Below are positions 1 through 64,000 of a stretch of 64,000 nucleotides of DNA, one piece after another; position 1 is the first letter of the stretch; the number at the start of each line of letters is the position of its first letter. The stretch is taken from positions 62,001 through 126,000 of the IMG/VR virus record IMGVR_UViG_3300031576_000005; one strand, given 5' to 3'. Below the pieces are notes generated by a model. That model saw nothing but the letters and a program-made list of their open reading frames with translations. It ran no database searches and was not told the DNA's origin. The position numbers and the translations under genes are program-made. The stretch is from a virus.

Positions 1-1810
1 TTTCAATACAAAAAAATTCTTTAATCTTCAAACAACTTATCCATTCTTTTTTTCTGATAGACTTACGTCTTCTAAGAGCGATTTTTATTTAGTTCAGAAT
101 AATATATCTAGTGTCCCAACTTTTGGTATTAGTGGCTCTGGTGCTCACGATGCTTTTAGCACAATTATTAATCCTAATCACGCGGGGCGAGCTTTAGGAT
201 TTTTTAAATCTACGGCATTGGGACATTCATTTAAAGCTCCTTATGATTTTATAACGACCTATGTTAAACTTCCGTTGCGAGGACAAGGCGACCATTTTTA
301 TCAGGAATCTGGCAGTCATATTTTTTGGCAGAAGCATCTTAATTTTAGCCCCGCCGATAGAGTCGGAGTTTACATTATAAGTGGCACCGGAATTAATACA
401 TCCGGAGCACTAGCCAATGGTTGGATAAATTGTTCTGGTAATATTCGTAATTTTGGCTTTTGGAGTCATGCAAGGCAAGCAAATAATCAGGGTAATTTTT
501 CTAGTACATTTGCAACTGGTTTTGATATACAGCATTTTGAGCTTGATAAGCCAGTTCTTTTTCAGTCGGGAATTAGCTATACAATTTTATTAAGTGGTAG
601 CGGCACCTGGATGAATCAGGAGGTAAGTGGCCAGCGATATATTACGTGGCAAGGACTATATAGCCATCCGAATGTTGGTTATTACCTAAATGTACCGATA
701 GGACCATTTCATTCTGGTAATGGAACGGGGTTTTGTGTTTCTAATACTATCCACGCTCCTTATTATAGGGGAATGGGATATCAAACATATCAACCCAACT
801 CAGCGGCAGAAGCACCGATTGGTGATGATAATTTTGGTGGAACCGCGCCGATAACTGGCGTTCTATATTCGGGAATAATGAATGTACAACGATTTCGCGT
901 TGCAGAAGATTTTATGCCAAATCAAGTAAGTCTAAATTTTGTGGCAGACGACACGACTGGGACATACGGAGGACAGCTTTATTCTTTTAGGGGTTATGAT
1001 GCTAGATTAGTCACTTTTATATGTACTTCCTCTGGAACTCACGATGATTTTCCTGATTTTACCGCGATTATTTGTAGTGGAAGCAGAGCACATAGCGGAT
1101 TTTATCAACACGATATTACGACAAATGTAAATAGAAATGTTTCTTGGGTACAAGAAAGAATGTTTGAGCTTAATAAAACAGCTCTTCTATCTGGTAATAA
1201 AAATTATTGGTTGGTTTTGAGTGGATTGAATTATCCCACGATTAAAGATTCTGGTGTTCAGGCCGATTACATTCCGGTGGTAAGATTTAGTCATAATTTT
1301 GTAGAGCCAGATGTTTATTACGGATTTAATCTTATTAGTGGCAAAAAACTTATTGCGCTTCGTGATGCTGGAATTTTTTATAGCGGAAACCCAAGTTTAT
1401 CTTCGGGAAATTTATTCAGTACACAGCGATTAACTTTTGATAATTGGATTCAACACAGAATATTTGGTGATGCGGTAAGCGCTTCTGGAATAAGACGCCA
1501 AGAATACGAACTTCCAATGACTATGTGCTTTGAATTTGGAATTAATACGATAAAATATAAGATATGGGACACAAATCCCGTTTCTGGTGTAATTAACGAA
1601 TTTCTTCCAGGGCTTGGATATCAATATAATAAATATCAAACAAGTCAACTTTTCACTATACAGGAAGATTTACCAATCGACCTTCCGGCTGGCGAAGGGG
1701 TGGTTCTAAATCTTACTTATAATGGATTACAGGGATATTTAGATTATGGATTACTTTCTATTCCAGAATTTAACTTTACTGGCTTTGTTTCTGGTTTTAC
1801 ATCTGTCTAA
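1..1810 (+). CDS. phage structural protein, 5' end outside window
   Basis: The reading frame is open from base 2 to the TAA at 1810 (602 codons visible) with no stop upstream, so the gene begins outside the window; the TTG at 218 is only an internal codon. The protein is rich in Gly, Ser, Asn and aromatic residues with many short SG-containing beta-type segments and no Cys cluster, as in tail or fibre proteins. The next gene starts 3 nt downstream, and a second fibre-like gene and a lectin-like gene follow, which supports a virion role. I do not recognise a named family. Confidence 0.6.
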   Translation, partial: FNTKKFFNLQTTYPFFFSDRLTSSKSDFYLVQNNISSVPTFGISGSGAHDAFSTIINPNHAGRALGFFKSTALGHSFKAPYDFITTYVKLPLRGQGDHFYQESGSHIFWQKHLNFSPADRVGVYIISGTGINTSGALANGWINCSGNIRNFGFWSHARQANNQGNFSSTFATGFDIQHFELDKPVLFQSGISYTILLSGSGTWMNQEVSGQRYITWQGLYSHPNVGYYLNVPIGPFHSGNGTGFCVSNTIHAPYYRGMGYQTYQPNSAAEAPIGDDNFGGTAPITGVLYSGIMNVQRFRVAEDFMPNQVSLNFVADDTTGTYGGQLYSFRGYDARLVTFICTSSGTHDDFPDFTAIICSGSRAHSGFYQHDITTNVNRNVSWVQERMFELNKTALLSGNKNYWLVLSGLNYPTIKDSGVQADYIPVVRFSHNFVEPDVYYGFNLISGKKLIALRDAGIFYSGNPSLSSGNLFSTQRLTFDNWIQHRIFGDAVSASGIRRQEYELPMTMCFEFGINTIKYKIWDTNPVSGVINEFLPGLGYQYNKYQTSQLFTIQEDLPIDLPAGEGVVLNLTYNGLQGYLDYGLLSIPEFNFTGFVSGFTSV

Positions 1811-1813
1811 TTT

Positions 1814-3712
1814 ATGGGACTACCAATAGGCTCTTCCGGATATATTTTAGCACAAAGTAGATTATCTGATTTTCAGGCAAATGTTGGTTCTGAAACCGAT
1901 AGCGAATTTCGAAATTACGACCTTTATTTTCTTTCTGGCATTATAGAAGGATTAAACGAAAGACGAAGTTTCATAAAAAATGCCGGTGTTGTAACTCGTT
2001 GCAGTTTTAAAGCCGATGGGACATCTGATAATACATTACTTGATTTAGGATGGGAAATTGATTTAATTGAGGATGTAATAAAGCCGTCTATTGCTGGTTC
2101 GATAACTGGGAATGAACATGGGATAGGTTTTGTGGGGTCGGACCATATCAACCATGTCCAAAGTGGTACATTTCTATCAATGAGGCTTCTTAATATAATG
2201 CGATATTATATTGTGGAAACATCGATGGGGGCGTTAACGACATTTGATGATTTTCTTTCTAATGCTAACGATACTTATGATTTGGGAACGCATTTACTGC
2301 CGAATTTGAATGATGACCGATTTTCTGGACAGATGTACAGAACTTATAATTCTAACACCAATAGACATTATCCTTGCGCTAATAGCGCTGGTGGAAGTGT
2401 AGAATTATTAACTAATCCAAAAATAAATACAAGTACAAACTCAGTAGATGTTTACGCCAGCCCCTTAATAAGACAAGATTTAGAAAATCCAGACCATTCG
2501 AAATTTTATGATGAGGAAACTGATTTATTGAGTTTTAACGGAAGCGGATACCCCGGTAATGGAGACCTTGGGTTATTAAGAGCTATAGACGCACCTTTAG
2601 TAAATAGAGATAAATGGCCAGTGTTTGAATATAAGGGGCAATTAGTTGAACCCAAAACTATTTCTGCAAAAACTTCTGAAACATGGCCACCCGGAGATAC
2701 CTCGACAAGCTGGGGACAATGGACGAATAAAAAAGAACTTTTTAAATTTGAGGCAGATTTTTATACTAGCAAGGGAGTTCCAACTGGTTTTTTAGTAAGA
2801 AATGAATATTTTTCTCAAATATTTCCGGTGACGCAACAATCTTCTGGCCATGCTTTTAAAGCTATACGTGAGCACTTCTTAGAGATGATTAGCGTTATAA
2901 AAGAGATGAAATATTTTGGAATTATGTTGGCTCATAGGTCAACTACCTCTGGAGAAAATCCTTTAACAATTGACGTTAGCACTCAAGAAGGCAACGGCTT
3001 AAGCAGCTGGGGCGGTTGTATTCACTCTCCGGGGGTATGTTGTGGAGCTGGCTGTGGGCCATTTTTTTGTGTACTTGATAGTGGACCGGTTTGTTGTAAT
3101 CCAGGACCATTCTTTATTACAAATTTACAATGTGGTGATTGCGGTATTACACCCTGTTCTCCAGATGCTTGTGTCGGACCATCTTTCTCAGGGCCACCCA
3201 CCGTTACTGTAAGTACATTTTCTAATCCATTCCCAGATACACGTGACCCAATTTATTATACCAAAACCAGCCACTCTACTTCCGATGCTCAAACCAGTAT
3301 CTTTGGAGGATGTCCTGTTGCTACTTTAGTTAATAGAGGCAGCGAACGAATGCGTTCTAAAAGAATAGTTTTTAATTATGGATTTACTGGATATGCCATT
3401 CAACCATATAGAATAGAAAAATTTACCACCGATACTTGTACTGAATTCGGATGTGGAATCGCCGGTGTAACTAGTGCGGTAAGTTTTACTAACATTCAAT
3501 ATGATTTTCCCGGTTCTGCTTCGGTTAATGATGTAGGTGGAGCGCATGTTGCAGATTTTACCGATAATAATGCCGTTTCTCAATATGATAATTGTACATT
3601 TCAATGTCTTCCAAGTCTTGTTGGCGGAGCCGGACAGGTTTTAGATTATCGCCAATTATTTGGAGAGATTGCTGTGGCGGTGCCAACTTTCAATATGATA
3701 GCCTCAATATAA
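1814..3712 (+). CDS. putative virion structural protein with Cys-rich insert
   Basis: 632 residues from an ATG 3 nt after the previous stop. The composition matches the upstream gene (many SG, TSG and aromatic residues), so a virion component is likely. About residues 400-460 form a striking Cys-rich stretch with several CC pairs and CxxC motifs (for example GVCCGAGCG and QCGDCG), more Cys than the rest of the protein together. This could be a disulfide-linked or metal-binding knot exposed on a tail structure. Its TAA overlaps the ATG of the next gene (TAATG). No named family recognised; the role is inferred from composition and neighbours. Confidence 0.55.
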   Translation: MGLPIGSSGYILAQSRLSDFQANVGSETDSEFRNYDLYFLSGIIEGLNERRSFIKNAGVVTRCSFKADGTSDNTLLDLGWEIDLIEDVIKPSIAGSITGNEHGIGFVGSDHINHVQSGTFLSMRLLNIMRYYIVETSMGALTTFDDFLSNANDTYDLGTHLLPNLNDDRFSGQMYRTYNSNTNRHYPCANSAGGSVELLTNPKINTSTNSVDVYASPLIRQDLENPDHSKFYDEETDLLSFNGSGYPGNGDLGLLRAIDAPLVNRDKWPVFEYKGQLVEPKTISAKTSETWPPGDTSTSWGQWTNKKELFKFEADFYTSKGVPTGFLVRNEYFSQIFPVTQQSSGHAFKAIREHFLEMISVIKEMKYFGIMLAHRSTTSGENPLTIDVSTQEGNGLSSWGGCIHSPGVCCGAGCGPFFCVLDSGPVCCNPGPFFITNLQCGDCGITPCSPDACVGPSFSGPPTVTVSTFSNPFPDTRDPIYYTKTSHSTSDAQTSIFGGCPVATLVNRGSERMRSKRIVFNYGFTGYAIQPYRIEKFTTDTCTEFGCGIAGVTSAVSFTNIQYDFPGSASVNDVGGAHVADFTDNNAVSQYDNCTFQCLPSLVGGAGQVLDYRQLFGEIAVAVPTFNMIASI

Positions 3713-4098
3713 TGCATTCGTGCCCATATAGATTACATAACGATATAATGCAATGCCAACACCATATAAATAATGGGGTTGATAGGGTATCAATTGATGA
3801 AGGCATATGTGAAAAGTGCCTATTTTATCAAAATCGCAAAGTAGATGTTGAAAAGGCATCCCTAAACATGCTAGTATATTATACAGAACAGAAACTATTA
3901 AATATTTCGTTTCTACCAAGAGAAGAAGCTATAAAACTATTTAATACTATATATAATATTTCAACTAAAATATATAAAAAAGATAAATGTATAGAATTTT
4001 TAAGTGATGCTTTGGTTAAAATTTCAAAAAATCAATGGATATTAGAGGAAGACATAGAACAACTATATGGTCTCGTTAGCAAATTTGAAGAAAATTAA
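3712..4098 (+). CDS. hypothetical protein with Cys/His pairs
   Basis: 128 residues. The start is taken as the ATG in a TAATG overlap with the preceding stop; the open frame extends further upstream but only inside the previous gene. The N-terminal third holds CPYRLH, CQHH and CEKC, a pattern that suggests one zinc site; the rest is helical and rich in Lys, Glu and Ile. It overlaps the next gene by 32 nt, which also carries Cys pairs, so the two are translationally coupled and perhaps act together. Function unknown. Confidence 0.55.
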   Translation: MHSCPYRLHNDIMQCQHHINNGVDRVSIDEGICEKCLFYQNRKVDVEKASLNMLVYYTEQKLLNISFLPREEAIKLFNTIYNISTKIYKKDKCIEFLSDALVKISKNQWILEEDIEQLYGLVSKFEEN

Positions 4099-4489
4099 CT
4101 CAGACATACGAAAAGTAGCCTCTTCTATCACACAATCCACAAAGGTGGTTGTAACAGAGAGGAAAATTACATTTTTGGATATGGATAATGTTACAAAAAG
4201 AATTGACGCCTGTCATCAATGTTCCTTTTATAAGAACGGGATATGTAATCTTTGTGGTTGTATGGTTTCTGTAAAATCTCGAATTTCTGAGTTTAAGTCT
4301 CCGTTGGGACTTTGGGAACCGGAAGAATTGCCAACATCTTGGAAATTAGATGAATCAAAAATCGATTTTATTCCTAAAGCTTTTCATCGTGATGAAAATT
4401 TTGTTTATGCTTATTCTAAAAAACCAGAGGGAATTTATAAATATGTAACAAGTTTAATAACAAAAAAAACAGAAATTGTTAAAATATAG
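4067..4489 (+). CDS. small zinc-ribbon-like phage protein
   Basis: 140 residues. A central CHQC...C-x2-CGC arrangement (about residues 49-64) followed by a Lys-rich stretch resembles small phage proteins with a four-Cys zinc ribbon and a CGC signature. The remainder has no recognisable domain. The start overlaps the previous gene by 32 nt and the gene ends 3 nt before a homing endonuclease. It lies in the structural gene block, but no structural role can be read from it. Function unknown; the zinc site is inferred from Cys spacing only. Confidence 0.5.
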   Translation: MVSLANLKKINSDIRKVASSITQSTKVVVTERKITFLDMDNVTKRIDACHQCSFYKNGICNLCGCMVSVKSRISEFKSPLGLWEPEELPTSWKLDESKIDFIPKAFHRDENFVYAYSKKPEGIYKYVTSLITKKTEIVKI

Positions 4490-4492
4490 TAT

Positions 4493-5158
4493 ATGATAAT
4501 TTGCTTAAATTTTTTAAATACATACGGAAACGGAATTCATAGTCAAATTAAAACTTTGGTGAAATGTGATAGTTGTGGTGAGGAACGAATAATCTTTAAA
4601 TTTAATGCTTTAAAAGGTAATGGGGTACAATACTGTAAATTTTGCACCACTAAGGGAAGTAATCATTATGATTATGGAAAACATCGTTCTAAAGCAATTA
4701 AAATAAAGTTAAGAAAAGCTAATCTTGGCAAAAAACTTTCAGAAGAAACTAAAAAGAAACTTAGTTTGGCTAATAAGGGAGAAAATAATCCCATGTTTGG
4801 AAAACGAGGAGAATTAAGCCCCAATTGGAATCCAAATTTAAATAACGAAGAACGTAAAAAGTCACAAGAGAATCGACAAAATTTATCTGATTTTGTTAAA
4901 TGGTCAAAGACAATTAAGCAAATATATAATTTTATATGTCAAATCTGTGAAGACGATAAAGGCGGCAATTTAGTCTCTCATCATTTATATAATTGGAAAG
5001 ACTACCCACAAAAACGTTATGATTTAGGTAATGGAATATGTGTTTGTAAAAATTGCCACAACCTTTTTCATATAATTTTCAGACGGAGACATAATACACC
5101 CGAACAATTCGAAGAATTTAAATTATATATAAAAGAAATTTTAAATATTAAAGTGTAA
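4493..5158 (+). CDS. HNH homing endonuclease with NUMOD3 repeats
   Basis: 221 residues. The N-terminus MIICLNFLNTYGNG is shared with four other HNH genes in this window, followed by a zinc finger (CDSCG...CKFC, about residues 23-47), two NUMOD3-type DNA-binding repeats with GENNPMFGK, and an HNH nuclease core around HHLYNWKDYP with a CVCKNCHN zinc knuckle near the C-terminus. Such free-standing endonucleases cut an allele lacking them and spread by repair copying. It sits in the 700-nt gap between a zinc-ribbon gene and a fibre gene without disrupting either. The frame is intact, so it may be active. Confidence 0.85.
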   Translation: MIICLNFLNTYGNGIHSQIKTLVKCDSCGEERIIFKFNALKGNGVQYCKFCTTKGSNHYDYGKHRSKAIKIKLRKANLGKKLSEETKKKLSLANKGENNPMFGKRGELSPNWNPNLNNEERKKSQENRQNLSDFVKWSKTIKQIYNFICQICEDDKGGNLVSHHLYNWKDYPQKRYDLGNGICVCKNCHNLFHIIFRRRHNTPEQFEEFKLYIKEILNIKV

Positions 5159-5184
5159 TATATTTAAGGAAAAGGCAAAGGATT

Positions 5185-7299
5185 ATGGCAATTATATCGC
5201 TTATCGACAAAAAACAAATCCGAGATTTATTTTTATCTGGCTTGGCATCAAGTGGTGTCTCGGTTCAATTTTCTGGTAATACATCCCTTTTAAGTGGAAC
5301 TTTATCAGCTCCGACTGTCACTGGAACTAGCGGTATTTTTAATTCTTTACAAATTGACGGCCCCATTATTTCAAATTATTTGAGCGGTGTTTTGGGTACA
5401 ACTATTACTGGGTCTGGAATTTCATACTTTCCCAGCATTATAGATATTTCGGGTAATAATTTACATTATTACATTCAGTATTCTTTGAATGATTTGTCTA
5501 CCGTTGTGCAGCGTTACTCTAGTCAGGACTCACAAGTTGGGTGGACCTACTTAGATGTAGGAACTAGTGCGTGGACAGCTTTTCCAATTTTGGGTTTAAC
5601 AGCGTCACAGCAGTCCACCTCCATAATTAAACATGAGTACGTTCCAACCGGATTAAATGCTCACTCTAATTACTTCGTCAGCACAAAGCCAATTTATGCC
5701 GGAAATATTACCGGGAATTTCTTCGATTCGGCAAAATTCGTACCCGACCCATTGGGCTATGAAACAGCGTTACTTCCTTCTTTCGCTCAAATATTCGAGA
5801 CATTTGATTCTCGCTACGTAATTAAAAGATTATTTCCAAATGCTACAGTAGTATCAGGAACGTTTATTAGTGGTACGCCAATATTTTTTGAAACTAGTGA
5901 TACTAGTACGTTTCCTACTACTAATTTGGCGACAGGCAGGGCGTTCTGGGACAATCGAAGCAGTGGATTTTTCATTTATCGCACTGGATTAGGGTTTACC
6001 GGATTTCACTTAGTTAATAACATTTATTCAGTCACGGGTCTTTCGGGCGTCGCGGCTAACCCACCGACCGGTAATATACAATTATACCTAATCTACGGAA
6101 CGGGGTCAGGAAACCCTCCGTCCGGAAATGATGTAAGATTTACTTCCGCCTATCATCAGTCAGGGGGGCCGGACCCACTCAACATATCGGGCCTCAGTGG
6201 TATCGCAGCAACCGGCCAACGAGTCAACGTTTATAACCAAGCGAACTATGTAAGTTCATTCACAAAATTATCATTTAGCGGCCTTTCTTTCGTTATAAGT
6301 GGCGACTCATTGAATGATAGAAATCTTATTATATCAAGAGCTGTTTCTGCGTTAGTGGGAAACTCTCCATCTCCTACTTTAGATAATGGTACAATTTCTG
6401 TATTAGGAACAGGCAATATTCTTGTGTCGGGCGTAAGCGGCGTTGCTAGCGTGGGACATACCCTTTATATTAGCGATACTGGAACTCAGTACGTAGGTGT
6501 TGCTGGTGGTGGATTGCTTACAGGAACGGTAATTATTTCTGGTTCTGGCGGCACAACTGTTTCCGTTGGTGCTACCACATCCAGTGGTAGAGTGATTGTT
6601 GTAAATTCATCAACGGTTGCTGCTGGAGCGGGAAATGTAACGGGTTTCGGCGTCAACATGCTCGCACCATTATTTACAGGAGGCTTCGTAATTACTGGTT
6701 CTGGTGGTGGTGTAGTTACCAGTCTGATTAATTTAGGCAATGGCGTCTCTGGAATTCTAATTAGCGGTAGCGCCGCCGCCGCAGGTGGTGTTGGCAATGT
6801 AACTGGTATTGGCGTCAATATGCTAGCCCCATTATTTACTGGTGGCTTTGTAATCAGTGGTTCTGGCGGAAGTGTCACCACAAGTTTGGTTAATTTTGGC
6901 GGTGGAGTTTCTGGTATTGTAATTAGTGGTGCTCCTACTACTACGACTTATAATATTAGTGGGACAGACGTTAGTCTTTCCTTCTTCGCTGATTTACCAC
7001 TTAGTGGAAGTGGGCTATCCGAATCATTTATCGCTAGAACTTGGACTTTTACCGGTTATTCAATCGCTTGTAGTGTAACTGGCTCTGGATTATTTCCTAT
7101 GAGCGGTAATTTTTATCAGAGGGAAACTGGAAATACCAGAACCAATATAACTGGTTGGAGACTAGAACCTGGACTTTTCTATAATAGTAGCGGAAATGTT
7201 GCTATTACTGTCACCGGTCAGAACCGGATTGGATATGATATTACAAATCCAGTTTTAAGCGGCCTAAGAAATCTAACTTTAGGTACATTTGGATTTTAA
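5185..7299 (+). CDS. putative tail fibre, Gly/Ser-rich repeats
   Basis: 704 residues with a good ribosome site (AAAGGA just before the ATG). Almost the whole chain is Gly, Ser, Val, Ile and Thr with recurrent SG, GVSG and SGSGG turns typical of beta-helical or triple-stranded phage fibres. A 54-residue unit containing GVNMLAPLFTGGF is present twice in tandem (about residues 483-590), with a more diverged copy before it. The N-terminal 40 residues are more polar and may be the virion attachment part. A lectin-like gene follows 2 nt later. The fibre assignment rests on composition, repeats and neighbours. Confidence 0.6.
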   Translation: MAIISLIDKKQIRDLFLSGLASSGVSVQFSGNTSLLSGTLSAPTVTGTSGIFNSLQIDGPIISNYLSGVLGTTITGSGISYFPSIIDISGNNLHYYIQYSLNDLSTVVQRYSSQDSQVGWTYLDVGTSAWTAFPILGLTASQQSTSIIKHEYVPTGLNAHSNYFVSTKPIYAGNITGNFFDSAKFVPDPLGYETALLPSFAQIFETFDSRYVIKRLFPNATVVSGTFISGTPIFFETSDTSTFPTTNLATGRAFWDNRSSGFFIYRTGLGFTGFHLVNNIYSVTGLSGVAANPPTGNIQLYLIYGTGSGNPPSGNDVRFTSAYHQSGGPDPLNISGLSGIAATGQRVNVYNQANYVSSFTKLSFSGLSFVISGDSLNDRNLIISRAVSALVGNSPSPTLDNGTISVLGTGNILVSGVSGVASVGHTLYISDTGTQYVGVAGGGLLTGTVIISGSGGTTVSVGATTSSGRVIVVNSSTVAAGAGNVTGFGVNMLAPLFTGGFVITGSGGGVVTSLINLGNGVSGILISGSAAAAGGVGNVTGIGVNMLAPLFTGGFVISGSGGSVTTSLVNFGGGVSGIVISGAPTTTTYNISGTDVSLSFFADLPLSGSGLSESFIARTWTFTGYSIACSVTGSGLFPMSGNFYQRETGNTRTNITGWRLEPGLFYNSSGNVAITVTGQNRIGYDITNPVLSGLRNLTLGTFGF
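6631..6954 (+). repeat. two tandem 162-nt repeats inside the fibre gene
   Basis: Two in-frame units of 162 nt (54 codons) start at GGAAATGTAACGGG (6631) and GGCAATGTAACTGG (6793). Both encode GNVTG(F/I)GVNMLAPLF followed by a GSGG turn and an ISG ending. Silent changes between them show the duplication is not very recent. Confidence 0.8.
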
Positions 7300-7301
7300 T
7301 T

Positions 7302-8054
7302 ATGTCTGTTGCTATTAATAAAATAGTAAAACCAAGTTTAAGGAATTTGGGTGGCGACTTGGTTATTTGGTGGGATGCGAGCACACTAAATCTTTCGGAT
7401 GGGGCTACAGTTGCACAAATTGATGATTTGAGTGGATTTGGTAATCACGCTGTTCAAGCAACAGAAGCAAGCAAGCCAACTTTTGAAACAGGGGAAATAA
7501 ATGGACTTCCAATCCTTAGATTTAATGGAACTTCACAGTTTATAGGCGCTCTAGATTCGGCAACATTTCGCGCACAGAATTTTAGCTTATTTATTGTTGT
7601 AAAATTTACCGTATCAACGACCCATCATTTAATTGGCGATGGAAATATTAATACAGATAGGGATGGAATCGTTATGTGGGGATTAGGCGGTTCTACTAGA
7701 ACAGAGATTGCTAATGCCAGTTCTGCTGTAACAACACAAATTAGTTCTACGCCTTCTACAAACGACGGAAGCCCCCACATTATTAGTTGGTTGGTTGACC
7801 CCAGTTTTATTTATACTTATGTTGATGGTGGAAGCAGACAAAGAAACGTTAGAGGGAGCCAAACTATTGCTTGGAATGGCTATGATTTTAGGATTGCGAA
7901 GGCAAACGGCGGTGGAACAGACAGATTTTGGGCTGGTGATATTGCAGAAGTATTATTTTATAATTCTGCTATTTCTGATAATTCAAAATTTATGGTTGAA
8001 AGATATCTGGCAAACAAATACAATATATCCGTTCAACAACAACCCAAAGGATAA
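7302..8054 (+). CDS. LamG/concanavalin-A-like lectin domain protein
   Basis: 250 residues. After a 20-residue lead, the sequence follows a laminin-G-3/ConA-like jelly-roll: LVIWWDASTLN, then DLSGFGNHAVQ, LPILRFNGTSQFI, SLFIVVKF and a late GDIAEVLFYNSAISD with a terminal helix (VERYLANKYNI). These marks are typical of carbohydrate-binding domains on phage tail appendages. The position right after the fibre gene (2 nt gap) suggests a receptor-binding or decoration protein. It shares a TAATG overlap with the next small gene, whose ribosome site AAAGGA lies in its last codons. Confidence 0.75.
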   Translation: MSVAINKIVKPSLRNLGGDLVIWWDASTLNLSDGATVAQIDDLSGFGNHAVQATEASKPTFETGEINGLPILRFNGTSQFIGALDSATFRAQNFSLFIVVKFTVSTTHHLIGDGNINTDRDGIVMWGLGGSTRTEIANASSAVTTQISSTPSTNDGSPHIISWLVDPSFIYTYVDGGSRQRNVRGSQTIAWNGYDFRIAKANGGGTDRFWAGDIAEVLFYNSAISDNSKFMVERYLANKYNISVQQQPKG

Positions 8055-8350
8055 TGATTGACAAAAATATAAAAAACTATTACTATAATACTATGAATAA
8101 CCAACCAACTATTCCAGAAGCGGTACTCAGTCAAATTTCAGAACACAGCTCGTGTTTTGCCCTATTTTATTTTGATGAGGACGGAACTCCTTGCTTTTAT
8201 CAAAATTTTCCAGAAGTTAAAGATAGATTTGCGTTAATGAAATTTTTACAAGACTACGTCAACACCGAAGGATTCCCATTTGGACCGCCCGAAGATGAAT
8301 GTGGACACGAAGAAGACGAAGAGTCTGGCGGCGAAGATTGGAAGAAATAA
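8054..8350 (+). CDS. hypothetical acidic protein
   Basis: 98 residues with an AAAGGA ribosome site 2 nt before the ATG at 8054; a second ATG at 8093 is possible. The C-terminus is strongly acidic and contains CGHEEDEESGGED; the middle has a short alternating alpha/beta pattern (FALFYFDEDG). It is the last gene of the structural block and is followed by a promoter-like gap before the replication genes. No family recognised and no function proposed. Confidence 0.5.
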   Translation: MIDKNIKNYYYNTMNNQPTIPEAVLSQISEHSSCFALFYFDEDGTPCFYQNFPEVKDRFALMKFLQDYVNTEGFPFGPPEDECGHEEDEESGGEDWKK

Positions 8351-8361
8351 AAAGATAATCA

Positions 8362-8390
8362 TTGCAAGAGTCAGATAAATATGCTAGTAT
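8362..8390 (+). promoter_or_regulatory. possible sigma-70-like promoter for replication genes
   Basis: TTGCAA (8362-8367), a 17-nt spacer and TAGTAT (8385-8390; overlapping TATAAA at 8388) lie in the 48-nt gap between the structural block and the helicase gene. The -10 ends 8 nt before ATG 8399, so any leader would be very short. The boxes are only moderate matches. Confidence 0.35.
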
Positions 8391-8398
8391 AAAACACT

Positions 8399-9937
8399 AT
8401 GCAAGAAAAAGAATTGTCTAAAGAACAGCAGATTAAAAATTACGCGATTGAAAGAACGCTACTCTCTGGAATTATCAAATATCCTGAAAGTTTTTACGAT
8501 ATTGAAAATTTTTTGTTAGAGGGGGATTTTGCCAATGTTATAAATAGTAAAATTTATAGTGTTTTTCGATATCTTATTTTACAGAAAGATATTACAAAAT
8601 TAGATACTGGTCTAATTTTAGCCACCATATCTAACATGTGTTTGACGTTTCCCAGTGAATGTATTATTGCGGATTTTGTAGCAAATTTGAAAAGAGATGC
8701 TGAAAATATAGAATCTCCAAAAACGGTTAAAACAATAGCACAAGATATTTATCTTTTAGCAAGACGCAGAGACTTTTATAAATGTGGTGATAAAATTCAA
8801 AGAAAAGCCATAGATGGAGCTATTGATGGGAAGCCTTTTCTCAACATACAGGATATGATGGAAGCAGTTGATGGAATTTATTTTGATGCTATTAATAAAT
8901 TTGTTAGAGATGAAGATATGGTAGATGTGGGTGACGGCATAGGAGCAGAATTGCATAAAAGAGCCGACAATCCTGTTGACCACGAAGGTTTTAAAAGTGG
9001 TTATCCCCATTGGGATAAAATGATAGGGTATTTTCAGACCGATAGTTTTAATTTTGTTTCAGCTCGCCCAAAGGTCGGAAAAAGCATTTTTGCTATGAAC
9101 GTCGCCACACACGTATCTCTTAAACAAAACATCCCGGTTTTTTATGCAGATAGCGAAATGAATCTCAAAATATTCAGACATCGATTGATATCTCATATTG
9201 GTCAAGTAGATTATAATTTGGTAAAAAATGGATATTGGAGAAGCAATCCAGAAGTTTGTCCAAAAGTACTTAAAGCGATTGATATAGTTGATAATAAAAT
9301 TAATATAAAATATTTTTCAATACGTGCTTGCAATATTAATTCAATGATATCTGCCTGTAGGCGTTTTTTATTTCAAAAAGTTAAGCGTAATATTGAAAAT
9401 CCAGATATTTGGAATCCGTGCTTATTTATTTGGGATTATATCAAACTAGATTATTATAATAAGAGTAATATGGGCAATAGTTGGTGGTTGGATATAGCTA
9501 AATCCACAGTTCATTTTAAAGATTTTTTAGGTAAAACCCAAACAACAGCTTTAGTTCTAGGACAACAAAATCAGGGTGGAATCGCTAAGCTAGATAAAAA
9601 TAATAAAATGGTCTCTCAAGATAATGAAAGCATTGTGGCGGGTAGCGACGAAATTTCCAAGTCAGCGTCAAACGTTAGTTCACTTAGACGTAAAACATCA
9701 GATGAAATTATTAGAGACGGTGTAGAATCTGGGAACTATATTTTAATGCCGTTGGCAGCAAGAGAGGGCGAGGGGGGTGGTTCTATTCCACTTGCTAATG
9801 GTGTTTTCGATAGAGACTACGTATCTTTACAAAAAGATGGCATTTATATGACATTCAAGGAAATCACAACCAATAAATTATTAAGGCAAAAACAAGATAT
9901 ATCTAGCTCGTTTATTAAGGATAAACATGTCAAATAA
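8399..9937 (+). CDS. replicative DNA helicase, DnaB-like
   Basis: 512 residues, near the usual DnaB length. The N-terminal 170 residues form a helical domain in place of the DnaB N-domain; a RecA-fold ATPase follows with Walker A ARPKVGKS (222-229) and a Walker B-like CLFIWDYIKL near residue 345. A glutamine-rich LGQQNQGG segment matches the DnaB H3/H4 region. It would unwind DNA at the fork as a hexamer. The primase starts inside its last codons (11-nt overlap), as expected for a helicase-primase pair. The identity is firm at family level, but the N-domain is divergent. Confidence 0.85.
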   Translation: MQEKELSKEQQIKNYAIERTLLSGIIKYPESFYDIENFLLEGDFANVINSKIYSVFRYLILQKDITKLDTGLILATISNMCLTFPSECIIADFVANLKRDAENIESPKTVKTIAQDIYLLARRRDFYKCGDKIQRKAIDGAIDGKPFLNIQDMMEAVDGIYFDAINKFVRDEDMVDVGDGIGAELHKRADNPVDHEGFKSGYPHWDKMIGYFQTDSFNFVSARPKVGKSIFAMNVATHVSLKQNIPVFYADSEMNLKIFRHRLISHIGQVDYNLVKNGYWRSNPEVCPKVLKAIDIVDNKINIKYFSIRACNINSMISACRRFLFQKVKRNIENPDIWNPCLFIWDYIKLDYYNKSNMGNSWWLDIAKSTVHFKDFLGKTQTTALVLGQQNQGGIAKLDKNNKMVSQDNESIVAGSDEISKSASNVSSLRRKTSDEIIRDGVESGNYILMPLAAREGEGGGSIPLANGVFDRDYVSLQKDGIYMTFKEITTNKLLRQKQDISSSFIKDKHVK

Positions 9938-10910
9938 AGAATCAATTAAAGAATTAGTAAAACTAGCTAACTCACAGATTCCAAATCTGTTAACAAAATT
10001 GGGTATTGACTTTTCTCACAGTGGCCGCTGGCTTACAGCTCCCTGTAAAATACATGGCGGTGATAATAGACAAGCATTTTGCTTCAATTCGGATAAAGCA
10101 TATTGGAAATGCTTCACGCGAGGTTGCCAGGAAAAATTTGGTAATAATATTATAGGTGTTGTAAGCGGAGTATTGGGATATAATTTTAGCGATTCAATAG
10201 AATGGTTAATTAATAATATAGATGAGGATGTTAAAATCTTTCAAAAGATAGAGAGAAAAGAAGATAAAATTTATCCAGAAACATACCTACAGAGATTGTT
10301 TCGTAATGATTTCTATCTTAAACGTGGCTTTAAACAAGAAACGTTAAATGATTTTGAGCATGGTAAAGCCGAGGCTTATGCACTTGCTAATAGGATTGTA
10401 TTTCCAATTAGAGACGAAAATGGCATGATTAGGGGATTCTCTGGAAGGTGGGCCGGGACTGAAAAAATTATTGATAACGAAACCAAATGCTTTGATTCGC
10501 GTGGTAATAAAGTTGTTAAATGGAGACATACCTCTTTTTGTAAAAGTAATTATTTATATAATTATTATCGCGCCAAACAATATTGTCAGGAAGAATTAAT
10601 AATTGTTGAATCTATTGCTAACGTCATGAGATTTTGGGAATGTGGTAAAAAGAATTGTGTAGCCAGCTTCGGTAAGGATTTAAGTATTAGACAAGTTCAA
10701 CTAATCATTCCTTCAACAAAAAAAGTAATCTTGGCATATGATAATGATGAAGCTGGTGTTGATGGCTCAAGAAAAGCCTTTAAAACTCTTGAACCTTATA
10801 TTAATGTAGAAGTTATGTCGTCTAATAACAATCAAGATTGGGCTGAAAAGTCAAACGAAGAAGTAATAAGTATATATGAAAACCATAAATGTCAGCCCCA
10901 GTCGGCTTAA
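9927..10910 (+). CDS. DnaG-type DNA primase (zinc finger + Toprim)
   Basis: 327 residues, short for DnaG (about 600) but common in phages. The N-terminus carries a CHC2-like zinc site, C40-x2-H43 and C62-x4-C67 (WKCFTRGC). A Toprim domain follows with the conserved Glu in LIIVESIANV (about 232) and the acidic motif VILAYDNDEAG (about 283). It would make RNA primers for the adjacent helicase and polymerase. No helicase-binding C-domain is visible. It overlaps the helicase by 11 nt and the downstream nuclease by 35 nt, so the three are co-translated. Confidence 0.85.
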   Translation: MSNKESIKELVKLANSQIPNLLTKLGIDFSHSGRWLTAPCKIHGGDNRQAFCFNSDKAYWKCFTRGCQEKFGNNIIGVVSGVLGYNFSDSIEWLINNIDEDVKIFQKIERKEDKIYPETYLQRLFRNDFYLKRGFKQETLNDFEHGKAEAYALANRIVFPIRDENGMIRGFSGRWAGTEKIIDNETKCFDSRGNKVVKWRHTSFCKSNYLYNYYRAKQYCQEELIIVESIANVMRFWECGKKNCVASFGKDLSIRQVQLIIPSTKKVILAYDNDEAGVDGSRKAFKTLEPYINVEVMSSNNNQDWAEKSNEEVISIYENHKCQPQSA

Positions 10911-11685
10911 TACATTCCAAAAATGTAGGTGGATGTATTATTGTAAATATATTTTAAAGCTTCCAGATGAGGGCGGCGACAAGACCCGGCTCGGTTCGGT
11001 TATCCATGAAATATTTGAATTAATTTCCCGTCCAAGCAAACAAGAACAAAGAAAAAAATATATACTGCATAGCATTGAAACAAAAAAATTATACCCATCT
11101 CTTCATAGGCTATTTCAGAAAATATTAAATAGGTTCAAAATTCCAGTCGGAGAACTCAGAGAACTTGGAGAACAACTATTGATTAACGCCTTTTGTTCCG
11201 GATATGATATTAAATCAAAGGTTCTTGATGTAGAAAAAGATTTTCATATACAAGTCTCTGAGAACGTATATATAAAAGGTTTTATTGACAAAATACTAGA
11301 ATTAGATGATAATACCTTAGAGCTTATTGACTATAAATCTGGTGCTCCATTTAATGATGAAAAATGTAATAGTGAATTCCAGCCGTTTTTTTACAAATTA
11401 GCTGCGCAAAAACTTTTTCCAAAATATAAGAATTTTCTATTTTCATTTCATTTTTTAAAGAATAAAAAAATAATTACCGTATCTAAAGACAACGAAGAAC
11501 TTGCTAGATTTTTAAATTTTATTATAGCTCAAGGCATTTTAATGTTGAATTTTGATTTAAAAGATGCTAATTGTAATACGGGGTGGCATTGTAAATGGTG
11601 CAAATTCAAAGAACCTAATCCAGAATTAAATTATACCGGTTGCCCCGCTTATTTTGATAAAAACGGAGAATCTAGATTTAAATAA
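10876..11685 (+). CDS. PD-(D/E)XK exonuclease, RecB/Cas4-like with Fe-S Cys
   Basis: 269 residues. The start NVSPSRLNTFQKCRWMYY, the LGSVIHEIFE helix, the catalytic GFIDKI...LELIDYKSG (D...DxK) and a QxxFYKLAAQ helix define the RecB/Cas4 branch of PD-(D/E)XK nucleases. One Cys near the start (C17) and three near the end (CKWCKF...GCPAYF) match the four-Cys iron-sulfur cluster of Cas4/AddB-like proteins. In phages such enzymes process DNA ends for recombination. No other CRISPR gene is nearby, so an adaptation role is not supported. Confidence 0.8.
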   Translation: MKTINVSPSRLNTFQKCRWMYYCKYILKLPDEGGDKTRLGSVIHEIFELISRPSKQEQRKKYILHSIETKKLYPSLHRLFQKILNRFKIPVGELRELGEQLLINAFCSGYDIKSKVLDVEKDFHIQVSENVYIKGFIDKILELDDNTLELIDYKSGAPFNDEKCNSEFQPFFYKLAAQKLFPKYKNFLFSFHFLKNKKIITVSKDNEELARFLNFIIAQGILMLNFDLKDANCNTGWHCKWCKFKEPNPELNYTGCPAYFDKNGESRFK

Positions 11686-11686
11686 T

Positions 11687-11863
11687 ATGAAAACAATTGT
11701 AACTCTTTCTGCGCCAGATGCTTCCAGCAAAGATAAGGTATATGTAAAAGAAAATAATATTTGGTATTTGGATGGGAAAGAGGTAAAAAATAAGAAGTTT
11801 TGGCGGTTGTTAGATGATATTCATAACGGTTGGCAAGAATTTTATAAAGCTCCAAAGAAATAA
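11687..11863 (+). CDS. hypothetical small protein
   Basis: 58 residues, starting at the ATG of a TAATATG junction with the nuclease stop; the longer open frame (from 11654) lies inside the previous gene. The sequence is mixed and Lys-rich with a WYLDGKEV turn and a C-terminal aromatic stretch (WQEFYKAPKK). It sits between nuclease and polymerase genes in a tightly packed operon. No family recognised. Confidence 0.5.
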   Translation: MKTIVTLSAPDASSKDKVYVKENNIWYLDGKEVKNKKFWRLLDDIHNGWQEFYKAPKK

Positions 11864-11866
11864 TAT

Positions 11867-13567
11867 ATGCTTATAGACATCAGAACAGATTATAATTTAC
11901 TAGACTCCTTGATTAAAACTGAGGATTTGGCAAAATTTGCAAAAGAAAGTGGATGGAAATATGTTGGAATTGCCGACCTTGAAGCTGGTGGATTATTAGA
12001 TTTTTATCTTCAGTGTAAGGCCAATGATATCAAACCAATAATTGGGCTTCGTTTCTATGTTACTAATTCCTTAGAAGAATTCAGCGATTCTCAAATTATG
12101 TTATATGCTCAAAATCTTGAAGGATATCATAATCTTCTTAGATTATCAACTAAAGCTTCTTTAGGGGGTTCTGACAACGGAGGGGCTACCTTGCTAGTAG
12201 ATTGGCTAGAAGGAACGCTAGGAACGAATCTGGTGTGTTTATTGCCCATTGGAGAAAGTCCAAAGGAAGCTAAAACTATTGGTGGCGATAATGTAATTAA
12301 AAGATTGAAACAAATATATAAAAATAAACTATTTTGGGGATTGTATGATAGAGATACGGGGGGTGATGATATTTGGCTAAAAATCGCTAAAGACAATAAA
12401 ATTCCATATATTTTCCTTTCTGGTGCTAAATATTTCAAATCCGAAGACTTTAGGGCGTATAAAGTACTGCGAGCCATCAACGAAGGAAAAACTGTTGATA
12501 GAATATTTGAGGTTGTATATTTAGATGAAAGTATTGAGGTCGCGACTAAAAAGATGTATCACTATCAACACTATGAATATATGGTGAAGTTTTTATCTTT
12601 AATTGATATAGAAATTCCAACCCCCGGTTTAAAAGTCCCAAAATTTCCAATTCCCGATGGATTTAAAGATAGTTTTGAGTATTTAGCTGATTTATGCAGA
12701 GACGGATATAAGAAAAAAATATTGGAGTTCGATACTCCAGAGAAAGTGAAAGCGTGCAAAGAAAGGGTTGCTATAGAATTTGATGTTATAAAACGATGCG
12801 ATTTAGCTGATTATTTTTTGTTGGTTTATGATATTTGTCAATTTTGTTATGATAAAAAAATACCTCAAGGCTGGTCTCGTGGCTCTGTAGGAGGATGCTT
12901 GGTCGCTTTTCTAATGGACATTTCTAGAACTAATCCATTGGAATACGGACTTCTTTTTGAACGATTCTTAAATGAAGACCGAACAAAACCGGTTGAATTT
13001 AATGGCGAAAAATATTTAACCGATGCACCCGATATTGATTTAGATGTTGGTCAGATTCAACGACAGGAAGTAATTGAATTTTTACGACAGAAATACGGAA
13101 ATGTAGCTAAAATCTCTACTTATTCTACATTAAGTTCAAAAAATTGTATTAAAGATGTAATGAAAACATTCGGAAAATTTGAAAATGAAGCTGCTTATGT
13201 TGCTAAATTTGTCGAAGTTAGGTTTGGTAAAAGTGACAGTTTAGAAGAAACTTATAGTAAGTCTAGCGGATTTAAAGCCTGGGCTGATAAAAATAAAGAA
13301 ATATATGAAACGGCCTTAAAAATTGAAGATATTCGTAAAAATTGCTCAACCCACGCCGCTGGTTGTGTTGTTAGTGACCAACCAATAGAAAATTTTGCTC
13401 CGCTTCGTCTGGCAAATGCCACTAAAGACGGGGATTATAAACAAGATATTTGCATAGCTTATTCTCTTGATTATGCAGCTAAGGCCGGATTACTTAAAGT
13501 AGACATTTTGGGAATTCGGGGGTTAAATGTTTTATCTGATTGCATGGAGCTAGTGAATCATGAATGA
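11867..13567 (+). CDS. dnaE: DNA polymerase III alpha, N-terminal half (PHP remnant + palm)
   Basis: 566 residues matching the first half of bacterial DnaE. Residues 1-90 are the PHP domain fold, but its metal-binding His residues are replaced (NLLDSLI, IADLEAG), so this domain is probably inactive; NDIKPIIGLRFYV matches the family. The palm carries PDIDLD with catalytic D389 and D391, and the third catalytic Asp is D546 in KVDILGIRGLNVL. The frame stops at LVNHE*, exactly where DnaE normally continues into the finger region. The rest is encoded by the gene at 14592-16205; the two parts must assemble to make an active replicase. PolC is less likely because no exonuclease domain is present. 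Confidence 0.85.
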   Translation: MLIDIRTDYNLLDSLIKTEDLAKFAKESGWKYVGIADLEAGGLLDFYLQCKANDIKPIIGLRFYVTNSLEEFSDSQIMLYAQNLEGYHNLLRLSTKASLGGSDNGGATLLVDWLEGTLGTNLVCLLPIGESPKEAKTIGGDNVIKRLKQIYKNKLFWGLYDRDTGGDDIWLKIAKDNKIPYIFLSGAKYFKSEDFRAYKVLRAINEGKTVDRIFEVVYLDESIEVATKKMYHYQHYEYMVKFLSLIDIEIPTPGLKVPKFPIPDGFKDSFEYLADLCRDGYKKKILEFDTPEKVKACKERVAIEFDVIKRCDLADYFLLVYDICQFCYDKKIPQGWSRGSVGGCLVAFLMDISRTNPLEYGLLFERFLNEDRTKPVEFNGEKYLTDAPDIDLDVGQIQRQEVIEFLRQKYGNVAKISTYSTLSSKNCIKDVMKTFGKFENEAAYVAKFVEVRFGKSDSLEETYSKSSGFKAWADKNKEIYETALKIEDIRKNCSTHAAGCVVSDQPIENFAPLRLANATKDGDYKQDICIAYSLDYAAKAGLLKVDILGIRGLNVLSDCMELVNHE

Positions 13568-13811
13568 ATTTTATTCTGAAAAATCTCGACAGGCAAAAAT
13601 TAAAATATTATTTAAAGAAATATTCGAGTTATCTGAGATTTATGGTCTCGACATTTTTAAGCATGATAGTGAGTACGGGAAGTGTAGGTTGACGCCACAA
13701 ATGTTAGATTTTGTTATTAACGAGGGGCTAGATGTTGATTTAGATAAAATAAATAATAAAATAGAGAAAATTAAAGATATATTAAAGAATAATTATGAAA
13801 GCCCCAATTAA
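13560..13811 (+). CDS. hypothetical protein in the polymerase-splitting cassette
   Basis: 83 residues, beginning 4 nt before the polymerase stop codon and overlapping the methylase gene by 17 nt. It is charged and mostly helical (SRQAKIKILFKEIFELSEI, then a Lys/Asn-rich C-terminus). With the Dam gene it forms the about 1.04 kb insert that separates the two polymerase halves, so it is likely cargo or a helper of the inserted unit. No nuclease, transposase or recombinase motif is seen. Function unknown. Confidence 0.5.
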   Translation: MNEFYSEKSRQAKIKILFKEIFELSEIYGLDIFKHDSEYGKCRLTPQMLDFVINEGLDVDLDKINNKIEKIKDILKNNYESPN

Positions 13812-14592
13812 ATATTTTGGCGGCAAAGGAACTATGTACAAAGATATATTATTTCATTTTCCTTCAAACGAAACTTTTAACATATATATAGAGACATTTG
13901 GAGGTTCTGCGGCTATTTTGTTAGCCAATCCTAATTTTCCCAATGTTGAAATATATAACGATTTAGAGAAAAACGTTTATTCACTTTTTAAAGTATTGTC
14001 AAATAAAGCATTATTCCAAGAATTTAAAGAAAAATGCGATTTAACATATTATTGTAATGAAATAAGAAAAGATTTTAAATTAAGTTTAAAAAATGATGAA
14101 TTAACCTTGGTTGATAGAGCTTATAAATTTTTTATAGTTAATAGGACGTCTCATAATGGAATAGGAGGATTTTCTATTAATAATGTAATTCGACGTGGAA
14201 TGTCTAAATCTGTAAGTGATTTTCTATCATCTATAGATAGATTATCACAATTGCACGAACGACTATCTAGGGTTATTATAGAAAACCAAGACGCTTTTAA
14301 ATTGCTAGAAAAATATAATCAGCCAAATGTATTTGTTTATAGCGACCCCCCTTATCATCAAAGCACGAGAACCACCACAAGATACGATGTTGATATGAAT
14401 AATAATCAACAAAAACAATTTATTGATTTGATGTTAAATTCAAAAGCAAAAAATTTAATTAGCGGCTATCGAAATAGCGAATATGAAAGATTAGAATTAT
14501 CTGGTTGGAAAAGAATAGATTTTGAAAAACATACCGTTGATGGTAAACGACAACCAAAAACAGTCATAGAATCTCTTTGGAAAAATTATTAA
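13795..14592 (+). CDS. dam: D12-class adenine-N6 DNA methyltransferase (Dam-like)
   Basis: 265 residues, normal for the D12 class. The start KAPIKYFGGKG and ETFGGSAAI form the SAM-binding region, EIYNDLEKNVY is the acidic ligand motif, and the catalytic motif YSDPPY is near residue 183. It transfers a methyl group to adenine N6, and in phages often protects DNA from restriction. It is the second gene of the insert between the two polymerase halves; its TAA overlaps the restart ATG of the polymerase (TAATG). The target sequence cannot be read from the protein. Confidence 0.85.
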   Translation: MKAPIKYFGGKGTMYKDILFHFPSNETFNIYIETFGGSAAILLANPNFPNVEIYNDLEKNVYSLFKVLSNKALFQEFKEKCDLTYYCNEIRKDFKLSLKNDELTLVDRAYKFFIVNRTSHNGIGGFSINNVIRRGMSKSVSDFLSSIDRLSQLHERLSRVIIENQDAFKLLEKYNQPNVFVYSDPPYHQSTRTTTRYDVDMNNNQQKQFIDLMLNSKAKNLISGYRNSEYERLELSGWKRIDFEKHTVDGKRQPKTVIESLWKNY

Positions 14593-16205
14593 TGAATACT
14601 ATAGATTACATGGGGCTTAAGATTGCATTGGATGATGAAAAAACTTGGGATTATATATGCAAGGGCAGAAATTTAAAAGGTATTTTTCAATTAGAGACTG
14701 AGTCGGCTTCTAATGTTTTAAAAAAAATAAAACCTAAAAATATTAAAGACCTTTCTCTTGTAAATGCCTTAAATCGTCCGGGTTCACTAAAATTTACCGA
14801 AGAAATTTCCCTAATTAGAGATGGAAAAAAACAACCAGAATACACACACGAATGTCTTGAGCCATTTTTAAATGAAAGCTATGGATGTCTAATTTATCAA
14901 GAATCTGTTTTAAAGATTGCTCAAAAATTAGCCAACTTTAAATCAACGCAATCCAATTATTTATTAAAAGCTCTTGGTAAGAAAAATATGGACATTATGA
15001 AGGCTCAGAAAGAAGCTTTTATTAATGGAATGAAACAAAATAATTATCCAGAAGATGTCGCTACCAAATTATTTGCGTGGTTTGAAGATTTTGCAAATTA
15101 TAGCTTTAATAAAAGTCATTCGATTTCCTATAGTACAATGGGCTATATTTCCGCCTATATAAAACTTCATTATCCGTTGCAATTTTTCTGTTCTCTACTT
15201 AATTTTGCTCAATATGAACAAAAGCCATTAGATGAAATATCGGAAATTATATCAGAGCTTCCTGATTTCGGTCTAAAGATACTCCCTCCATCAATTACAA
15301 AAATATCTAACAAATTTACCATAGAAGATGGTTCTATTAGATATCCAATTGGTCTTATTAAAGGACTTGGTGATATAATTTTCGATAAGCTTAAAAGCAT
15401 TAATACCTCTCAAATTAATAGTTTAGATGGATTCTTAGAGAGTGTTTTTACGATTGGACTAAATAGTCGGAGCGTGGAATCTATTATTATTTCTGGCGGG
15501 GCTGACAATTTAAATATACCAAGAGAAGATGTGTTATTTTATTATTGGTTTTTATCAGAACTTAAACCAGATATCCTAGAAAGATTCTGGACATTTAAGA
15601 ACGGTAATCTATTCTCACAAGAATTAATATTTAAATTTCTAGAATATCGAGAACAAGTTTTCTCAAAATTAAAACAAGGAGATTTGTTTCAGCAAGATTT
15701 AATTAATAAGAAGCTAAAATATAAGAGCTATTTTAAAACCGAAACTACTCGAATCAAGACGTTAGAAAAAGTAAAAGAATATGTAGAATTAGTTAAACAT
15801 TACAAAGAAAACATCTCGTTTTCTAAGTTTTTATGGGAAACATATACATTGGGATTTAGTTATAATTGTAATTTCAGCCCCAAAATTAAAACTTTTAAAG
15901 ATTTGGATTTTCTACATGATGACACAAAGGCAAATTCTTGTGGCTTCGTTGATGAGGTAGAGTTTAAAGTTTCGGCAAAAGGGAATGATTATGCAAAGCT
16001 TAAGTTGAAATTTGACCGTAAAAGGGATATAATGTTATTTAATGACGTGTGTCAGTCTGCGAAAGGAAGAATTAAAGAAAAAAGTTTTGTTGGCTTCGGG
16101 GCGACAATGAAGAAAAGTAAGCTGAATGTTGACAGTATTAGAGTGATGGATGATGTAAGAGAAAAAATTGAATTCTATAACAAAAAGAAAAAAAATGAAG
16201 AATAA
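14592..16205 (+). CDS. dnaE: DNA polymerase III alpha, C-terminal half
   Basis: 537 residues from the ATG in the TAATG overlap with the methylase. It opens with NTIDYMGLKIALDD and GIFQLETESA, the DnaE segment that normally follows the third catalytic Asp, then runs through the fingers (NRPGSLKFTEE, YGCLIYQESV, LGKKNMDIM) and the SFNKSHSISYS motif. A C-terminal OB-like region (about 440-520, FKVSAKGNDYAKLKLKF) follows. It lacks catalytic Asp residues and so depends on the first half. Joining the two parts at LVN/TIDYMG restores a continuous, in-frame enzyme of roughly 1,090 residues. It overlaps the next OB-fold gene by 11 nt. Confidence 0.85.
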   Translation: MNTIDYMGLKIALDDEKTWDYICKGRNLKGIFQLETESASNVLKKIKPKNIKDLSLVNALNRPGSLKFTEEISLIRDGKKQPEYTHECLEPFLNESYGCLIYQESVLKIAQKLANFKSTQSNYLLKALGKKNMDIMKAQKEAFINGMKQNNYPEDVATKLFAWFEDFANYSFNKSHSISYSTMGYISAYIKLHYPLQFFCSLLNFAQYEQKPLDEISEIISELPDFGLKILPPSITKISNKFTIEDGSIRYPIGLIKGLGDIIFDKLKSINTSQINSLDGFLESVFTIGLNSRSVESIIISGGADNLNIPREDVLFYYWFLSELKPDILERFWTFKNGNLFSQELIFKFLEYREQVFSKLKQGDLFQQDLINKKLKYKSYFKTETTRIKTLEKVKEYVELVKHYKENISFSKFLWETYTLGFSYNCNFSPKIKTFKDLDFLHDDTKANSCGFVDEVEFKVSAKGNDYAKLKLKFDRKRDIMLFNDVCQSAKGRIKEKSFVGFGATMKKSKLNVDSIRVMDDVREKIEFYNKKKKNEE

Positions 16206-16503
16206 TTCTTGGCATGGAAAAGGACTGATTAAAACTATTAAAACAGTAGTAATTCCCGACCCACGAGGAGACTATGAAGTAACAGATTTAACGATTTCTA
16301 TTAAAAGAACAATAAAAGGCAAGGAAAAAATAACGTTGGTGCCGATAGAAGGATGGGGCGAAATGTCGGCCTGTTGCAAATCCTTTAAAGAGGGTGATAT
16401 GGTTTTTATTGAAGGACATTTTGCTAATAAGAAATGGACTAATAAAGAAAAAGTAGACATTAGCAAGAATTTGATAGTTTTAGAGAGAATTGAAAAGGCT
16501 TAA
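16195..16503 (+). CDS. small OB-fold protein, SSB-like
   Basis: 102 residues, starting inside the polymerase stop region. The pattern NNSWHGKGLIKTI, a beta pair around TISIKRTIKGKEKI, VPIEGWGEMSACC and FKEGDMVFIEGHF resembles a short single-strand DNA-binding OB fold, but there is no acidic SSB tail. A clearer SSB is encoded at 61323-61724. Its place directly after the polymerase suggests a fork accessory. It could also be a primosomal PriB-like OB protein; confidence in the exact role is low. Confidence 0.55.
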   Translation: MKNNSWHGKGLIKTIKTVVIPDPRGDYEVTDLTISIKRTIKGKEKITLVPIEGWGEMSACCKSFKEGDMVFIEGHFANKKWTNKEKVDISKNLIVLERIEKA

Positions 16504-16504
16504 A

Positions 16505-19500
16505 ATGAATAAAAAAAGAATATTATTCGTTAGTAATTTCTGTTTGGCTAATAGCGGATTCGGTAAATATCAAAAAAATTTATTATCGCGTCTTTATAAG
16601 ACTAAAAAATATGAGATTGCTGAACTTGCGTGCGGAGTTTCCGACCAAGACCCCATGACTCAGAAACTACCCTGGAAAGTTTATGGCGTCTTACCTAAAA
16701 CGCAAGAGGAAAGCATACGTTTTAATTCCGCTGATGAAAACACAAAAAGAGCGTATGCCTATGGATTATTTCGGTTTGATGAAGCTGTGTCTGACTTTAA
16801 ACCAGATATTGTTATATCCCACGAAGATGTCTGGCAAGCATCTAGCTGGTTAAAACAATCTAAGACTTGGGGTAAATTTATTCCAGTTCAATTTAATCCA
16901 TTTGACGCCGAACCAATGACAGACATATTTGTAGATTTTTTAAAAGACATTAAACATGTTTATACATATGGTAAATGGAGTCAGCAAATTGGTTTTAAAG
17001 CTAATCTTTTGCAAACTAAAGTTGCAACACTAGGAATCGACCAAAATATTTTTAAACCATTAGACGCTTTATATATAAAGCAATTAAGGATGAAGTGGGG
17101 AATTAAAGATACGGATTTTGTAGTTACGATGGTGGCTAGAAATCAAATTCGTAAGAAATATGATGCACTATTTGAGTCGTTAAATGAAATAGATAAAATA
17201 AATCCAGAATTATATAAAAATATTAAGATTCTGCCTTTCGCATTTTATCAAGACGAGCCGGGAATTAATTTTCCTAAATTTTGGAAGAGTCGCAATATAG
17301 ATGAATCAAAAATTATTACTCCTTATTTTTGTGAAGATATGAGGAATGAAAGCAGGGGTAATGGATGTAAAGCATATCACGTTGCCTCAAAGTATGAAGG
17401 CGAAGCCAAAGATTGTCCGATTTGTGGAACAAAAGGTTCTTGTCACACCCCATCTGTGATTAGTGGTTTTACCGACGAACAACTTAATGAAATTTATAAT
17501 ATTAGTGATTTATTCGTATTACCGACGACTAACGAAGGATTTTCAGTTCCAACTTGTACGACCCCAAATACAATTGTTATTGATAATAAATTCCAAGGAA
17601 AAAGAATAAAAGATATAATAATTGGTGATAAAATGATGGATTCAAATGGAAATGAAAATTTGGCTTTAGAAACTATAAAAAGAAAATATTCTGGAGATAT
17701 TTTATGTATTAAAGCCGCCGGTATACCAACAATTGAAGTCACTCCAGACCATCCGTTTTTAATAGAAAGAAATGAACAAAGAATTTTTATCGAAGCTAAG
17801 GAATTAAAATCAGGAGATAATTTATTGACTCCTATTCCGTCTAAAAATATAGATATTGAAAAAATTAAGTTAAAATCTTTTGGATTTGCTAATACCTATT
17901 TAAATACTCATATAGTCCCCAAAGATGGAAGTTTGGCAGATTTTGCTAAAAAAATTGGATATGCACCCTCCACGGTTTATAACAGTATATATAATTCTAA
18001 TAAAATTAAATCAAACGGACGACCAGTGGTTTCTAAAGAAACTTCTTCTTTAATCTTGAAAGAAGTTAATAGAAATATTTTAGAATTTAAAAAATGGGAA
18101 AATGATATTCCTGAATATTTATTTTTGAATGAAGATAATTTATTTGCTTTGGGGCTTTATGTAGCCGAGGGTTGTTGTAGCGAAGAGAATGAAGTAATGT
18201 TTACCTTTAATAAGAATGAAACAAAATATGCTGAAAAAAGCGAAAGATTATTAAAGCAAATGGGATGTTCTACGAAAATTTCTATAATAAAAAATACGTG
18301 TCGAGTTTGGGGGAGAGTAAGAGGAATTAAAAAATTTTTCCATATTTTTGGAACGTCTTGCGTTAGCAAATGTATTCCTGATTTTATTTTTAATTTGCCT
18401 CAACAAAAATTACAACATTTTTTATTAGGTTATTTTTGTGGAGATGGCTGTTTTTCCGGTAGGTATTGTGTTACAGTAAGCTTAAAATTAGCTTTTCAAA
18501 TTAGGTTTCTTTTATTGAAATGTGGATTTTTAACGAATTTCTATATTATTCAGCCCAGAAGAAATGTCGTGATAAAAGGAAAAGAATATAATTGTAAAAG
18601 ACAATATATGATATCTTTCGGAAGCCAACAATCTTTTTTGGATTTTTCTAGCTTAAAGAAAAACTCTATTTCTTCCAAAAAACATATTTTCTTTCCAAGC
18701 ATAAATAATAATTATTTATATACGCCTATTAAAAAAATAACAATAAAACAATATAATGGATATGTATACAATGTAGATACCGATAATAACTCTACCTTTT
18801 TGATTAATGGGGTTGTTTCACACAATTGTGAGGCTTTGTCTGCGGGTAAAATGGTAGCTGTAACAAATTATAGCACTTGCGCCGAATTAGCAAAAGATAG
18901 TGGCGCTGGTTTTTTATTTGATTGTTCGCTTTCAGTTGAACATGGAACCTTTTTTTATAAAGCTAACATTACTCCACGCGAAATTGCTAACCAAATAAAC
19001 AAAATTTATAATATCAAGCCAGAAGTTCGTAAAGAACTAGAAAAAAAAGCTAGGGAATATGCTGTCACTGTTCATAATTACGATAAACTAGCAAAAGATT
19101 GGGAAAATGAAATAGATGCAATGCAGGTATTAGAAAATGTTGATTGGAATACTGAGCCAGTGATTAAAAATCCAAATCCCAACGGTTTGATGCCACCTTG
19201 TTCTGATGATATATCTTGGGTCTGTGCTTTATATAAAAATATCTTAGACGCTGATGTTATTAAAGAAACAAATGGTAAGCCAATAGAAAATCAAGGCGTT
19301 CAATACTGGATGATGGAAATCCAACAAAAAAAGCGTACTAAAGAACAAATCGAAGAATATTTTAGACAAATAGCAAATGAAGATTTAAAGAAGAAAACGG
19401 TGGATATTAGGACATTACTTGACCCGCTTGATACAAAAAGAATGTTGTATGTAATGGCGGTCTCAGCCGGAGATAATTTTTTAAGTACGGCTATAGTCAA

Positions 19501-19765
19501 ATCACTTAAAGAAAAATATCCAGACCATTCTATTTATATTGCCTCGAAACCAGAATTTGAAGGTATTTGGAAAGGGAATCCAGATATTAAGAGATGGCTT
19601 CCATTTGGTGATGCTATGTTACAATATGGATGGGGGATAGATAGATGGGAAAAAGGAATTTTTGATATTGTATTAACTCCAACTATTTTGACTCAAATGA
19701 ATTCCCCGAATTGGCACAATAACGGGAAAACTGAATCTTTTTTAATTAACGGAGGTACAAAGTGA
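16505..19765 (+). CDS. GT4 glycosyltransferase + GT9 N-half, intein-containing
   Basis: 1,086 residues from the ATG one base after the previous stop. Residues about 1-350 and 775-910 form a GT4 glycosyltransferase (RILFVSNFCLANSGFGKY; EGFSVPT/CEALSAGKM). A 424-residue intein (351-774) splits the EGFSVPT-CEALSAG motif, exactly the donor-binding loop. After the GT4 part, the C-terminal 120 residues (MLYVMAVSAGDNFLSTAIV, YPDHSIYIASKP) look like the N-half of a GT9 heptosyltransferase whose C-half is the next gene. It is a sugar transferase of unknown substrate that sits, unusually, inside the replication operon. Confidence 0.8.
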   Translation: MNKKRILFVSNFCLANSGFGKYQKNLLSRLYKTKKYEIAELACGVSDQDPMTQKLPWKVYGVLPKTQEESIRFNSADENTKRAYAYGLFRFDEAVSDFKPDIVISHEDVWQASSWLKQSKTWGKFIPVQFNPFDAEPMTDIFVDFLKDIKHVYTYGKWSQQIGFKANLLQTKVATLGIDQNIFKPLDALYIKQLRMKWGIKDTDFVVTMVARNQIRKKYDALFESLNEIDKINPELYKNIKILPFAFYQDEPGINFPKFWKSRNIDESKIITPYFCEDMRNESRGNGCKAYHVASKYEGEAKDCPICGTKGSCHTPSVISGFTDEQLNEIYNISDLFVLPTTNEGFSVPTCTTPNTIVIDNKFQGKRIKDIIIGDKMMDSNGNENLALETIKRKYSGDILCIKAAGIPTIEVTPDHPFLIERNEQRIFIEAKELKSGDNLLTPIPSKNIDIEKIKLKSFGFANTYLNTHIVPKDGSLADFAKKIGYAPSTVYNSIYNSNKIKSNGRPVVSKETSSLILKEVNRNILEFKKWENDIPEYLFLNEDNLFALGLYVAEGCCSEENEVMFTFNKNETKYAEKSERLLKQMGCSTKISIIKNTCRVWGRVRGIKKFFHIFGTSCVSKCIPDFIFNLPQQKLQHFLLGYFCGDGCFSGRYCVTVSLKLAFQIRFLLLKCGFLTNFYIIQPRRNVVIKGKEYNCKRQYMISFGSQQSFLDFSSLKKNSISSKKHIFFPSINNNYLYTPIKKITIKQYNGYVYNVDTDNNSTFLINGVVSHNCEALSAGKMVAVTNYSTCAELAKDSGAGFLFDCSLSVEHGTFFYKANITPREIANQINKIYNIKPEVRKELEKKAREYAVTVHNYDKLAKDWENEIDAMQVLENVDWNTEPVIKNPNPNGLMPPCSDDISWVCALYKNILDADVIKETNGKPIENQGVQYWMMEIQQKKRTKEQIEEYFRQIANEDLKKKTVDIRTLLDPLDTKRMLYVMAVSAGDNFLSTAIVKSLKEKYPDHSIYIASKPEFEGIWKGNPDIKRWLPFGDAMLQYGWGIDRWEKGIFDIVLTPTILTQMNSPNWHNNGKTESFLINGGTK
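17555..18826 (+). mobile_element. intein with LAGLIDADG homing endonuclease
   Basis: The in-frame insert begins with Cys (CTTPNTIVID) and ends with VVSHN followed by Cys at +1, the residues needed for protein splicing. Block B is VTPDHPFLI and GYVYNVDTDNNSTFLING is the C-terminal region. Two LAGLIDADG motifs lie inside (FALGLYVAEGCC at about 18140, FLLGYFCGDGCF at about 18420), and a small helix-turn-helix-like stretch (DFAKKIGYAPSTVYNSI) comes before them. 424 residues is a normal full-length intein, and no stop or frameshift is seen, so both splicing and homing may be active. Confidence 0.9.
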
Positions 19766-20952
19766 GATTGATTGAAGTTTATTCCCAGTTCTGTGGCGTT
19801 AAACCCTCGGAACCCTATCTTAACGAAGAATATTATCCTGTTCCAATTTCTTCCTATGTTGTGGTCCATAATGGTTCAGGTATGCCTAGTAAGTCATACG
19901 ACAATTTTAGCGAAGTAACAAAACATATAAAAATGTCGGTCGTACAAGTTGGTGGCAAGGATGACCCATTATTAGAAAATGTGGTAGATTTGCGTGGGAA
20001 AACAACATGGGGGCAAACTTTCTATTTAATCAAAAATTCTTTATTATTCCTCGGTTGTGATAGTATTTGTAACCATATGGCCAGCGCTCTTAATATTCCT
20101 AGAATAGCCCTATTTGGAGCTACAAGCCCATTAACCTGTGGCGGATATTGGAACAAAGAAACCGCAATTGAGTTGACGCCAACCGATATGCAAGGATGTG
20201 CAGCTCCGTGCCATAATTCTCAGTGTATTCGTGCTATAAAATGTATTAATTCTATAACACCAGAATCTATTCTAGAAAAAATATCCTCAATCTTAGGTAA
20301 GGAGGCGGTCACTCCCGTAGAAATATTACATACTGGAAAGCTTACTAACACAAGTATTGTAGAATGGATTCCAATGTCAGTTAATCAAGAGACATTCAAT
20401 GTTTTTAGAATTCTACAAGGTGTTATCAGCCTGAGAGCTGATTTACATACACCAGACTTAAATGAATTATCTAATTTTTGTAATCAGACGCCACTTAAAT
20501 ATATACTTTTAATAAAACCAGGTGACTTTACCAAATTCTCAATCCACCACAGTAAAGTAGAGCAATTGTTGATTTTAGTAGACTCTTCTACTATTGCACA
20601 CGGAATTGCTTTAATGAAAGACTTGACAAAAAAGCTATATAAGGTTAGAATTATCTCAAGATTAGACCATGCTGTTTTTAATGATTTTAAGCTAGATATA
20701 ATGGATTATCCGCCAATAGCGAGACTAACAGAATATGAATATACCAAGGAAGAATGTAGTAAATTGGTTGGCCAAAACGTAGAAGTATCTAGCTTGAGAA
20801 AGATAGTTGGAAATAATGGAAAAGCATATATGACTTTTCACGATGCACTAAAAGATAAAAATTCTATTGAAATAATGAAAAATACTGCTATAATAACAAT
20901 AGAGGAAGAACACCTCAAAGAACTACAGTTTTTAACAATTAGAAAATATTAA
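19762..20952 (+). CDS. GT9 heptosyltransferase-like C-half plus unknown domain
   Basis: 396 residues with a GTG start at 19762, overlapping the previous stop (GTGA) and preceded by a strong GGAGGT site. Residues 1-190 match the C-terminal half of GT9 LPS heptosyltransferases (YVVVHNGSGMPSKSYDN, FLGCDSICNHMASALNIPRIALFGA, then a CAAPC...CIRAIKC segment). The N-half is at the end of the upstream protein, so the enzyme is split in two chains, or joined by a -1 frameshift at ACAAAG. The C-terminal 200 residues are unassigned. Confidence 0.7.
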   Translation: MRLIEVYSQFCGVKPSEPYLNEEYYPVPISSYVVVHNGSGMPSKSYDNFSEVTKHIKMSVVQVGGKDDPLLENVVDLRGKTTWGQTFYLIKNSLLFLGCDSICNHMASALNIPRIALFGATSPLTCGGYWNKETAIELTPTDMQGCAAPCHNSQCIRAIKCINSITPESILEKISSILGKEAVTPVEILHTGKLTNTSIVEWIPMSVNQETFNVFRILQGVISLRADLHTPDLNELSNFCNQTPLKYILLIKPGDFTKFSIHHSKVEQLLILVDSSTIAHGIALMKDLTKKLYKVRIISRLDHAVFNDFKLDIMDYPPIARLTEYEYTKEECSKLVGQNVEVSSLRKIVGNNGKAYMTFHDALKDKNSIEIMKNTAIITIEEEHLKELQFLTIRKY

Positions 20953-20953
20953 T

Positions 20954-21814
20954 ATGAGCAAAAATCAAGGTTCTGTCACTGAACCAGCTATTGGAAATGG
21001 AAAATTTACTCCAGAAGCCATTGCGTCTACCGTCAAAACAACAGACCCTCTTTATCAAGTTTTTTTAGCCGATAGTCTTATTACTGAAGGGGTTGAAAAT
21101 AATCGTATTGCGGTTAGCGTCCCATCTGACGAAAACGCTCCATACAAATGTCACTTATTAAGGAATGCTAACGGCCTACTGAATGGCGTCGAATATAAAT
21201 ATAATAAATATGGTAAGATAGATTGGGAGGCCATGTTCAATCCAGAATTATATGTATATCCAAATAACGACCCAAGCAAAAAGCCATTATTAAAAACTGA
21301 TGGATTGCTAGATTTAGCCGATATTCGTGGCGTCGAATCTAAAGAAGTGGAGGTTCGGCCAGTCTCAGAAAGTATGGTGACAGTTTGGGTAAAGATGAAA
21401 TTTATTCCAAATGTTGAAAATCCAAACGGTTTAGTTTGGGCTGGTTCAGCTGATGCTACTCCAGCTAATGTTGGGGGAAAAGGATATTCTAAATATCTTA
21501 CACCAATTGCCGAAACTAGAGCTGTTGGCCGTTGTATTCGAGGCGCTCTTAATATCCGACTTTGTACTTTCGAAGAAGTATGCAAAGATGATATAGAGGA
21601 TGAATCGGATAATAAGCGTATTTCGGACGAGGTTATTGTTGCTATTGAGCGACAAATGAAAGTTAAAGGAATTAATCAAGAAAATATAATGGTTAAAATC
21701 CATGAAAAATATCCAAATATTTCTAGTTTAAACCAGCTGTCCGTAACACAAGGACGAGCATTACTTAGTTGGGCAAACTCTCAAAGGAACGTTGAAACAA
21801 AAATAAAGGAATAA
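20954..21814 (+). CDS. probable ssDNA-annealing protein (Erf/Rad52-like)
   Basis: 286 residues, starting at a TAATATG junction. The central segment IAETRAVGRCIRGALNIRL followed by CTFEEV is like the TSAIGRAL...(S)EEV pattern of phage Erf/DUF1071-type single-strand annealing proteins; the N-terminal part (DPLYQVFLADSLI) would be the beta-rich core. The C-terminal 60 residues form a small helical domain (ISDEVIVAIERQMKVKGI). Its place among polymerase and ssDNA-binding genes fits recombination. The match is to one motif, so the call is tentative. Confidence 0.45.
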   Translation: MSKNQGSVTEPAIGNGKFTPEAIASTVKTTDPLYQVFLADSLITEGVENNRIAVSVPSDENAPYKCHLLRNANGLLNGVEYKYNKYGKIDWEAMFNPELYVYPNNDPSKKPLLKTDGLLDLADIRGVESKEVEVRPVSESMVTVWVKMKFIPNVENPNGLVWAGSADATPANVGGKGYSKYLTPIAETRAVGRCIRGALNIRLCTFEEVCKDDIEDESDNKRISDEVIVAIERQMKVKGINQENIMVKIHEKYPNISSLNQLSVTQGRALLSWANSQRNVETKIKE

Positions 21815-21815
21815 T

Positions 21816-22127
21816 ATGCATATTAAAATTAATCGTAACGACATGTGGTTTCGCTTTAGTTATTATAAAAAACAAGTGCCTTTTTATAAGGCCACGGCTC
21901 ATTATTTAACGTGGGGATGGCTTGATTTATTGGTAGTAATTGGTTGTAATAAAAGAGAATATGAAGGGTCTCTTTTTAAAAGCCATTGGAGCAATACATT
22001 ATTAAAAGAAATATCGAAAAAATTAAGAAAGCCCAATAAAATAGTCATTCCTTTAAACAGGGATGGATTGGTAAATATCCCTAAGACAAAATCTACCGAA
22101 CAAAAGAAAAATAGTAAAAAGAAGTAA
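21816..22127 (+). CDS. hypothetical basic protein
   Basis: 103 residues at a TAATATG junction. The N-half contains several aromatic residues (MWFRFSYYKKQ, LTWGWLDLL) and the C-terminus is strongly basic (TKSTEQKKNSKKK), suggesting nucleic-acid binding or membrane contact. It lies between a probable annealing protein and a putative ssDNA-binding protein in one operon. No family recognised. Confidence 0.5.
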   Translation: MHIKINRNDMWFRFSYYKKQVPFYKATAHYLTWGWLDLLVVIGCNKREYEGSLFKSHWSNTLLKEISKKLRKPNKIVIPLNRDGLVNIPKTKSTEQKKNSKKK

Positions 22128-22128
22128 T

Positions 22129-22620
22129 ATGTATCAATATAATTTGTATAGGTCTAAAAAAGATAATAGTGGGGTTGCCGTTCAGTTTAAAGTAAATAAA
22201 GAATCTCTTTATTTGTCTTTGGCTAAACAAAAATCAAGCGAAGGGAAAAATGGTACCTATCACTGGCTTAAGAAGGGTGACGTTCCAGATAATAAAAAGA
22301 GTATAAATATAAAGTTCGGATTACCTGATATTGGTTCTTTTTTGTCTGTTATTGATGGAAAGCAAGATAAGGTAGATATTTATCATGAATTTGTAAAAGA
22401 TGATAAAAAAAGCGTTACACATATTGGTTTTGTTTCTTATTCAAAAGAGGGAACAGACAAGCAAGGAAAGCCAATAACTTATAAAGGATATGCATTAAAC
22501 ATAAATAGAGACGGAGAAAAATATAGCTTGGTAATTAGTGTTAGTGAGGCCGAAGTATTAAAATTAGTTTTGCAAGAGGCCGCGATGAATCAATGTTATA
22601 TTGAGCTAAAAGAGAAATGA
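22129..22620 (+). CDS. hypothetical protein, possibly ssDNA-binding
   Basis: 163 residues from a TAATATG junction. It has an N-terminal beta pattern (YNLYRSKKDNSGVAVQFKV), a middle GLPDIGSFLSVI segment and repeated strands (HIGFVSYSKEG, KGYALNINRDGEKYSL) ending in a helix (EAEVLKLVLQEA). This outline resembles small PC4/Whirly-type single-strand binders, but I see no decisive motif. The annealing protein two genes upstream supports a recombination setting. The lipoprotein gene starts inside its stop (ATGA). Confidence 0.4.
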   Translation: MYQYNLYRSKKDNSGVAVQFKVNKESLYLSLAKQKSSEGKNGTYHWLKKGDVPDNKKSINIKFGLPDIGSFLSVIDGKQDKVDIYHEFVKDDKKSVTHIGFVSYSKEGTDKQGKPITYKGYALNINRDGEKYSLVISVSEAEVLKLVLQEAAMNQCYIELKEK

Positions 22621-23348
22621 AAAAATATCTAATTATATTATTTAGTCTTCTGCTAACTGGATGTGGTGTGTTTCAGTCAAAAAGAGAAAATTTAATTCCA
22701 AGCGCTCCGCGATTAGATTATAAACAGGAAGAAAAAATCAAGGAGTTAGCTAAGGTAAATGATGACCTTGCGAGTAAAATTCGAATTAATGGAACCGAGG
22801 CTAATTCGATTGAATCCGTTACACTCTCAAATGGAACAAAAATAATGGTAAGATTTGTTGGCACACCATTTCAAGATATTGATGGCAATGACGTTAGACT
22901 TGCTGAAAAAGTTACTGCCGACGCTAAACGAGTTGTTGAAGATTACAATAAAGAACAGGCTAAATATGAAGATACGCTTAACGGGGCTAGAGAGAAACAA
23001 ATTAATAAAATTAATACGTACTGGGATTGGAAGAAGCTTTTGGGGGGTGGAATTTTTACTTGGATAATCGCTATAGTCGCCGTTCCAATTCTTGGTGCTA
23101 TTTTTCCAGTTATTATCCCGGTTGTTTCGCTTATCTATCAATTATTCAAAGCTGGCCTGTCTGCTTTTTCTGTAGTCGCAAAATTAGGTGTTGGAGGAAT
23201 GGTTAGTATTGTAAAAGCAATTGAAAGATATCGAGAAGAAAATAAAAATACTCCAGAGGGCAAAAAATTTGATGACCATATGAGCAAACAGTTAGATATG
23301 CCAGTCAAAGATTCTCTCGATAAATTCAAAAATAACTTTAATATATAG
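22617..23348 (+). CDS. lipoprotein with trans-membrane segments, spanin-like
   Basis: 243 residues. A lipoprotein signal peptide with lipobox LLTGC places Cys16 as the modified residue. A charged helical region (about 40-135) follows, then two hydrophobic segments (about 143-165, with FTWIIAIVAVPILGAIF, and 168-190) and a charged tail. An outer-membrane lipoprotein joined to an inner-membrane segment is the plan of unimolecular phage spanins that fuse the two membranes at lysis. The long tail after the membrane part is unusual, so a membrane anchor or superinfection factor is an alternative. It implies a Gram-negative host. Confidence 0.5.
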   Translation: MKKYLIILFSLLLTGCGVFQSKRENLIPSAPRLDYKQEEKIKELAKVNDDLASKIRINGTEANSIESVTLSNGTKIMVRFVGTPFQDIDGNDVRLAEKVTADAKRVVEDYNKEQAKYEDTLNGAREKQINKINTYWDWKKLLGGGIFTWIIAIVAVPILGAIFPVIIPVVSLIYQLFKAGLSAFSVVAKLGVGGMVSIVKAIERYREENKNTPEGKKFDDHMSKQLDMPVKDSLDKFKNNFNI

Positions 23349-23360
23349 ATAAGTTTTTAT

Positions 23361-23929
23361 ATGATAGTTTGTTTAGTTTTTTTTAATACATATGATGAAA
23401 ACCCACTATTATTAAAAGTTTAGTTCGTTGTGATGAATGTAAAAAAGAAAGAATAATCACTAAAAGTAATGTGGTATTTTGTTTTGGAAAAGACTATTGT
23501 AAATCGTGTAGCTTAAAAGGACGAAGGTTTTCTTTTGAGCATAAAAAAAAATTATCTGAATCAAAAATTGGTATTAAAAATCCTCAATTTGGGAAAACTA
23601 GGGATAAATCTCCAAGTTGGAATTCGCAATTAACTGAAAAAGATAGAACAGACAAAAGATATATATTAGAGTTCGGAATATGGAGCAAAAGTGTAAAAGA
23701 AAGAGATAATTTTACATGTAAAATAAGGGGAGATAGCCGAGGTGGAAATTTAGTTTCTCATCATTTATATAATTGGGCTAAATATGCAAATAAACGGTAC
23801 GATATAAATAATGGAATAACAATAAGAAAAGATATTCATGAACTTTTCCATATTATTTATGGAGCCAAAAACAATACGCCCGTGCAATTTGAAGAATTTA
23901 CATTTTATATTAAAGGAGTTTTATTATGA
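23361..23929 (+). pseudogene. HNH homing endonuclease, frameshifted
   Basis: It starts MIVCLVFFNTYDE like the other HNH genes, but the frame breaks after codon 14: a single missing A in the A4 run near 23398-23401 (GAAAACCC instead of GAAAAACCC) would restore DEKPTIIKSLVRC and the zinc finger. The rest is intact: CDEC...CKSC, one NUMOD3-type repeat (GIKNPQFGK), and the HNH core HHLYNWAKYANKRYD to FEEFTFYIKGVLL. As read, no full protein is made; an ATG at 23471 would give only the C-terminal 152 residues. Repaired length is 189 residues. Confidence 0.75.
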
Positions 23930-24122
23930 CGCCAGAGAATTTTTGTTATTTTTTACAGGGCTTTTTGAACTTACTAAATCTGAGAAACTAACGAAAGAGC
24001 AGGTTCAAGAAATAAAAAATCATCTTAATTTGGTTCTTAATAAAGTCACACCAGTTGTTGGTAGCGTCACGACAACATCTCCCATTGCTTATTGTAAGAA
24101 TATTGTGGTTGGCACAGGATAG
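23926..24122 (+). CDS. small phage protein, frameshifted at T5
   Basis: An AAGGAG ribosome site 7 nt before ATG 23926 drives MTPENFCYFLQG, after which the frame would stop at 23987. Adding one T to the T5 run 23962-23966 restores FFELTKSEKL and an open frame to the TAG at 24122, giving 65 residues. This start-and-helix pattern (MTPENFCYxLQGFFEL followed by EQVQEIKNHLNLV) is familiar from many phage small proteins of unknown function. The ATG overlaps the HNH stop (ATGA). It is the last gene on the + strand. Confidence 0.55.
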
Positions 24123-24123
24123 T

Positions 24124-24180
24124 CACCACCAGAATTCCGTTTTCTTCGACAGCCACAGGCTAACGATAATTTTTGGTGGT
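24124..24180. terminator. nested hairpin between convergent transcripts
   Basis: CACCACCA (24124-24131) pairs with TGGTGGT (24174-24180), extended by AATT/AATT. Inside lie CGTT/AACG and a tight AGCC-ACA-GGCT hairpin (24151-24161). It fills the whole space between the last + gene and the end of the first - gene and has T-runs on the + side, so it may stop both transcripts. Confidence 0.5.
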
Positions 24181-24181
24181 C

Positions 24182-24694
24182 TTAAATAATCGTATAAATG
24201 ATTATTAATAAATTATAAGTGGAATGTAAAGCTATACTTGTCCATAGTCTCTTTGTCTTCAACACTAGCCAGCAACATAGAAATCCCATAGAAATTATTA
24301 TACAGGTAAAACCGATTGGAACGCAATGACATAGCCCAAATATGATACTAGTTAAACTAACTAGCCCGTATTTTAAGAAATTATTTGTAGTATCTTTTAT
24401 TTTGTAAATAATACCCCTGAATTCTATCTCTTCTAGAATCGGGGCTAATATTACACTAGTTATCCATGCTGCCTTTATTCCCAAAAAATGTGTTATCAGG
24501 CCGTAGATAAATGTATTAGCTTTTATTAGACAATAAACAAAGAGAATAAACCAATCTGGATATGCTAGTCTATCTACAAATAAAGCCTGGAAAATCCAGG
24601 TATTATTTGTGAAGAGCATTGTCAATCCCGAAAATACAATAAAAAAATTGGCTATAAATATTGACGAAAAGAGTGGTTGCCATGGTTTTGTCAT
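24182..24694 (-). CDS. CPBP (CAAX-type) intramembrane metalloprotease
   Basis: 170 residues, mostly hydrophobic with about five membrane helices. All three family motifs are present: EEIEFR (E88, E89, R93), FGLCH (F119, H123) and HSTYN (H157, N161), which bind the catalytic metal inside the membrane. It is short for the family (200-300 residues). Bacterial members act in prenyl-protein processing, bacteriocin immunity and signalling; in a phage, processing or blocking of a host membrane protein is possible but unproven. It is the only gene downstream of the tmRNA and the final gene of the - strand block. Confidence 0.8.
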   Translation of the reverse strand: MTKPWQPLFSSIFIANFFIVFSGLTMLFTNNTWIFQALFVDRLAYPDWFILFVYCLIKANTFIYGLITHFLGIKAAWITSVILAPILEEIEFRGIIYKIKDTTNNFLKYGLVSLTSIIFGLCHCVPIGFTCIIISMGFLCCWLVLKTKRLWTSIALHSTYNLLIIIYTII

Positions 24695-24715
24695 TAATAG
24701 ATTTTACACTCTTTT

Positions 24716-24745
24716 TGGTGGAGACGGCGTTTAAAGTGGTGGAGA
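24716..24745 (-). repeat. duplicated TCTCCACCA (tmRNA 3'-end motif)
   Basis: Read on the - strand, TCTCCACCA occurs as the tmRNA acceptor end (24745-24737) and again 21 nt downstream (24724-24716), followed by A5. The second copy has no tRNA-like body in front of it. Possible origins: a remnant of recombination at a host ssrA 3' end, or a decoy processing site. Confidence 0.6.
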
Positions 24746-25127
24746 TGCAGGCATTCCAGCCTGGTGTTAGAAAAGTTTCAGTCTAATTTTAATACCATAT
24801 CTATTTTTTTGAGGTATTTAGAAAGGGAAAATAACAAACCTTTCTAGCCTTTTCTCACTCTTTAGTTAAGTCCGTTGTAAGAACCGCCTTAACCCTAGAT
24901 TATTATTACTTATATTTATATCCAGGAATTAATATAAGTTGCAGCTTATGACGCTAACGCCAAATCAGCATCCAAAGATACCGTACTGCGAGCAAAGGTT
25001 TTAGCTCTGCTATTTAGTGCTTTATTGTAAGCATTTGAACTTTTACTAGGATTTTATAGTGGCCATCATAGCTTCCACTGGTATAGTTAGAACTAATTCT
25101 ATTTCTAGTCGAATTATGTTCACCCCC
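24737..25127 (-). ncRNA. ssrA: tmRNA (ssrA), phage-encoded
   Basis: About 391 nt on the - strand. The 5' end GGGGGUG pairs with CAUCUCC (24747-24741), followed by A and CCA (24740-24737). The tmRNA hallmark UUCGAC lies shortly after the 5' end. TAGAAA/TTTCTA (25107-25102 with 24773-24768) gives the long P2 helix, and CAGGC/GCCTG (24763-24748) a T-arm with an odd 6-nt loop. A tag frame opens at GCT 25005 and ends at TAA 24946: AKTFARSTVSLDADLALAS, ending in ALAS rather than the usual ALAA. tmRNA with SmpB rescues stalled ribosomes and marks peptides for proteolysis. Pseudoknots were not checked. Confidence 0.85.
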
Positions 25128-25142
25128 TTAAATCTATATATT

Positions 25143-25171
25143 ATTACACTATTATTTTGGAATTTGAGCAA
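25143..25171 (-). promoter_or_regulatory. possible tmRNA promoter
   Basis: Reading the - strand: TTGCTC (25171-25166), a 17-nt spacer and TGTAAT (25148-25143), 15 nt before the predicted mature 5' end at 25127. The -35 is weak. It overlaps the end of the preceding gene. Confidence 0.35.
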
Positions 25172-26084
25172 GACTAACCACCTTTGTAGATTTACCACTC
25201 AGAGAGCTGGCTAGTTCTATATTTTTTGTGATTTCAATATCGGCTTGTTCGAGTTTATCCAATATTGGCTTGTCCTCATCCGAGGTAAGGTTTAATAAAA
25301 CAACATAGGTTTTAATTCTTTCTTCTAAAGTATGAAGTTTTCCTAATTGTTTCTGAAAAGCAGTTTTTCTTAGGTATTTTACAGCACCAGTTTCAAAACG
25401 TTGCCTTTGCTCAAGTGCGAAAGCTATTTCTTTTTCTAATAAAGCAATTGTTTGCCGAGAGAATTGCTCAACTATAGTATTACGAGTTTGTGTTCCAGTA
25501 TCCACAGCAATAATTTGAATCTGAATCCCTTTCGCTCCAGCCGCGACCAATAATTTAAATAAATTCTCAACTTTGTCAACATTAACTTTATATTTACTCG
25601 GAACGAATATGCATTTATCACACAGAATATCAATTCCCATAGAAACAAAGAAAATTTCTTTTAGTTTCTGCCCGACTTCGACAGCCCCTAGTTGATTTCG
25701 ATATTCTTTATAAGATTCAACAATAGCCTCTGTCCTAAAATCTGATTTTCCCTGAATTATCTCTAATTCACTATTTAGAGTTAATACGTTATGAACGTTA
25801 TAAATTAAGTCTTTTATATCTCCGAATTTTCTTTCCTCTACAAGCCCCGAAGACATTGTAGAGCCGGATTTAACCACGGGTCGAATCATGAAGCCCTCCT
25901 CACCTTCTATACTTTCCTTAAGAGCCTTTTGAAATGCCTTTCTTGGCATTCTTTCGTTGGGGCAAAATTGTTCTTTGAGGCCAGCCTCATGAAACGCATT
26001 CATCACAACTTCTTTTGGTAAATCGAAGTCAGACATTGAAAAACCTACTATCACACCAAAGCTTCTATCTAATTGTAATTCCAT
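25152..26084 (-). CDS. hypothetical protein with C-terminal coiled helices
   Basis: 310 residues. The N-third is mixed alpha/beta (FGVIVGFSMSDFDLPKE), a central segment holds a DILCDKC pair and KGIQIQIIAVDTG, and the last 130 residues are long charged helices (NTIVEQFSRQTIALLEKEIA, LEERIKTYVVLLNL) likely to form a coiled coil. The size and layout resemble uncharacterised phage DUF proteins, but I cannot name one with confidence. It precedes the tmRNA in the transcript and follows two very small genes. Function unknown. Confidence 0.55.
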   Translation of the reverse strand: MELQLDRSFGVIVGFSMSDFDLPKEVVMNAFHEAGLKEQFCPNERMPRKAFQKALKESIEGEEGFMIRPVVKSGSTMSSGLVEERKFGDIKDLIYNVHNVLTLNSELEIIQGKSDFRTEAIVESYKEYRNQLGAVEVGQKLKEIFFVSMGIDILCDKCIFVPSKYKVNVDKVENLFKLLVAAGAKGIQIQIIAVDTGTQTRNTIVEQFSRQTIALLEKEIAFALEQRQRFETGAVKYLRKTAFQKQLGKLHTLEERIKTYVVLLNLTSDEDKPILDKLEQADIEITKNIELASSLSGKSTKVVSLAQIPK

Positions 26085-26097
26085 ATTTTATTATTAA

Positions 26098-26313
26098 TTA
26101 AGTTATTAAATTGACGCTAACATTTCCTATAGCAATTTCTTTTGAGAGAATTTCTTCATTAATCTTTCCACCGTGTTCTTCAACAATTTTCTTTTTGTTT
26201 TTAAGTAGATATTCAACAATTTCTTGATGAGCCATACCATCGGCCACTTCTAGCTTAATTACTTTAGATTTATATTTTAACTTGGGATATGAAATTTTTG
26301 CTTTAATTATCAT
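26098..26313 (-). CDS. hypothetical small protein
   Basis: 71 residues. Alternating strands (KAKISYPKLKYKSKVIKLEV), a Lys-rich helix (QEIVEYLLKNKKKIVEEHGG) and a final strand (IAIGNVSVNLIT) suggest a small compact alpha/beta domain. It starts 2 nt after the stop of a 38-residue frame and ends 13 nt before the 310-residue gene, so it belongs to the same transcript. No family recognised. Confidence 0.5.
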   Translation of the reverse strand: MIIKAKISYPKLKYKSKVIKLEVADGMAHQEIVEYLLKNKKKIVEEHGGKINEEILSKEIAIGNVSVNLIT

Positions 26314-26315
26314 AA

Positions 26316-26432
26316 TTAATTAAAATAAATTTGTGTTTTTTTATTAATACAATCTGGGTTTTGTATTATCTTATAGATTGCCGGAATACTTTTATTGGTT
26401 AAAGAAAAATTTTCTCCTATTTCCAGTTTCAT
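26316..26432 (-). CDS. possible 38-residue protein
   Basis: An ATG overlapping the stop of the GDP-mannose dehydratase gene (ATGA) opens 38 codons, starting MKLEIGENFSLTNKSIPAIY and ending IYFN, closing 2 nt before the next start. It fills the only gap here exactly, and the junctions are of the same kind as elsewhere in the operon, which supports real translation. The short length leaves it uncertain. Function unknown. Confidence 0.4.
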   Translation of the reverse strand: MKLEIGENFSLTNKSIPAIYKIIQNPDCINKKTQIYFN

Positions 26433-27472
26433 TCATTTATCCTTTTTTCAAAATCAATCATTTCTTCAATTATCTCATCTAGAGTTTTTGTTGGATTCCA
26501 ACCAAGTATTGTTTTAGCCTTTGTCGCGTCTCCTATTAAGTGCGGAACCTCGGCTGGACGATATAAAGATTTCAGAGACTCTACTAATACCAATCCATCT
26601 TCAATAGATATTTCTTGCTGTGGCGTATCATCAATATTATTTAATTTTGTCCAAGATAATTTATGACCTAATTTTTCAAATGTTTTATTACAAAAATCTT
26701 TAACGCTTGTTGTTATTCCAGAAGCAATACAAAAATCATCCGGGATATTATGCTCTAAAATTAATTCTACAGCTTTAGCTGTATCACCAGCCCAAATCCA
26801 ATCTCTAGTTGGCGTCAAATTACCTAAATATAGCGGCGTAATTGGCAACCCACATTGAATTTCGTTATGAATCCTAACGGCTTCTGTTATTATCTTTTTT
26901 GTGACAAATTCTGGTCCGCGCAAGGGACTCTCAAAGTTAAAACTGATTAAATTAGAAGCGAAAATTTTATATGATTCTCTAAAATTAATTGTAGTATGCA
27001 ATCCTAAGCACTTAGCACATCCATATGGGCTTCGTGGCATCAGTAGAGACTTTTCGTTATATGGAAAATCTTTCCCATTTCCGAAGATTTCCGAAGAAGA
27101 CATCTGGAGAAAACGAGTTTCTGGAGAATATTTTTTAATGGCATCTAAACAACGATAAACCCCAATTCCAGTAACGTCGAGTGTATAAGCCCCTATATCC
27201 CAACTACTTCCAACAAATGATTGAGCGGCAGTATTAGCAAATAAGTCAGGCTTATACTTATCAACCACCCTATCAATAGAGGATTGGTCAGCTAGGTCAA
27301 AATGTTCAATAGTAACTTTATCCAACAAATAAAAATGTTTTAATCTCCATGGATTCCAATTAGCAGAACGTCTAGCTCCACCAATAACCTTATATCCCTT
27401 TTCAAGATAAAGCTTTGTCAAATATGCTGCAAGCTGTCCTGTTATCCCGGTGATTAGAATAGTTTTACTCAT
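26429..27472 (-). CDS. gmd: GDP-mannose 4,6-dehydratase
   Basis: 347 residues, the usual length. NAD(P) motif GITGQLA (9-15), SSSEIFG (125-131) and the catalytic SPYGCAK with Y150 and K154 mark an extended SDR; NFESPLRGPEFVTKKI is a GMD signature. It converts GDP-D-mannose to GDP-4-keto-6-deoxy-D-mannose, the branch point for fucose, rhamnose, perosamine and colitose. A ColD-like 3-dehydrase at 52590-53807 could use the product. GMD normally has GQDG where this has GQLA, a mild change. A promoter with the -10 box 6 nt before the ATG precedes it. Confidence 0.85.
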   Translation of the reverse strand: MSKTILITGITGQLAAYLTKLYLEKGYKVIGGARRSANWNPWRLKHFYLLDKVTIEHFDLADQSSIDRVVDKYKPDLFANTAAQSFVGSSWDIGAYTLDVTGIGVYRCLDAIKKYSPETRFLQMSSSEIFGNGKDFPYNEKSLLMPRSPYGCAKCLGLHTTINFRESYKIFASNLISFNFESPLRGPEFVTKKIITEAVRIHNEIQCGLPITPLYLGNLTPTRDWIWAGDTAKAVELILEHNIPDDFCIASGITTSVKDFCNKTFEKLGHKLSWTKLNNIDDTPQQEISIEDGLVLVESLKSLYRPAEVPHLIGDATKAKTILGWNPTKTLDEIIEEMIDFEKRINE

Positions 27473-27478
27473 ATTATT

Positions 27479-27507
27479 ATATTATCACTTTACTAATTAA
27501 ATTTCAA
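27479..27507 (-). promoter_or_regulatory. predicted leaderless promoter for gmd
   Basis: TTGAAA (27507-27502), a 17-nt spacer and TAATAT (27484-27479), then exactly 6 nt to ATG 27472. A perfect TATAAT overlaps at 27481-27476. With the first choice, transcription would begin at the A of ATG. Confidence 0.5.
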
Positions 27508-27723
27508 CTAAATAATCCCTCAGATTCAAAATGTTTGATAAGATTGCGAAAACCAATAGCCACAACTTGATTTTTATGATAAATCACTGGCGTTGGCCGC
27601 CCCTTTACTCGGTTCTAGGGTTTCGTCGGTTAAAATCAATCCTGGGTTGATTCCTTGCCATTCTAGGAACATAATGCAAAGATTTAATTCTTGCCCACAT
27701 TTGGGACTTCTAATTTGCCACAT
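27504..27723 (-). CDS. glutaredoxin-like protein, frameshifted at G4
   Basis: The ATG of a TAATATG junction starts MWQIRSPKCGQELNLCIMF, but the frame ends after 49 codons. Removing one G from the GGGG run (27603-27600 on the - strand) restores GRPTPVIYHKNQVVAIGF and RNLIKHFESEGLFS to the TGA at 27504, 72 residues in all. The restored C-half has the thioredoxin-fold TP-V (cis-Pro) strand and GF...L helix of glutaredoxins; only one Cys (C9) stands at the usual CxxC place. The redox role is tentative. The leaderless gmd promoter overlaps its end. Confidence 0.45.
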
Positions 27724-27724
27724 A

Positions 27725-27934
27725 TTATTTCCATTCCATGTCTTTGCCCCACGTAATTGTCATCCATCCAAGCGATAATTGGGTTGATTGGCCTCCATCA
27801 TAATAACCCACCGGCCATTTACCTATCTGAAATTTCTTATGGAGAAATAATGATATAAAATTATACTTAATATATGGGGCTTCGTCCCAATATTGTTTAT
27901 ATTGATGGTGATATTTATATGTTAAAAGTCTCAT
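27725..27934 (-). CDS. hypothetical aromatic-rich protein
   Basis: 69 residues from the ATG of a TAATATG junction after the phosphoesterase stop; an upstream ATG lies inside that gene. It is rich in Tyr, Trp, His and Lys (YKYHHQYKQYWDEAPYIKY, then GYYDGGQ and TWGKDMEWK). The gene after it also starts at a TAATATG junction, so these small genes form one translation chain. No family recognised. Confidence 0.5.
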   Translation of the reverse strand: MRLLTYKYHHQYKQYWDEAPYIKYNFISLFLHKKFQIGKWPVGYYDGGQSTQLSLGWMTITWGKDMEWK

Positions 27935-27935
27935 A

Positions 27936-28640
27936 TTAAACTTCGTGACAAGAAAACTTTTCATTCTCTAGTATAGCATAATGATTCAGGTTGGTATCTA
28001 GGCAAAGATTTGATGAATTTTTTCCAGGTATTTCTAATGGCATTTTACAAATTGTGTGTCCAAAGATTTGATTTACGTTATCTATCGGCTCAAATTCTTC
28101 TCTTAGGTCTAACCACGTTATTCCACCATAATCACTCCACCCTCCCCTCGCCTTTCCAACACCAACGTATTGGGAATACAAATTGGCTTCGCACGCTTTA
28201 ATAGCCTCGTCGCAACACTGTTGAATATGTTCTGGATTTATTCCATTTAAAGGATGGCTAAATACATATGGGGATATACCAGCATGTGAGATATAAAAGT
28301 CCTGATGATAATAAAAAAGTTTAAATTTATCCCAATCTTCTTTCGTCAAAATCGAATTAATTACTTTACATTTTTTATATGTAAAACCAGAACATGTAAG
28401 CCATGTGTTGCTAGGAAATCTATATCCGATGGTATGATTACCCCAGATATGAATCCTATTCGACTGATTAATAGAAAATTTAACCCATTCCGCAGTTTTT
28501 TCAGCGTCTTTTTCAGTTCCCTGCCAAGAGTCAAATTCGTCTCCCAAAATAATAGCTAAATCCCATTTATTAGATTGTAGTATTTTTTCCGCTTTCTCAG
28601 AACGGTCGTGGATATCGGGCAAAATGATGGTAGTATTCAT
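27936..28640 (-). CDS. calcineurin-like metallophosphoesterase
   Basis: 234 residues with all motifs of the family in order: LPDIHDR (D9, H11), ILGDEFD, IWGNHT, FYISHAG and FGHTIC. These ligate two metals for phosphate ester hydrolysis. Bacterial and phage members include protein phosphatases, Ap4A hydrolases and polynucleotide phosphatases; the substrate cannot be chosen from sequence, though the outline (short, with a late GHT) is closest to the PPP-type or Ap4A phosphatases. It lies between a glycosyltransferase and small unknown genes. Confidence 0.8.
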   Translation of the reverse strand: MNTTIILPDIHDRSEKAEKILQSNKWDLAIILGDEFDSWQGTEKDAEKTAEWVKFSINQSNRIHIWGNHTIGYRFPSNTWLTCSGFTYKKCKVINSILTKEDWDKFKLFYYHQDFYISHAGISPYVFSHPLNGINPEHIQQCCDEAIKACEANLYSQYVGVGKARGGWSDYGGITWLDLREEFEPIDNVNQIFGHTICKMPLEIPGKNSSNLCLDTNLNHYAILENEKFSCHEV

Positions 28641-28642
28641 AT

Positions 28643-29662
28643 TTATTTTAATAGTCTAGTTAATTCACAACTCAACAAAACCGCACTTTTTTCCCAAGTA
28701 AATTGTTTAGCCGTTGTAACAGCATTTTTTGATAGATAATCGAGCCAGTCTTTTTCGGCGTGTCTCATTCTATACATAGCATTCATTAAATCTTTGTTAC
28801 CGGTTTCCGCCCAATATGCTGGTCGCGTGTAGCTATTCAAAGGAAACATATGGTTTCGACAACCTATGCTATTTAAAAAATTTAGATGCTCTTGAGTAAT
28901 CACTTGAATATTGTGTTCCACCGCGATGCCATTAAATTCATGTCTTAAAAATTCATCCATACCACAATATTTAATACCAATAAGTGGTTTTCCCATAGCC
29001 ATTGCTTCCAATGCCGGCATATTCCAGGTGCTGCTTCTACTTATAGATATCGCCACATCTGAATTGCTATATATTGTTTTTACATGGTCAAAGGATTGGG
29101 TATTATCCGTATCGTGAATAACATTCGCTTTATAAGTACTAGCTACGGCCTTTACGTAGTTTTTAAATTCGTCAGTTGCCATTCTATCTTTTAAATATAG
29201 TTCTACCGTTGGGTCTCCCTTAAATAGCGTACAAAAAGCATGCAAAACAACCTCCGCACCCGTTCGAGCGTTACTTTCGCTAAAGTGTAAAAATCTAAAT
29301 TTTTCTGAAGCTGACCTTGGGACTGGTTTAAATATTTCTGTATCGACTCCCAATGGGAAATATCCCACCTTATCATATGGATAACTATCCGTTATGAAAA
29401 AAAGATTATCCAAAGAGCAACCAATAATTGGTCGCCCATTGGCCATTTGGATGACTGGAAAAGGTAATACTGTCTCGTATACGCAAATAAAAGCATCTGT
29501 TTTATGTCCATAATCGTTACATGTTGTAGAGTAAACTACTGTTTTGCCATTTTCATCATAAAGTCCGGCTTTCTTAGCCCCCTCGTTGAGATTATTTATG
29601 ATAATGCTGCTACTAAAAAACGAGTTAGCAGAAATATCGCCTTTAACACAGAATTTATACAT
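28643..29662 (-). CDS. GT4-type glycosyltransferase
   Basis: 339 residues. The C-half has the GT-B donor fold: YFPLGVDTEIFKP, FRFLHFSESNARTGAEVVL, YSNSDVAISISRSSTWNMPA and LEAMAMGKPLIGI, where the Glu of the E-x7-E region binds the nucleotide sugar. The N-half is degenerate. It would transfer a sugar from an NDP donor; acceptor unknown. It is one of at least five GT4-like genes in the window and lies next to the phosphoesterase in the sugar region. Confidence 0.75.
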   Translation of the reverse strand: MYKFCVKGDISANSFFSSSIIINNLNEGAKKAGLYDENGKTVVYSTTCNDYGHKTDAFICVYETVLPFPVIQMANGRPIIGCSLDNLFFITDSYPYDKVGYFPLGVDTEIFKPVPRSASEKFRFLHFSESNARTGAEVVLHAFCTLFKGDPTVELYLKDRMATDEFKNYVKAVASTYKANVIHDTDNTQSFDHVKTIYSNSDVAISISRSSTWNMPALEAMAMGKPLIGIKYCGMDEFLRHEFNGIAVEHNIQVITQEHLNFLNSIGCRNHMFPLNSYTRPAYWAETGNKDLMNAMYRMRHAEKDWLDYLSKNAVTTAKQFTWEKSAVLLSCELTRLLK

Positions 29663-29720
29663 ATTTATTGTTTTTTTTCTTTTATATTATCTAATTTTTT
29701 CATATTATTGCGAGTTTAAA

Positions 29721-30062
29721 TTATTTTAAAAATTTTACCATATCTTTAATTGCTAATACAACACAGGCTATGAATGTACGACATTCGCCTTGAGCTTCTT
29801 CGGATAAAAGATTTTCATGGGTTTTCTTGTATCCAAAAATCATTTTCATAAAAGTAAAAACTTCGCTATTAACTCTAGAGTCTATAAGAAATAGGTGAGA
29901 TAAATTATGTCTTTTGAATTTTGCACTTAATTCAGCCGCCTCCGTCATAAGATTTTTAGTCTCTTCGTCTAGGGAATTGATATATTCAAGAGCCTTGGCC
30001 TTTTCTGATTCGACCATGGCCTCGATATGTTCTGGATTTTTAGGGATGTTTATTTCACTCAT
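29721..30062 (-). CDS. hypothetical helical protein
   Basis: 113 residues, strongly helical: an acidic N-part (PEHIEAMVESEKAKALEYI), LMTEAAELSAKFKRHNLSHL and a more hydrophobic C-terminus (FIACVVLAIKDMVKFLK). It stands alone between a glycosyltransferase and a predicted promoter whose -10 box ends 6 nt before its ATG, so it may be expressed separately and early. No family recognised. Confidence 0.5.
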   Translation of the reverse strand: MSEINIPKNPEHIEAMVESEKAKALEYINSLDEETKNLMTEAAELSAKFKRHNLSHLFLIDSRVNSEVFTFMKMIFGYKKTHENLLSEEAQGECRTFIACVVLAIKDMVKFLK

Positions 30063-30068
30063 ATATAT

Positions 30069-30097
30069 AACATAGCAAAGTTTTAGACCTAATGCAA
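30069..30097 (-). promoter_or_regulatory. predicted leaderless promoter
   Basis: TTGCAT (30097-30092), 17 nt and TATGTT (30074-30069), then exactly 6 nt to ATG 30062. The 48-nt intergenic region also has an AT-only inverted repeat (AAAATAAT/ATTATTTT) just after the upstream gene's stop that could be a weak terminator. Confidence 0.45.
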
Positions 30098-30110
30098 CAA
30101 AATAATAAAA

Positions 30111-31160
30111 TTATTTTTCTAAAGCATCAAGCAATTGATTAAGAGAGTGTTTCCACGACCAATTATCTATAACTTCCTGTCGGCAAACTTTGGCTTTTTG
30201 TGCGTAAAAATCGTAATTATTTTTTATTTTAGATAATTTTTCATAAAAATCTGCGCCATCTAACCAGTTTATGTAAGCCAACCGTTCGTCTATCCACCCA
30301 TCTGGAAAATTCACGGGCAAGCCCCAATAATTTGAAACGATTTCTTTAAATTGCCCTAGTTCCATTCGTGAAACCATAACTTTTTCACAAGACGGATATA
30401 AATTAGTCGGACAATAATCGCATGTTATTACGGGAATTTCCATGGCGCTAGCCTCCGGAATACATAACCCAGCCGATGTATTATTTGGGCAATATGTTAA
30501 AACGTGGCACTTTGTAATTAATTCTCTCATTTCTGTCAAATCCATTCTCTTACAAATATATTCAACATTCATTCCTTTTTTTTTCATCTTTTCTACAAAA
30601 ATTGGTATCTTTTTAGCTCTATCGTCGGTATTCTTTATAATTAGCCGAACACTCTTATCATCGGCCCATAACGACATATACGCTTGCAGAACATGTTGTA
30701 TCCCCGACCTAAAATTCAAGCATATATTACTTAAAATTGTAAAATCATCGAATTTCTTAATTTGTTGTTGGGGGCACCAAAATTCTGTGTCGCACCCTAT
30801 ATCAATTGTTTTAGTGGGAAATCCATAGTTACTCCAAACATCCGCAATCTGTTTACTTAATCCACAAACGATATAGCGTTCATTTTCAAGCCTTTTACGA
30901 AAATTGATAAGAACATGGGGAAGAATGTTGCATTCCCATACATTGATTAATAATCTTATTTTATCTTCAAATCCAAACTCCCACTTTAAACCAGATGAAA
31001 AGACAACCGCATCTGTATCATTCTCATCACCCAATATATTCGTTTTTTTGAGTTCTTTATTTAAGTTCCAAAGAATTTGTCCAAAACTTCCCATATTTTG
31101 ATAATAACTCTCTCCCTCCGATTTTAATCGAGGGTCATCATCATAACAGAAAATTTTCAT
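30111..31160 (-). CDS. GT4-type glycosyltransferase
   Basis: 349 residues with a GT-B layout: an N-domain with INVWECNILPHVL, a linker PTKTIDIGCDTEFWCPQ, a donor-binding part with LTYCPNNTSAGLCIPEASAM (Glu of the E-x7-E region) and a terminal SWKHSLNQLL helix. This matches GT4 enzymes that use NDP sugars. The acceptor is unknown. It follows the HNH gene at 31165 by 4 nt and precedes a gap with a predicted promoter. Confidence 0.75.
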   Translation of the reverse strand: MKIFCYDDDPRLKSEGESYYQNMGSFGQILWNLNKELKKTNILGDENDTDAVVFSSGLKWEFGFEDKIRLLINVWECNILPHVLINFRKRLENERYIVCGLSKQIADVWSNYGFPTKTIDIGCDTEFWCPQQQIKKFDDFTILSNICLNFRSGIQHVLQAYMSLWADDKSVRLIIKNTDDRAKKIPIFVEKMKKKGMNVEYICKRMDLTEMRELITKCHVLTYCPNNTSAGLCIPEASAMEIPVITCDYCPTNLYPSCEKVMVSRMELGQFKEIVSNYWGLPVNFPDGWIDERLAYINWLDGADFYEKLSKIKNNYDFYAQKAKVCRQEVIDNWSWKHSLNQLLDALEK

Positions 31161-31164
31161 AAAA

Positions 31165-31884
31165 TTAACACAAACTATTTATATATAATTTGAATTTTTT
31201 AAATTGTTCGGGTGTATTGTGGCGACTCCCGAAAATCTTATGAAAAAGAATATGAAGGTCTTTAGAAATAGTTATCCCGTTAGAGACATTAAAACGTTCT
31301 TCGGGGTAGTCAGCCCAGTTGTAGAGATGGTGGACTACAAGTTTTCCACCAACACTTCCGGTGATTTGACAAGTATAATTGTCTCGTGTATAAACTGATT
31401 TTCGCCATTCGTTAGTTTTAGAGTTATAATGCCTATCATTTTCTCTTTCCTCTTTAGTTAAATCATGTCGCCATAAGGGATTTTGCTCTCCAAATTTACC
31501 AAATCTTGGATGTTTTTCTCTCTTGGTGGCTAAACTCATTTTTTTACGAGCTTCTTCGGTATGTCGCCTGCCAAAATTATGAGATAATTCTCCTCTCTTA
31601 CCATATTGACAACTTTTTTCTCCTTTTTGAGAAGAACTAATTCTTTGTTTTGTTTCTTCTTTATGATGCTTTCCAAAGACGGGAGAAAGTTCTCCAGATT
31701 TTCCGAACATTGGATTTCTTTCACCTTTGCTAGCACAAGATTTACAATAATCTCGCCCATTTCCTTTTAATACTCCGTATTTATCTAAAATCCTTTCTTT
31801 GCCACAATCATCGCAACGAACCAAACTTTTGAGCCTCCTTCTCTTTTCTCCATATGTATTCAAAAAATTTAAACAAACAATCAT
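31165..31884 (-). CDS. HNH homing endonuclease with NUMOD3 repeats
   Basis: 239 residues, intact. The start MIVCLNFLNTYGEKRR is nearly the same as in four other copies; a zinc finger (CDDCGKERI...CKSC) follows, then three NUMOD3-type repeats (GERNPMFGK, GELSPVFGK, KHPRFGKFG) and an HNH core (VVHHLYNWADYPEERF, SKDLHILFHKIF). The ATG lies in a TAATATG junction, so the gene sits between two others without harming either. It would cut a site in alleles lacking it. Confidence 0.85.
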   Translation of the reverse strand: MIVCLNFLNTYGEKRRRLKSLVRCDDCGKERILDKYGVLKGNGRDYCKSCASKGERNPMFGKSGELSPVFGKHHKEETKQRISSSQKGEKSCQYGKRGELSHNFGRRHTEEARKKMSLATKREKHPRFGKFGEQNPLWRHDLTKEERENDRHYNSKTNEWRKSVYTRDNYTCQITGSVGGKLVVHHLYNWADYPEERFNVSNGITISKDLHILFHKIFGSRHNTPEQFKKFKLYINSLC

Positions 31885-31885
31885 A

Positions 31886-32140
31886 TTATTTATCCATCTC
31901 TTGCAAGAATTTCTTCATTCGTTCTACCTTTTCCGAATCTAGGCAAACATGGTCAGCCCAAGGTTTTCCAGTTCTAACAATCTGCCAAACCCATCTTATA
32001 CGCTCTCTCCAAGATAGTATTGGATTTGTCACCGATAATTCCCAGACTGATACGTATAATGTCTTATCTTCAATATCATAATCAAATTCTAATGCATGTT
32101 GGGTGCAATCACATCGGAAGAATTCATATTTATTATTCAT
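31886..32140 (-). CDS. hypothetical protein, phage type
   Basis: 84 residues from ATG 32140, which lies inside the previous gene's last codons; an ATG at 32149 is also possible. It opens FFRCDCTQHALEFDYDIED, then VSVWELSVTNPILSWRERIR and WVWQIVRTGKPWADHVCL. The CDCTQHALEF start is familiar from small phage proteins of unknown role. Its stop forms the TAATATG start of an HNH gene. Function unknown. Confidence 0.5.
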   Translation of the reverse strand: MNNKYEFFRCDCTQHALEFDYDIEDKTLYVSVWELSVTNPILSWRERIRWVWQIVRTGKPWADHVCLDSEKVERMKKFLQEMDK

Positions 32141-32324
32141 AATCATCATCTTTCATAGCTTTAATTCCAGCAATCCATCCCCTGATATAACCATACAGGA
32201 AGAATGACCAACATAAGGGGCCAAAAAACAGTATCATCCAAATATTCTTTATTGTCCATTTTGCTATAGGGCTACAAAGATACCCCATAACCGACCAACC
32301 TAATAATATTAAAAATAATATCAT
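32133..32324 (-). CDS. small two-helix membrane protein, copy 3
   Basis: 63 residues from an ATG preceded by AAGGAAG. Two hydrophobic helices (ILFLILLGWSVMGYL and IWMILFFGPLCWSFFLYGY) are joined by a short charged loop, with a charged tail. WSVMGYL and FFGPLCW match the same motifs in the two genes just upstream, so this is the third of three tandem paralogues. The gene overlaps the previous stop (ATGA). Function unknown; a holin or superinfection protein are possible but unproven readings. Confidence 0.6.
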   Translation of the reverse strand: MILFLILLGWSVMGYLCSPIAKWTIKNIWMILFFGPLCWSFFLYGYIRGWIAGIKAMKDDDYE

Positions 32325-32497
32325 AACTTCCTTCTTTCTATATAGTCTCGAATCCAGGCGTAAATAAAAATTAACCAAACAATTGGTCCGAAAAATATTA
32401 CTAATCTAATATTGGTGGCTTTCCATTCTATTATGGAGAGGAACAAATATCCAATTATTGACCAATTTAATAATAAAATAAATAAAATAGGCATCAT
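32321..32497 (-). CDS. small two-helix membrane protein, copy 2
   Basis: 58 residues from an ATG that overlaps the previous stop and has GGGGGAG in front. It has the shared pattern: NWSIIGYL in the first helix and FFGPIVW in the second, with a basic end (YIERRKL). The ribosome site for the next copy (AGGAAG) lies in its last codons, as it does in copy 1, showing that whole gene units were duplicated. Function unknown. Confidence 0.6.
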   Translation of the reverse strand: MMPILFILLLNWSIIGYLFLSIIEWKATNIRLVIFFGPIVWLIFIYAWIRDYIERRKL

Positions 32498-32676
32498 AAT
32501 CTCCCCCTTAAGAATCTGATTATAGTTCGAAAAAACATAAAGACAAACATAGCCCAAACGATTGGCCCGCCAAGAAAGAAATATAGAACCTCCTCCCAGG
32601 CGGAATTAGTTGGCGTCTCCGAATAATATACACAGCCCAAAAACCCAACAATACTCCAAATAAGTAAAAATATCAT
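32494..32676 (-). CDS. small two-helix membrane protein, copy 1
   Basis: 60 residues with a GGGGGAG-type site before the ATG. Two helices: IFLLIWSIVGFLGCVYY, then FFLGGPIVWAMFVFMFF, joined by a short polar loop and ending basic (RFLRGRL). It is the most diverged of the three tandem copies but keeps WSIVGFL and GGPIVW. It starts inside the end of the upstream gene. Function unknown. Confidence 0.6.
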   Translation of the reverse strand: MIFLLIWSIVGFLGCVYYSETPTNSAWEEVLYFFLGGPIVWAMFVFMFFRTIIRFLRGRL

Positions 32677-32882
32677 ACCAGCTCCCCCTCTGATTGAAAG
32701 TTATATTGTTCATCGAAATTAGTTAAATGTTTATCAAGATTTGCTGTATTAATAATAAGCCAATCGCTTCTTTGAGAATAAAATTTTTGAATATAAGATT
32801 CCGCTTCAAAGATTGTTTTGAAGCCTGTTTTTGTTAGCCTCGAATAAACATCGGGGAGAAATAATGCTGTATAATTCTTCAT
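32673..32882 (-). CDS. hypothetical small protein
   Basis: 69 residues: MKNYTALFLPDVYSRLTKTG, IFEAESYIQKFYSQRSDWLI and an acidic end. A short alpha/beta layout is likely but no family is recognised. It is the first gene after a promoter whose -10 box ends 6 nt before its ATG and so would head a transcript with the three membrane-protein copies. Its stop overlaps the first of them (ATGA). Confidence 0.55.
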   Translation of the reverse strand: MKNYTALFLPDVYSRLTKTGFKTIFEAESYIQKFYSQRSDWLIINTANLDKHLTNFDEQYNFQSEGELV

Positions 32883-32888
32883 GTTCCA

Positions 32889-32917
32889 AATCTACCACTA
32901 TTTTTCTTTTTAGTCAA
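32889..32917 (-). promoter_or_regulatory. predicted leaderless promoter
   Basis: TTGACT (32917-32912), a 17-nt spacer and TAGATT (32894-32889), then exactly 6 nt to ATG 32882. The -35 matches the sigma-70 consensus at 5 of 6 positions, the best of this set. No Shine-Dalgarno fits between. Confidence 0.55.
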
Positions 32918-32922
32918 TAGTT

Positions 32923-33216
32923 TTATTCGATATTAAATCTTTTTGTGGTTTGTGTATATTCTATGTCTTTTTCTTCTGGTGTTTTAGCCTCGACTGGTTT
33001 ATTACAATTTTTGAAGATATAGAGCCTTTCTGCTTTTCCTATTATTTCGTACTCTTCTATTAGGAACGGCTGGTTTGTTTTGGTCACATTTGCTTGAATC
33101 AGAGGCAGGGAGTCGATATAATATAGATGTTCAGAATCCTCTTCTAAGACGGCAACCAAAGATTCTAAGATATCCTGTTCAATTAAATATCCAGAAATTG
33201 TTCTGATTAGGTTCAT
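32923..33216 (-). CDS. hypothetical protein
   Basis: 97 residues: a Leu/Ile-rich N-half (IRTISGYLIEQDILESLVAV), then polar strands (YEIIGKAERLYIFKNC) and a charged tail. It starts inside the end of the HNH gene (ATGA) and ends 40 nt before the promoter of the next transcript. No family recognised, and no motif suggests a role. Confidence 0.5.
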   Translation of the reverse strand: MNLIRTISGYLIEQDILESLVAVLEEDSEHLYYIDSLPLIQANVTKTNQPFLIEEYEIIGKAERLYIFKNCNKPVEAKTPEEKDIEYTQTTKRFNIE

Positions 33217-33956
33217 GATAGAATATCTAAGATATATTTTTCGAATTGCTTGAATTGCGATGGGGTGTTATTCTTAATTCCGAAAATCATATGAAAAAGA
33301 ATATGAAGGTCTTTGGAAATTGTGATTCCGTTATTCATATCAAAGCGAAGCTCTGGATAATTCGCATAATTGTACAAGTGATGAGCTACAAGTTCGCCGC
33401 CTTTTCGTCCGGTGATTTGGTCAATATAGTCGTCTCGTTTAAAAACTTTATTTCTCCATTCTAATGTCTTAGGATTATAATTTCTGTTTTTATTGTTTTC
33501 CCTTTCTTGTTGTGTTAAATCATCTCGCCACATAGGGTTTTTATTTCCTAAGTGAGATAATCTAATTTTTTCCAGATGCTCTTTGGTGTGGTGTTTTCCA
33601 TAAAATCCGGCGTCTTTACCATATCTACCGAACATAGCATTCTTTTCTCCGCTTCGTGCTTCGCTCATTTTTTTACGAGTTTCTTCAGAGGCTTTCTTCC
33701 CATAATTATTACCTTTACCTCCCTTTTGAGCTTCGCTAATTTTCTTACATCTTTCCAAAGAATAATGTTTACCATAGTTATAGGATTTTTCTCCCTTCGT
33801 GCAACAAGAAGCACAAAAACTAACTCCAACCCCTCGCTTTGCAGAGCCTTTTCTAATAATTCTTTCTTTTCCACAATCATCACACCGAACCAGACTTTTT
33901 ATAATAGTTCTTTTTCCATCTTCATATGTATTCAAAAAGTCTAAACAAACTATCAT
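33213..33956 (-). CDS. HNH homing endonuclease with NUMOD3 repeats
   Basis: 247 residues from the ATG of a TAATATG junction; four extra codons upstream belong to the previous gene's end. Start MIVCLDFLNTYEDGKR, zinc finger CDDCGKERI...CASC, three to four NUMOD3-type repeats (GKGNNYGKK, GEKNAMFGR, NKNPMWRDD) and an HNH core (VAHHLYNYANYPELRF, LHILFHMIFG). The frame is intact. It is the same family as at 4493, 23361, 31165 and 51790. Confidence 0.85.
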   Translation of the reverse strand: MIVCLDFLNTYEDGKRTIIKSLVRCDDCGKERIIRKGSAKRGVGVSFCASCCTKGEKSYNYGKHYSLERCKKISEAQKGGKGNNYGKKASEETRKKMSEARSGEKNAMFGRYGKDAGFYGKHHTKEHLEKIRLSHLGNKNPMWRDDLTQQERENNKNRNYNPKTLEWRNKVFKRDDYIDQITGRKGGELVAHHLYNYANYPELRFDMNNGITISKDLHILFHMIFGIKNNTPSQFKQFEKYILDILS

Positions 33957-33957
33957 A

Positions 33958-34881
33958 TTATTTGACAATTATTTCTTTGTTATTGTTTTTTAATGATTCA
34001 TCACATTTTTCAAGAATTTTAATTATATCACACGAAAGGCCAATATCAATTTGTAGTTTATCTTCTAATGCGTCTATGAACGAAGAAATTACTTTTGTTA
34101 ATGGTTTTTCATTACTAACAGTAATTGTTTTGCAAGAATCACCACGAATTTGAAATAATTCCTGGTCAAACATTGTCATTTTAAGAAAATTAGATTCGGC
34201 AGTGAATCCTCGATACTTGCTTGAGGACAAATTGTCTACATCGATTGAGGCTACTAGATGTTTGAATTTTACATCAACATGCAATTGTCCGGAATTATCG
34301 TAGTTTGGATGGCTTATTAGGTTAGCTTTAACAGATATTGGAGTTTCTTTTAAAAGTCTTATCATCATAGATAAATCGTGTCCACACCAATCCCAGAGTA
34401 TACCGATGTCCTTCCTAAATGGCCCGAAACTAGCACTCTTAGAAACTATTGATTTTATTGGGTCATTTTTAAATGTTTTAACCAATTCTATAAATGCCGG
34501 ATTAAATAATTGCGTGTTATCTATGAGGCAAGGAATTTGTTGTTTTTGTGCCAAATTTTTAATCTCTTGCGAGTCGTAAGAATTTAAGCATATCGGCTTT
34601 TCACAAATGAAAGGAAGAAGGTGATAAAAGCACCCACAAATAATCTCAAAATGCGTATGTGGAGGTGTCGCAATAATACAGAAATCAAGCTTTTTATCAA
34701 GAAGCAATTCTATATAATTATCTGTGATTTTAACTTTATTTTTGAATAGCGATGAATTAGCTGGGTTTGAAGTATATAAATGGGTGATTTCTACGTTTTC
34801 CATTTGTTGGATGGTTCGAATGTAATTTTTACCGAATCTTCCGCAACCTATTAGTCCACATTTATATACTTTGTCAGACAT
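33958..34881 (-). CDS. Gfo/Idh/MocA-family oxidoreductase
   Basis: 307 residues, slightly short. The N-terminal Rossmann motif GLIGCGRFGKNYI and the ICEKPICLN segment (EKP) are family marks, and GILWDWCGHDLSMM is in the catalytic C-domain with a His. Such enzymes oxidise or reduce sugars, often NDP-keto-sugars or inositols, with NAD(P). Its neighbour is an SDR acting on nucleotide sugars, so it may reduce a keto sugar made there. The substrate is unknown. Confidence 0.8.
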   Translation of the reverse strand: MSDKVYKCGLIGCGRFGKNYIRTIQQMENVEITHLYTSNPANSSLFKNKVKITDNYIELLLDKKLDFCIIATPPHTHFEIICGCFYHLLPFICEKPICLNSYDSQEIKNLAQKQQIPCLIDNTQLFNPAFIELVKTFKNDPIKSIVSKSASFGPFRKDIGILWDWCGHDLSMMIRLLKETPISVKANLISHPNYDNSGQLHVDVKFKHLVASIDVDNLSSSKYRGFTAESNFLKMTMFDQELFQIRGDSCKTITVSNEKPLTKVISSFIDALEDKLQIDIGLSCDIIKILEKCDESLKNNNKEIIVK

Positions 34882-34923
34882 ATATAAATTTACACTATCA
34901 TGACTTTAAATAAAAATCAAGAC

Positions 34924-35988
34924 TTAAGAATTTAAAGTTTTTGCCCATTCAAAATATCTCCTTACACCCTCTTCCAATGATACTTTTGGAGAATAGCCAA
35001 TTGCTTCACGAACTTTTGAAAGGTCTGGAGCGCGTCTTTTAGGCTGTTTTTTATAAACTGATATCGGTTCCAAAAATTCTACTTTTACCTTTGGATTGCC
35101 AACTATTTTACAGACTAGATTTGCTAAATCGACCATAGATATTTCGCCAGTATTATCGGCGCCCAAATTAAATATTTGGCCATTATATTCGCTTAGCGAT
35201 AGTTTAATTAATCCGGTTAAGAAATCGGTCACATACACAAAGGTTCTAGTCTCTTGGCCAAGGCCATAAACAGGCAATAACTCACTATTTAATGCTTTAC
35301 TTATAAAGGACGGCAAAACGCGGCCATCTTTAATATTCATTCCAGCCCCGAAACAATTAAATGGCCTGATTGTTTTTATCGGCACATTATATAATCGATA
35401 AAAAATATCCCCTAGAGTCTCTAACACTTTCTTGGATTGGTCATAACACGCCCTCTCTCCCACAGAAGATACATTCCCGTTATATTCTTCTTTAGTAGGA
35501 ACATTGGCTTCATCGGGGTCTCCATAAACCTCGCTTGAACTCATTAAAACCACGGACTTTGCTTGTTTTTGATATGCTAAATTTAATATATTTTTAGTTC
35601 CAGCATATCCTATATCTAAAGTCACCAAAGGCATCTTTTTGTAAAAAATAGGCGATGCCACCGAAGCCATATTCCAAATATAATCTATCTTATCATTTGG
35701 TCCTAATTTGGTATCAAAGGGAAGGCAAATATCGTGGTTTAAAGCCGTAAAGTTTTTATCTGTATAAATTAACGGAGTGTTTCCAATAAGATAAGTATCG
35801 GAACCTACAACTTTTACGGGATTATTAGCTAAAATAGTTTCATTTAATCTTAGAAGATAGTTTGTAAGACACTTTCCGAGAAAACCCGCGATACCCACAA
35901 GAAGTATCGTTTTTCCCGCAAATTGAAAATTATTCTCACCTAAATTATCAATAATTTCTTGGGCGTCTGATTGTTCTATAGAATGCAT
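34924..35988 (-). CDS. NAD-dependent nucleotide-sugar SDR, UXS-like
   Basis: 354 residues. NAD motif G32-x2-G35-x2-G38 in LLVGIAGFLGKCL, SSSEVYGDP and the catalytic Y182-x3-K186 in GERACYDQSKK. GERACYD and GLGQETRTFVYV match UDP-glucuronate decarboxylase / dTDP-glucose 4,6-dehydratase enzymes. It probably acts on an NDP-sugar C4 position. The following Gfo/Idh/MocA gene may use its product. The donor cannot be fixed from sequence. Confidence 0.8.
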   Translation of the reverse strand: MHSIEQSDAQEIIDNLGENNFQFAGKTILLVGIAGFLGKCLTNYLLRLNETILANNPVKVVGSDTYLIGNTPLIYTDKNFTALNHDICLPFDTKLGPNDKIDYIWNMASVASPIFYKKMPLVTLDIGYAGTKNILNLAYQKQAKSVVLMSSSEVYGDPDEANVPTKEEYNGNVSSVGERACYDQSKKVLETLGDIFYRLYNVPIKTIRPFNCFGAGMNIKDGRVLPSFISKALNSELLPVYGLGQETRTFVYVTDFLTGLIKLSLSEYNGQIFNLGADNTGEISMVDLANLVCKIVGNPKVKVEFLEPISVYKKQPKRRAPDLSKVREAIGYSPKVSLEEGVRRYFEWAKTLNS

Positions 35989-35994
35989 ATTAAT

Positions 35995-36726
35995 TTATAT
36001 TTTTTTATTATTGACTATTAACTGACACCAATTTAAAAATTCATCTTCTTGAAAAGCTTGTTTCATCCTATTAACATCTTTGTGTACCCACTGAATATTG
36101 TCCGGAATATATCCTTTCCTTGAATCTATTCTATCTAATGAAGCCGTGGTTTTTGAGCATTCTTTTCTTAACTTATAAAATAATAATAAAACCCCGGATA
36201 AAGCACATTTTCTATCTTGCTGAATAAATTTATCCCAAGCTTGCTCTATACTAATACTGCATTCGAAACCCCTTTCAATCGCCCCTTTGTTTATTCTTGT
36301 CCATAATGAACCAGTTATTTCCTCATATCCATTACTTTTGAATTTTTTAGTAATTTCCCTTCCACATAAATAACAATTAATTTTGCCGCACTTTACGTGG
36401 TTAAAAGTTCTCAAAAAAACATTTCCACACTTACATTTCCATTGAGTTTTCTTCATTACCGAATTTTGCATTGGACCTATATATTTTATATTTTTTTCTT
36501 TGGCTATTTTATGGTAATCTTCTTCTGTTTTGGGTATATTGGTATTTGAACATATACGACATATTGCGCGATGATTTAGATTATTATATGATTTCCATGT
36601 TTTATGATTGTTTGGACAAATCCACCAAGTATTGTGATGGCTGCTTTGTGGAATAGGTCCTATAAAAATATAACCAAATTTTTGAGCCAAATCATTGTAC
36701 TGCTGTTCTGTATACTTTATTGGCAT
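35995..36726 (-). CDS. HNH endonuclease, second family (zinc repeats)
   Basis: 243 residues. Two related Cys modules come first (WWICPNNH...CRICSN and WKCKCGNV...CYLCGRE), each preceded by a KxGY/IKYIGP segment. A C-terminal HNH-type core follows with KCALSGVLL and SLDRIDSRKGYI...NIQWVHKDVNRMK. The core is shared with the gene at 57800, not with the MI(V/I)CL family. Its start overlaps the methyltransferase end. Likely a free-standing homing endonuclease; the frame is intact. Confidence 0.8.
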   Translation of the reverse strand: MPIKYTEQQYNDLAQKFGYIFIGPIPQSSHHNTWWICPNNHKTWKSYNNLNHRAICRICSNTNIPKTEEDYHKIAKEKNIKYIGPMQNSVMKKTQWKCKCGNVFLRTFNHVKCGKINCYLCGREITKKFKSNGYEEITGSLWTRINKGAIERGFECSISIEQAWDKFIQQDRKCALSGVLLLFYKLRKECSKTTASLDRIDSRKGYIPDNIQWVHKDVNRMKQAFQEDEFLNWCQLIVNNKKI

Positions 36727-37958
36727 GATATAAAATCAATATTTGGCAATATTTTAATCCAAATCCCTTTATAGTCGGGATTATTTTTAATAATGCTATC
36801 TGCAAAATTCCATGCGGTTAATATGCAATAATCTGGATTTTTATTTAAAAGCTCTTCTTTAGGCTTAATTTCTATATGCTTGCCAGGAACGAACTTCCTC
36901 CATTTTAAAAAGGAATCATCTATTACAAAATCTATTATCGAATTATCAATATTAAAAAAATGAAGCAATGTTACAAGTTTTGCTGGTGCTCCATATGCCG
37001 ATATAGATTTCCCTTGAAGTTTTAGATTTTTTAAAATTTCTTTTATTTTAACTTTATGATTATTGAGATTATTTATAAATAATTTATATGCCTCATCCCT
37101 ATATAAACCCGCTTCTTCTTCCAATATAATACATTTTTCGACGCTAGACCAATTCGTAAAACAATGGTGAGTGTGTTTGACGAACGCGCGAAAACTTCCT
37201 CCTTGATTTGAATTTCGTTCTACCCTGACAATTTCTAAATCAAATTGTCTAAAAAATCTTTTAAGTGGTTTGATGCTATGAAAAAATAAATGTTCATGAT
37301 ACACTTGGTCAAAATATAAACCATTAATGGTATCGAGTAAATATGCATTCTCCATAATAAACACACCATCTGGGGCTAACAATAATTTTATTCCTTTAAC
37401 AATTGATTCCAAATTGGGAACATGTGCCATAACATTGTTGGCGGTGATAACCTTAGCCCGTCCGACTTCATTAACCATTTTTTTTGCCAGTTCTTCATTA
37501 AAGAATTCATTATATACCTTAATACTATCGCCCTTAGTCTGTTCAACTATGTTCGTAGCCGGTTCTATCCCTACCACATTCATACCCAACAACTTAAACG
37601 GTTTGAGCAATATATTGTCATTGCTGGCCACTTCTATGACCAAATCCCCCTGTTTTAATCCCCACTGCTTAACAACACTCTCGGCATAATCTGCAAAATG
37701 TTGTCGTAATTTAGCCGAAGTACTTGATGCATATAAATAGTTTTTAAATAGAATTTCGGGATTAACTGTATGTTTTAACCCGACGCTTCCGCATTCTTTA
37801 CATCGATAAACTTGAAGTGGAGCTTCAAATTCTGGTTGGTTAAGGCTTTCTTTGGAAACGAGAGAATTAGCTAGGGGGGTGTTGCCAAAGTCTAGAACCG
37901 TGGTAATATTTTGACTTTTACAAAGCCTGCATTCGTGAATTTCTTGGCATTTATCCAT
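36717..37958 (-). CDS. SAM-dependent sugar C-methyltransferase (NovU/TylC3-like)
   Basis: 413 residues, the normal size. A four-Cys zinc module opens the protein (CRLCKSQ...CKECGSVG), then comes a SAM domain (LVIEVASNDNILLKPF, VVGIEPA), the YHEHLFFHSI motif with the catalytic Tyr/His region, and a C-terminal Rossmann part (ISAYGAPAKLVTLLHFF). This three-part plan is that of enzymes that add a methyl group to C3 or C5 of keto-deoxy sugars. A second member is at 45856. It would act on a 4-keto-sugar from the dehydratases here. Confidence 0.8.
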   Translation of the reverse strand: MDKCQEIHECRLCKSQNITTVLDFGNTPLANSLVSKESLNQPEFEAPLQVYRCKECGSVGLKHTVNPEILFKNYLYASSTSAKLRQHFADYAESVVKQWGLKQGDLVIEVASNDNILLKPFKLLGMNVVGIEPATNIVEQTKGDSIKVYNEFFNEELAKKMVNEVGRAKVITANNVMAHVPNLESIVKGIKLLLAPDGVFIMENAYLLDTINGLYFDQVYHEHLFFHSIKPLKRFFRQFDLEIVRVERNSNQGGSFRAFVKHTHHCFTNWSSVEKCIILEEEAGLYRDEAYKLFINNLNNHKVKIKEILKNLKLQGKSISAYGAPAKLVTLLHFFNIDNSIIDFVIDDSFLKWRKFVPGKHIEIKPKEELLNKNPDYCILTAWNFADSIIKNNPDYKGIWIKILPNIDFISCQ

Positions 37959-37983
37959 ATAAAACTTCTAAAATTTTTCAATG

Positions 37984-38379
37984 TCAAATCTTTGATAAAT
38001 AAAAGCCTAACCTAACCAAATCATGCTCATATTCATTTTGGTCTCGGCAACCAGTGGAAAGACAGATAAATGATGAGTCAACCGGAAAATACATTTCATG
38101 TTCAATCATTGAGCCGGTCCAGAATGAATCTCCGGCTTTTAATTTATATAACGTTGGCTTTTGGGTTGAACCAACTGGGCGCTCATAGTAATGAATCTCT
38201 CCCAGTGTGACATAGCAATTATGTCCGGATTTTAAATGGTAGTGTAGGGCGCGGTGGCTTCCAGCCATGCTTCGTATAAAAATTATGTCTCCATTAAAAT
38301 TTCTATCTACATTCTCAATAACCCCGCGTTTATCTTCAAACACAGGTAGTTTGTCTTGTATTACTTTTGTTATATCCAT
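37984..38379 (-). CDS. cupin-fold sugar epimerase-like protein
   Basis: 131 residues. The jelly-roll has RALHYHLKSGHNCYV (HxH and a later His), EIHYYERPVG and LKAGDSFWTGSMIEHEM. It matches short cupins related to dTDP-4-keto-rhamnose 3,5-epimerase (RmlC) and WxcM-like isomerases found in deoxysugar clusters. It stands next to the C-methyltransferase gene, in keeping with 3- or 5-epimerisation of a keto-sugar. The enzyme class is likely; the reaction is inferred from context. Confidence 0.65.
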   Translation of the reverse strand: MDITKVIQDKLPVFEDKRGVIENVDRNFNGDIIFIRSMAGSHRALHYHLKSGHNCYVTLGEIHYYERPVGSTQKPTLYKLKAGDSFWTGSMIEHEMYFPVDSSFICLSTGCRDQNEYEHDLVRLGFYLSKI

Positions 38380-38391
38380 AAATTTAATATT

Positions 38392-38700
38392 TTATTGATT
38401 TTCGTATTTTTCTTCAACTATATGATTGGCAAGCAAATAAGTGAGATAAAACAGATTTTCTAAATCTCTAAATTCATTTCCTTCAGTACGCATAGCTTTG
38501 ATGTTATCTACAGCTTCATTCAAAACTTCTTCTTTGTGTTCGTCGCTATTTAAAAACTTGGATTCAGGTACTTCTATAAAGATTTTTCCATCTTTTCGAT
38601 ATACTTTAATATCTTTTGATAATGAGGTTGGTTCAGAGACACGAGGCTCGTCATCACAGAAACCACCGCAGTAATCGCCACAGTAATAACATTGTTGCAT
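38392..38700 (-). CDS. hypothetical protein with Cys-rich N-terminus
   Basis: 102 residues with an AAGGAC site before the ATG. It opens MQQCYYCGDYCGGFCDDEP, five Cys within 15 residues, likely a metal site, then becomes acidic and helical (EEVLNEAVDNIKAM, LENLFYLTYLLANHIV). No family recognised. It lies among small unknown genes inserted between sugar genes. Confidence 0.5.
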   Translation of the reverse strand: MQQCYYCGDYCGGFCDDEPRVSEPTSLSKDIKVYRKDGKIFIEVPESKFLNSDEHKEEVLNEAVDNIKAMRTEGNEFRDLENLFYLTYLLANHIVEEKYENQ

Positions 38701-38719
38701 ATTTTGTCCTTATTTAATA

Positions 38720-38971
38720 TTATTTTGGTTTAGGTATTTCGTCTTCATAACACCAATAGTCAAATACATCCGTATTAGTCCATTCATGCCCTTCATAAGC
38801 CCCAAATATGTTTACCTCTAAGTCGGTTACTCCATAATCTTGGGTAACCATTCCAAATTCTAATACATCCTCTTTACTAGAATATAATAACAAAATACTA
38901 GATTCTTTCCGAATCTTATACTCGTCCCAAGATAAGATTGGTAACATTTCTGTAAATTTATGCCAATTCAT
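38720..38971 (-). CDS. DUF551-like small phage protein
   Basis: 83 residues. It opens MNWHKFTEMLPILSWDE and has ILLLYSS, a central GMVTQDYG, and ends DVFDYWCYEDEIPKPK. The NW...LP start, mid-strand and terminal P-P motif follow the DUF551 layout of phage proteins of unknown function. It overlaps the next gene by 4 nt. The family match is by pattern only. Confidence 0.45.
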   Translation of the reverse strand: MNWHKFTEMLPILSWDEYKIRKESSILLLYSSKEDVLEFGMVTQDYGVTDLEVNIFGAYEGHEWTNTDVFDYWCYEDEIPKPK

Positions 38972-39282
38972 ATTTCCGAATCACTTTCTCCTAATTCAAA
39001 AACTAAATAAAATTCCTTGTTTTTGTAAGTCGCTACAAATCCTCCGCTCGAAGCAGAGAAAAATCCTCCGCTCAGAGTAGATTGACTTTTAGCGGTGTCT
39101 TTTAAAAGTCTATACGCCGTATTATATAAATCATCAACAGTTGGAATGCTAGTACAGTCTCCATCCGGATTCCCCGTTGAGTATTTCCACCCCACGGCTT
39201 CCATTGCTTTTTGTACTTTGTCAAAATCAAAGCGAGATAAAGTTAAAGCGATTTTTAATTCTTGTTCTTTTGAGAGTTTCAT
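38968..39282 (-). CDS. hypothetical phage protein
   Basis: 104 residues. The part FDFDKVQKAMEAVGWKY followed by PTVDDLYNTAYRLLKD is a pattern I know from small phage proteins of unknown role (about 100 residues, FD.V...M...W). Then GGFFSASSGGFVATYK and an acidic end. It overlaps both neighbours by 4 nt, so it is translated in chain with them. Function unknown. Confidence 0.5.
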   Translation of the reverse strand: MKLSKEQELKIALTLSRFDFDKVQKAMEAVGWKYSTGNPDGDCTSIPTVDDLYNTAYRLLKDTAKSQSTLSGGFFSASSGGFVATYKNKEFYLVFELGESDSEI

Positions 39283-40190
39283 ATATTTCTTGTAAAATTT
39301 TCAGTTTTCCATACTGGGCTTCCAACGAAAGTTTGTCCCTCAACCATTCCTGGAACATTTCCATTCACCCCACCTATGCAGAGATGTTGTCCGATTGACG
39401 CATCACAAATATCTAGCCACGGAAAATTTTTAGTTAAATCTAAACTATTTTTCTTTGCCCATTCATACCAATACCATGTTAGGGCGCATGTCATAATAGC
39501 GTCGTTAGCCATTTTTTTATTGTTAATTTCATCTTTGGTAAATGCAATCTTCATCCATTGCCAATATTCTGACACGACATCTCTTGTTTGGTCGTTTAAA
39601 TCTTCTAAAATTTTGTTAAATCTATGGTAAGCCAAAAAACACGAGCCACAAGAATTGCTTCCACCCTGCACTAATATTTTGCCTCGTTTTGTATCAATTT
39701 CAAATGGTTTATACATATATTCTCGGTTAATAATATCTTTACGAAATTGTTGTATCATTAATTTTGGAAAGAAATTATCAGTTTTTTCTTTATTATAAAA
39801 ATCTGGATGGGAGGTGAGTGGAATTGCCACAACATTCGGATTTGATTCGATAACAGCCATACAATCTTCCATGTATTCCCGTCTGAAAACGTAATCAGAT
39901 TCTACCATGAATATAAATTCTGGATTCAAAACCCTCATTAAATTATACGCAGACTCAAATTGGCGACCAATACCTAAATTACAACCATTTAATATCAAAT
40001 GAATAGGCATCTCTATTGAGCTATTTTCTTTTGCAAATTTAAACAAAGAAGATTGAATATTTAAATCCGAACAATCATCTAATATATATATTTCGTTTGG
40101 AAAAATTTTAGTATTAGATAAAGTTGTCCTTAGACAATCTGCAAGTACTTTTGGACGGTTATAAGTAAAATATATATATAATAATTTCAT
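39279..40190 (-). CDS. GT2-like glycosyltransferase
   Basis: 303 residues. GT-A fold: LLYIYFTYNRPKVLADCLRT, NEIYILDDCSD (nucleotide-binding DD), ILNGCNLGIGRQFESAYNL and FIFMVESDYVFRREYMED, in which ESD stands for the usual DxD. Near the end, VNGNVPGMVEGQTFVGSP is shared almost word for word with the next gene, its tandem paralogue. The sugar and acceptor are unknown. Confidence 0.75.
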   Translation of the reverse strand: MKLLYIYFTYNRPKVLADCLRTTLSNTKIFPNEIYILDDCSDLNIQSSLFKFAKENSSIEMPIHLILNGCNLGIGRQFESAYNLMRVLNPEFIFMVESDYVFRREYMEDCMAVIESNPNVVAIPLTSHPDFYNKEKTDNFFPKLMIQQFRKDIINREYMYKPFEIDTKRGKILVQGGSNSCGSCFLAYHRFNKILEDLNDQTRDVVSEYWQWMKIAFTKDEINNKKMANDAIMTCALTWYWYEWAKKNSLDLTKNFPWLDICDASIGQHLCIGGVNGNVPGMVEGQTFVGSPVWKTENFTRNI

Positions 40191-41059
40191 TGTGAGAACG
40201 AAGGCGAGCCAACAAAAGTTTGCCCTTCTTGAATACCAGGAATATTACCATTAATTCCTAGGGCATTAATATGGTTAGAAACTGACGGAACAATATTTAG
40301 TAAAGGAAAATATTTGCTGGTATCCCATCCTTGCTCCTTTGCGTAAAGCGACCAATAATAACTTAATCCGTGTGATAATGGACCGTCTGCTAAAAGTTTT
40401 CTATTACCCCCTGGTTGTTTATTAGCCAAACGTTCCCACCACGTTGTTTTCATTTCTGGATATTTTTTCATTAATTCCATTGTAAAACGCCATTTTAAAT
40501 AAATTGTTCCACAAGAATTAGAGATTCCACTCAATTTTAGAGTTTTGTTTCCCAATGTACAATCGAATAGTTTAAACATATTGGTTCTATTGACTGGGTC
40601 AGAACCGTAATCTTCTTTTATAATATTTCTATACATTTTATCATATCTTTCAGGCGTATAAAAATCTGGGTGGTCATATCCCGATATGCCAATTGATTTT
40701 TTCCCGATTTCACTTTCAAATACCTCTAAAATATCTTCTGCCCAATTTTTTCTAAATATGTAATCACTTTCAACAAAAAAAACATATTCTGGATTATATA
40801 CTCGTGCTACAGACAATCCAAATTCAAAATTCGTGCCATATCCTATATTTTCATTAAATGAAAGCATATCAATCGGCATTTCTTTCGTAGAATTTTCCAA
40901 ACAAAATTGCCATAACCCGACTTTTGTTGATTTTTCACTTGCATCATCTAAAATCACAACTCTATGTGGTTTAACGTTTGTATTGGAGAATAATGTGGCC
41001 AAACACTCTTTTAGAATTATTGGACGATTATGAGTGTATATAATATATAGAAGTTTCAT
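40187..41059 (-). CDS. GT2-like glycosyltransferase, tandem paralogue
   Basis: 290 residues with the same layout as its neighbour: LLYIIYTHNRPIILKECLAT, HRVVILDDASE, YVFFVESDYIFRKNWAED and a final INGNIPGIQEGQTFVGSPSF. It overlaps the following copy by 4 nt. The pair differ by many substitutions, so the duplication is old and the two may add different sugars or act at different positions. It starts right after a truncated HAD-like frame. Confidence 0.75.
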   Translation of the reverse strand: MKLLYIIYTHNRPIILKECLATLFSNTNVKPHRVVILDDASEKSTKVGLWQFCLENSTKEMPIDMLSFNENIGYGTNFEFGLSVARVYNPEYVFFVESDYIFRKNWAEDILEVFESEIGKKSIGISGYDHPDFYTPERYDKMYRNIIKEDYGSDPVNRTNMFKLFDCTLGNKTLKLSGISNSCGTIYLKWRFTMELMKKYPEMKTTWWERLANKQPGGNRKLLADGPLSHGLSYYWSLYAKEQGWDTSKYFPLLNIVPSVSNHINALGINGNIPGIQEGQTFVGSPSFSQ

Positions 41060-41256
41060 ATTTTAAATTTTGCTATAAAATCACTACAAATTCCTGAGAT
41101 TTTAACTTTTGGTAATCCATAAATTTTAAAATGTTCATCTTTAGCTATAGAGTATTTAGAGCCTACTTCAGAAATAGCTTCGTTTAATGAAAAAAAATGA
41201 ATTTCTTTAGTGCTTGCTAGAACCCCGTCTAAATCAAAAATTATCAATTTAATCAT
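41056..41256 (-). pseudogene. truncated HAD-superfamily hydrolase
   Basis: 66 residues: MIKLIIFDLDGVLASTKEIH contains the HAD motif I (DLDGVL) and the start of the cap region, then the frame ends at IAKFKI, where the glycosyltransferase ATG overlaps the stop. HAD phosphatases need about 200 residues with motifs II-IV, which are absent. It looks like the leftover 5' part of a sugar-phosphate phosphatase gene replaced by the tandem GT2 genes. Confidence 0.6.
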
Positions 41257-41278
41257 ACCAATCTTTAAGAGTATAAAT

Positions 41279-42262
41279 TTATTCTCTATAAATATCGTTT
41301 AATGCCGAAAGTACGCTTTCCACCATTTTATCTTCAGAAAATTGTAAAGCTTCATTATAACAGTTAATCTGCTTTATGTCATCAAGTTTATTCCAGGAAT
41401 TACAAAAATCCATATCGCTAAAAATAAAGAAGCCATTAACGCCATCTTTAATAAAATTTTTATATCCACCCATTTTAGTTGCGAAGATTGTACAACCATA
41501 ACTAGCCGCTTCTTTAGCGGCCAAAGTTACCGAAATATTATAATCCTGAAACTGAGTATTTACCTTTGCTCGCTTCATGAAATCTTCTTTTGTTTTCTGG
41601 TCGATAACGCCCAAATAATAAGTAATTTTATTATTAATAAAGTTTAATAGAGGATAATCTTTATCAATTGGTCCCGCAAAAACCGTCGTAATTTCATGTT
41701 TTAATGCATAATAAGCAACCTCTATAGAGTGATATGCTCTACAATGTCTGGAACATTGAAAAATCATGTCTTCCTTTGGATATTCCTGAAATACTGGAAA
41801 TTTCGGGCCAATAACAATATTATAAACTTTATGATTGCTAGTTAGTTGTGGTTCTTGGTTTTTAATATCAAATAATAATACATGTTTGTGATATGGATGA
41901 ACAATTTCGCGCCAACCAACCGGCCAAACGACTTGTTTTTGGCTACGGCATCCTTGTAAATTAAGATATGTGGCCGCGAAATGATGAAAGAAAATATCGT
42001 ATTCGTCGGAGTTTGGAATATAATTTTTAAGGGGTGCTCCGTTTTTAATAGCCTGCCTTTCACGTTCGCATAAAAAATGGCCTTGTTTTCTTTTTTCTAT
42101 AGGAATACCATCAAAACATTTTTCATCGCCATAAATATGAAAATCATCTAATTGATTTAATAAAGCTGCGGCAATTATTCGGCCTCCCCCATATTTTTTG
42201 GGAGCAACATGATAGTCCTCTATACAATCCGATTCATTAACATCTATATATGCTATTTTCAT
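41279..42262 (-). CDS. GT4-like glycosyltransferase
   Basis: 327 residues. N-terminal MKIAYIDVNESD with YGGGRIIAAALLNQL resembles a GT-B acceptor domain; the C-half has FQCSRHCRAYHSIEVAYYAL, YLGVIDQKTKEDFMKRA, and SVTLAAKEAASYGCTIFATK, the donor-binding region. Motifs are weaker than in other GT4 genes here. It overlaps the FkbM gene by 4 nt. It likely transfers an NDP-sugar; the call is by fold pattern. Confidence 0.6.
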   Translation of the reverse strand: MKIAYIDVNESDCIEDYHVAPKKYGGGRIIAAALLNQLDDFHIYGDEKCFDGIPIEKRKQGHFLCERERQAIKNGAPLKNYIPNSDEYDIFFHHFAATYLNLQGCRSQKQVVWPVGWREIVHPYHKHVLLFDIKNQEPQLTSNHKVYNIVIGPKFPVFQEYPKEDMIFQCSRHCRAYHSIEVAYYALKHEITTVFAGPIDKDYPLLNFINNKITYYLGVIDQKTKEDFMKRAKVNTQFQDYNISVTLAAKEAASYGCTIFATKMGGYKNFIKDGVNGFFIFSDMDFCNSWNKLDDIKQINCYNEALQFSEDKMVESVLSALNDIYRE

Positions 42263-42912
42263 TTGGGTTTCGCAATATAATCGGGATGATTTTCTTTAAC
42301 GAGGCTCATTGTATACCCCATATCTTCAAATAGTTTACAAAAATCTTCAACGCTTTTGGGGCTAAAATTTTCGTATTCAAATATAACTATAGGTCGACAT
42401 CGCATAATTGTTTCTCTCGCCCCCTCTATAACATAGTAATCTGTTCCTTGGGCGTCTATTTTTATAAGATTTACATCTAAATTTAAACTATCCAAGGCCA
42501 ACATTTTAATTTGTGTGGGTTGTGTTGACTCCCCACATCTAGTATCCCCAAGGTTGCTTCCCGTTGGGGTATTAATAGTAGCATATCCATTGTATTTCCA
42601 ACAGGTATAATTATATGAAGTAACATTATCACATTCGTTTATACAAAAATTACCGCACATTTGATTAAAACGCCTAATTTGTGGTTCAAAAGCATGGATA
42701 TGTTTTACTTTTTTAGCTAAATGAATTATCTGTTCCCCAATATAAGAACCAACATCAATAATTACTGATTGATTATTTATATATTTTTCAATTTCTTGTA
42801 TAACTTCTTCGTCCCATAATTTGTTCTCAAATTTAACGTAATTCTCAATAAGGTCTCCGCCATCAGATAGCAATAATTTGCCATAGGGCTTTTTATAAAT
42901 TGAATATTCCAT
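42259..42912 (-). CDS. FkbM-family methyltransferase
   Basis: 217 residues. SAM motif I VIIDVGSYIGEQIIHLAKK, then HIHAFEPQIRRFNQMCGN, and LIKIDAQGTDYYVIEGA, the FkbM IDxxG-xE core. Such enzymes O-methylate sugars or polyketides. It is one of three FkbM-type genes within 4 kb, interleaved with a carbamoyltransferase and a glycosyltransferase. It starts at a TAATATG junction. The methylated position is unknown. Confidence 0.8.
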   Translation of the reverse strand: MEYSIYKKPYGKLLLSDGGDLIENYVKFENKLWDEEVIQEIEKYINNQSVIIDVGSYIGEQIIHLAKKVKHIHAFEPQIRRFNQMCGNFCINECDNVTSYNYTCWKYNGYATINTPTGSNLGDTRCGESTQPTQIKMLALDSLNLDVNLIKIDAQGTDYYVIEGARETIMRCRPIVIFEYENFSPKSVEDFCKLFEDMGYTMSLVKENHPDYIAKPK

Positions 42913-42913
42913 A

Positions 42914-43546
42914 TTATTTGACTCTTTTAGCTAAGTCTATAATAATATCATTTGGATTCATTTCTTTATAATAAAGATTTTCTATATCTTTGATTTTAAA
43001 TTCATTATAATATTTGGGATTAATAAACCAATCTTCTAAATATTTTTTGCCAGCGAATGAAAGTCCAACATTTTCAACAATCATTTTATATGGTTTATCT
43101 TTCATAAAAGAACTTAATTTTTCTTTTTGAAATTGTCCATGCGGGTTATATAAATCGTGCTCTATTGTTAATATTTTAAAATCATATTCTTCAAATGGAA
43201 ATTTTGATAAAACATTAACGCACGGGTCTTCAATGTATCCGTTTGGGTCTATATCAATTGTAAGATAATCGATAGCTTTTGGAACTTTAAAATGGTCAAA
43301 TAATTTTTTGTAATCCAGGTGAAATGCGTCGGCCTGAATAACTGTAGATTTTGGCCTGAATTTAGCCGCTTCTTCACAATATCTAGGAAGATATTCTATG
43401 AGCAAACCAGTCCAACCGAGTTCCTCTAACCAAGCTGTATTTGATGCACATGGCTCGCCTTCTCCATTGCCAGCGCCAATATCAACATAATATCCTGAAT
43501 TTCCCAATAGTAATTGAACAAACAAATCTTGTTGTGATAAACTCAT
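42914..43546 (-). CDS. FkbM-like methyltransferase
   Basis: 210 residues. GYYVDIGAGNGEGE is SAM motif I, SNTAWLEELGWTGLLIEYLP and IDYLTIDIDPNGYIED continue the family pattern. This variant differs from its neighbour (a W-E-x2-GW-x-GL-x-IE form, common in phage and cyanobacterial sugar clusters). Probable O-methyltransferase on a sugar. Its stop forms a TAATATG start for the next gene. Confidence 0.7.
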   Translation of the reverse strand: MSLSQQDLFVQLLLGNSGYYVDIGAGNGEGEPCASNTAWLEELGWTGLLIEYLPRYCEEAAKFRPKSTVIQADAFHLDYKKLFDHFKVPKAIDYLTIDIDPNGYIEDPCVNVLSKFPFEEYDFKILTIEHDLYNPHGQFQKEKLSSFMKDKPYKMIVENVGLSFAGKKYLEDWFINPKYYNEFKIKDIENLYYKEMNPNDIIIDLAKRVK

Positions 43547-43566
43547 ATAGTTATATATTTAATTTT

Positions 43567-45163
43567 TTATTTTTCGTAAATTTTTCCATTTATTACCATA
43601 ATATCAACCGGCGTATTTTTAAAGAAATTATTTGCGTCTTCTTGAGTTTCTAGTATTGGCTCACCATTTCCATTTAAACTCGTGTTTATTATCATAGGTA
43701 TATTGGTTTGGCTATAAAAAGATTCAATAAGTTTATAATAATTAGGATTTGTTTCCTTGGTAACAGTCTGCATTCTAGCAGAACCATCAATATGTGTGAT
43801 TGAGGGAATTTCTTTTGGATTTTTCACTTGAGCCGTAAATAACATAAAAGGACTTTTTGTAGGAAAATCAAACCATTCTTGGGTTTTTTCTTCTAAAACT
43901 GATGGTGCAAACGGCCTGAACCATTCCCTCTTTTTAATTAAAAAATTTAATAACTCTCTATTATGGAAATTACGTGGGTCTGCTAAAATAGAGCGATGTC
44001 CAAGCGCTCTTGGTCCGTGTTCCGATTTTCCATCAAACCATCCAATAATTTTTCCTTTCGATATTTGTTTTGCTAAAAAATCATATTCAAGCTCTCTCTC
44101 TCTCTTCGCCTCCACCCAGATAGCAAATCTCATTATCTGTATATTTGTAACGTGGTTCATTAAACAAATTATGAGTAACGTAAAGTGCCGAACCAACCGC
44201 TATTCCATCATCACCACAACCAGGAAATAAGTGAACATTTTTAAATTTAGATTCTTTCAAAATTCTGGTATTAACATTGCAATTGAGCATTGAACCACCA
44301 CTTAAACATATATTTTTATTTCCTTGATTATCAATATTTTGTATACATTTTAAAATCGCTTCCTCGAATATATATTGAAGAGATGCGGCGATATTCATCG
44401 CTGTTTTACTATCTTTAAAAGAAGAATCAAAAGCTTTATCTGTCCTAGAAATTTCTTTCCAAAATTTACAAAATTCCTCCTCAAATACTAACTCTTTGTT
44501 AAAAAAGCATCTCTCAACATATGAATTAATATTTTTAATTATAAAATCTAACGGCATCCCATAAGATGCTAGACCCATCGTTGAACCAGCTTTATGTAAA
44601 GGGTCTCCTAGCCCCAAATTATATGTAAATTTTGTATAAAGATTCCCAACCATTAAACCCGGGCAATTAATAGCCAGTATCTTATTATTTTCTCCATAGG
44701 CAACTAAAGAATTCCACGCCATCATTCCGGTACTAGAATCCAAACTGAAACAAAAAGAAGATTGAAATGGACTAGTATAAAAAGATGACGCACAATGCGC
44801 CATATGGTGTGGAATTGCTATTGCCGGAATTCTTTTGCCTCTTATTTCAAAAAATATATTATCTTTTATTATTTGATTACCCACCACACCCTGCGTAAAT
44901 ATTCCGCATTCTTGATTATTTATAAAAAGTTTACATGTTCCGTTCGCATATTCAGGAAAATAATCGGTAAATGAAATAACGTCAACTTCATTTAATGAAA
45001 TATTAGATAGTTTTAATCCGTAATCTAATACCTCATTTGTTATTCCGTAAGATTTTTTAATTCTAGTAACTCTTTCCGATGAAATTGCCGAAATTAATTT
45101 GTTACCTTTTACTACAGCCATTCCCCCGTCGTGTCCTAAATGAAGCCCTAATATATTAGCCAT
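43567..45163 (-). CDS. NodU/CmcH-type carbamoyltransferase, broken at (AG)7
   Basis: The first 358 codons (LGLHLGHDGGMAVVKGNK, HHMAHCASSFYTSPF, LSGGSMLNCNVN, FPGCGDDGIAVG) form the Kae1-like domain that makes and uses carbamoyl-adenylate; stop follows GGGEERERA. The next frame holds the C-domain (SKGKIIGWFDGKSEHGPRAL, SILADPRNF, INTSLNGNGEPI). One more AG in the (AG)7 tract restores a single 532-residue enzyme, the normal length. With the tract as read, no full enzyme is made. It would carbamoylate a sugar hydroxyl using carbamoyl phosphate and ATP. Confidence 0.8.
44092..44105 (-). repeat. (AG)7 dinucleotide tract inside the carbamoyltransferase
   Basis: Seven AG units ((CT)7 on the + strand) lie at the point where the frame switches. 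Eight units give GGGEERERE-LEYDFLAKQ in frame; seven stop at TGA 4 nt later. Such tracts slip readily during replication. Confidence 0.9.
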
Positions 45164-45166
45164 ATT

Positions 45167-45859
45167 TTATTTTTTTATAGGTTGAAGTAATAAGTCATGT
45201 ACGTGTTTAGTATCAAAATCTTCTCTACAAACTTTTTCCATAGTATCTGGATTTAATGGATTATAGCCTATAAAATCAATTGCGTCAAACAAATTATCAT
45301 TTTTACTTTTATGAAACCACCACTCGGTATAGATTAGTGGTTTATACATGTCAAGAATTGGTTTAATATTTTTTAATACAACCGGCTCCCAACCTTCTAT
45401 ATCCATTTTTATAAATTTAAGATTGTTCAAATCATGTTTTAACAAAAATTGAGCGGTATTAATACAAGGTAATTCCACTAACTGGCAATGCCCACGTTCT
45501 TCTTCGATTGAAAATCCATCCATAATACCTCCGTTAGACCTCCCGCCACCAAAAGTTTTATATTCATCCCTATCCGAACAACCAGTATTATAAGCTGTAC
45601 AATTTTTTATTTGATTTAATTCTAAATTTTTAATCAAAAAACTATATACCTCTGGGTTAATTTCGAAACTCATTACCCCCCCCACAGTCGCCCCCGCTAA
45701 TATTGACATAGCAATACTAGAAGTTCCTAAATTAGCCCCAATATCCAAACATAAACAGCCCTTTTCTATAAAAGGGGGCAACACCTTCATAAACATATCA
45801 AATTCGGCGGGTAAACTCACACCTCTTGGAACATCGATTTGTGGATATTCAAAAATCAT
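45167..45859 (-). CDS. FkbM-family methyltransferase
   Basis: 230 residues. CLCLDIGANLGTSSIAMSI (SAM motif I), GVMSFEINPEVYSFLIKNL, and LKFIKMDIEGWEPVVLKNI, the clearest FkbM core of the three (MDIEGxE). Likely sugar O-methyltransferase. It overlaps the C-methyltransferase gene by 4 nt and precedes the carbamoyltransferase by 3 nt; the three may act on one sugar. Confidence 0.85.
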   Translation of the reverse strand: MIFEYPQIDVPRGVSLPAEFDMFMKVLPPFIEKGCLCLDIGANLGTSSIAMSILAGATVGGVMSFEINPEVYSFLIKNLELNQIKNCTAYNTGCSDRDEYKTFGGGRSNGGIMDGFSIEEERGHCQLVELPCINTAQFLLKHDLNNLKFIKMDIEGWEPVVLKNIKPILDMYKPLIYTEWWFHKSKNDNLFDAIDFIGYNPLNPDTMEKVCREDFDTKHVHDLLLQPIKK

Positions 45860-47097
45860 ACTATTTCTATTTTTGGTAAAGGGAAAATAAATTTTCCACC
45901 ATTTTTTCTAAATTCAGTTTCTCTTTCCAGAATTTCTGCCTTAAAATGATAGGGGCCAATAAAATAATAATCTGGTTTCATGTTGCGGCTTTCTTCCTCA
46001 GAAATCAACTTAATTCCACTAATTGTAGTAGCTCCAACTTTTTCTGGGCTGCGTTCTGCTGCGTATTGAATTAAATCTGTTCCAATTTCGCAATATCCAA
46101 GAATAGTGTTTAATTTTGTAGACGAACCATAAATATGAATGGTTTTACCTTCTAACCTAATCTGTTTTAGCAATTTATTCAATTCGGTTTTATGGGCGAG
46201 AACTCGACTCCTAAAAATCTCATATGTTGATTCATCATCAAGAGCGGCATTGAATTCTCCTAAGCGAATTTCCGATAGTCTTTTTCTAGAATTTTCACTA
46301 TCATAATTGTGACAGTCATCATGTGTTATATAGCACATAATACTACCACCATTAGTATCGGTTAATTCTGCGTCAAAAACTTTTAATCCACAGGCTTTCA
46401 TCATAATTTCAATTGGAGCTAAGTGATAATGAATTATATGCTCGTTTACGCAAGAATCATAAGATAGATTTTTTAGCATAGAAGGCCAATATGCAACTTC
46501 AAAAATCCAAATACCTTTTTTATGTAAAATTTTTTTAATTTCTTGTGCAAATTCACAAGGATTTTCAACATCATAATAACACGCAATTGAAGTAATAATA
46601 TTAATGTCTTTTTCTTCGAGGAGTTTGGTCGGGAATAAATCATTTATAATTTTAATATCTTTATCTTTCTGACGGGAAGTAATATCACATGGGTCAATCC
46701 CAATTTTTTTAAAATTTTCACTATAATTTCTCAAAAGCGTTCCGTCGTTCATAGCAATATCTAGTACTGTTCCATCATATAAATTGGTAATCCCAGTGGT
46801 TTTCCAAACAATTCTTTGCAAATGTTCTCTCATCGTGTTACTAATACCAGACTGATACCAGTAATTTGTATATAAAATCCTTGGTGGAATTGTATGGCGG
46901 GTTTGAACCAAACCACAAGCATTCTCCCATTTTGAAGTATCGCAACGAACTATTTGGTTTGGGGTTTTGCGAGTGGGGGGATTTGGCACTCCTTCTTTAA
47001 TAAAAGAACCCTGAAAATATTGATACCCCAAATCCAATACATCGGTCAAATGAGGATTACCACAAATTCGGCAGGTTTGACGATACTTAATATTCAT
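45856..47097 (-). CDS. Zn-ribbon SAM C-methyltransferase, second copy
   Basis: 413 residues, equal in length to the gene at 36717. A Cys module (CRICGNPHL...CDTSKWENACG), SAM region (VLDIAMNDGTLLRNY, KKIGIDPCD), VNEHIIHYHLAP in place of YHEHLFFHSI, and a C-terminal Rossmann part (IHIYGSSTKLNTIL). It is a member of the same sugar C-methyltransferase family, though the catalytic segment differs enough that another reaction or substrate is possible. Confidence 0.75.
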   Translation of the reverse strand: MNIKYRQTCRICGNPHLTDVLDLGYQYFQGSFIKEGVPNPPTRKTPNQIVRCDTSKWENACGLVQTRHTIPPRILYTNYWYQSGISNTMREHLQRIVWKTTGITNLYDGTVLDIAMNDGTLLRNYSENFKKIGIDPCDITSRQKDKDIKIINDLFPTKLLEEKDINIITSIACYYDVENPCEFAQEIKKILHKKGIWIFEVAYWPSMLKNLSYDSCVNEHIIHYHLAPIEIMMKACGLKVFDAELTDTNGGSIMCYITHDDCHNYDSENSRKRLSEIRLGEFNAALDDESTYEIFRSRVLAHKTELNKLLKQIRLEGKTIHIYGSSTKLNTILGYCEIGTDLIQYAAERSPEKVGATTISGIKLISEEESRNMKPDYYFIGPYHFKAEILERETEFRKNGGKFIFPLPKIEIV

Positions 47098-47285
47098 TAT
47101 TTTAAAAGATGCTCGAAACTCATATCGTCTGGCAAATTTTTTGGTTCAGAAAATTCAAGTTTGACAATATGTTTTTCACCTTCATCTCTTGGTTTTGCTA
47201 AAACCGGGCCTGTAAATGCCCCGGTAGAACCATCAGATAATGTTATATAAACTATCTGATATTGTTGTTTATTTTTCTTTTTCAT
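47097..47285 (-). CDS. hypothetical small protein
   Basis: 62 residues with a GAGGAAAA site before the ATG. A basic start (MKKKNKQQYQIVYITLSDGS) is followed by short strands (GAFTGPVLAKPRDEGEK) and an acidic end. A promoter with good boxes lies about 20 nt before it. It shares a single-base ATG/stop overlap with the methyltransferase. Function unknown. Confidence 0.5.
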   Translation of the reverse strand: MKKKNKQQYQIVYITLSDGSTGAFTGPVLAKPRDEGEKHIVKLEFSEPKNLPDDMSFEHLLK

Positions 47286-47412
47286 TTTTCCTCTTCTTTA
47301 ATATCATATCATCAAACTTGACGACTTTCAAGTTCTTTTTGTATTTTGTCTTAATTTTATATCCACAAGCCTCAAATAATGTCTTAACCATCCAATATTG
47401 ATTATTTGTCAT
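47269..47412 (-). CDS. possible 47-residue basic protein
   Basis: The ATG of a TAATATG junction opens 47 codons: MTNNQYWMVKTLFEACGYKI, then a Lys-rich rest. It overlaps the next gene by 17 nt. Against it, a promoter with an inverted repeat lies inside the frame, so the open frame may be partly chance. Function unknown. Confidence 0.35.
   Translation of the reverse strand: MTNNQYWMVKTLFEACGYKIKTKYKKNLKVVKFDDMILKKRKNEKEK
47303..47331 (-). promoter_or_regulatory. promoter with overlapping inverted repeat (operator?)
   Basis: TTGAAA (47331-47326), a 17-nt spacer and TATGAT (47308-47303), 5 of 6 matches in each box; a leader of about 10 nt with GAGG precedes ATG 47285. A 7-6-7 inverted repeat AACTTGA-N6-TCAAGTT (47315-47334) covers the -35 box and most of the spacer, suggesting a repressor site. 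Confidence 0.5.
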
Positions 47413-47413
47413 A

Positions 47414-47740
47414 TTATTCTACCACAACTTTAGCCGCATATTCTTGTTCAAACATTTCAAGCCAAAGTTCTGGTTTTAATCCTTTTTGAGAACCATGAAC
47501 CCAATAGGGAGAAATAACTCTAACGCTAAAGTCTAAATCAATCACCCCTTCGTATTTTACCATTTTATCCTTGCTCCAAGCTGTCAATTTATCTCCACTT
47601 TTTAAGACATATAAACCCTCATAACCATGCTGCTTTGGGCAGGTCTTTGATTTTGTTTCATATATACACCAAATAATACCTTCGGTACCAGTTTCAAAAA
47701 ATGCTTCTAAAAATCCCTTAATATTTTTTTGTTTTTTCAT
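47414..47740 (-). CDS. hypothetical protein
   Basis: 108 residues: KNIKGFLEAFFETGTEGIIW, CIYETKSKTCPKQHGYEGLY, LKSGDKLTAWSKD, and VRVISPYWVHGSQKGLKPEL. It is rich in beta strands and aromatic residues. It overlaps the glycosyltransferase gene by 4 nt and ends in a TAATATG junction. I know no family for it. Confidence 0.5.
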   Translation of the reverse strand: MKKQKNIKGFLEAFFETGTEGIIWCIYETKSKTCPKQHGYEGLYVLKSGDKLTAWSKDKMVKYEGVIDLDFSVRVISPYWVHGSQKGLKPELWLEMFEQEYAAKVVVE

Positions 47741-48525
47741 GAATCTTTATATACCATAGGTATCATTTGTCCCATCATTTGATAGTAATGTTCGCTGAAG
47801 TATAATTTCTTTGTTTCTTCGTCCCATTTATAAGAGCAAGCTCCATAATGTTTATTTTGAAAGTCACATTTTCTCTTTAGATATCCATCTATATTCGAAA
47901 CCCAACTATAATGTTTTGGCGAACTAATCTCAAATGGAATTGTCTTTCCAAGACATTCTTTATATTTGAGGCCATTTTTAAAAGTTAATTCATCATCAAA
48001 ATGAAATCCCAAAATACCTTCGTTTTTATCATTTCTCCACCACCTTGGAACAATAAAAGTTTTTACATAAGAATTAAAATCAAAGACATAATTCTTAAAA
48101 TGTGTATTAAACCAACTTATATCTGGATTTTCCGAAATAAAATTTAAAGACCGTTCTATTTCTTCTAGCTCCCATACTTCGTCCATATTGAGCATAAATA
48201 ATAAGTCAATATTTTTAGAGAATAGAAAATCCAAATTGGAATTCCAAAACTGATATTCAAATTTGTTGTGGTCAAAAACATTCAGATAATCTATAACTCC
48301 TTCTTTATGAAGCTTTTGGAATTTTTCAATCGTACCATCGGTTGAGTAAAGAGGGAATCCAATTGCCGCCGTTTCATTAAAACAACCATGGGCTGTTCCA
48401 ATATGAACTTCCTCAATAACATTGCTCAACGCCCCTTGTTTAACTTTTCGCCACGGGGCAAAAACTTTATCTAAATGTTCAATACATTGATAGCCTAGCG
48501 AGGTAATTCCAATTTTATATTTCAT
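47737..48525 (-). CDS. GT2-like glycosyltransferase
   Basis: 262 residues. GT-A outline: KIGITSLGYQCIEHLDKVF, VIEEVHIGTAHG, DLLFMLNMDEVWELEEIERS (a DxD-like MDE), and WWRNDKNEGILGFHF. These fit distant GT2 enzymes seen in phage and cyanobacterial clusters. It overlaps both neighbours by 4 nt, linking it with the SDR gene upstream. Donor and acceptor unknown. Confidence 0.6.
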   Translation of the reverse strand: MKYKIGITSLGYQCIEHLDKVFAPWRKVKQGALSNVIEEVHIGTAHGCFNETAAIGFPLYSTDGTIEKFQKLHKEGVIDYLNVFDHNKFEYQFWNSNLDFLFSKNIDLLFMLNMDEVWELEEIERSLNFISENPDISWFNTHFKNYVFDFNSYVKTFIVPRWWRNDKNEGILGFHFDDELTFKNGLKYKECLGKTIPFEISSPKHYSWVSNIDGYLKRKCDFQNKHYGACSYKWDEETKKLYFSEHYYQMMGQMIPMVYKDS

Positions 48526-49427
48526 AGGTAAGAAATTGGTACATCGCGTTTTCCAACGTGTATTTCATGAAAGTACAACATTATTCCTTCTACAATAGTT
48601 TCTATATTGTCACAAAATTCAAAATTGAAATTAGTAGAAAATTTATTGGAATTAATAGTAAAATCATAATTACTCCGTCCTTCTCCTACGGTTAATTTTA
48701 CGTCTAGTATTTGACTTACCTTTTCCCCAATATCTTTAACAGTTGCATTGAATGATGCAAGATTATAGATGCCTCGTAATTTTCTATCATTGGTTTCAAT
48801 AATTCTAGTTACAGCACTACATAAATCTAAGATTCCGAGGATTGGCCTAGAAATTTCTGGCGAACTAACAAAAATCTCTTTTTGTCTAAGTCCATTGGTG
48901 GCCATTGAGTTTATCATAATATCGGAGCGGAAATTTGGGGCTTGGCCATTTACAGTCCCAAATCTCAATCCATAAAAGTGTAAACCACAAAGCTTGGCGT
49001 GGTTATCAATTTCTGATTTACTTAAATCGTAAGAGTTCTCTGGTATAAAGATATCGCATCTTTCGGTAGCTTGGTTAACCCTGACATTTCCATAAACGCT
49101 AGAACTACTAGCATAAATGAAGATTGTGTCTTTATTCAATTTGGGCAAAAGATTTACGAAATTCCTTACGTTGTTGTTGAAACAAGAAACATTGTTTCCT
49201 TCTGACATTTGAACCGAGGAATGCCCTGCTAACAAAATGATTGCTTGATATTTATTATAAAACTCTGGCGTCAGATAAGCAAAGTCTAGGTTAATATTAT
49301 TGGGGTTAGTATAATTACCAAACCATTCTAAATCGACGGTATCTACTTGATAATCCGGGCGGTTATTGAGGAATTGATATAAAGCCCCGCCAATATAGCC
49401 CGTTCCACCTAGTATTAAAATTTTCAT
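48522..49427 (-). CDS. NAD-dependent epimerase/dehydratase (SDR)
   Basis: 301 residues. ILGGTGYIGGALYQFL is the NAD(P) motif, SSSVYGNVR the Ser motif and NSYDLSKSEID the catalytic YxxxK. The C-part (RPILGILDLCSAVTRII) is typical of extended SDRs. It could do the reduction or epimerisation step after the ColD-like 3-dehydrase, as ColC does, but its motifs do not prove that. It overlaps the GT2 gene by 4 nt. Confidence 0.8.
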   Translation of the reverse strand: MKILILGGTGYIGGALYQFLNNRPDYQVDTVDLEWFGNYTNPNNINLDFAYLTPEFYNKYQAIILLAGHSSVQMSEGNNVSCFNNNVRNFVNLLPKLNKDTIFIYASSSSVYGNVRVNQATERCDIFIPENSYDLSKSEIDNHAKLCGLHFYGLRFGTVNGQAPNFRSDIMINSMATNGLRQKEIFVSSPEISRPILGILDLCSAVTRIIETNDRKLRGIYNLASFNATVKDIGEKVSQILDVKLTVGEGRSNYDFTINSNKFSTNFNFEFCDNIETIVEGIMLYFHEIHVGKRDVPISYL

Positions 49428-49429
49428 TT

Positions 49430-50065
49430 TTATTGTAGAGAAACTAAGGGAATATGGGGCGTCATAATAGGTTCAAAAGCTCTATAAAGCATGTTAAAAA
49501 ATACAGGAAAATCTACGTCTTTCTTGCTTGGAAAAGCGTTTGTAAATCCTTCTTGTACTAACCTGAAAGCTAATGTATTCTTCATGCCCTGGCGTAATAA
49601 ATCCAAATTAAGAGTAAAGGGTGGCAATAATATAAATGCAGACCTTAATATTTTTCCTTGAAATTCAGTAGTTCTTGAAAAATCATATACTTCGTTGCTA
49701 GATTTAGAATTGCCAATAGCCAAACATGGTTTTGTGGCCAAATAATCTAAATTAAATTCAAAATCTACAAATTCGTTTCCTTCTTGGTAGCAAATTGCAT
49801 CAACATTTTCATTATTCATAGCCGCAGTAAGTGATTCTAGCAAAACTTTGCCAGATGGAACAGCATTATTATATTCAAAAAGCTGATAATTATGACGCCC
49901 AATCCTACTACTGTCCATTATATTTCTAATTATTTTAGTCATTCCTTTATCGAGACCATTATTAATTAAATAAATTAAGCCCCCCTCTTCTAGCTTGATA
50001 TATTTGGGAGAATCGATATCCCCATTTTTTAAATTATAAATGTATAGAGTTTTCATTTTATTCAT
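49430..50065 (-). CDS. hypothetical protein in sugar cluster
   Basis: 211 residues (or 208 from the ATG at 50056 right after the previous stop). It contains KTLYIYNLKNGDID, GGLIYLINNGLDKGMTKII, NNENVDAICYQEGNEFVDF and ILRSAFILLPPFTLNLDLL. The mixed alpha/beta order and position next to an SDR suggest an enzyme, perhaps a distant glycosyltransferase, but no motif confirms it. Confidence 0.45.
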   Translation of the reverse strand: MNKMKTLYIYNLKNGDIDSPKYIKLEEGGLIYLINNGLDKGMTKIIRNIMDSSRIGRHNYQLFEYNNAVPSGKVLLESLTAAMNNENVDAICYQEGNEFVDFEFNLDYLATKPCLAIGNSKSSNEVYDFSRTTEFQGKILRSAFILLPPFTLNLDLLRQGMKNTLAFRLVQEGFTNAFPSKKDVDFPVFFNMLYRAFEPIMTPHIPLVSLQ

Positions 50066-50219
50066 ATTTAATATAACCTAGTAAATGTTTAGAGGTTAGT
50101 AGACAAAGTAGGGCTAATACAATTTTCCAGCCGCCAAGCCAAATGATTAACCCATAAGCACAGACAACAAAGATTAATGAGAGGACTGCTAATAGTTGGT
50201 TTTTAGTTTCTTTATTCAT
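50058..50219 (-). CDS. small two-helix membrane protein
   Basis: 53 residues from an ATG overlapping the previous stop (ATGA) with AAGGAA before it. Two hydrophobic stretches (LLAVLSLIFVVCAYGLIIWL and IVLALLCLLTSKHLLGY) are split by GGWK. It is unlike the tandem triplet at 32.1-32.7 kb at motif level. Function unknown; too short for homology-based naming. Confidence 0.5.
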   Translation of the reverse strand: MNKETKNQLLAVLSLIFVVCAYGLIIWLGGWKIVLALLCLLTSKHLLGYIKYE

Positions 50220-50587
50220 ATTTCCTTCATATCGTTTCCATATTCTAAATATATCATTTTAAGAAAAATCTTAAATATTCCTTCTGGATTACCATTTCTT
50301 ATAGCCGTCATGCCATTAATATTTATTATATATTTATTTTGTTGTATGGCCGCAAGATGAGTTTTAATTTCTATAATTTTATTATCTTGCGTATTTTTAA
50401 GAATGATACTCCCACATTCTTTATAAATTTCTATGTAATTTGGTAGTTTGTAGATTGCTTGAAATGAGTTAAATAATTCTAATATTGGCCTAAATTCTAT
50501 TTTGCAAGCCAATGAAATAGCGTCTTTAGCCTTTTGTTCGCTCTCTATCTCAATTCTAACATTCGCAACCATTTCTTGAATGTTCAC
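50216..50587 (-). CDS. hypothetical protein
   Basis: 123 residues: a helical start (MVANVRIEIESEQKAKDAIS), then strands (YIEIYKECGSIILKN, KYIININGMTAIRNG) and a helical end. It overlaps both neighbours by 4 nt. Layout suggests a small alpha/beta domain. No family recognised. Confidence 0.5.
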   Translation of the reverse strand: MNIQEMVANVRIEIESEQKAKDAISLACKIEFRPILELFNSFQAIYKLPNYIEIYKECGSIILKNTQDNKIIEIKTHLAAIQQNKYIININGMTAIRNGNPEGIFKIFLKMIYLEYGNDMKEI

Positions 50588-50850
50588 AAATCCTTCGTAA
50601 AATTGAATTTAGTTTGGGCTTTTTCTAGTTCTTCTTTGTTTTTTGTTTTTAAATATAAAGCAATGAATTGCTGATTTGCTAAAATCCATTGTTCGACCAT
50701 ATAGTCAAAATTTGTTTGGTCGTCTTCAATATGTTTGCCAGTTTCTGAATCTATAGTATAATTTGGACTAAATTCTTTATAATATTGATTAGGCGTCAAT
50801 GATGCTCGATTCCAACACCTTATGAATAATCCTGAAGGTTTCTTACTCAT
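50584..50850 (-). CDS. hypothetical protein
   Basis: 88 residues: MSKKPSGLFIRCWNRASLTP, then a polar middle and a helical C-part (YMVEQWILANQQFIALYLKT). The ATG follows a -10 box by exactly 6 nt, so this gene would head a leaderless transcript that continues into the sugar genes. No family recognised. Confidence 0.5.
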   Translation of the reverse strand: MSKKPSGLFIRCWNRASLTPNQYYKEFSPNYTIDSETGKHIEDDQTNFDYMVEQWILANQQFIALYLKTKNKEELEKAQTKFNFTKDL

Positions 50851-50856
50851 TAGTAA

Positions 50857-50885
50857 AATATAGCAGTTTCGTTAAGAATAATCAA
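50857..50885 (-). promoter_or_regulatory. predicted leaderless promoter
   Basis: TTGATT (50885-50880), a 17-nt spacer and TATATT (50862-50857), then exactly 6 nt to ATG 50850. The -35 box overlaps the stop of the GT9 gene. No ribosome site fits between. Confidence 0.5.
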
Positions 50886-51793
50886 GTAAAATCTTTCTTG
50901 ATTAGCAGATTTCTCATATCGGCCTGATAGGGGATTTGTACGTAGGCCGGAATAGCAGATGTGAGAGGTTCGGTCAAATTGAGCATTACTCTGTTGAAAA
51001 TCGACTCAAGAGGCGATTCTAGGGGCATGTCGTCCTCACATGTCTCGTGGTAACGAATTATATGGTATGGCGTCTGGTAGCGTTGCTGGAGCACTATACG
51101 CGGGATTTGGAGATGAAATGAAATATGTGCGTATGCGGAATCTATTCCGATGAAATAATCACACTTATTTAATATATTTATCGTCTCCTCTAATGGGCGG
51201 TCTACTAAATCTATATAATTACCTTGGCAGAAAAAGGGTAGCGGACTTCCTTTCCATTGTGAGGTTCTTGCAATAATTATATTATAACCTACTTTATTAA
51301 ATAAATTTACTAATGCTTGCAGTTTTGGCAACGGATAATTCTTTTCCATTGTTATCGACGTAACATGTATAAAAATATTCTTAGTATTTGGCTTGATTGC
51401 CTCATGTTTGAAGTTTTCATTTGCTTTTAATGAGACTTTCGTTTGCATGAAGGCTTTATACGTTCGCACATAATCTTTCCATGGAAAGGCGTGCCATGCT
51501 AGGGTAAGACTGTCTGGCCAGCATGAATAAACCGCATCATATTCATTAATTAAATTATCTAGGAACGTCTTTGGCAAATTAAGGGGGTTTTCTGGGTCTT
51601 TATACTCATTCGTTCTTGACGGACACTGAAAAACATTGAAGTAGGTGCATTTCTTTATGAAATCCAATATTTCTATATGGGAATTTACATATATGTCTGC
51701 CTTTCGATTATGTTCGGCTTCAAATAATGTGGCCGCCGAAAGCGCCTGGCAAACATCCCCAATACCGCCACATGTTATAATTGCACAGCTCAT
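50882..51793 (-). CDS. GT9 heptosyltransferase-like protein
   Basis: 303 residues. AIITCGGIGDVCQALSAATL is the GT9 N-terminal motif; VHVTS-type strand IFIHVTSITMEKNYPLPKL and CDYFIGIDSAYAHISFHLQI with IPRIVL mark the donor domain (GxDS...H). These enzymes move heptose or similar sugars onto LPS cores. In a phage it may alter host surface or decorate a phage component. Its start overlaps the stop of a broken HNH gene. Confidence 0.75.
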   Translation of the reverse strand: MSCAIITCGGIGDVCQALSAATLFEAEHNRKADIYVNSHIEILDFIKKCTYFNVFQCPSRTNEYKDPENPLNLPKTFLDNLINEYDAVYSCWPDSLTLAWHAFPWKDYVRTYKAFMQTKVSLKANENFKHEAIKPNTKNIFIHVTSITMEKNYPLPKLQALVNLFNKVGYNIIIARTSQWKGSPLPFFCQGNYIDLVDRPLEETINILNKCDYFIGIDSAYAHISFHLQIPRIVLQQRYQTPYHIIRYHETCEDDMPLESPLESIFNRVMLNLTEPLTSAIPAYVQIPYQADMRNLLIKKDFT

Positions 51794-52588
51794 TTGTTTA
51801 TATTTAAGGCTTCTTTCATGTATTTTGTGAATTGTTTAAATTGTTGTGGTGTATTATAGCGATTTCCGAAAATTTTATGAAATAGAATATGAAATTCTTT
51901 TAAAATTGTGACGCCATTTACAACATCAAATCGTTTTCTGGATAATCAGCCCAATTATAGAGATGGTGAGCGGCGAGCTTTCCCCCTGTAATTTTAAGGA
52001 TTTCATCTGTATAATCATCCTTCTCAAACACTTTTTTCGCCATTCTCGAAGCTCTGGATTAAGACTTCTATTTTTACTATTTTCTCTTTCTTCTTGGGTT
52101 AAATCATGTCTCCAATTAAAGCTTTTTTCACCCCTTTTAGATAAACCTATTTTTAAACGAGATTCATCGGAGTGATGTTTACCAAAGTGAGATAAACTCA
52201 TTTTTGTTAGGGTTTCATTCGAAGGACAATAATCAAACTTTGGATGTTCTTTTCCGCATTTTCCAAATAAATAACTTTTTTCTCCTTTATGAGATAAACT
52301 CAACTTTTGCTTCGTTTCTTCAGAATGATGCTTTCCATAAAAAGGATTTTTCTTTCCCTTTAAAGCCAAACTCATTTTTTTAATAGATTCTCTATTATGC
52401 TTTTTCCCATACATTGGGTGTCTGTCTCCCTTTTGACGACAGGATTTACAATATTTTACCCCCTTAGATTTAAGTGCATTATTTTTATTAATTATTCTTT
52501 CTTTTCCACAATCATCGCAGCGAACCAAACTTTTAATTCGACTTTTCTTTCCATTATAAGTGTTACAAAAATCTAAACAAATTATCAT
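51790..52588 (-). pseudogene. HNH homing endonuclease, two frameshifts
   Basis: Start MIICLDFCNTYNGKKSRI after a TGATATG junction, zinc finger CDDCGKERI...CKSC and about four NUMOD3-type repeats, the most of any copy. The frame breaks after EWRKK: one A is missing in the A6 run (52037-52032) and a second in the A4 run (51937-51934). With both added the core reads VFEKDDYTDEI, AAHHLYNWADYPEKRFDVV and ends KEALNINK, 266 residues. As read, the nuclease core is lost. Confidence 0.8.
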
Positions 52589-52589
52589 A

Positions 52590-53807
52590 TCATTTATTAA
52601 ACCATTCTCCAAATATTCTTATTATATAATTTAAATCTTCTTTTGTTAAAAAAGAATGACATCCTATATAAAATCCTCGTTCAAGAATTTCCCACGACAT
52701 TGGAAAGTTAGTCCTAAAATTTATTTTAGTACCAAAATATTTTTCAGTTATGGGGGTATAAAGCGGCAAAATTTCTCTCGTCTCTATGCCATTCTTTTCT
52801 AAAAAATGTATTAATTCCCATTTTTCTCCATGCGGCGAACGAATTGGAAGCATCATATGCCTAGCCTCTTCTTCTCTGGAAAATTTAGGCAAAATTAATG
52901 GAAATTGGCTTAGTTCTTTGATTAAATATTCTGAATTTTCTTTCCTCTTTTGTAATTGTCCTAAAAAGTCATCTTCCAGCATTGATAATGCAAATGCCGA
53001 TTCGGTTTCCCCCAGTCTAAAATTCAGTCCCGGTTGGACGAATTTGAATCTCTTACTTGTTATATCTCTTAAAATAGCTCCTTCTACATCGTCATCGTCT
53101 ATACAGGTATATTCAGGGCTTCTACCATGATTAACGTAGCTCCTTGCATGGATTATCAAACGTTCGTCATTTGTTCCGATAAAACCACCGCACCCACCAG
53201 CAACAAGTAGATGGGAAATATATGTACTCCATGCGGTAAAATGAGCAAAGCTTTCTGGATACTGAGAATTGAACCTACTACAAATGTTCTCGCATGAATC
53301 CAAAATAAAGAAAATATCTTTATCGTATAAATCAATTATCTCTTTAATCCTTAGTCCATCAACCGGTCTCCCCATTAATGAAGATGGCATAACCGCGAAT
53401 ATATCTCTAGAATGCTCTTTTAATTTACTCTCTAAATCTGTATAACAAATATTATAATTTGCACCGACATCGACAAATAATGGTTCAAATCCGTTGGAAG
53501 TAATTACATTGCAGTCACTTATAAAAGTTGTTGCCGGTAAAACAATATATTTACGTTTGGCCGCTGCTTCTGGATACAAATTTTTTAAAACTCCAATAGA
53601 AGCGTAGAGCGCCGCCGTTCCGCTAGAACAGAAAACAGCATATTTCACCCCATTCATCTCAGCAAATAATTTCTCAAGTTTTTGGGAAATCGGACCATAT
53701 GTTAATCGTCTGGACTTAATAATCTGCTTTAGGTATTTATCAAGCCCCTTAGCTGGATACCAATCGCCGAATCCTATAGATTTAACAGGCTTTTTTACTT
53801 CACTCAT
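52590..53807 (-). CDS. DegT/ColD-like PLP 3-dehydrase (His for Lys)
   Basis: 405 residues. DegT/DnrJ/EryC1/StrS fold: CSSGTAALYASIGVL, LPATTFISDCNVI, ILDSCENICSRF (the PLP-binding Asp). The lysine that holds PLP in aminotransferases is replaced by H199 in STYISHLLVAGGCGG. In ColD and DdhC (RfbH) the same Lys-to-His change turns the enzyme into a 3-dehydrase that removes the C3 hydroxyl of a 4-keto-6-deoxy sugar. With the window's GDP-mannose 4,6-dehydratase this suggests a 3,6-dideoxy-4-keto sugar. DdhC's extra Fe-S cysteines are not seen, favouring the ColD type. Confidence 0.75.
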   Translation of the reverse strand: MSEVKKPVKSIGFGDWYPAKGLDKYLKQIIKSRRLTYGPISQKLEKLFAEMNGVKYAVFCSSGTAALYASIGVLKNLYPEAAAKRKYIVLPATTFISDCNVITSNGFEPLFVDVGANYNICYTDLESKLKEHSRDIFAVMPSSLMGRPVDGLRIKEIIDLYDKDIFFILDSCENICSRFNSQYPESFAHFTAWSTYISHLLVAGGCGGFIGTNDERLIIHARSYVNHGRSPEYTCIDDDDVEGAILRDITSKRFKFVQPGLNFRLGETESAFALSMLEDDFLGQLQKRKENSEYLIKELSQFPLILPKFSREEEARHMMLPIRSPHGEKWELIHFLEKNGIETREILPLYTPITEKYFGTKINFRTNFPMSWEILERGFYIGCHSFLTKEDLNYIIRIFGEWFNK

Positions 53808-54412
53808 AAATAATATTTTTCTTTCATTTTATTAAATATATGAAATGTCATGGTAGTATCTTCTATCGCTCCGTGAATTCCACTATCTCGTAAATTTTCA
53901 ACATTATAAGTTTTAACTAAAAAATTCAAATTAAACTTTATGCCCCGCGCCATAATATTCTTTATCCTAGTAGAATATTTAAAATACATTTCCTCTTGAT
54001 TATAAAGATTCCCCAAGGCTAGTCCCTTATGCAAGGTTCCAACATCAAGCCAATTTTCTATCTTTGGTCGAGGCAAGCCATATCGATTACATTCTTTTTC
54101 TAGCAGAGGAAAATCATACGCGACATTATTGAGACCGGCAACTATATCATCTCCCAGAAAATTAATTACTTGTTCGCACGCCAGCTTTGGGTCTATTCCT
54201 TCCTTCTCGCACATTTCTGTGGTGATTCCGTTAATTTCGCTAGCCCCATATGGAACTTCCATTTTTTGATTTACCAAAGTCCTATAACTATCTACAATTT
54301 TATTGTCTCGAATTCTTAAACAACCATGTTCGACAATTCTAGCCTCGGTCAAATCAAGCCCCGTCGTCTCGCTATCATACAGGGTGTATGAGGTTACTTC
54401 TTTAATTTTCAT
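53804..54412 (-). CDS. DEDDh 3'-5' exonuclease, DnaQ-like
   Basis: 202 residues. YDSETTGLD carries D13 and E15, GLNNVAYDFPLLEKECNRYG the second Asp region, and SGIHGAIEDTTMTF the final H...D pair. This is the proofreading exonuclease family (epsilon). Because the split polymerase has no exonuclease domain and a dead PHP domain, this protein probably proofreads for it. It overlaps the ColD-like gene by 4 nt. Confidence 0.85.
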   Translation of the reverse strand: MKIKEVTSYTLYDSETTGLDLTEARIVEHGCLRIRDNKIVDSYRTLVNQKMEVPYGASEINGITTEMCEKEGIDPKLACEQVINFLGDDIVAGLNNVAYDFPLLEKECNRYGLPRPKIENWLDVGTLHKGLALGNLYNQEEMYFKYSTRIKNIMARGIKFNLNFLVKTYNVENLRDSGIHGAIEDTTMTFHIFNKMKEKYYL

Positions 54413-54603
54413 GATTTTTCCTTAGCTTTATATAAATTACATTCCCAACAAATGGGTTGATTTAAAAAAATTCCCTTGGCCTCACACCAAAATTCCGTCA
54501 TCTTTTGGCTCCTTCCACAGCAAATTGGAATATCTTTTGTGACCTGTTCAACGCTTCTAAATATACAGGTCGAATGTTTTCTATTTTGTTCTTCTATATC
54601 CAT
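54409..54603 (-). CDS. small Cys-rich protein
   Basis: 64 residues with eight Cys/His-type ligands: STCIFR, ICCGRSQ, FWCEAKG and ICWECNLY. The order Cx-CC-C-CxxC points to one or two metal sites. It overlaps the exonuclease by 4 nt. The Cys pattern recalls the small gene at 3712, but the two are not close. Function unknown. Confidence 0.5.
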   Translation of the reverse strand: MDIEEQNRKHSTCIFRSVEQVTKDIPICCGRSQKMTEFWCEAKGIFLNQPICWECNLYKAKEKS

Positions 54604-54610
54604 AATGCTC

Positions 54611-54958
54611 CTATGTTGAAACTAAAATATCATCGAGGCTAAATAAAGTTCTTGGAATCAATATTTCAGTGCCTTTTCTTAGAGTTTTTTCTATTACTTT
54701 ATATTTTTTCTGAGATAGACTTAAAATAATATCACCCACTTTAACATCTTTTATAGAAATATTCAATGCTTTTTTATCTTTTTGCCCAATAAATAAATGA
54801 TATCGCTTAGATAAAGAGATTTTTTTATCGTTATTTAGACAAATCTCATATATGTCGCTATCTTTACCAACCGAAATTACCATCCTATCAACTTCAGCGT
54901 TTATAAGGCCACCAAGTACATAATTATGCTGATTAAGTATGAATATATTATTGTTCAT
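54611..54958 (-). CDS. orphan Hint/intein-like fold, no catalytic residues
   Basis: 115 residues with GGAG before the ATG. The order of motifs follows intein/Hedgehog (Hint) domains: IYEICLNNDKKISLSKRYHL in the place of block B with its His, VKVGDIILSLS in the place of the GD motif, and LFSLDDILVST in the place of the C-terminal FFAN-ILVHN block. The first Cys and last Asn are absent, so it could not splice. The similarity is by pattern and needs a structure check; it might be an unrelated beta protein. Confidence 0.35.
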   Translation of the reverse strand: MNNNIFILNQHNYVLGGLINAEVDRMVISVGKDSDIYEICLNNDKKISLSKRYHLFIGQKDKKALNISIKDVKVGDIILSLSQKKYKVIEKTLRKGTEILIPRTLFSLDDILVST

Positions 54959-55224
54959 TGATTGTTATCTAGACAAACCGTTATTCCAAGGCTTCTAACA
55001 GTATAATAAACTTTATTTTTCCCCTTCGTAACTATTAATTTAGAGCCTGTATCTTGTGCTAAATCTAATAATTCGGCATAAATTTTTTCATTTCTTGCCC
55101 TAAGTTTATACAATCCTTTATCTGATTGTTTAAGTTGGGCGGAGGTTTGCATGAAAACAGGGGGTATTTCAAATAGGTCTAACTTTGTTGTCTTCCAATT
55201 TCTGGTAATTTTTTTAGAGTACAT
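54955..55224 (-). CDS. hypothetical protein
   Basis: 89 residues from the ATG of a TAATATG junction after recA. Basic start (MYSKKITRNWKTTKLDLFEI), a helical middle (KIYAELLDLAQDTGSK) and end strands (KVYYTVRSLGITVCL). Co-transcribed with recA; a recombination accessory is possible, but nothing shows it. No family recognised. Confidence 0.5.
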   Translation of the reverse strand: MYSKKITRNWKTTKLDLFEIPPVFMQTSAQLKQSDKGLYKLRARNEKIYAELLDLAQDTGSKLIVTKGKNKVYYTVRSLGITVCLDNNQ

Positions 55225-55225
55225 A

Positions 55226-56308
55226 TTAAATTCCTACCATTTTTTTTATTTCTTTTTCTAATCTTTCGGCAATATCCTTGTTAGATTTAAGATACTCTAT
55301 TAGCTTATTATAGCCCTGTGCTATATTTTTATCATCAAGAGCATACCAAGCGCCTTTTTTCTGAATTAAACCATAACCATCGGCTAATGTTGCTATTTCT
55401 CTTTCGTGGTCAATACCATGGTCATAAATGAACGGAACGGACGCTTTACTATGAACATTTCCCGAATTACTTACTTTTTCAAGCTTCATACTCATTATAT
55501 GTCCAATTACTTTTGAATGATTGTCGCTTGGATTTTCTCGAATATATAAATCTGTCCAAAGTTTTTCTAAACCAAGTCTAAGATTACTATAATGGTCAAT
55601 GGCGTGTCCTCCAGCTTTTTGTTTTCCAACTCCACTTACATGGCTCATGCCACCCTGATTAATTTTATCACGTACTTGATGAGTAAAAGCAACAATATGG
55701 CCATAGTGATTGGCATATGCTGATGCTTCTTTTAAAAATCTTGTTAATAATGTTGCAGTAGATGCTGTTTTTTCGGCATCAGAAAATGTTTTATTATCAT
55801 TAACCTCGCTTTGAATTCCATCAATTGAATCTATAATATGAAAAAATTTTACCTTGTCTTGTTTTAATGTTTTTAAAATCCCGTTAAATAATTTTTCTCC
55901 ACTTTTTGGTCTACTCATACGAAAGATTGGAGCTGGAATAATTTTACCTTTTTCATCTTGAGTCAAATCCTCTTCGCTTTCTGTAACCATTTTTAAATTT
56001 GGAGCCATTTTTTCTAACTTTCGATTAATTCTTCCTTCGGTTGCATGTAAATAAACCCTAACAAATTTATAATTATAGAATTTTTGAAATTCACCGCCCA
56101 TTATTAGAAGCAATGTAGTTTTCCCAATTCCATCTGGCCCCCAAAGTTGAACAACTCCACTACCTATTCCGCCGGTTAAAATATCTAACCCCAACGAACC
56201 AGTTGATATAGTTTTATTTTCTATTGGGTCCGTCCCATCAATAACATACATTCCCTCACTATCGAATTCTAACTCTTTAATTTCTAGATTTTCTTTTGAT
56301 TTTGCCAT
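55226..56308 (-). CDS. recA: RecA/UvsX-type recombinase
   Basis: 360 residues, the usual length. Walker A GPDGIGKTT (57-65) is preceded by STGSLGLDILTGGIGSG, the RecA motif; IIDSIDGI is Walker B, AFTHQVRDKINQGG matches the L1/L2 DNA-binding region and QKAGGHAIDHYSNLRLGL follows. It forms a filament on ssDNA for strand exchange. It lies with SSB, nucleases and the exonuclease in the replication block at the right side. Confidence 0.9.
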   Translation of the reverse strand: MAKSKENLEIKELEFDSEGMYVIDGTDPIENKTISTGSLGLDILTGGIGSGVVQLWGPDGIGKTTLLLIMGGEFQKFYNYKFVRVYLHATEGRINRKLEKMAPNLKMVTESEEDLTQDEKGKIIPAPIFRMSRPKSGEKLFNGILKTLKQDKVKFFHIIDSIDGIQSEVNDNKTFSDAEKTASTATLLTRFLKEASAYANHYGHIVAFTHQVRDKINQGGMSHVSGVGKQKAGGHAIDHYSNLRLGLEKLWTDLYIRENPSDNHSKVIGHIMSMKLEKVSNSGNVHSKASVPFIYDHGIDHEREIATLADGYGLIQKKGAWYALDDKNIAQGYNKLIEYLKSNKDIAERLEKEIKKMVGI

Positions 56309-56317
56309 ATATTTGAA

Positions 56318-56620
56318 TTATTTTGGGTTTATAAAAATTGCTGTAACATTTGCTTTGATAGCTTCCTCTAATAAAATTACTTCGTTTATATTTATATAAT
56401 TAGTAAAACAAATTATTGTAATTAACTCCTCCTCTTTACCAATATTTCCAAGTAATTTAAAAGGAATATTTAATAATTTTATCATCTTATTAAATTCGTC
56501 GCTATAACTTTCTTTCGGTATGTATAAAATTAAATCTTCGGGGTCTGTAAATTTCGATATGGCATCAGTATATTGCTCAGCGGTAGCGCGACCAATAATT
56601 CCTACATTGTTCTTGTTCAT
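56318..56620 (-). CDS. hypothetical protein
   Basis: 100 residues from the ATG overlapping the kinase stop (ATGA); a longer frame upstream lies inside that gene. Contains NNVGIIGRATAEQYTDAI, DLILYIPKES and ITIICFTNYININEVIL, a small Rossmann-like alternation. It precedes recA by 9 nt. No named family. Confidence 0.5.
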   Translation of the reverse strand: MNKNNVGIIGRATAEQYTDAISKFTDPEDLILYIPKESYSDEFNKMIKLLNIPFKLLGNIGKEEELITIICFTNYININEVILLEEAIKANVTAIFINPK

Positions 56621-57177
56621 TTTTTTACTAGTGGAAGCACTTTTTCTACAATTTGCTCTTCTAATTCTTGTAAATTGCTGGCTACGATACATACATCAGC
56701 ACGGGCTTTTATAATGGGATAGTTTTTGGCTTCGGATTCATTCGCGGGTTGGACTAGGGAACCGTCGGGGAGAATACGGTCAATATTTATTAAAATTCCC
56801 TCTAATTCATTCTGAATATAATCGGCTTCGTCGTTCCCATTATTAATAGCAAACCTTACATCGGTGATAACTGGAATGTACTTTGCATCTATGGCTTCCT
56901 TTACCCGTGGTGTTATTTTATCAATCCAAATTCTATGATTTTGATTTCTAGCGGCATTTCCAAATGCCACTAAGATAGGTCGAATAATTTCTTTTTCTTT
57001 GGGATTATTAGTAGTTGCTTCGATATTTAAATATTGTTTAGTCAATGGGCTTACTGCTTGTTTGAGAGAATCTGCAAAAGCCATTCTTTTAACAGAAAGA
57101 TATTTTGTTAATATATTAAAAAAACTGTCTTTGCCTACTAAAGCTATGCAACCCAGTCCAATAACTTTATTTTTCAT
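56617..57177 (-). CDS. deoxynucleoside monophosphate kinase-like
   Basis: 186 residues starting MKNKVIGLGCIALVGKDSF, a P-loop of the G-x4-GKD-S type found in phage dNMP kinases (T4 gp1 family). AFADSLKQAV, IDKITPRVKEAI and VPVITDVRF-like PVITDVRFAINNGNDEADYI follow that family's order. It phosphorylates dNMPs to dNDPs. It neighbours a deoxyribosyltransferase-like gene. Confidence 0.7.
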   Translation of the reverse strand: MKNKVIGLGCIALVGKDSFFNILTKYLSVKRMAFADSLKQAVSPLTKQYLNIEATTNNPKEKEIIRPILVAFGNAARNQNHRIWIDKITPRVKEAIDAKYIPVITDVRFAINNGNDEADYIQNELEGILINIDRILPDGSLVQPANESEAKNYPIIKARADVCIVASNLQELEEQIVEKVLPLVKK

Positions 57178-57185
57178 ATAAAAAT

Positions 57186-57722
57186 TTATCTTAAATCTTC
57201 GGTAAAAAGTTTCCATCGATTAGAATCTAATTCTACTTTGCCAGAATCTATATCTTTTATCATTCCAACAAGTTTATCCCACGTCCGATATACATAAGAA
57301 GCTTTTAACATACCTAAAACCCAATAACATGGTTTGTCAGAGTCCCATAAAACAAAACAGGGGGCTTTTCGCCTGTTCATTGTAGTTAGTTCTTCAATTG
57401 TTCCGACTGTATAAATTTCTGGATTTAGATAAAAAATGCCGAATGTTGCTCTATCACATACGGCTAGGTCGCTATTTCTAACCCTATGCATTTTTTCGGC
57501 TATTAAATCTAATTTTCCCTCTTTTGCCCAATTATCCATTTGTATTTGGTCTTCTTTTCCTTCTAAATATTTTGGGTCGAGAAAAGGTTTGCATAAAGGG
57601 TTGAAAATTTTAATTCCGAGAGGATGAAGTTCTTGTGTCACCATATCCCTCCAACTTTCGCTATCTTTTGTAAATTGGATTGGTCCAGCCAAATAAACCG
57701 ATGTCTTATTTAATATTCCCAT
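57186..57722 (-). CDS. nucleoside 2-deoxyribosyltransferase-like protein
   Basis: 178 residues. SVYLAGPIQFTKDSESWRD is the NDT start motif (YLAGP...); the middle has RNSDLAVCDRATFGIFYLNP and PEIYTVGTIEELTTMN, where the Glu after GT is the catalytic residue in the family. It would exchange the base of a deoxynucleoside or hydrolyse a nucleotide. With the kinase and dCMP deaminase it suggests phage control of the dNTP pool, perhaps for modified bases. Confidence 0.7.
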   Translation of the reverse strand: MGILNKTSVYLAGPIQFTKDSESWRDMVTQELHPLGIKIFNPLCKPFLDPKYLEGKEDQIQMDNWAKEGKLDLIAEKMHRVRNSDLAVCDRATFGIFYLNPEIYTVGTIEELTTMNRRKAPCFVLWDSDKPCYWVLGMLKASYVYRTWDKLVGMIKDIDSGKVELDSNRWKLFTEDLR

Positions 57723-57799
57723 ATTTGTTTTTATTTATTATTTTTTTGAAAATTGGTAATTACTTCACACATTATGATAAAATCTCCCTGTTTATAGTC

Positions 57800-58480
57800 T
57801 TATTTCATATAATTCGCGTCTCTGTGAACCCATTGAACATTGTCGGCTAAATACCCCTTAGAAGAATCTATTCTATCTAAAGAGGCGGTTTGTTTTTCGG
57901 AATAACAAGAAAAATTGATATCAAGACCAGATAAAGCGCATTTTCTTTTCTGTTGTATATATAGATTCCATAAAAATTCATTAGTAATATTAAATTCTCG
58001 CCCTCTCTTTAAAGCACTAGATTTTATGGTAGTTATATATGTTTGGCCAATTTCTCCACATCCTTTCCAATTTGTGGGGCGTTTCCCGTTTTTCTTTAAT
58101 TCTCTCATGTATTTCGATAATCTTCCGGTGGCTAGGGAATTTCTAAAACATCCACAACTGACAATTTTACCCATTTTCAAATCATTAGACCTAGCAAAAT
58201 GAGTTTTACCACATTCACAAACACATTTCCACATAGTTTTTCTATTAGAAATATCGTCGTTAGCAAGTTGCACAACTTTTAACATTCCAAAGACTTGCCC
58301 CAATAAATTTTTCCTCGCATGCCTTATTTCTATTTCATTTTGTAATAGAATTTTCCTAACGGTTTTTATGTTTATTTTTACTTTTTTTGCAATATTTCTA
58401 ATTGTCTGGCCGTTTTGATAAGAAGATATAACGATTGGAATAATTTTAGAAATTTTATCAGAAAACCAGGTTCTTTTCAT
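57800..58480 (-). CDS. HNH endonuclease with N-terminal HTH
   Basis: 226 residues. A helix-turn-helix (GQTIRNIAKKVKINIKTVRK) is followed by a zinc module (WKCVCECGKTHF, VSCGCFRN) and a C-terminal HNH core (KCALSGLDI, SLDRIDSSKGYLADNVQWVH). The core is shared with the gene at 35995. The start is in a TAATATG junction. Intact; likely a homing endonuclease. Confidence 0.8.
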   Translation of the reverse strand: MKRTWFSDKISKIIPIVISSYQNGQTIRNIAKKVKINIKTVRKILLQNEIEIRHARKNLLGQVFGMLKVVQLANDDISNRKTMWKCVCECGKTHFARSNDLKMGKIVSCGCFRNSLATGRLSKYMRELKKNGKRPTNWKGCGEIGQTYITTIKSSALKRGREFNITNEFLWNLYIQQKRKCALSGLDINFSCYSEKQTASLDRIDSSKGYLADNVQWVHRDANYMK

Positions 58481-58481
58481 A

Positions 58482-58874
58482 TTATTTTTCCATTTCTAGC
58501 AAATATCTATTTAATTCTTCTGCGGTCTGAACTTCTATAAATTGAAAACTATTGGTTTCGGCGAATTTTTTCTTTTTTTCATCTCTAGCTTTACTTGCGA
58601 CAAAGTTAAATATATTTTTATTATGAAAATGTTTGTTAAATTTGTAATGTTGCCCGCCGTTACATTCTACCACTATTTTCTTAGAAAAATTAACAAAATC
58701 AAAATGCATTTTAGATGATGGCACGTTCTGTTCTTCTGCTACTATATCATTTCCCCAGAAATTTGCAAGCACAGATTTACAATCTTTTTGGAGCTTAGAT
58801 AGAGACTTACCATTCCAATCAATGCCTTTCGGCTTCCAAAAATAAGTCTTACCGTTAAATCCTATCACTTTCAT
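58482..58874 (-). CDS. Vsr/DUF559-like PD-(D/E)XK nuclease
   Basis: 130 residues. HFDFVNFSKKIVVECNGGQH is the D...ExN-GxQH core of Vsr-like endonucleases, followed by RDEKKKKFAETNSF and FIEVQTAEEL. Family members nick or cut DNA and also occur as homing enzymes. It follows the HNH gene's upstream side with a 1-nt gap. Whether it is a repair or homing enzyme cannot be told. Confidence 0.65.
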   Translation of the reverse strand: MKVIGFNGKTYFWKPKGIDWNGKSLSKLQKDCKSVLANFWGNDIVAEEQNVPSSKMHFDFVNFSKKIVVECNGGQHYKFNKHFHNKNIFNFVASKARDEKKKKFAETNSFQFIEVQTAEELNRYLLEMEK

Positions 58875-59007
58875 TCTTTTTATTCTTTTTGTTTTTTCTA
58901 CGATATTCTTCTTGTTCTTCTATGCAGAACTTACAATCTATATCACACTCCCCCTTAACATGCAAGCTATAATCGTCGTCTTCTATATTAAGATTCTTTA
59001 TGTTCAT
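58855..59007 (-). CDS. possible 50-residue acidic/basic protein with CxxxCxxC
   Basis: 50 codons: MNIKNLNIEDDDYSLHVKGE, then CDIDCKFC, then a charged helix ending KKNESDRI. It overlaps both neighbours (20 nt each side) and fills the gap between them. The three Cys could bind a metal. Short length keeps confidence low; function unknown. Confidence 0.4.
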   Translation of the reverse strand: MNIKNLNIEDDDYSLHVKGECDIDCKFCIEEQEEYRRKNKKNKKNESDRI

Positions 59008-59440
59008 CGTCGCGCTTTAGAAAATCCATAACTGTTTGCCTCGGAGGGGAAAAAATTTTATTGGGTCTGAAATCTTTACCATAAAATATTTCGTCTAATG
59101 GCTTTTCCTTCATTTCCAGGAGTGGTAGAATATCTCTAATTAGTTTACATTTTTCCCATAGTAATATGGCGAAACTATTATATTTTCTACCCTGCGTCTT
59201 GTAATATATCCAAGCTCCATATATTTGTTCTTGCGTATATCCTAATTCCATTATCTTTCTTATGATAAATGATTCTTTTTTAAAAAGTTGATTATTATTT
59301 TTTTCGTCAATTAAGGATATTAATCCAGAAAATTTTGTTCTAAACTTTATTATTACTTTTTCAGGTTCGTCGAATTTCAACGTCAATTGATTGGGATTGT
59401 TTTGTATCTTTGTATTTCTTCCCTTTGCGTTTTTTTGCAT
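58988..59440 (-). CDS. hypothetical protein
   Basis: 150 residues: a basic start (MQKNAKGRNTKIQNNPNQ), KVIIKFRTKFSGLISLI, a helical central part (ESFIIRKIMELGYTQEQIYG) and KIFSPPRQTVMDFLKRDDEH. Alpha-helical middle; no catalytic motif seen. It overlaps the zinc-ribbon gene by 80 nt in another frame. Function unknown. Confidence 0.5.
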   Translation of the reverse strand: MQKNAKGRNTKIQNNPNQLTLKFDEPEKVIIKFRTKFSGLISLIDEKNNNQLFKKESFIIRKIMELGYTQEQIYGAWIYYKTQGRKYNSFAILLWEKCKLIRDILPLLEMKEKPLDEIFYGKDFRPNKIFSPPRQTVMDFLKRDDEHKES

Positions 59441-59747
59441 AATCTTCTAATGCTTTTTTCTTGATTGGGTCTTCTTTGCCTAAAATTTGTTCGCGTTGTT
59501 GAGAGGCTTCCGCCGCCATATCCCACAGCGAACCTATAGTGCCACCTTTCATTTGTCCAGTTTTCTTAGTCATCGCATCTAAATCAAATGGGCTAATTTT
59601 AGCGTCGATTGACATAGTTGGAACCGTCCAAACTCTTTTGCCTCGGCCTTGACAGTTTGGGCATGGAGAGGTTTTATCGGCGTCCATATGGAAATACATA
59701 TCCCATTGGTTACAGCAGTCTTGACATTCTAAGCTATATACTGGCAT
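59361..59747 (-). CDS. FmdB-like zinc-ribbon protein
   Basis: 128 residues. MPVYSLECQDCCNQWDMYF followed by SPCPNCQGRGKRVW is the four-Cys zinc ribbon of the FmdB regulatory family (start MPxYxxxCxxC). The rest is charged and helical with a basic C-terminus (YAKKRKGKKYKDTKQ). It may bind nucleic acid or be a small regulator. A TAG-T-ATG junction links it to the nuclease gene upstream. Confidence 0.65.
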   Translation of the reverse strand: MPVYSLECQDCCNQWDMYFHMDADKTSPCPNCQGRGKRVWTVPTMSIDAKISPFDLDAMTKKTGQMKGGTIGSLWDMAAEASQQREQILGKEDPIKKKALEDYAKKRKGKKYKDTKQSQSIDVEIRRT

Positions 59748-59748
59748 A

Positions 59749-60234
59749 CTATTTATTGAGGTTCAATAGAAAGTTATTAATTTCTTCCCCGCCTCGAACC
59801 ATAACTAAATCCGGTGGACATTCTTGAAAAATCTTTTCTTCTGGAATAATCCACGCGGTTGTCGCATGTTTATCGCCAACCATCCTCGTATAACCACACC
59901 CACAGTTTAATAAATATCTTTTTAATTTCTCCATTTTCCAAAGTAAATATCTCTCGGTTCTAAAATGAATCCAAATATTAGCTTTCGTTCTAAGAACGCC
60001 GGTGCTTTTTGCCCCCGGCCCCAAATATTCAAAAGCTAAGTTTTTACTTGGATATAAGTCAACTTTTACTTCCATTCTTATTTCTTTTTGTTTTTTAAAC
60101 TTAGGAATGACAAGGTCGAAGAAATCTTGTTCAGATTCTTCCACTTTTTTTGCATGAGGAAATGATTTTTGAAGCGTGGCCAATATTTCATTTTCATAAA
60201 CTTCGCTAATTTCTAAATCTTCTTTAAAGCTCAT
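59749..60234 (-). CDS. PD-(D/E)XK-type endonuclease-like protein
   Basis: 161 residues. A helical start (ENEILATLQKSFPHAKKVEE), then DFFDLVIPKF and RMEVKVDLYPSKNLAFEY, the D...E-x-K core of the PD-(D/E)XK fold, with IWIHFRTERYLLW after it. It could be a Holliday-junction or repair nuclease. Only the core motif is clear. It begins at a TAATATG junction after the glycosyltransferase. Confidence 0.55.
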   Translation of the reverse strand: MSFKEDLEISEVYENEILATLQKSFPHAKKVEESEQDFFDLVIPKFKKQKEIRMEVKVDLYPSKNLAFEYLGPGAKSTGVLRTKANIWIHFRTERYLLWKMEKLKRYLLNCGCGYTRMVGDKHATTAWIIPEEKIFQECPPDLVMVRGGEEINNFLLNLNK

Positions 60235-60235
60235 A

Positions 60236-61342
60236 TTATTTATATTTATTCCAAATATCGATTATATTGTTTGCTGTATTTTCCCAAGTGTATTTCTTAG
60301 CGGTTTCGATACCATTAGTATTTACACTTCGGCCACGTTTGTAAGTTTCAATTAATGCAATTGCAATAGCGTTTCCATTAATATTTGACCATTGTCCCGT
60401 ATTAGTAATTCCATCATTTCTAAAAAATGTGTTGTCTTGGGCTACGACAGTTCCTTCACTTTTTACTTCAATGCTATTGCTAGAACTTGCATAATCTCTA
60501 TGTGCGTGGTCAAAATTTGTAATAACATTAATCCCGCAACTCATTGCCTGCAACAAAGGCAAATTAAAACTTTCTCCTCTCGATGGAGCGACCAAACAAT
60601 CGGCGTGAGACAAGAAGTCTGCATAATGCGATTCGGTAGGAAGCCAGTCAATAAATTCTACATTATTTACTTTTTGCCCACGGAATATTTGCTGGGTTAT
60701 TAGTTCGTGAACACTTCGCATATCTACAAACTTATTAGTAATACAACACCGCAGCTTTACGTCTGGATTATTTCCAAAAACATTAAGAAATGCTTGTAGA
60801 ATTTCTATATGTAATTTTCTGACCTCGAATTTTCCAGCCATAATGAAAATAAATGGTCCGGATTTTTTCTTATATTTTTCTAGCGGATAAAATATATTTC
60901 TATCTACCCCCAATGGAACAACATGCACTGGTGGCTTTACCCCATTTGATTGGAAGACTTCCTTATTATAATTACATGGCACTATAATAGATTCTTGTTG
61001 GTTGAGACAGTTAGTTTCAATTTTCGTTAATCTATCTACTTCGTGAAAAGTATAAAGCACCTGTTTTTTACTTATTCTTTCCATCGACGCAAAATGATGC
61101 CATAGCCTTACAGAAGTATTATTTATATCGTGAGAGGCTAATCCAGAAAGAGTCGCCTTCTGGATTTTCTCTTTTAATTCATTAGAACATGGCTCAAATC
61201 CATTAACATCCACGCCACCCCCAATGGGGAATAGACTATATTCTTCTTTGATATTCCGAAGAATATGAAAGGCCGACGCCCCAAGGGATGTGGAATTTAT
61301 AGGGAAGTTTAATGGAATCATATCAGAATGGAATCTCGACAT
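60236..61342 (-). CDS. GT4 glycosyltransferase
   Basis: 368 residues. VHVVPLGVDRNIFYP, FIFIMAGKFEVRKLHIEIL, FLSHADCLVAPSRGESFNLP and LLQAMSCGINVITN are the GT4 donor-domain motifs in order, the cleanest GT4 in the window. An N-domain with SMERISKKQVLYTFHEVD. It sits alone among DNA-metabolism genes and overlaps SSB by 20 nt. This placement hints at a DNA glycosylation role, but nothing in the protein proves it. Confidence 0.85.
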   Translation of the reverse strand: MSRFHSDMIPLNFPINSTSLGASAFHILRNIKEEYSLFPIGGGVDVNGFEPCSNELKEKIQKATLSGLASHDINNTSVRLWHHFASMERISKKQVLYTFHEVDRLTKIETNCLNQQESIIVPCNYNKEVFQSNGVKPPVHVVPLGVDRNIFYPLEKYKKKSGPFIFIMAGKFEVRKLHIEILQAFLNVFGNNPDVKLRCCITNKFVDMRSVHELITQQIFRGQKVNNVEFIDWLPTESHYADFLSHADCLVAPSRGESFNLPLLQAMSCGINVITNFDHAHRDYASSSNSIEVKSEGTVVAQDNTFFRNDGITNTGQWSNINGNAIAIALIETYKRGRSVNTNGIETAKKYTWENTANNIIDIWNKYK

Positions 61343-61724
61343 CTTCTTCTTCGGAATGAGCTGGCGTTGCTTTTACAGCCACGTCTTTAACAGCATCACC
61401 TTCTGCTACTACTTTCGGGGAATAAATGTCAAACCTATTTACAACTAGTTCAATCGTAGTAATAGTCTTCCCATCTTTTTCATAACTATTAGGGGTTAAT
61501 TGTCCTTGAACGCCAACGTTTGTTCCCTTCTTAAGTCCTGTTAGTAATCCCCATACTTTTTCACTATGCTGCTTTGAGAAGCATACACAATTTAAGAATA
61601 GAGACTTCTTATTCTCTCCCCACCCCGTATTAAGTGCTAAGGTAAATTTAGCCACCGTATTTTTAAAAACCTGGACATCTTTTGTTAAGTTGCCAGCCAA
61701 TGCTACTATTTGATAATTAACCAT
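61323..61724 (-). CDS. ssb: single-stranded DNA-binding protein
   Basis: 133 residues. OB fold start YQIVALAGNLTKDVQVFKN, VAKFTLALNTGW, LFLNCVCFSKQHSE, LKKGTNVGVQGQLTPNSYEK. It ends with an acidic tail EEEDVEIPF, as in bacterial SSBs that recruit partners. It coats ssDNA during replication and recombination. The tail codons overlap the glycosyltransferase start. Confidence 0.9.
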   Translation of the reverse strand: MVNYQIVALAGNLTKDVQVFKNTVAKFTLALNTGWGENKKSLFLNCVCFSKQHSEKVWGLLTGLKKGTNVGVQGQLTPNSYEKDGKTITTIELVVNRFDIYSPKVVAEGDAVKDVAVKATPAHSEEEDVEIPF

Positions 61725-61726
61725 TT

Positions 61727-62380
61727 TTATTTTCTATTTAGTTTGTTAAGTAATATCTTTTTTATCTTTATAAAAGAACTATTACATTTTAATCTAACCC
61801 ATTCATGCGAAACATTATATTTTTTGCCCACATTCTTTAAAGTTGTCTGAGTGAATCCATACTTATAATATATAGCATCTTTCTCTAATTCCGTCAACTC
61901 ATTTATGCATTCCATCATAATTTTTTTTAGATGTGTATCTTCTATCTTATCATATACAATTAATTCTGGAATAGACAGTTCTATAATTTTCTTTCCATCT
62001 GGGTCTGTTTGCGTATACCATTTACACTTATCATAAGCCTCAGAAATGCTCATTAATTGATATGGAGATTGTTTTTTAGCTAGAGCTTTAGATATATGCT
62101 CAACGGGATGTCTTATCAACCAATCTTTACTCATTTCTCTCTTTGCTCGCTGTAAGGCACATTTATAAGCAAATCTCTTAAAAGCTCCTTTTGTCTTATC
62201 AAAATGCTGAATAGCGGATAATATGCCCAATATAGCCCCATATCTTTTTGCACCATCGTCCATATTATTATTTCCAAGTTTATTAACTACTCTATCAATT
62301 ATATAATTATAATTAAGTAATACTTCATTTCTAGCTTTTGTATTACCTTTTTGTGCTTTTGTTATAGTATCAATTATCAT
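61727..62380 (-). CDS. phage sigma-70-family factor
   Basis: 217 residues. Region 2-like part: AILGILSAIQHFDKTKGAF and FKRFAYKCALQRAKREM; region 4-like part: LTELEKDAIYYKYGF, TTLKNVGKKYNVSHEWVRLK (HTH), KIKKILLNKL. It would direct RNA polymerase to phage promoters, perhaps late ones. The window's TTG-17-TAT boxes look like host-type promoters instead. Strong for family, unknown for specificity. Confidence 0.75.
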   Translation of the reverse strand: MIIDTITKAQKGNTKARNEVLLNYNYIIDRVVNKLGNNNMDDGAKRYGAILGILSAIQHFDKTKGAFKRFAYKCALQRAKREMSKDWLIRHPVEHISKALAKKQSPYQLMSISEAYDKCKWYTQTDPDGKKIIELSIPELIVYDKIEDTHLKKIMMECINELTELEKDAIYYKYGFTQTTLKNVGKKYNVSHEWVRLKCNSSFIKIKKILLNKLNRK

Positions 62381-62735
62381 ATTTTTTCTTGAAATCTTTC
62401 ATAAAATCTTGATTTGATAGGCACAGATATACAAACATACATGCATATATTAAATGAGTATCTTTGGTTCCAGAGGATATTAATGTTGCTTTATCTCTTT
62501 CTATATATATAGATATAAAATCAGTGAGTGTTGACAAAAAATAAGTATTAATATAAAGCTTATTGTCTTTTTCTATGAATATAATGCTTTCGTCTTGATT
62601 TCGAAATGCAGTAAATCTTTCATCTAATAAAATATTTTTACAAGCTGATACTAAAATTCCTTGTGATAAATAGGTTAAATAATTAAAATATATTTCATAG
62701 GCTAACTTTTCGTTTATAGAAACATCCTTATTCAT
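62370..62735 (-). CDS. hypothetical protein
   Basis: 121 residues, mostly helical and hydrophobic in places: NEKLAYEIYFNYLTYLSQGI, LYINTYFLSTLTDFISIYI, DTHLIYACMFVYLCLS. It overlaps the sigma-factor gene by 11 nt and the deaminase gene by 4 nt. A partner of the sigma factor is possible from position alone. No family recognised. Confidence 0.5.
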   Translation of the reverse strand: MNKDVSINEKLAYEIYFNYLTYLSQGILVSACKNILLDERFTAFRNQDESIIFIEKDNKLYINTYFLSTLTDFISIYIERDKATLISSGTKDTHLIYACMFVYLCLSNQDFMKDFKKKYDN

Positions 62736-63232
62736 TTGATGCCCATGTGATTATGTGAAAATAATAGTGGGGCACCATCATACTTTTCTATTTCAAAAGC
62801 CGGCTCTCCAGATAAGCCGCCGCGATTTCTAATCTTTTCTAACAAATTTTCATCATTCACAGTGGATTTGTATTCGCTATAATAAATTACTTTTTTTACG
62901 TTAAAATGAACTAAGAATAAGGCGCATGAAGGACATGGTTTAAAAGTTATGTATAAAGTCAGCTTTTCTTGGGCGCGACATTTTTCTAATCCAGCAAATA
63001 ATAGTGCGTTCATTTCGGCGTGAATTATATAGGGTTGTTTTTTGTCTCCGTCCAATAATTCGTCATTAAAATTTGCTGGAGCGCCATTATATCCCGAATA
63101 TAATTCGTTCGAATCTGTTTTTAAGACAGCCCCGACTTTAGTATTTTTATCCTTTGACCTTACAGATATTAGGAATGCCAATGACATGCAATAACAATCC
63201 CATGTGGTGTTAATTGGAAGAATATTATTCAT
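62732..63232 (-). CDS. dCMP deaminase
   Basis: 166 residues. H71-A-E73 with PYIIHAEMNALL and P99-C100-P-S-C103 (FKPCPSCALFL) bind the catalytic zinc; GYNGAPANF is the dCMP deaminase substrate loop. It turns dCMP into dUMP for dTMP or modified-base synthesis. Works with the kinase and NDT-like genes at 56-58 kb. It overlaps the homing endonuclease by 8 nt. Confidence 0.9.
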   Translation of the reverse strand: MNNILPINTTWDCYCMSLAFLISVRSKDKNTKVGAVLKTDSNELYSGYNGAPANFNDELLDGDKKQPYIIHAEMNALLFAGLEKCRAQEKLTLYITFKPCPSCALFLVHFNVKKVIYYSEYKSTVNDENLLEKIRNRGGLSGEPAFEIEKYDGAPLLFSHNHMGIK

Positions 63233-64000
63233 ATAATCTTATAAATTCTGCAAATTTCTCTCTTTTCCTTTGAAGAAATATCTTTTCACGACTATATAAA
63301 AAAGTCAAGAAAATCTTAACTTGCCTATTTCCGCAGATTCTTAAATTAAAATTATTTTTATTATCCTTAAATCTTTTATCGATAATGCAGTTAATATTTA
63401 GTTTTTCTGTAATAAATTTTTTGAAATATAAACAAATATTTGAGGTTCCAACAATTACAATTTGACTTCGTATGGTCTTTCTCGGAAAAGACCATGTTAA
63501 GCATCCATCTCCATCAAAATAACCTAAGATAAAACTTTTAATAAAACTATCTCTATTTAATTTTGGCATTTTTAAAATAAATGTTTTATTCTGCATTATT
63601 CCTAATTTTATTAGAGATTTTGCAATATTGATATTATTTATATTTAATCTATATTCATTCCTAAGCTTATAATTGCCATTTCTCCCTCTATATTTTACGA
63701 AAAGTAATGGTCTGGATGATTGTAAGCATTGATTTATTTTATATAAAATTTCCACATCTTTATCTTGCAAAGATAAGGCAACCGCGTGTTGGTCTTTATT
63801 AACATATCCATCTGCCGCTAAAAATCCTAGAATGTATGCCTTTTCTTTTTATCGATTTTATCAAAATAATGTTCATTGATTTTATACTTCCTATGAGATA
63901 GAGTTGGTGGTCTTAGCATTATTTGGTTTTTTATTAAAATATCTCTGATGCATGTTTTTGATACGCCAAACATTTTTCCAATCTGTGGACAAGAATATCC
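63225..64000 (-). pseudogene. LAGLIDADG homing endonuclease, frameshifted, 5' end outside window
   Basis: From the right edge the frame reads GYSCPQIGKMFGVSKTCIRD (a helix-turn-helix) to DKIDKKKRHTF and stops. One extra A in the AAAAAGAAAA tract (63841-63850) restores KEKAYILGFLAADGYV, the first LAGLIDADG motif. The second, FILGYFDGDGCL, lies in the intact part (63225-63770), which otherwise starts MQDKDVEILYKINQ. Repaired, it is a free-standing two-motif enzyme (no splicing blocks seen). Confidence 0.7.

What the first reader, a model, noticed from the sequence alone, without database searches (positions are those of the whole stretch)
13554..14597. Two-gene cassette splits DNA polymerase III alpha in frame
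Removing 13559-14597 joins ...LVN to TIDYMGLK in frame, giving a continuous DnaE. TGAAT occurs at both junctions (13554-13558 and 14593-14597). The insert carries an 83-residue gene and a Dam methylase, with overlapping start and stop codons at both ends, so both halves are translated separately. The three catalytic Asp stay in the first half and the fingers go to the second.
Basis: partly seen in the sequence, partly recalled or inferred. Interest (0 to 1): 0.75.

Follow-up and report, generated by a model that had tools for sequence, protein, structure and literature searches.

The report
Phage replicative polymerase split by methylase
In this uncultured phage, the gene for its only recognisable DNA-copying enzyme is broken in two at a hinge between domains by a small cassette carrying a DNA methylase gene, so the enzyme must be made as two separate chains; other phages have broken the same enzyme at the same hinge independently, with different genes in the gap.

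Summary
dnaE is broken at 13559-14597 by an 83-codon gene and a D12-class adenine methylase. Cutting the insert out in silico restores one 1,099-residue DnaE whose palm-fingers linker has normal length (34 residues; 31-39 in 78 unsplit phage relatives). The break maps between E. coli alpha residues 574 and 589, the palm/fingers joint. No intron, intein or recoding signal was found. The halves are the only family A, B or C polymerase detected in the 159-kb contig, keep the catalytic residues, and are predicted to fold as the matching halves of solved alpha subunits. Best reading: a two-chain Pol III alpha that assembles non-covalently.

The TGAAT repeat is chance-level.

The break is not unique. 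In viral contigs the same joint is also split with a DnaQ-like exonuclease between the halves (51 loci), a small ORF (2 loci), or nothing (1 contig). The tree and a diagnostic palm indel place the window beside an unsplit clade, so its break is probably independent. Whether the Dam cassette made the break or entered an older one is undecided. This is a new variant of the known 'genes in pieces' phage enzymes (NrdA, gp43): a family C replicase, with a methylase instead of a homing endonuclease.

The parts
11867..13567 (+). dnaE-N: PHP domain, palm and thumb of Pol III alpha, 566 aa; catalytic Asp codons 13037-13039, 13043-13045, 13502-13504
   Evidence: Pfam PF02811 and PF07733; predicted fold matches E. 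coli alpha 7-575, Z 33
13560..13811 (+). 83-aa ORF of unknown function, start overlapping the dnaE-N stop
   Evidence: no Pfam or PHROG hit, no relative in phage records or viral contigs
13795..14592 (+). D12-class adenine-specific DNA methyltransferase (Dam-like), 265 aa, DPPY motif intact
   Evidence: PF02086, phrog_56; 62% identical relative in a 310-kb viral contig
14592..16205 (+). dnaE-C: fingers, HHH and a C-terminal OB-like domain, 537 aa; starts at the ATG overlapping the Dam stop (TAATG)
   Evidence: PF17657 and PF14579; predicted fold matches E. coli alpha from 573 on, Z about 20
13554..13558 (+). TGAAT, left copy
   Evidence: sequence; chance-level repeat
14593..14597 (+). TGAAT, right copy
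   Evidence: sequence; chance-level repeat
15675..15689 (+). QGDLF, a clamp-binding-like motif in dnaE-C (residues 362-366)
   Evidence: sequence reading and general knowledge of the motif; low-confidence loop in the model; not tested
53804..54412 (-). separate DnaQ-like 3'-5' exonuclease, possible proofreading partner, not between the halves
   Evidence: PF00929

Best explanation
The phage's Pol III alpha is made as two polypeptides from adjacent, probably translationally coupled cistrons: alpha-N (PHP, palm, thumb, with all catalytic Asp) and alpha-C (fingers, HHH, OB). They bind each other across the palm/fingers interface and work as one polymerase. The break lies in a linker that tolerates it. 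A foreign 83-aa-ORF/Dam cassette occupies the gap, is expressed with the replication operon and makes a methylase. Shown: the anatomy, domain partition, normal joined linker, absence of splicing signals, absence of another detected polymerase, unsplit sister clade, other splits at the same joint. Inferred: assembly, activity, translational coupling, and that the cassette came in by lateral transfer.
For: Joined linker 34 residues against 31-39 in 78 unsplit phage DnaE. Split between E. coli alpha 574 and 589 by sequence and by fold. Each half is predicted with good confidence alone (pLDDT 89 and 83). Residues invariant across 40 relatives are kept in both halves. Only one Pol C and no Pol A or Pol B in the contig. 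Insert GC 0.277, in the lowest 0.5% of equal-length stretches of the window; Dam relatives lie in other viral records where no relative of this DnaE was found. The window DnaE falls beside an unsplit clade and shares its long palm insertion; AU test rejects grouping it with the DnaQ-split clade, p 0.0003. Split NrdA of phage Aeh1 and split gp43 of Aeromonas phage 25 are active as two chains (review PMC2988022).
Against: No experiment and no close relative, so neither selection on the halves nor an empty site in a near relative can be tested. The contig is a single metagenomic assembly and may be incomplete. Nearest DnaE are only about 35-39% identical. C-half trees alone do not resolve the placement, and the N-half AU test alone gives p 0.056.
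Confidence: 0.77

Rival explanations
1. The gene was already split at the palm/fingers joint and the Dam cassette later entered the gap; the cassette is a passenger, not the cause. (This concerns the history only and is compatible with the two-chain mechanism above.)
For: The same joint is split with no insert (L050) or with a small unrelated ORF (phiT1, L131), and with DnaQ in 51 loci. The 83-aa ORF could be an older occupant of the gap. A review raises the same ambiguity for gp43.
Against: The ends look clean: 38 linker residues counting both chains' extras, against a median of 60 in the DnaQ-split set. However phiT1 (37) is as clean, so this does not decide.
Confidence: 0.38
2. The halves are rejoined by a group I/II intron, a split intein or recoding.
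For: Phage polymerase genes often carry such elements; 12 DnaE loci fetched here have insertions with intein-like ends at the FNK/SHS site in the fingers.
Against: No Rfam intron. dnaE-N runs 2 residues and dnaE-C about 10 low-confidence residues past the joint, whereas the fractured genes carry N tails of about 92 residues or more and C heads of about 41-59 residues. The insert is almost wholly coding. Reading TGA as sense reaches a TAA 12 codons on.
Confidence: 0.04
3. dnaE is a decaying pseudogene and the host polymerase copies the phage.
For: Broken gene; no activity data.
Against: Both halves are long, intact, keep conserved residues, lie in an intact replication operon with helicase, primase and SSB, and no other polymerase was found.
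Confidence: 0.08
4. Assembly artefact joining unrelated reads.
For: Single metagenomic contig, no second assembly.
Against: Both junctions fall at gene ends with overlapping codons, and the joined protein is of normal length; a chimera would rarely do this.
Confidence: 0.03

Closest known systems
Split NrdA of Aeromonas phage Aeh1 (mobE insertion), as described in PMC2988022
   Same: Essential phage enzyme broken into two separately translated chains by an inserted gene; two-chain enzyme is active
   Different: Ribonucleotide reductase; the insert is an HNH homing endonuclease
Split gp43A/gp43B polymerase of Aeromonas phages 25 and 44RR, as described in PMC2988022
   Same: Replicative DNA polymerase in two chains that co-purify and are active; cause of the split is ambiguous there too
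   Different: Family B polymerase; occupant is a seg-type endonuclease or an untranslated spacer
Rossellomorea phage phiT1 dnaE (PV767480, gp20/gp19/gp18)
   Same: Family C polymerase broken at the same joint, found here
   Different: Only a 49-aa ORF in the gap; different DnaE clade; annotated but no report of the split was found
Viral contigs with dnaE-N / DnaQ / dnaE-C order (51 loci, e.g. L024, L107, L117)
   Same: Same joint, two chains, a cargo gene acting on DNA in the gap
   Different: Proofreading exonuclease as cargo; C half mostly has an extra N-terminal stretch; separate clade
Cyanobacterial split DnaE inteins
   Same: DnaE encoded in two pieces
   Different: Break is in the fingers near FNKSHS (my knowledge) and rejoined by trans-splicing; here no intein and a different site

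Membership tests
Genes-in-pieces phage enzymes made by homing endonuclease insertion | One coding region of relatives is two separate coding regions here | tested here: met
Genes-in-pieces phage enzymes made by homing endonuclease insertion | Insert encodes a homing endonuclease | tested here: not met
   Insert encodes an 83-aa unknown and a D12 methylase
Genes-in-pieces phage enzymes made by homing endonuclease insertion | The two chains form an active enzyme | not testable with these tools
   needs expression
Split intein / fractured gene | Intein N tail on the first half and intein C head on the second | tested here: not met
   2 and about 10 extra residues; no intein domain in either half; intein-like ends seen in other DnaE loci serve as control
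Group I or II intron | Recognisable intron RNA around the insert | tested here: not met
   Rfam scan of 10000-20000 gave no intron
Family C DNA polymerase (Pol III alpha) | PHP, palm with three catalytic Asp, fingers | tested here: met
D12-class N6-adenine DNA methyltransferase | Domain match and DPPY catalytic motif | tested here: met
   PF02086 73 bits against cut-off 22; DPPY at 184-187
DnaQ-split phage DnaE clade | Groups with that clade and shares its 14-residue palm segment | tested here: not met
   AU p 0.0003; segment is 21 in the window, 14 in 39 of 39 of that clade, 22-24 in the unsplit PHP-less clade

The most novel reading that the evidence does not exclude
The palm/fingers joint of phage Pol III alpha is a natural break point that evolution has used repeatedly, giving a class of two-chain replicases whose gap carries exchangeable DNA-acting genes (proofreading exonuclease, adenine methylase), perhaps so that the cargo is co-translated and works with the polymerase on new DNA.
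Probability: 0.3. Interest if true: 0.72.

Novelty: new variant of a known kind. Interest (0 to 1): 0.56.

Why it matters
Split replicative polymerases with known activity are reported for family B (gp43). I found no report of a family C polymerase encoded in two chains without an intein in the held library. If the halves work together, Pol III alpha can be taken apart at one joint into a catalytic half and a fingers half, which makes assembly, regulation and evolution of a replicase directly testable. The recurrence at one joint with different cargo asks whether the site is merely tolerant or selected.

Tried and rejected
TGAAT as target-site duplication: chance-level. Terminal or inverted repeats at the insert ends: none stands out. 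Intron RNA, intein ends, stop-codon recoding: none. Close relatives by single-protein scans: none for either dnaE half or the 83-aa ORF; Dam alone gave a few loci, none with dnaE. 83-aa ORF against the 123-aa ORF upstream of the closest Dam: no similarity. Chimeric origin of the two halves: the N-half tree joins the unsplit clade, the C-half tree is unresolved and compatible with it, so no chimerism is shown. megablast in phage records: nothing. The careful tree did not finish; quick trees were used.

Full report
What is there. The window is bases 62001-126000 of a 159,142-base viral contig. Its replication operon runs helicase, primase, PD-(D/E)XK nuclease, small ORF, dnaE-N, 83-aa ORF, Dam, dnaE-C, SSB. 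Every coordinate in the finding checks out. Removing 13559-14597 leaves one open frame of 1,099 residues. In 78 non-redundant unsplit phage DnaE the stretch from the third catalytic Asp to the conserved aromatic at the start of the fingers is 31-39 residues; the joined window has 34. Nothing is missing and nothing is left over.

Where the break lies. By sequence, dnaE-N ends at E. coli alpha residue 574 and dnaE-C begins to match at 589. The predicted structures agree: the N half (pLDDT 89, pTM 0.91) aligns over its whole length with 7-575 of E. coli alpha (Z 33, 541 residues, rmsd 3.4), the C half (pLDDT 83) from 573 on (Z about 20 over 320 residues), plus an OB-like domain at about 443-522. 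So the break is the palm/fingers linker (the domain borders of E. coli alpha are from my own knowledge). D391, D393 and D546 are in the N half and invariant in 40 relatives.

What rejoins it. Nothing found. No intron in Rfam. No intein: dnaE-N has 2 residues and dnaE-C about 10 low-confidence residues beyond homology. As a control, 12 fetched DnaE loci do carry insertions with intein-like ends at another site (FNK/SHS in the fingers), several as fractured genes with N tails of about 92 residues or more and C heads of 41-59 residues. Reading TGA as sense would only reach a TAA 12 codons later. The contig has no other family A, B or C polymerase match, although it may be incomplete, and a DnaQ-like exonuclease lies elsewhere at 53804-54412. 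I conclude that the halves most likely assemble non-covalently, as reported for split NrdA of phage Aeh1 and split gp43 of Aeromonas phage 25 (PMC2988022).

Relatives. Scans with DnaE alignments brought in 160 viral loci at first. Counting the window, a duplicate copy of it (L001) and phage records, 57 loci are split at this joint: 51 with a DnaQ-like exonuclease (PF00929, tested on four) between the halves, usually with a small ORF too; Rossellomorea phage phiT1 with a 49-aa ORF; L131 with a 78-aa ORF; L050 (same contig as L121) with overlapping halves and no insert; and the window. These are best-scoring loci from capped scans, so the counts are not prevalence. A further scan with the window's nearest clade gave 74 loci that cover the joint, all unsplit, in which the PHP domain is often a separate ORF. 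All 80 cellular DnaE from a genome scan are unsplit.

Independence. In two trees (106 and 55 rows) the window groups with the unsplit PHP-less clade (SH-aLRT 96 and 99), and five changes of state are forced by well-supported branches; the simplest reading is four breaks and one re-fusion (L116), but the root is not inferred. Holding the window with the DnaQ-split clade costs 38.7 log-likelihood units, p-AU 0.0003. The N half alone gives p 0.056 and the C half alone does not decide. These tests were named after seeing the tree. An independent character agrees: between F367 and D389 canonical phage DnaE mostly has 9 residues, the DnaQ-split clade 14 (39 of 39), the unsplit PHP-less clade 22-24 (49 of 49) and the window 21, with the related motif NGEKYLTD against NGETYLDG.

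The insert. Its GC is 0.277, in the lowest 0.5% of equal-length stretches of the window. The Dam is a full D12-class enzyme; its best relatives are 62%, 49% and 47% identical, in a 310-kb contig, a 635-kb phage record and a 57-kb contig; no relative of the DnaE half searched was found in those records, although such an empty search is weak evidence. The 83-aa ORF has no relative found. The TGAAT repeat is chance-level and no terminal repeats stand out, so how the cassette arrived is unknown. Whether it made the break or moved into one is open: the ends are clean (38 linker residues counting both chains' extras, against a median of 60 in the DnaQ-split set), but phiT1 is equally clean at 37.

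Known or new. It works like the known genes-in-pieces phage enzymes but fails one defining feature of the homing-endonuclease kind, because its insert has no endonuclease. I found no paper on a family C polymerase split in this way; the library lacks most subscription journals, so this is weak evidence of novelty.

Noticed in passing
window 17555-18826 (inside 16505-19765): A 424-residue intein with a LAGLIDADG domain interrupts a group 1 glycosyltransferase at its EGFSVPT/CEALSAG motif.
   Followed up: partly
L020, L046, L049, L061, L075, L083, L084, L220, L224, L232, L018, L012: Phage DnaE with intein-like insertions or fractured genes with apparent split-intein ends at the FNK/SHS site in the fingers.
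   Followed up: partly
L026, L028, L055, L065, L093 and others: A clade of phage DnaE lacks a fused PHP domain; a PHP-like ORF often lies upstream as a separate gene.
   Followed up: partly
L116:4426-7029: An unbroken DnaE nested inside the DnaQ-split clade, possibly a re-fusion.
   Followed up: partly
L008:6732-7532 (minus strand), contig 148732-149532: A second Dam-like methylase gene in the same phage, 30% identical to the one in the cassette.
   Followed up: no
L017:5470-9840 and L009:2153-6515: Bacillus phage KLEB27-3 and Alicyclobacillus phage MMB025 have dnaE interrupted at other places, with an HNH or other endonuclease between the parts.
   Followed up: partly

Follow-up and report, generated by a model that had tools for sequence, protein, structure and literature searches.

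Two AG dinucleotide tracts breaking enzyme genes of a tailed phage as putative slipped-strand on/off switches

The DNA analysed here (the window, a stretch of 64,000 nucleotides) is part of an IMG/VR virus record of 159,142 bases. Judging from a long tape-measure gene for the tail and a gene for a UvsX-like recombinase, the record is from a tailed phage. Over more than half of its length the window carries, on the minus strand, glycan-type genes mixed with other phage genes: several glycosyltransferases, three epimerase/dehydratases, two C-methyltransferases, a DegT aminotransferase and a Gfo/Idh oxidoreductase. Within this stretch lies a carbamoyltransferase gene of the NodU/CmcH type with FkbM-type or FkbM-like methyltransferases on both sides, and its reading frame is broken at an AG repeat (Table 1).

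Table 1. Positions of the genes, tracts and further features (window positions unless a record or locus is named)
Feature	Position	Strand	Basis
Carbamoyltransferase gene (NodU/CmcH type), its frame interrupted by the AG tract; OFF in the assembly	43567..45163	-	Pfam domains in two frames and homologue L013
(AG)7 tract (simple sequence repeat, SSR) in the linker of the two domains; putative switch	44092..44105	- (= (CT)7 on +)	sequence
N-terminal (Kae1-like) carbamoyltransferase domain, 358-aa ORF ending in the tract	44087..45163	-	Pfam
C-terminal domain of the carbamoyltransferase, in a different frame from the N half	43567..44106 (ORF 43567-44196)	-	Pfam, phrog_1601
FkbM-type methyltransferase, upstream neighbour of the carbamoyltransferase	45167..45859	-	PF05050, E 6.7e-9
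FkbM-like methyltransferase, downstream neighbour	42914..43546	-	PF05050, E 0.005, below cut-off
FkbM-type methyltransferase	42259..42912	-	PF05050, E 3.9e-16
Stretch with glycan-type genes, mixed with other phage genes	26429..61342	-	Pfam
(AG)9 tract that interrupts an FkbM-type methyltransferase gene; lies beyond the window	record 14372-14389 (L001:1501-1518)		sequence and homologue L174
AG tract in two forms of a C5 DNA methyltransferase gene of another phage	L098:4144-4175 (32 nt, OFF); L144:8125-8160 (36 nt, ON)		
AG tracts in queuine tRNA-ribosyltransferase-like genes	L119:8317-8336, 8469-8491; L121:1581-1599		
Truncated HAD-hydrolase fragment	41056-41256		
DNA polymerase III alpha gene, apparently split by a D12-class DNA adenine methyltransferase ORF	11867-16205 (D12 ORF 13795-14592)		
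Glycosyltransferase ORF with intein-like insertion	16490-19765		
NUMOD3/HNH-like ORFs	4493-5158, 31165-31884, 33213-33968, 51926-52612; at least 8 more outside the window		Pfam for two, others by sequence likeness

Both domains of the carbamoyltransferase are readily recognized by Pfam. Carbam_trans_N (PF02543, E 8.1e-47) covers residues 4–327 of the 358-aa ORF, and Carbam_trans_C (PF16861, E 1.1e-65) is matched over its whole profile (1–170 of 170). The N domain shows likeness to the solved GdmN and TobZ, while the C half belongs to phrog_1601, annotated in PHROGs as Nol-like carbamoyltransferase, an annotation shared by family members of Pelagibacter phage HTVC008M and of cyanophages. As assembled, the two domains are not part of one polypeptide; they occupy separate frames that meet at the AG tract. 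The break thus lies exactly in the 14-nt repeat, as an earlier reading made from the sequence alone (the sequence-only reading) had claimed. An intact viral homologue (L013) aligns with its residues 9–354 to the N half (49% identity) and with residues 359–537 to the C half (72% identity). Since the halves correspond to consecutive parts of this homologue, the frame is the sole defect and no other piece is missing. According to frame arithmetic the frames rejoin at 8 units (or at 5, 11 and so on) to give 532 aa, so that the further claim of the sequence-only reading, that one added unit restores a 532-residue frame free of other defects, also held. The tract itself encodes a short Arg-Glu linker joining both domains and is free of stop codons in all frames; extra units should therefore be tolerated.

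A second AG run, this one of nine units, ends an ORF of the same record early at 122 aa. The two fragments meeting at this run match consecutive parts of an intact 194-aa homologue (L174), one with 34% identity (E 2e-14), the other with 40% (E 1e-10). This homologue is an FkbM methyltransferase (PF05050, Methyltransf_21, E 5e-16); the fragments by themselves give no Pfam match, and the family of the second gene is seen through the homologue only. To be read through, each of the two tract-broken genes requires an identical net shift (+1 or -2). As the repeat unit is not a multiple of three, a change in tract length alone toggles between a full-length and a truncated product in both genes, as judged from frame arithmetic and from the homology of the halves. 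By their families, both broken enzymes appear to be of kinds that decorate sugars or small molecules.

When counting AG/CT runs over the whole record we found 42 of three units, 7 of four, none of five or six, one of seven and one of nine. By chance 0.0006–0.0035 runs of at least 7 units (about 0.004) are expected, the value of 0.0035 coming from a fifth-order Markov model. Apart from (AG)7 and (AG)9 the 159-kb record contains no dinucleotide repeat of at least 6 units, and homopolymers of at least 9 G or C, the feature of polyG switches, are absent. Both long AG runs of the record each break a gene for an otherwise intact enzyme. The sequence is a metagenome consensus (IMG/VR virus contig), and the tract lengths might accordingly reflect an error of assembly or sequencing. 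This is very improbable: tracts of 14–18 nt are far shorter than a read, and the same kind of error would be needed at each of the sole two runs that reach 5 AG units, leaving both out of frame.

With the NodU/CmcH family (TobZ, GdmN) the gene in the window has both Pfam domains in common, and its best relatives are viral (up to 72% identity in the C half). It differs from them in the frame broken at an AG tract. The sequence-only reading had pointed to related genomes as a comparison; of the 66 related carbamoyltransferases compared, none carries the tract or a break at this place. In 41 carbamoyltransferases from viral contigs (58–72% identical in the C half) the tract is missing, and those spanning the junction read through in frame. 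The 25 cellular carbamoyltransferases are more distant (53% or less) and contain no AG/CT run over 8 nt. In the intact relatives that span the junction, viral as well as cellular, both domains lie in one polypeptide. In 21 of the related records, which add up to about 0.9 Mb, (AG)7 does not occur, and a degenerate AG-linker pattern gave 0 matches in viral contigs. Given its absence from the relatives, the tract is a recent addition in this phage's lineage and not a fixed feature of the family. Scans with the N half of the carbamoyltransferase, a tail protein and DNA polymerase III found no close relative of the phage itself; likewise one protein of the structural region had no tblastn match in isolate phages, and a close isolate was not found.

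The conservation of the two genes also bears on whether they are dying, that is, whether both enzymes are no longer needed and inactivating indels merely fell in the repeats. Both tracts are OFF in this assembly, which is a point against switching insofar as it is compatible with decay too. In addition a truncated HAD-hydrolase fragment near the carbamoyltransferase, possibly a remnant, suggests some decay in the region; it comprises 66 aa, compared with 178 positions in Pfam HAD_2, and overlaps the start of the next gene. However, each of the two genes is intact and well conserved outside its tract, and decay leaves the repeats unexplained, these being the sole two such runs in 159 kb and missing from relatives. 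We therefore regard decay as unlikely.

Full-length protein might also be obtained without any change in the DNA, if ribosomal frameshifting or slippage of RNA polymerase on the AG run yielded some of it. The identical net shift needed by both genes would fit such a process, whereas the unequal length of the two tracts and the lack of stable RNA structure around either of them (z +1.3 and +1.0) speak against it, as does the tract of another phage described below, whose length itself varies in the DNA. To our knowledge frameshifting or polymerase slippage is not an established property of dinucleotide runs. Altogether we consider expression-level frameshifting slightly less probable still than an assembly error, and each of the three, decay included, is much less likely than switching. 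Switching by an invertase or a diversity-generating retroelement was rejected as a candidate: just weak AT-rich inverted repeats were detected, none of which brackets the tract as a clean pair.

A natural pair of ON and OFF forms was found in another phage than that of the window. Two records from different metagenomes (G022 and G023; IMG 3300022661 and 3300024272) are alike over 12,993 bp save one substitution and a single 4-nt gap. It is the AG tract of a gene for a C5 DNA methyltransferase that contains this gap. With 32 nt the tract leads to a product of 252 aa (OFF), with 36 nt to one of 329 aa (ON). The pair is direct sequence evidence for repeat-length switching in a phage gene.

We conclude, with a probability of roughly three in four, that (AG)7 and (AG)9 are two slipped-strand on/off switches (SSRs), both OFF in the assembly. 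During replication of the phage genome the AG repeat would gain or lose units. At two thirds of the tract lengths the C-terminal domain would be frameshifted (OFF), and at one third the full enzyme would result (ON). Together with the second switch in the FkbM-type methyltransferase, four on/off combinations would be possible. It counts against switching that tracts of seven and nine units are short for dinucleotide slippage and should slip slowly. The sequence-only reading had proposed that slippage produces on and off forms of a sugar-carbamoylating enzyme in the phage population. Slippage is now the best explanation owing to the second tract, the tract-free relatives, the missing frameshift signal and the ON/OFF pair in another phage; the sugar target is suggested by the gene cluster. 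The position of the carbamoyltransferase among FkbM- and C-methyltransferases, glycosyltransferases, nucleotide-sugar epimerases, an aminotransferase and an oxidoreductase makes a glycan product the natural expectation. As both enzymes are of sugar-decorating types, mixed virions or infections differing in glycan decoration would be the likely outcome. We infer that this phage switches, that a glycan is the target and that an advantage arises, while the broken frames, the intact halves, the rarity of the tracts, the absence of the tract from relatives and the two states in another phage are observed.

To see how AG tracts are distributed in viral contigs more widely, a scan for (AG)9 was carried out. 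It returned at least 120 stretches, of which 106 tracts with 122 flanking fragments were usable. Among the matches listed, Pfam assigned 13 of the fragments to PAPS_reduct and 12 to C5 DNA_methylase; single matches were obtained for Mom, a D12 methyltransferase, NADAR, DUF1599 ("nucleotide modification"), a nucleoside deoxyribosyltransferase and a GDP-mannose dehydratase. With PHROGs, again among the matches listed, another family of DNA methyltransferases came up, as did queuine tRNA-ribosyltransferase-like genes and one nucleotide-sugar epimerase. Compared with the other reading frames of the same loci, and counting the matches listed, C5 methyltransferases are 11-fold enriched beside tracts (p 7e-7) and PAPS-reductase-like genes about 100-fold (p 4e-8). 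In all 31 listed tracts within genes of the C5 methyltransferase and PAPS-like types AG is on the sense strand. Eleven of these 31 are in frame, near the one in three expected under free length drift, as counted by a crude stop-to-stop criterion on a list chosen by hand after the families had been seen. A control with (AC)≥9 gave 5 C5 methyltransferase fragments and 0 PAPS reductases; since these tracts also occur in C5 methyltransferases, the pattern is in part common to dinucleotide repeats at large. Two separate AG tracts were present in 4 of 14 tract-bearing records, as in the phage of the window.

Taken together, we lean slightly towards the view that phase variation by dinucleotide repeats is a widespread strategy among many unrelated phages, with AG (sometimes AC) tracts on the sense strand, above all in C5 DNA methyltransferase and PAPS-reductase-like genes and more rarely in glycan enzymes. 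The enriched families are DNA-modification and not glycan genes (one nucleotide-sugar epimerase among the matches listed), so the analogy to the carbamoyltransferase is one of mechanism, not of target. If this view is true, a phage population always includes members whose epigenetic or glycan coats differ, which would serve against restriction and changes of the receptor.

AG tracts were noticed in ten PAPS-reductase-like phage genes (L060, L064, L073, L078, L083, L140, L150, L160, L163, L166). Three of these tracts (L140, L163, L166) fall into a single variable loop that corresponds between the genes, where the isolate phages checked have none; the PAPS reductases checked in isolate phages contain no AG tract, their longest AG/CT run being 6 nt. 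The tract-bearing queuine tRNA-ribosyltransferase-like genes are possibly DpdA-like (7-deazaguanine DNA modification). Near copies of the tract-bearing genes of the survey were found neither in E. coli genomes nor in isolate phages.

Phase variation is textbook knowledge for bacteria hiding from phages. In H. pylori, sabA contains 6–10 CT units and is ON at 7 or 10 (PMC2715451). Like the tracts described here, it is a dinucleotide tract in a coding sequence and of the same size range, with one length in three in frame; sabA, however, encodes a bacterial adhesin and its tract is near the 5' end, whereas the (AG)7 tract lies between two domains of a phage enzyme. The phage pair G022/G023 resembles bacterial phasevarions in having a methyltransferase turned on and off by a repeat. 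Unlike in phasevarions, this methyltransferase is phage-encoded and of C5 type, and it probably serves to evade restriction and not to regulate genes. In phages, SSR-mediated switching of a receptor-binding protein by polyG tracts is summarized for Campylobacter phages in a review (PMC11868660, citing Sorensen et al. 2021, Cell Rep 35:109214). As far as the review's account goes, these are likewise SSR switches of phage-borne genes that diversify the phage population, but they involve polyG and a receptor-binding protein instead of AG dinucleotides in a carbamoyltransferase and an FkbM methyltransferase. Our search of the open-access literature yielded no publication that describes dinucleotide switches in modification enzymes of phages. 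Repeat switching in phages is hence already known, while dinucleotide switches on their modification enzymes look new. If phages bet-hedge on their own modification genes as bacteria do, a single genome sequence would misstate host range and restriction resistance, and phage genes annotated as broken may be switches. Owing to the natural ON/OFF methyltransferase pair this idea is directly testable with existing metagenome reads.

Other features of the window were noticed during annotation. Its DNA polymerase III alpha gene is apparently split by a D12-class DNA adenine methyltransferase ORF. A glycosyltransferase ORF of 1091 aa seemingly contains an intein-like insertion (about residues 360–780). 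Furthermore, NUMOD3/HNH homing-endonuclease-like ORFs form an unusually large family of similar sequences scattered over the phage.
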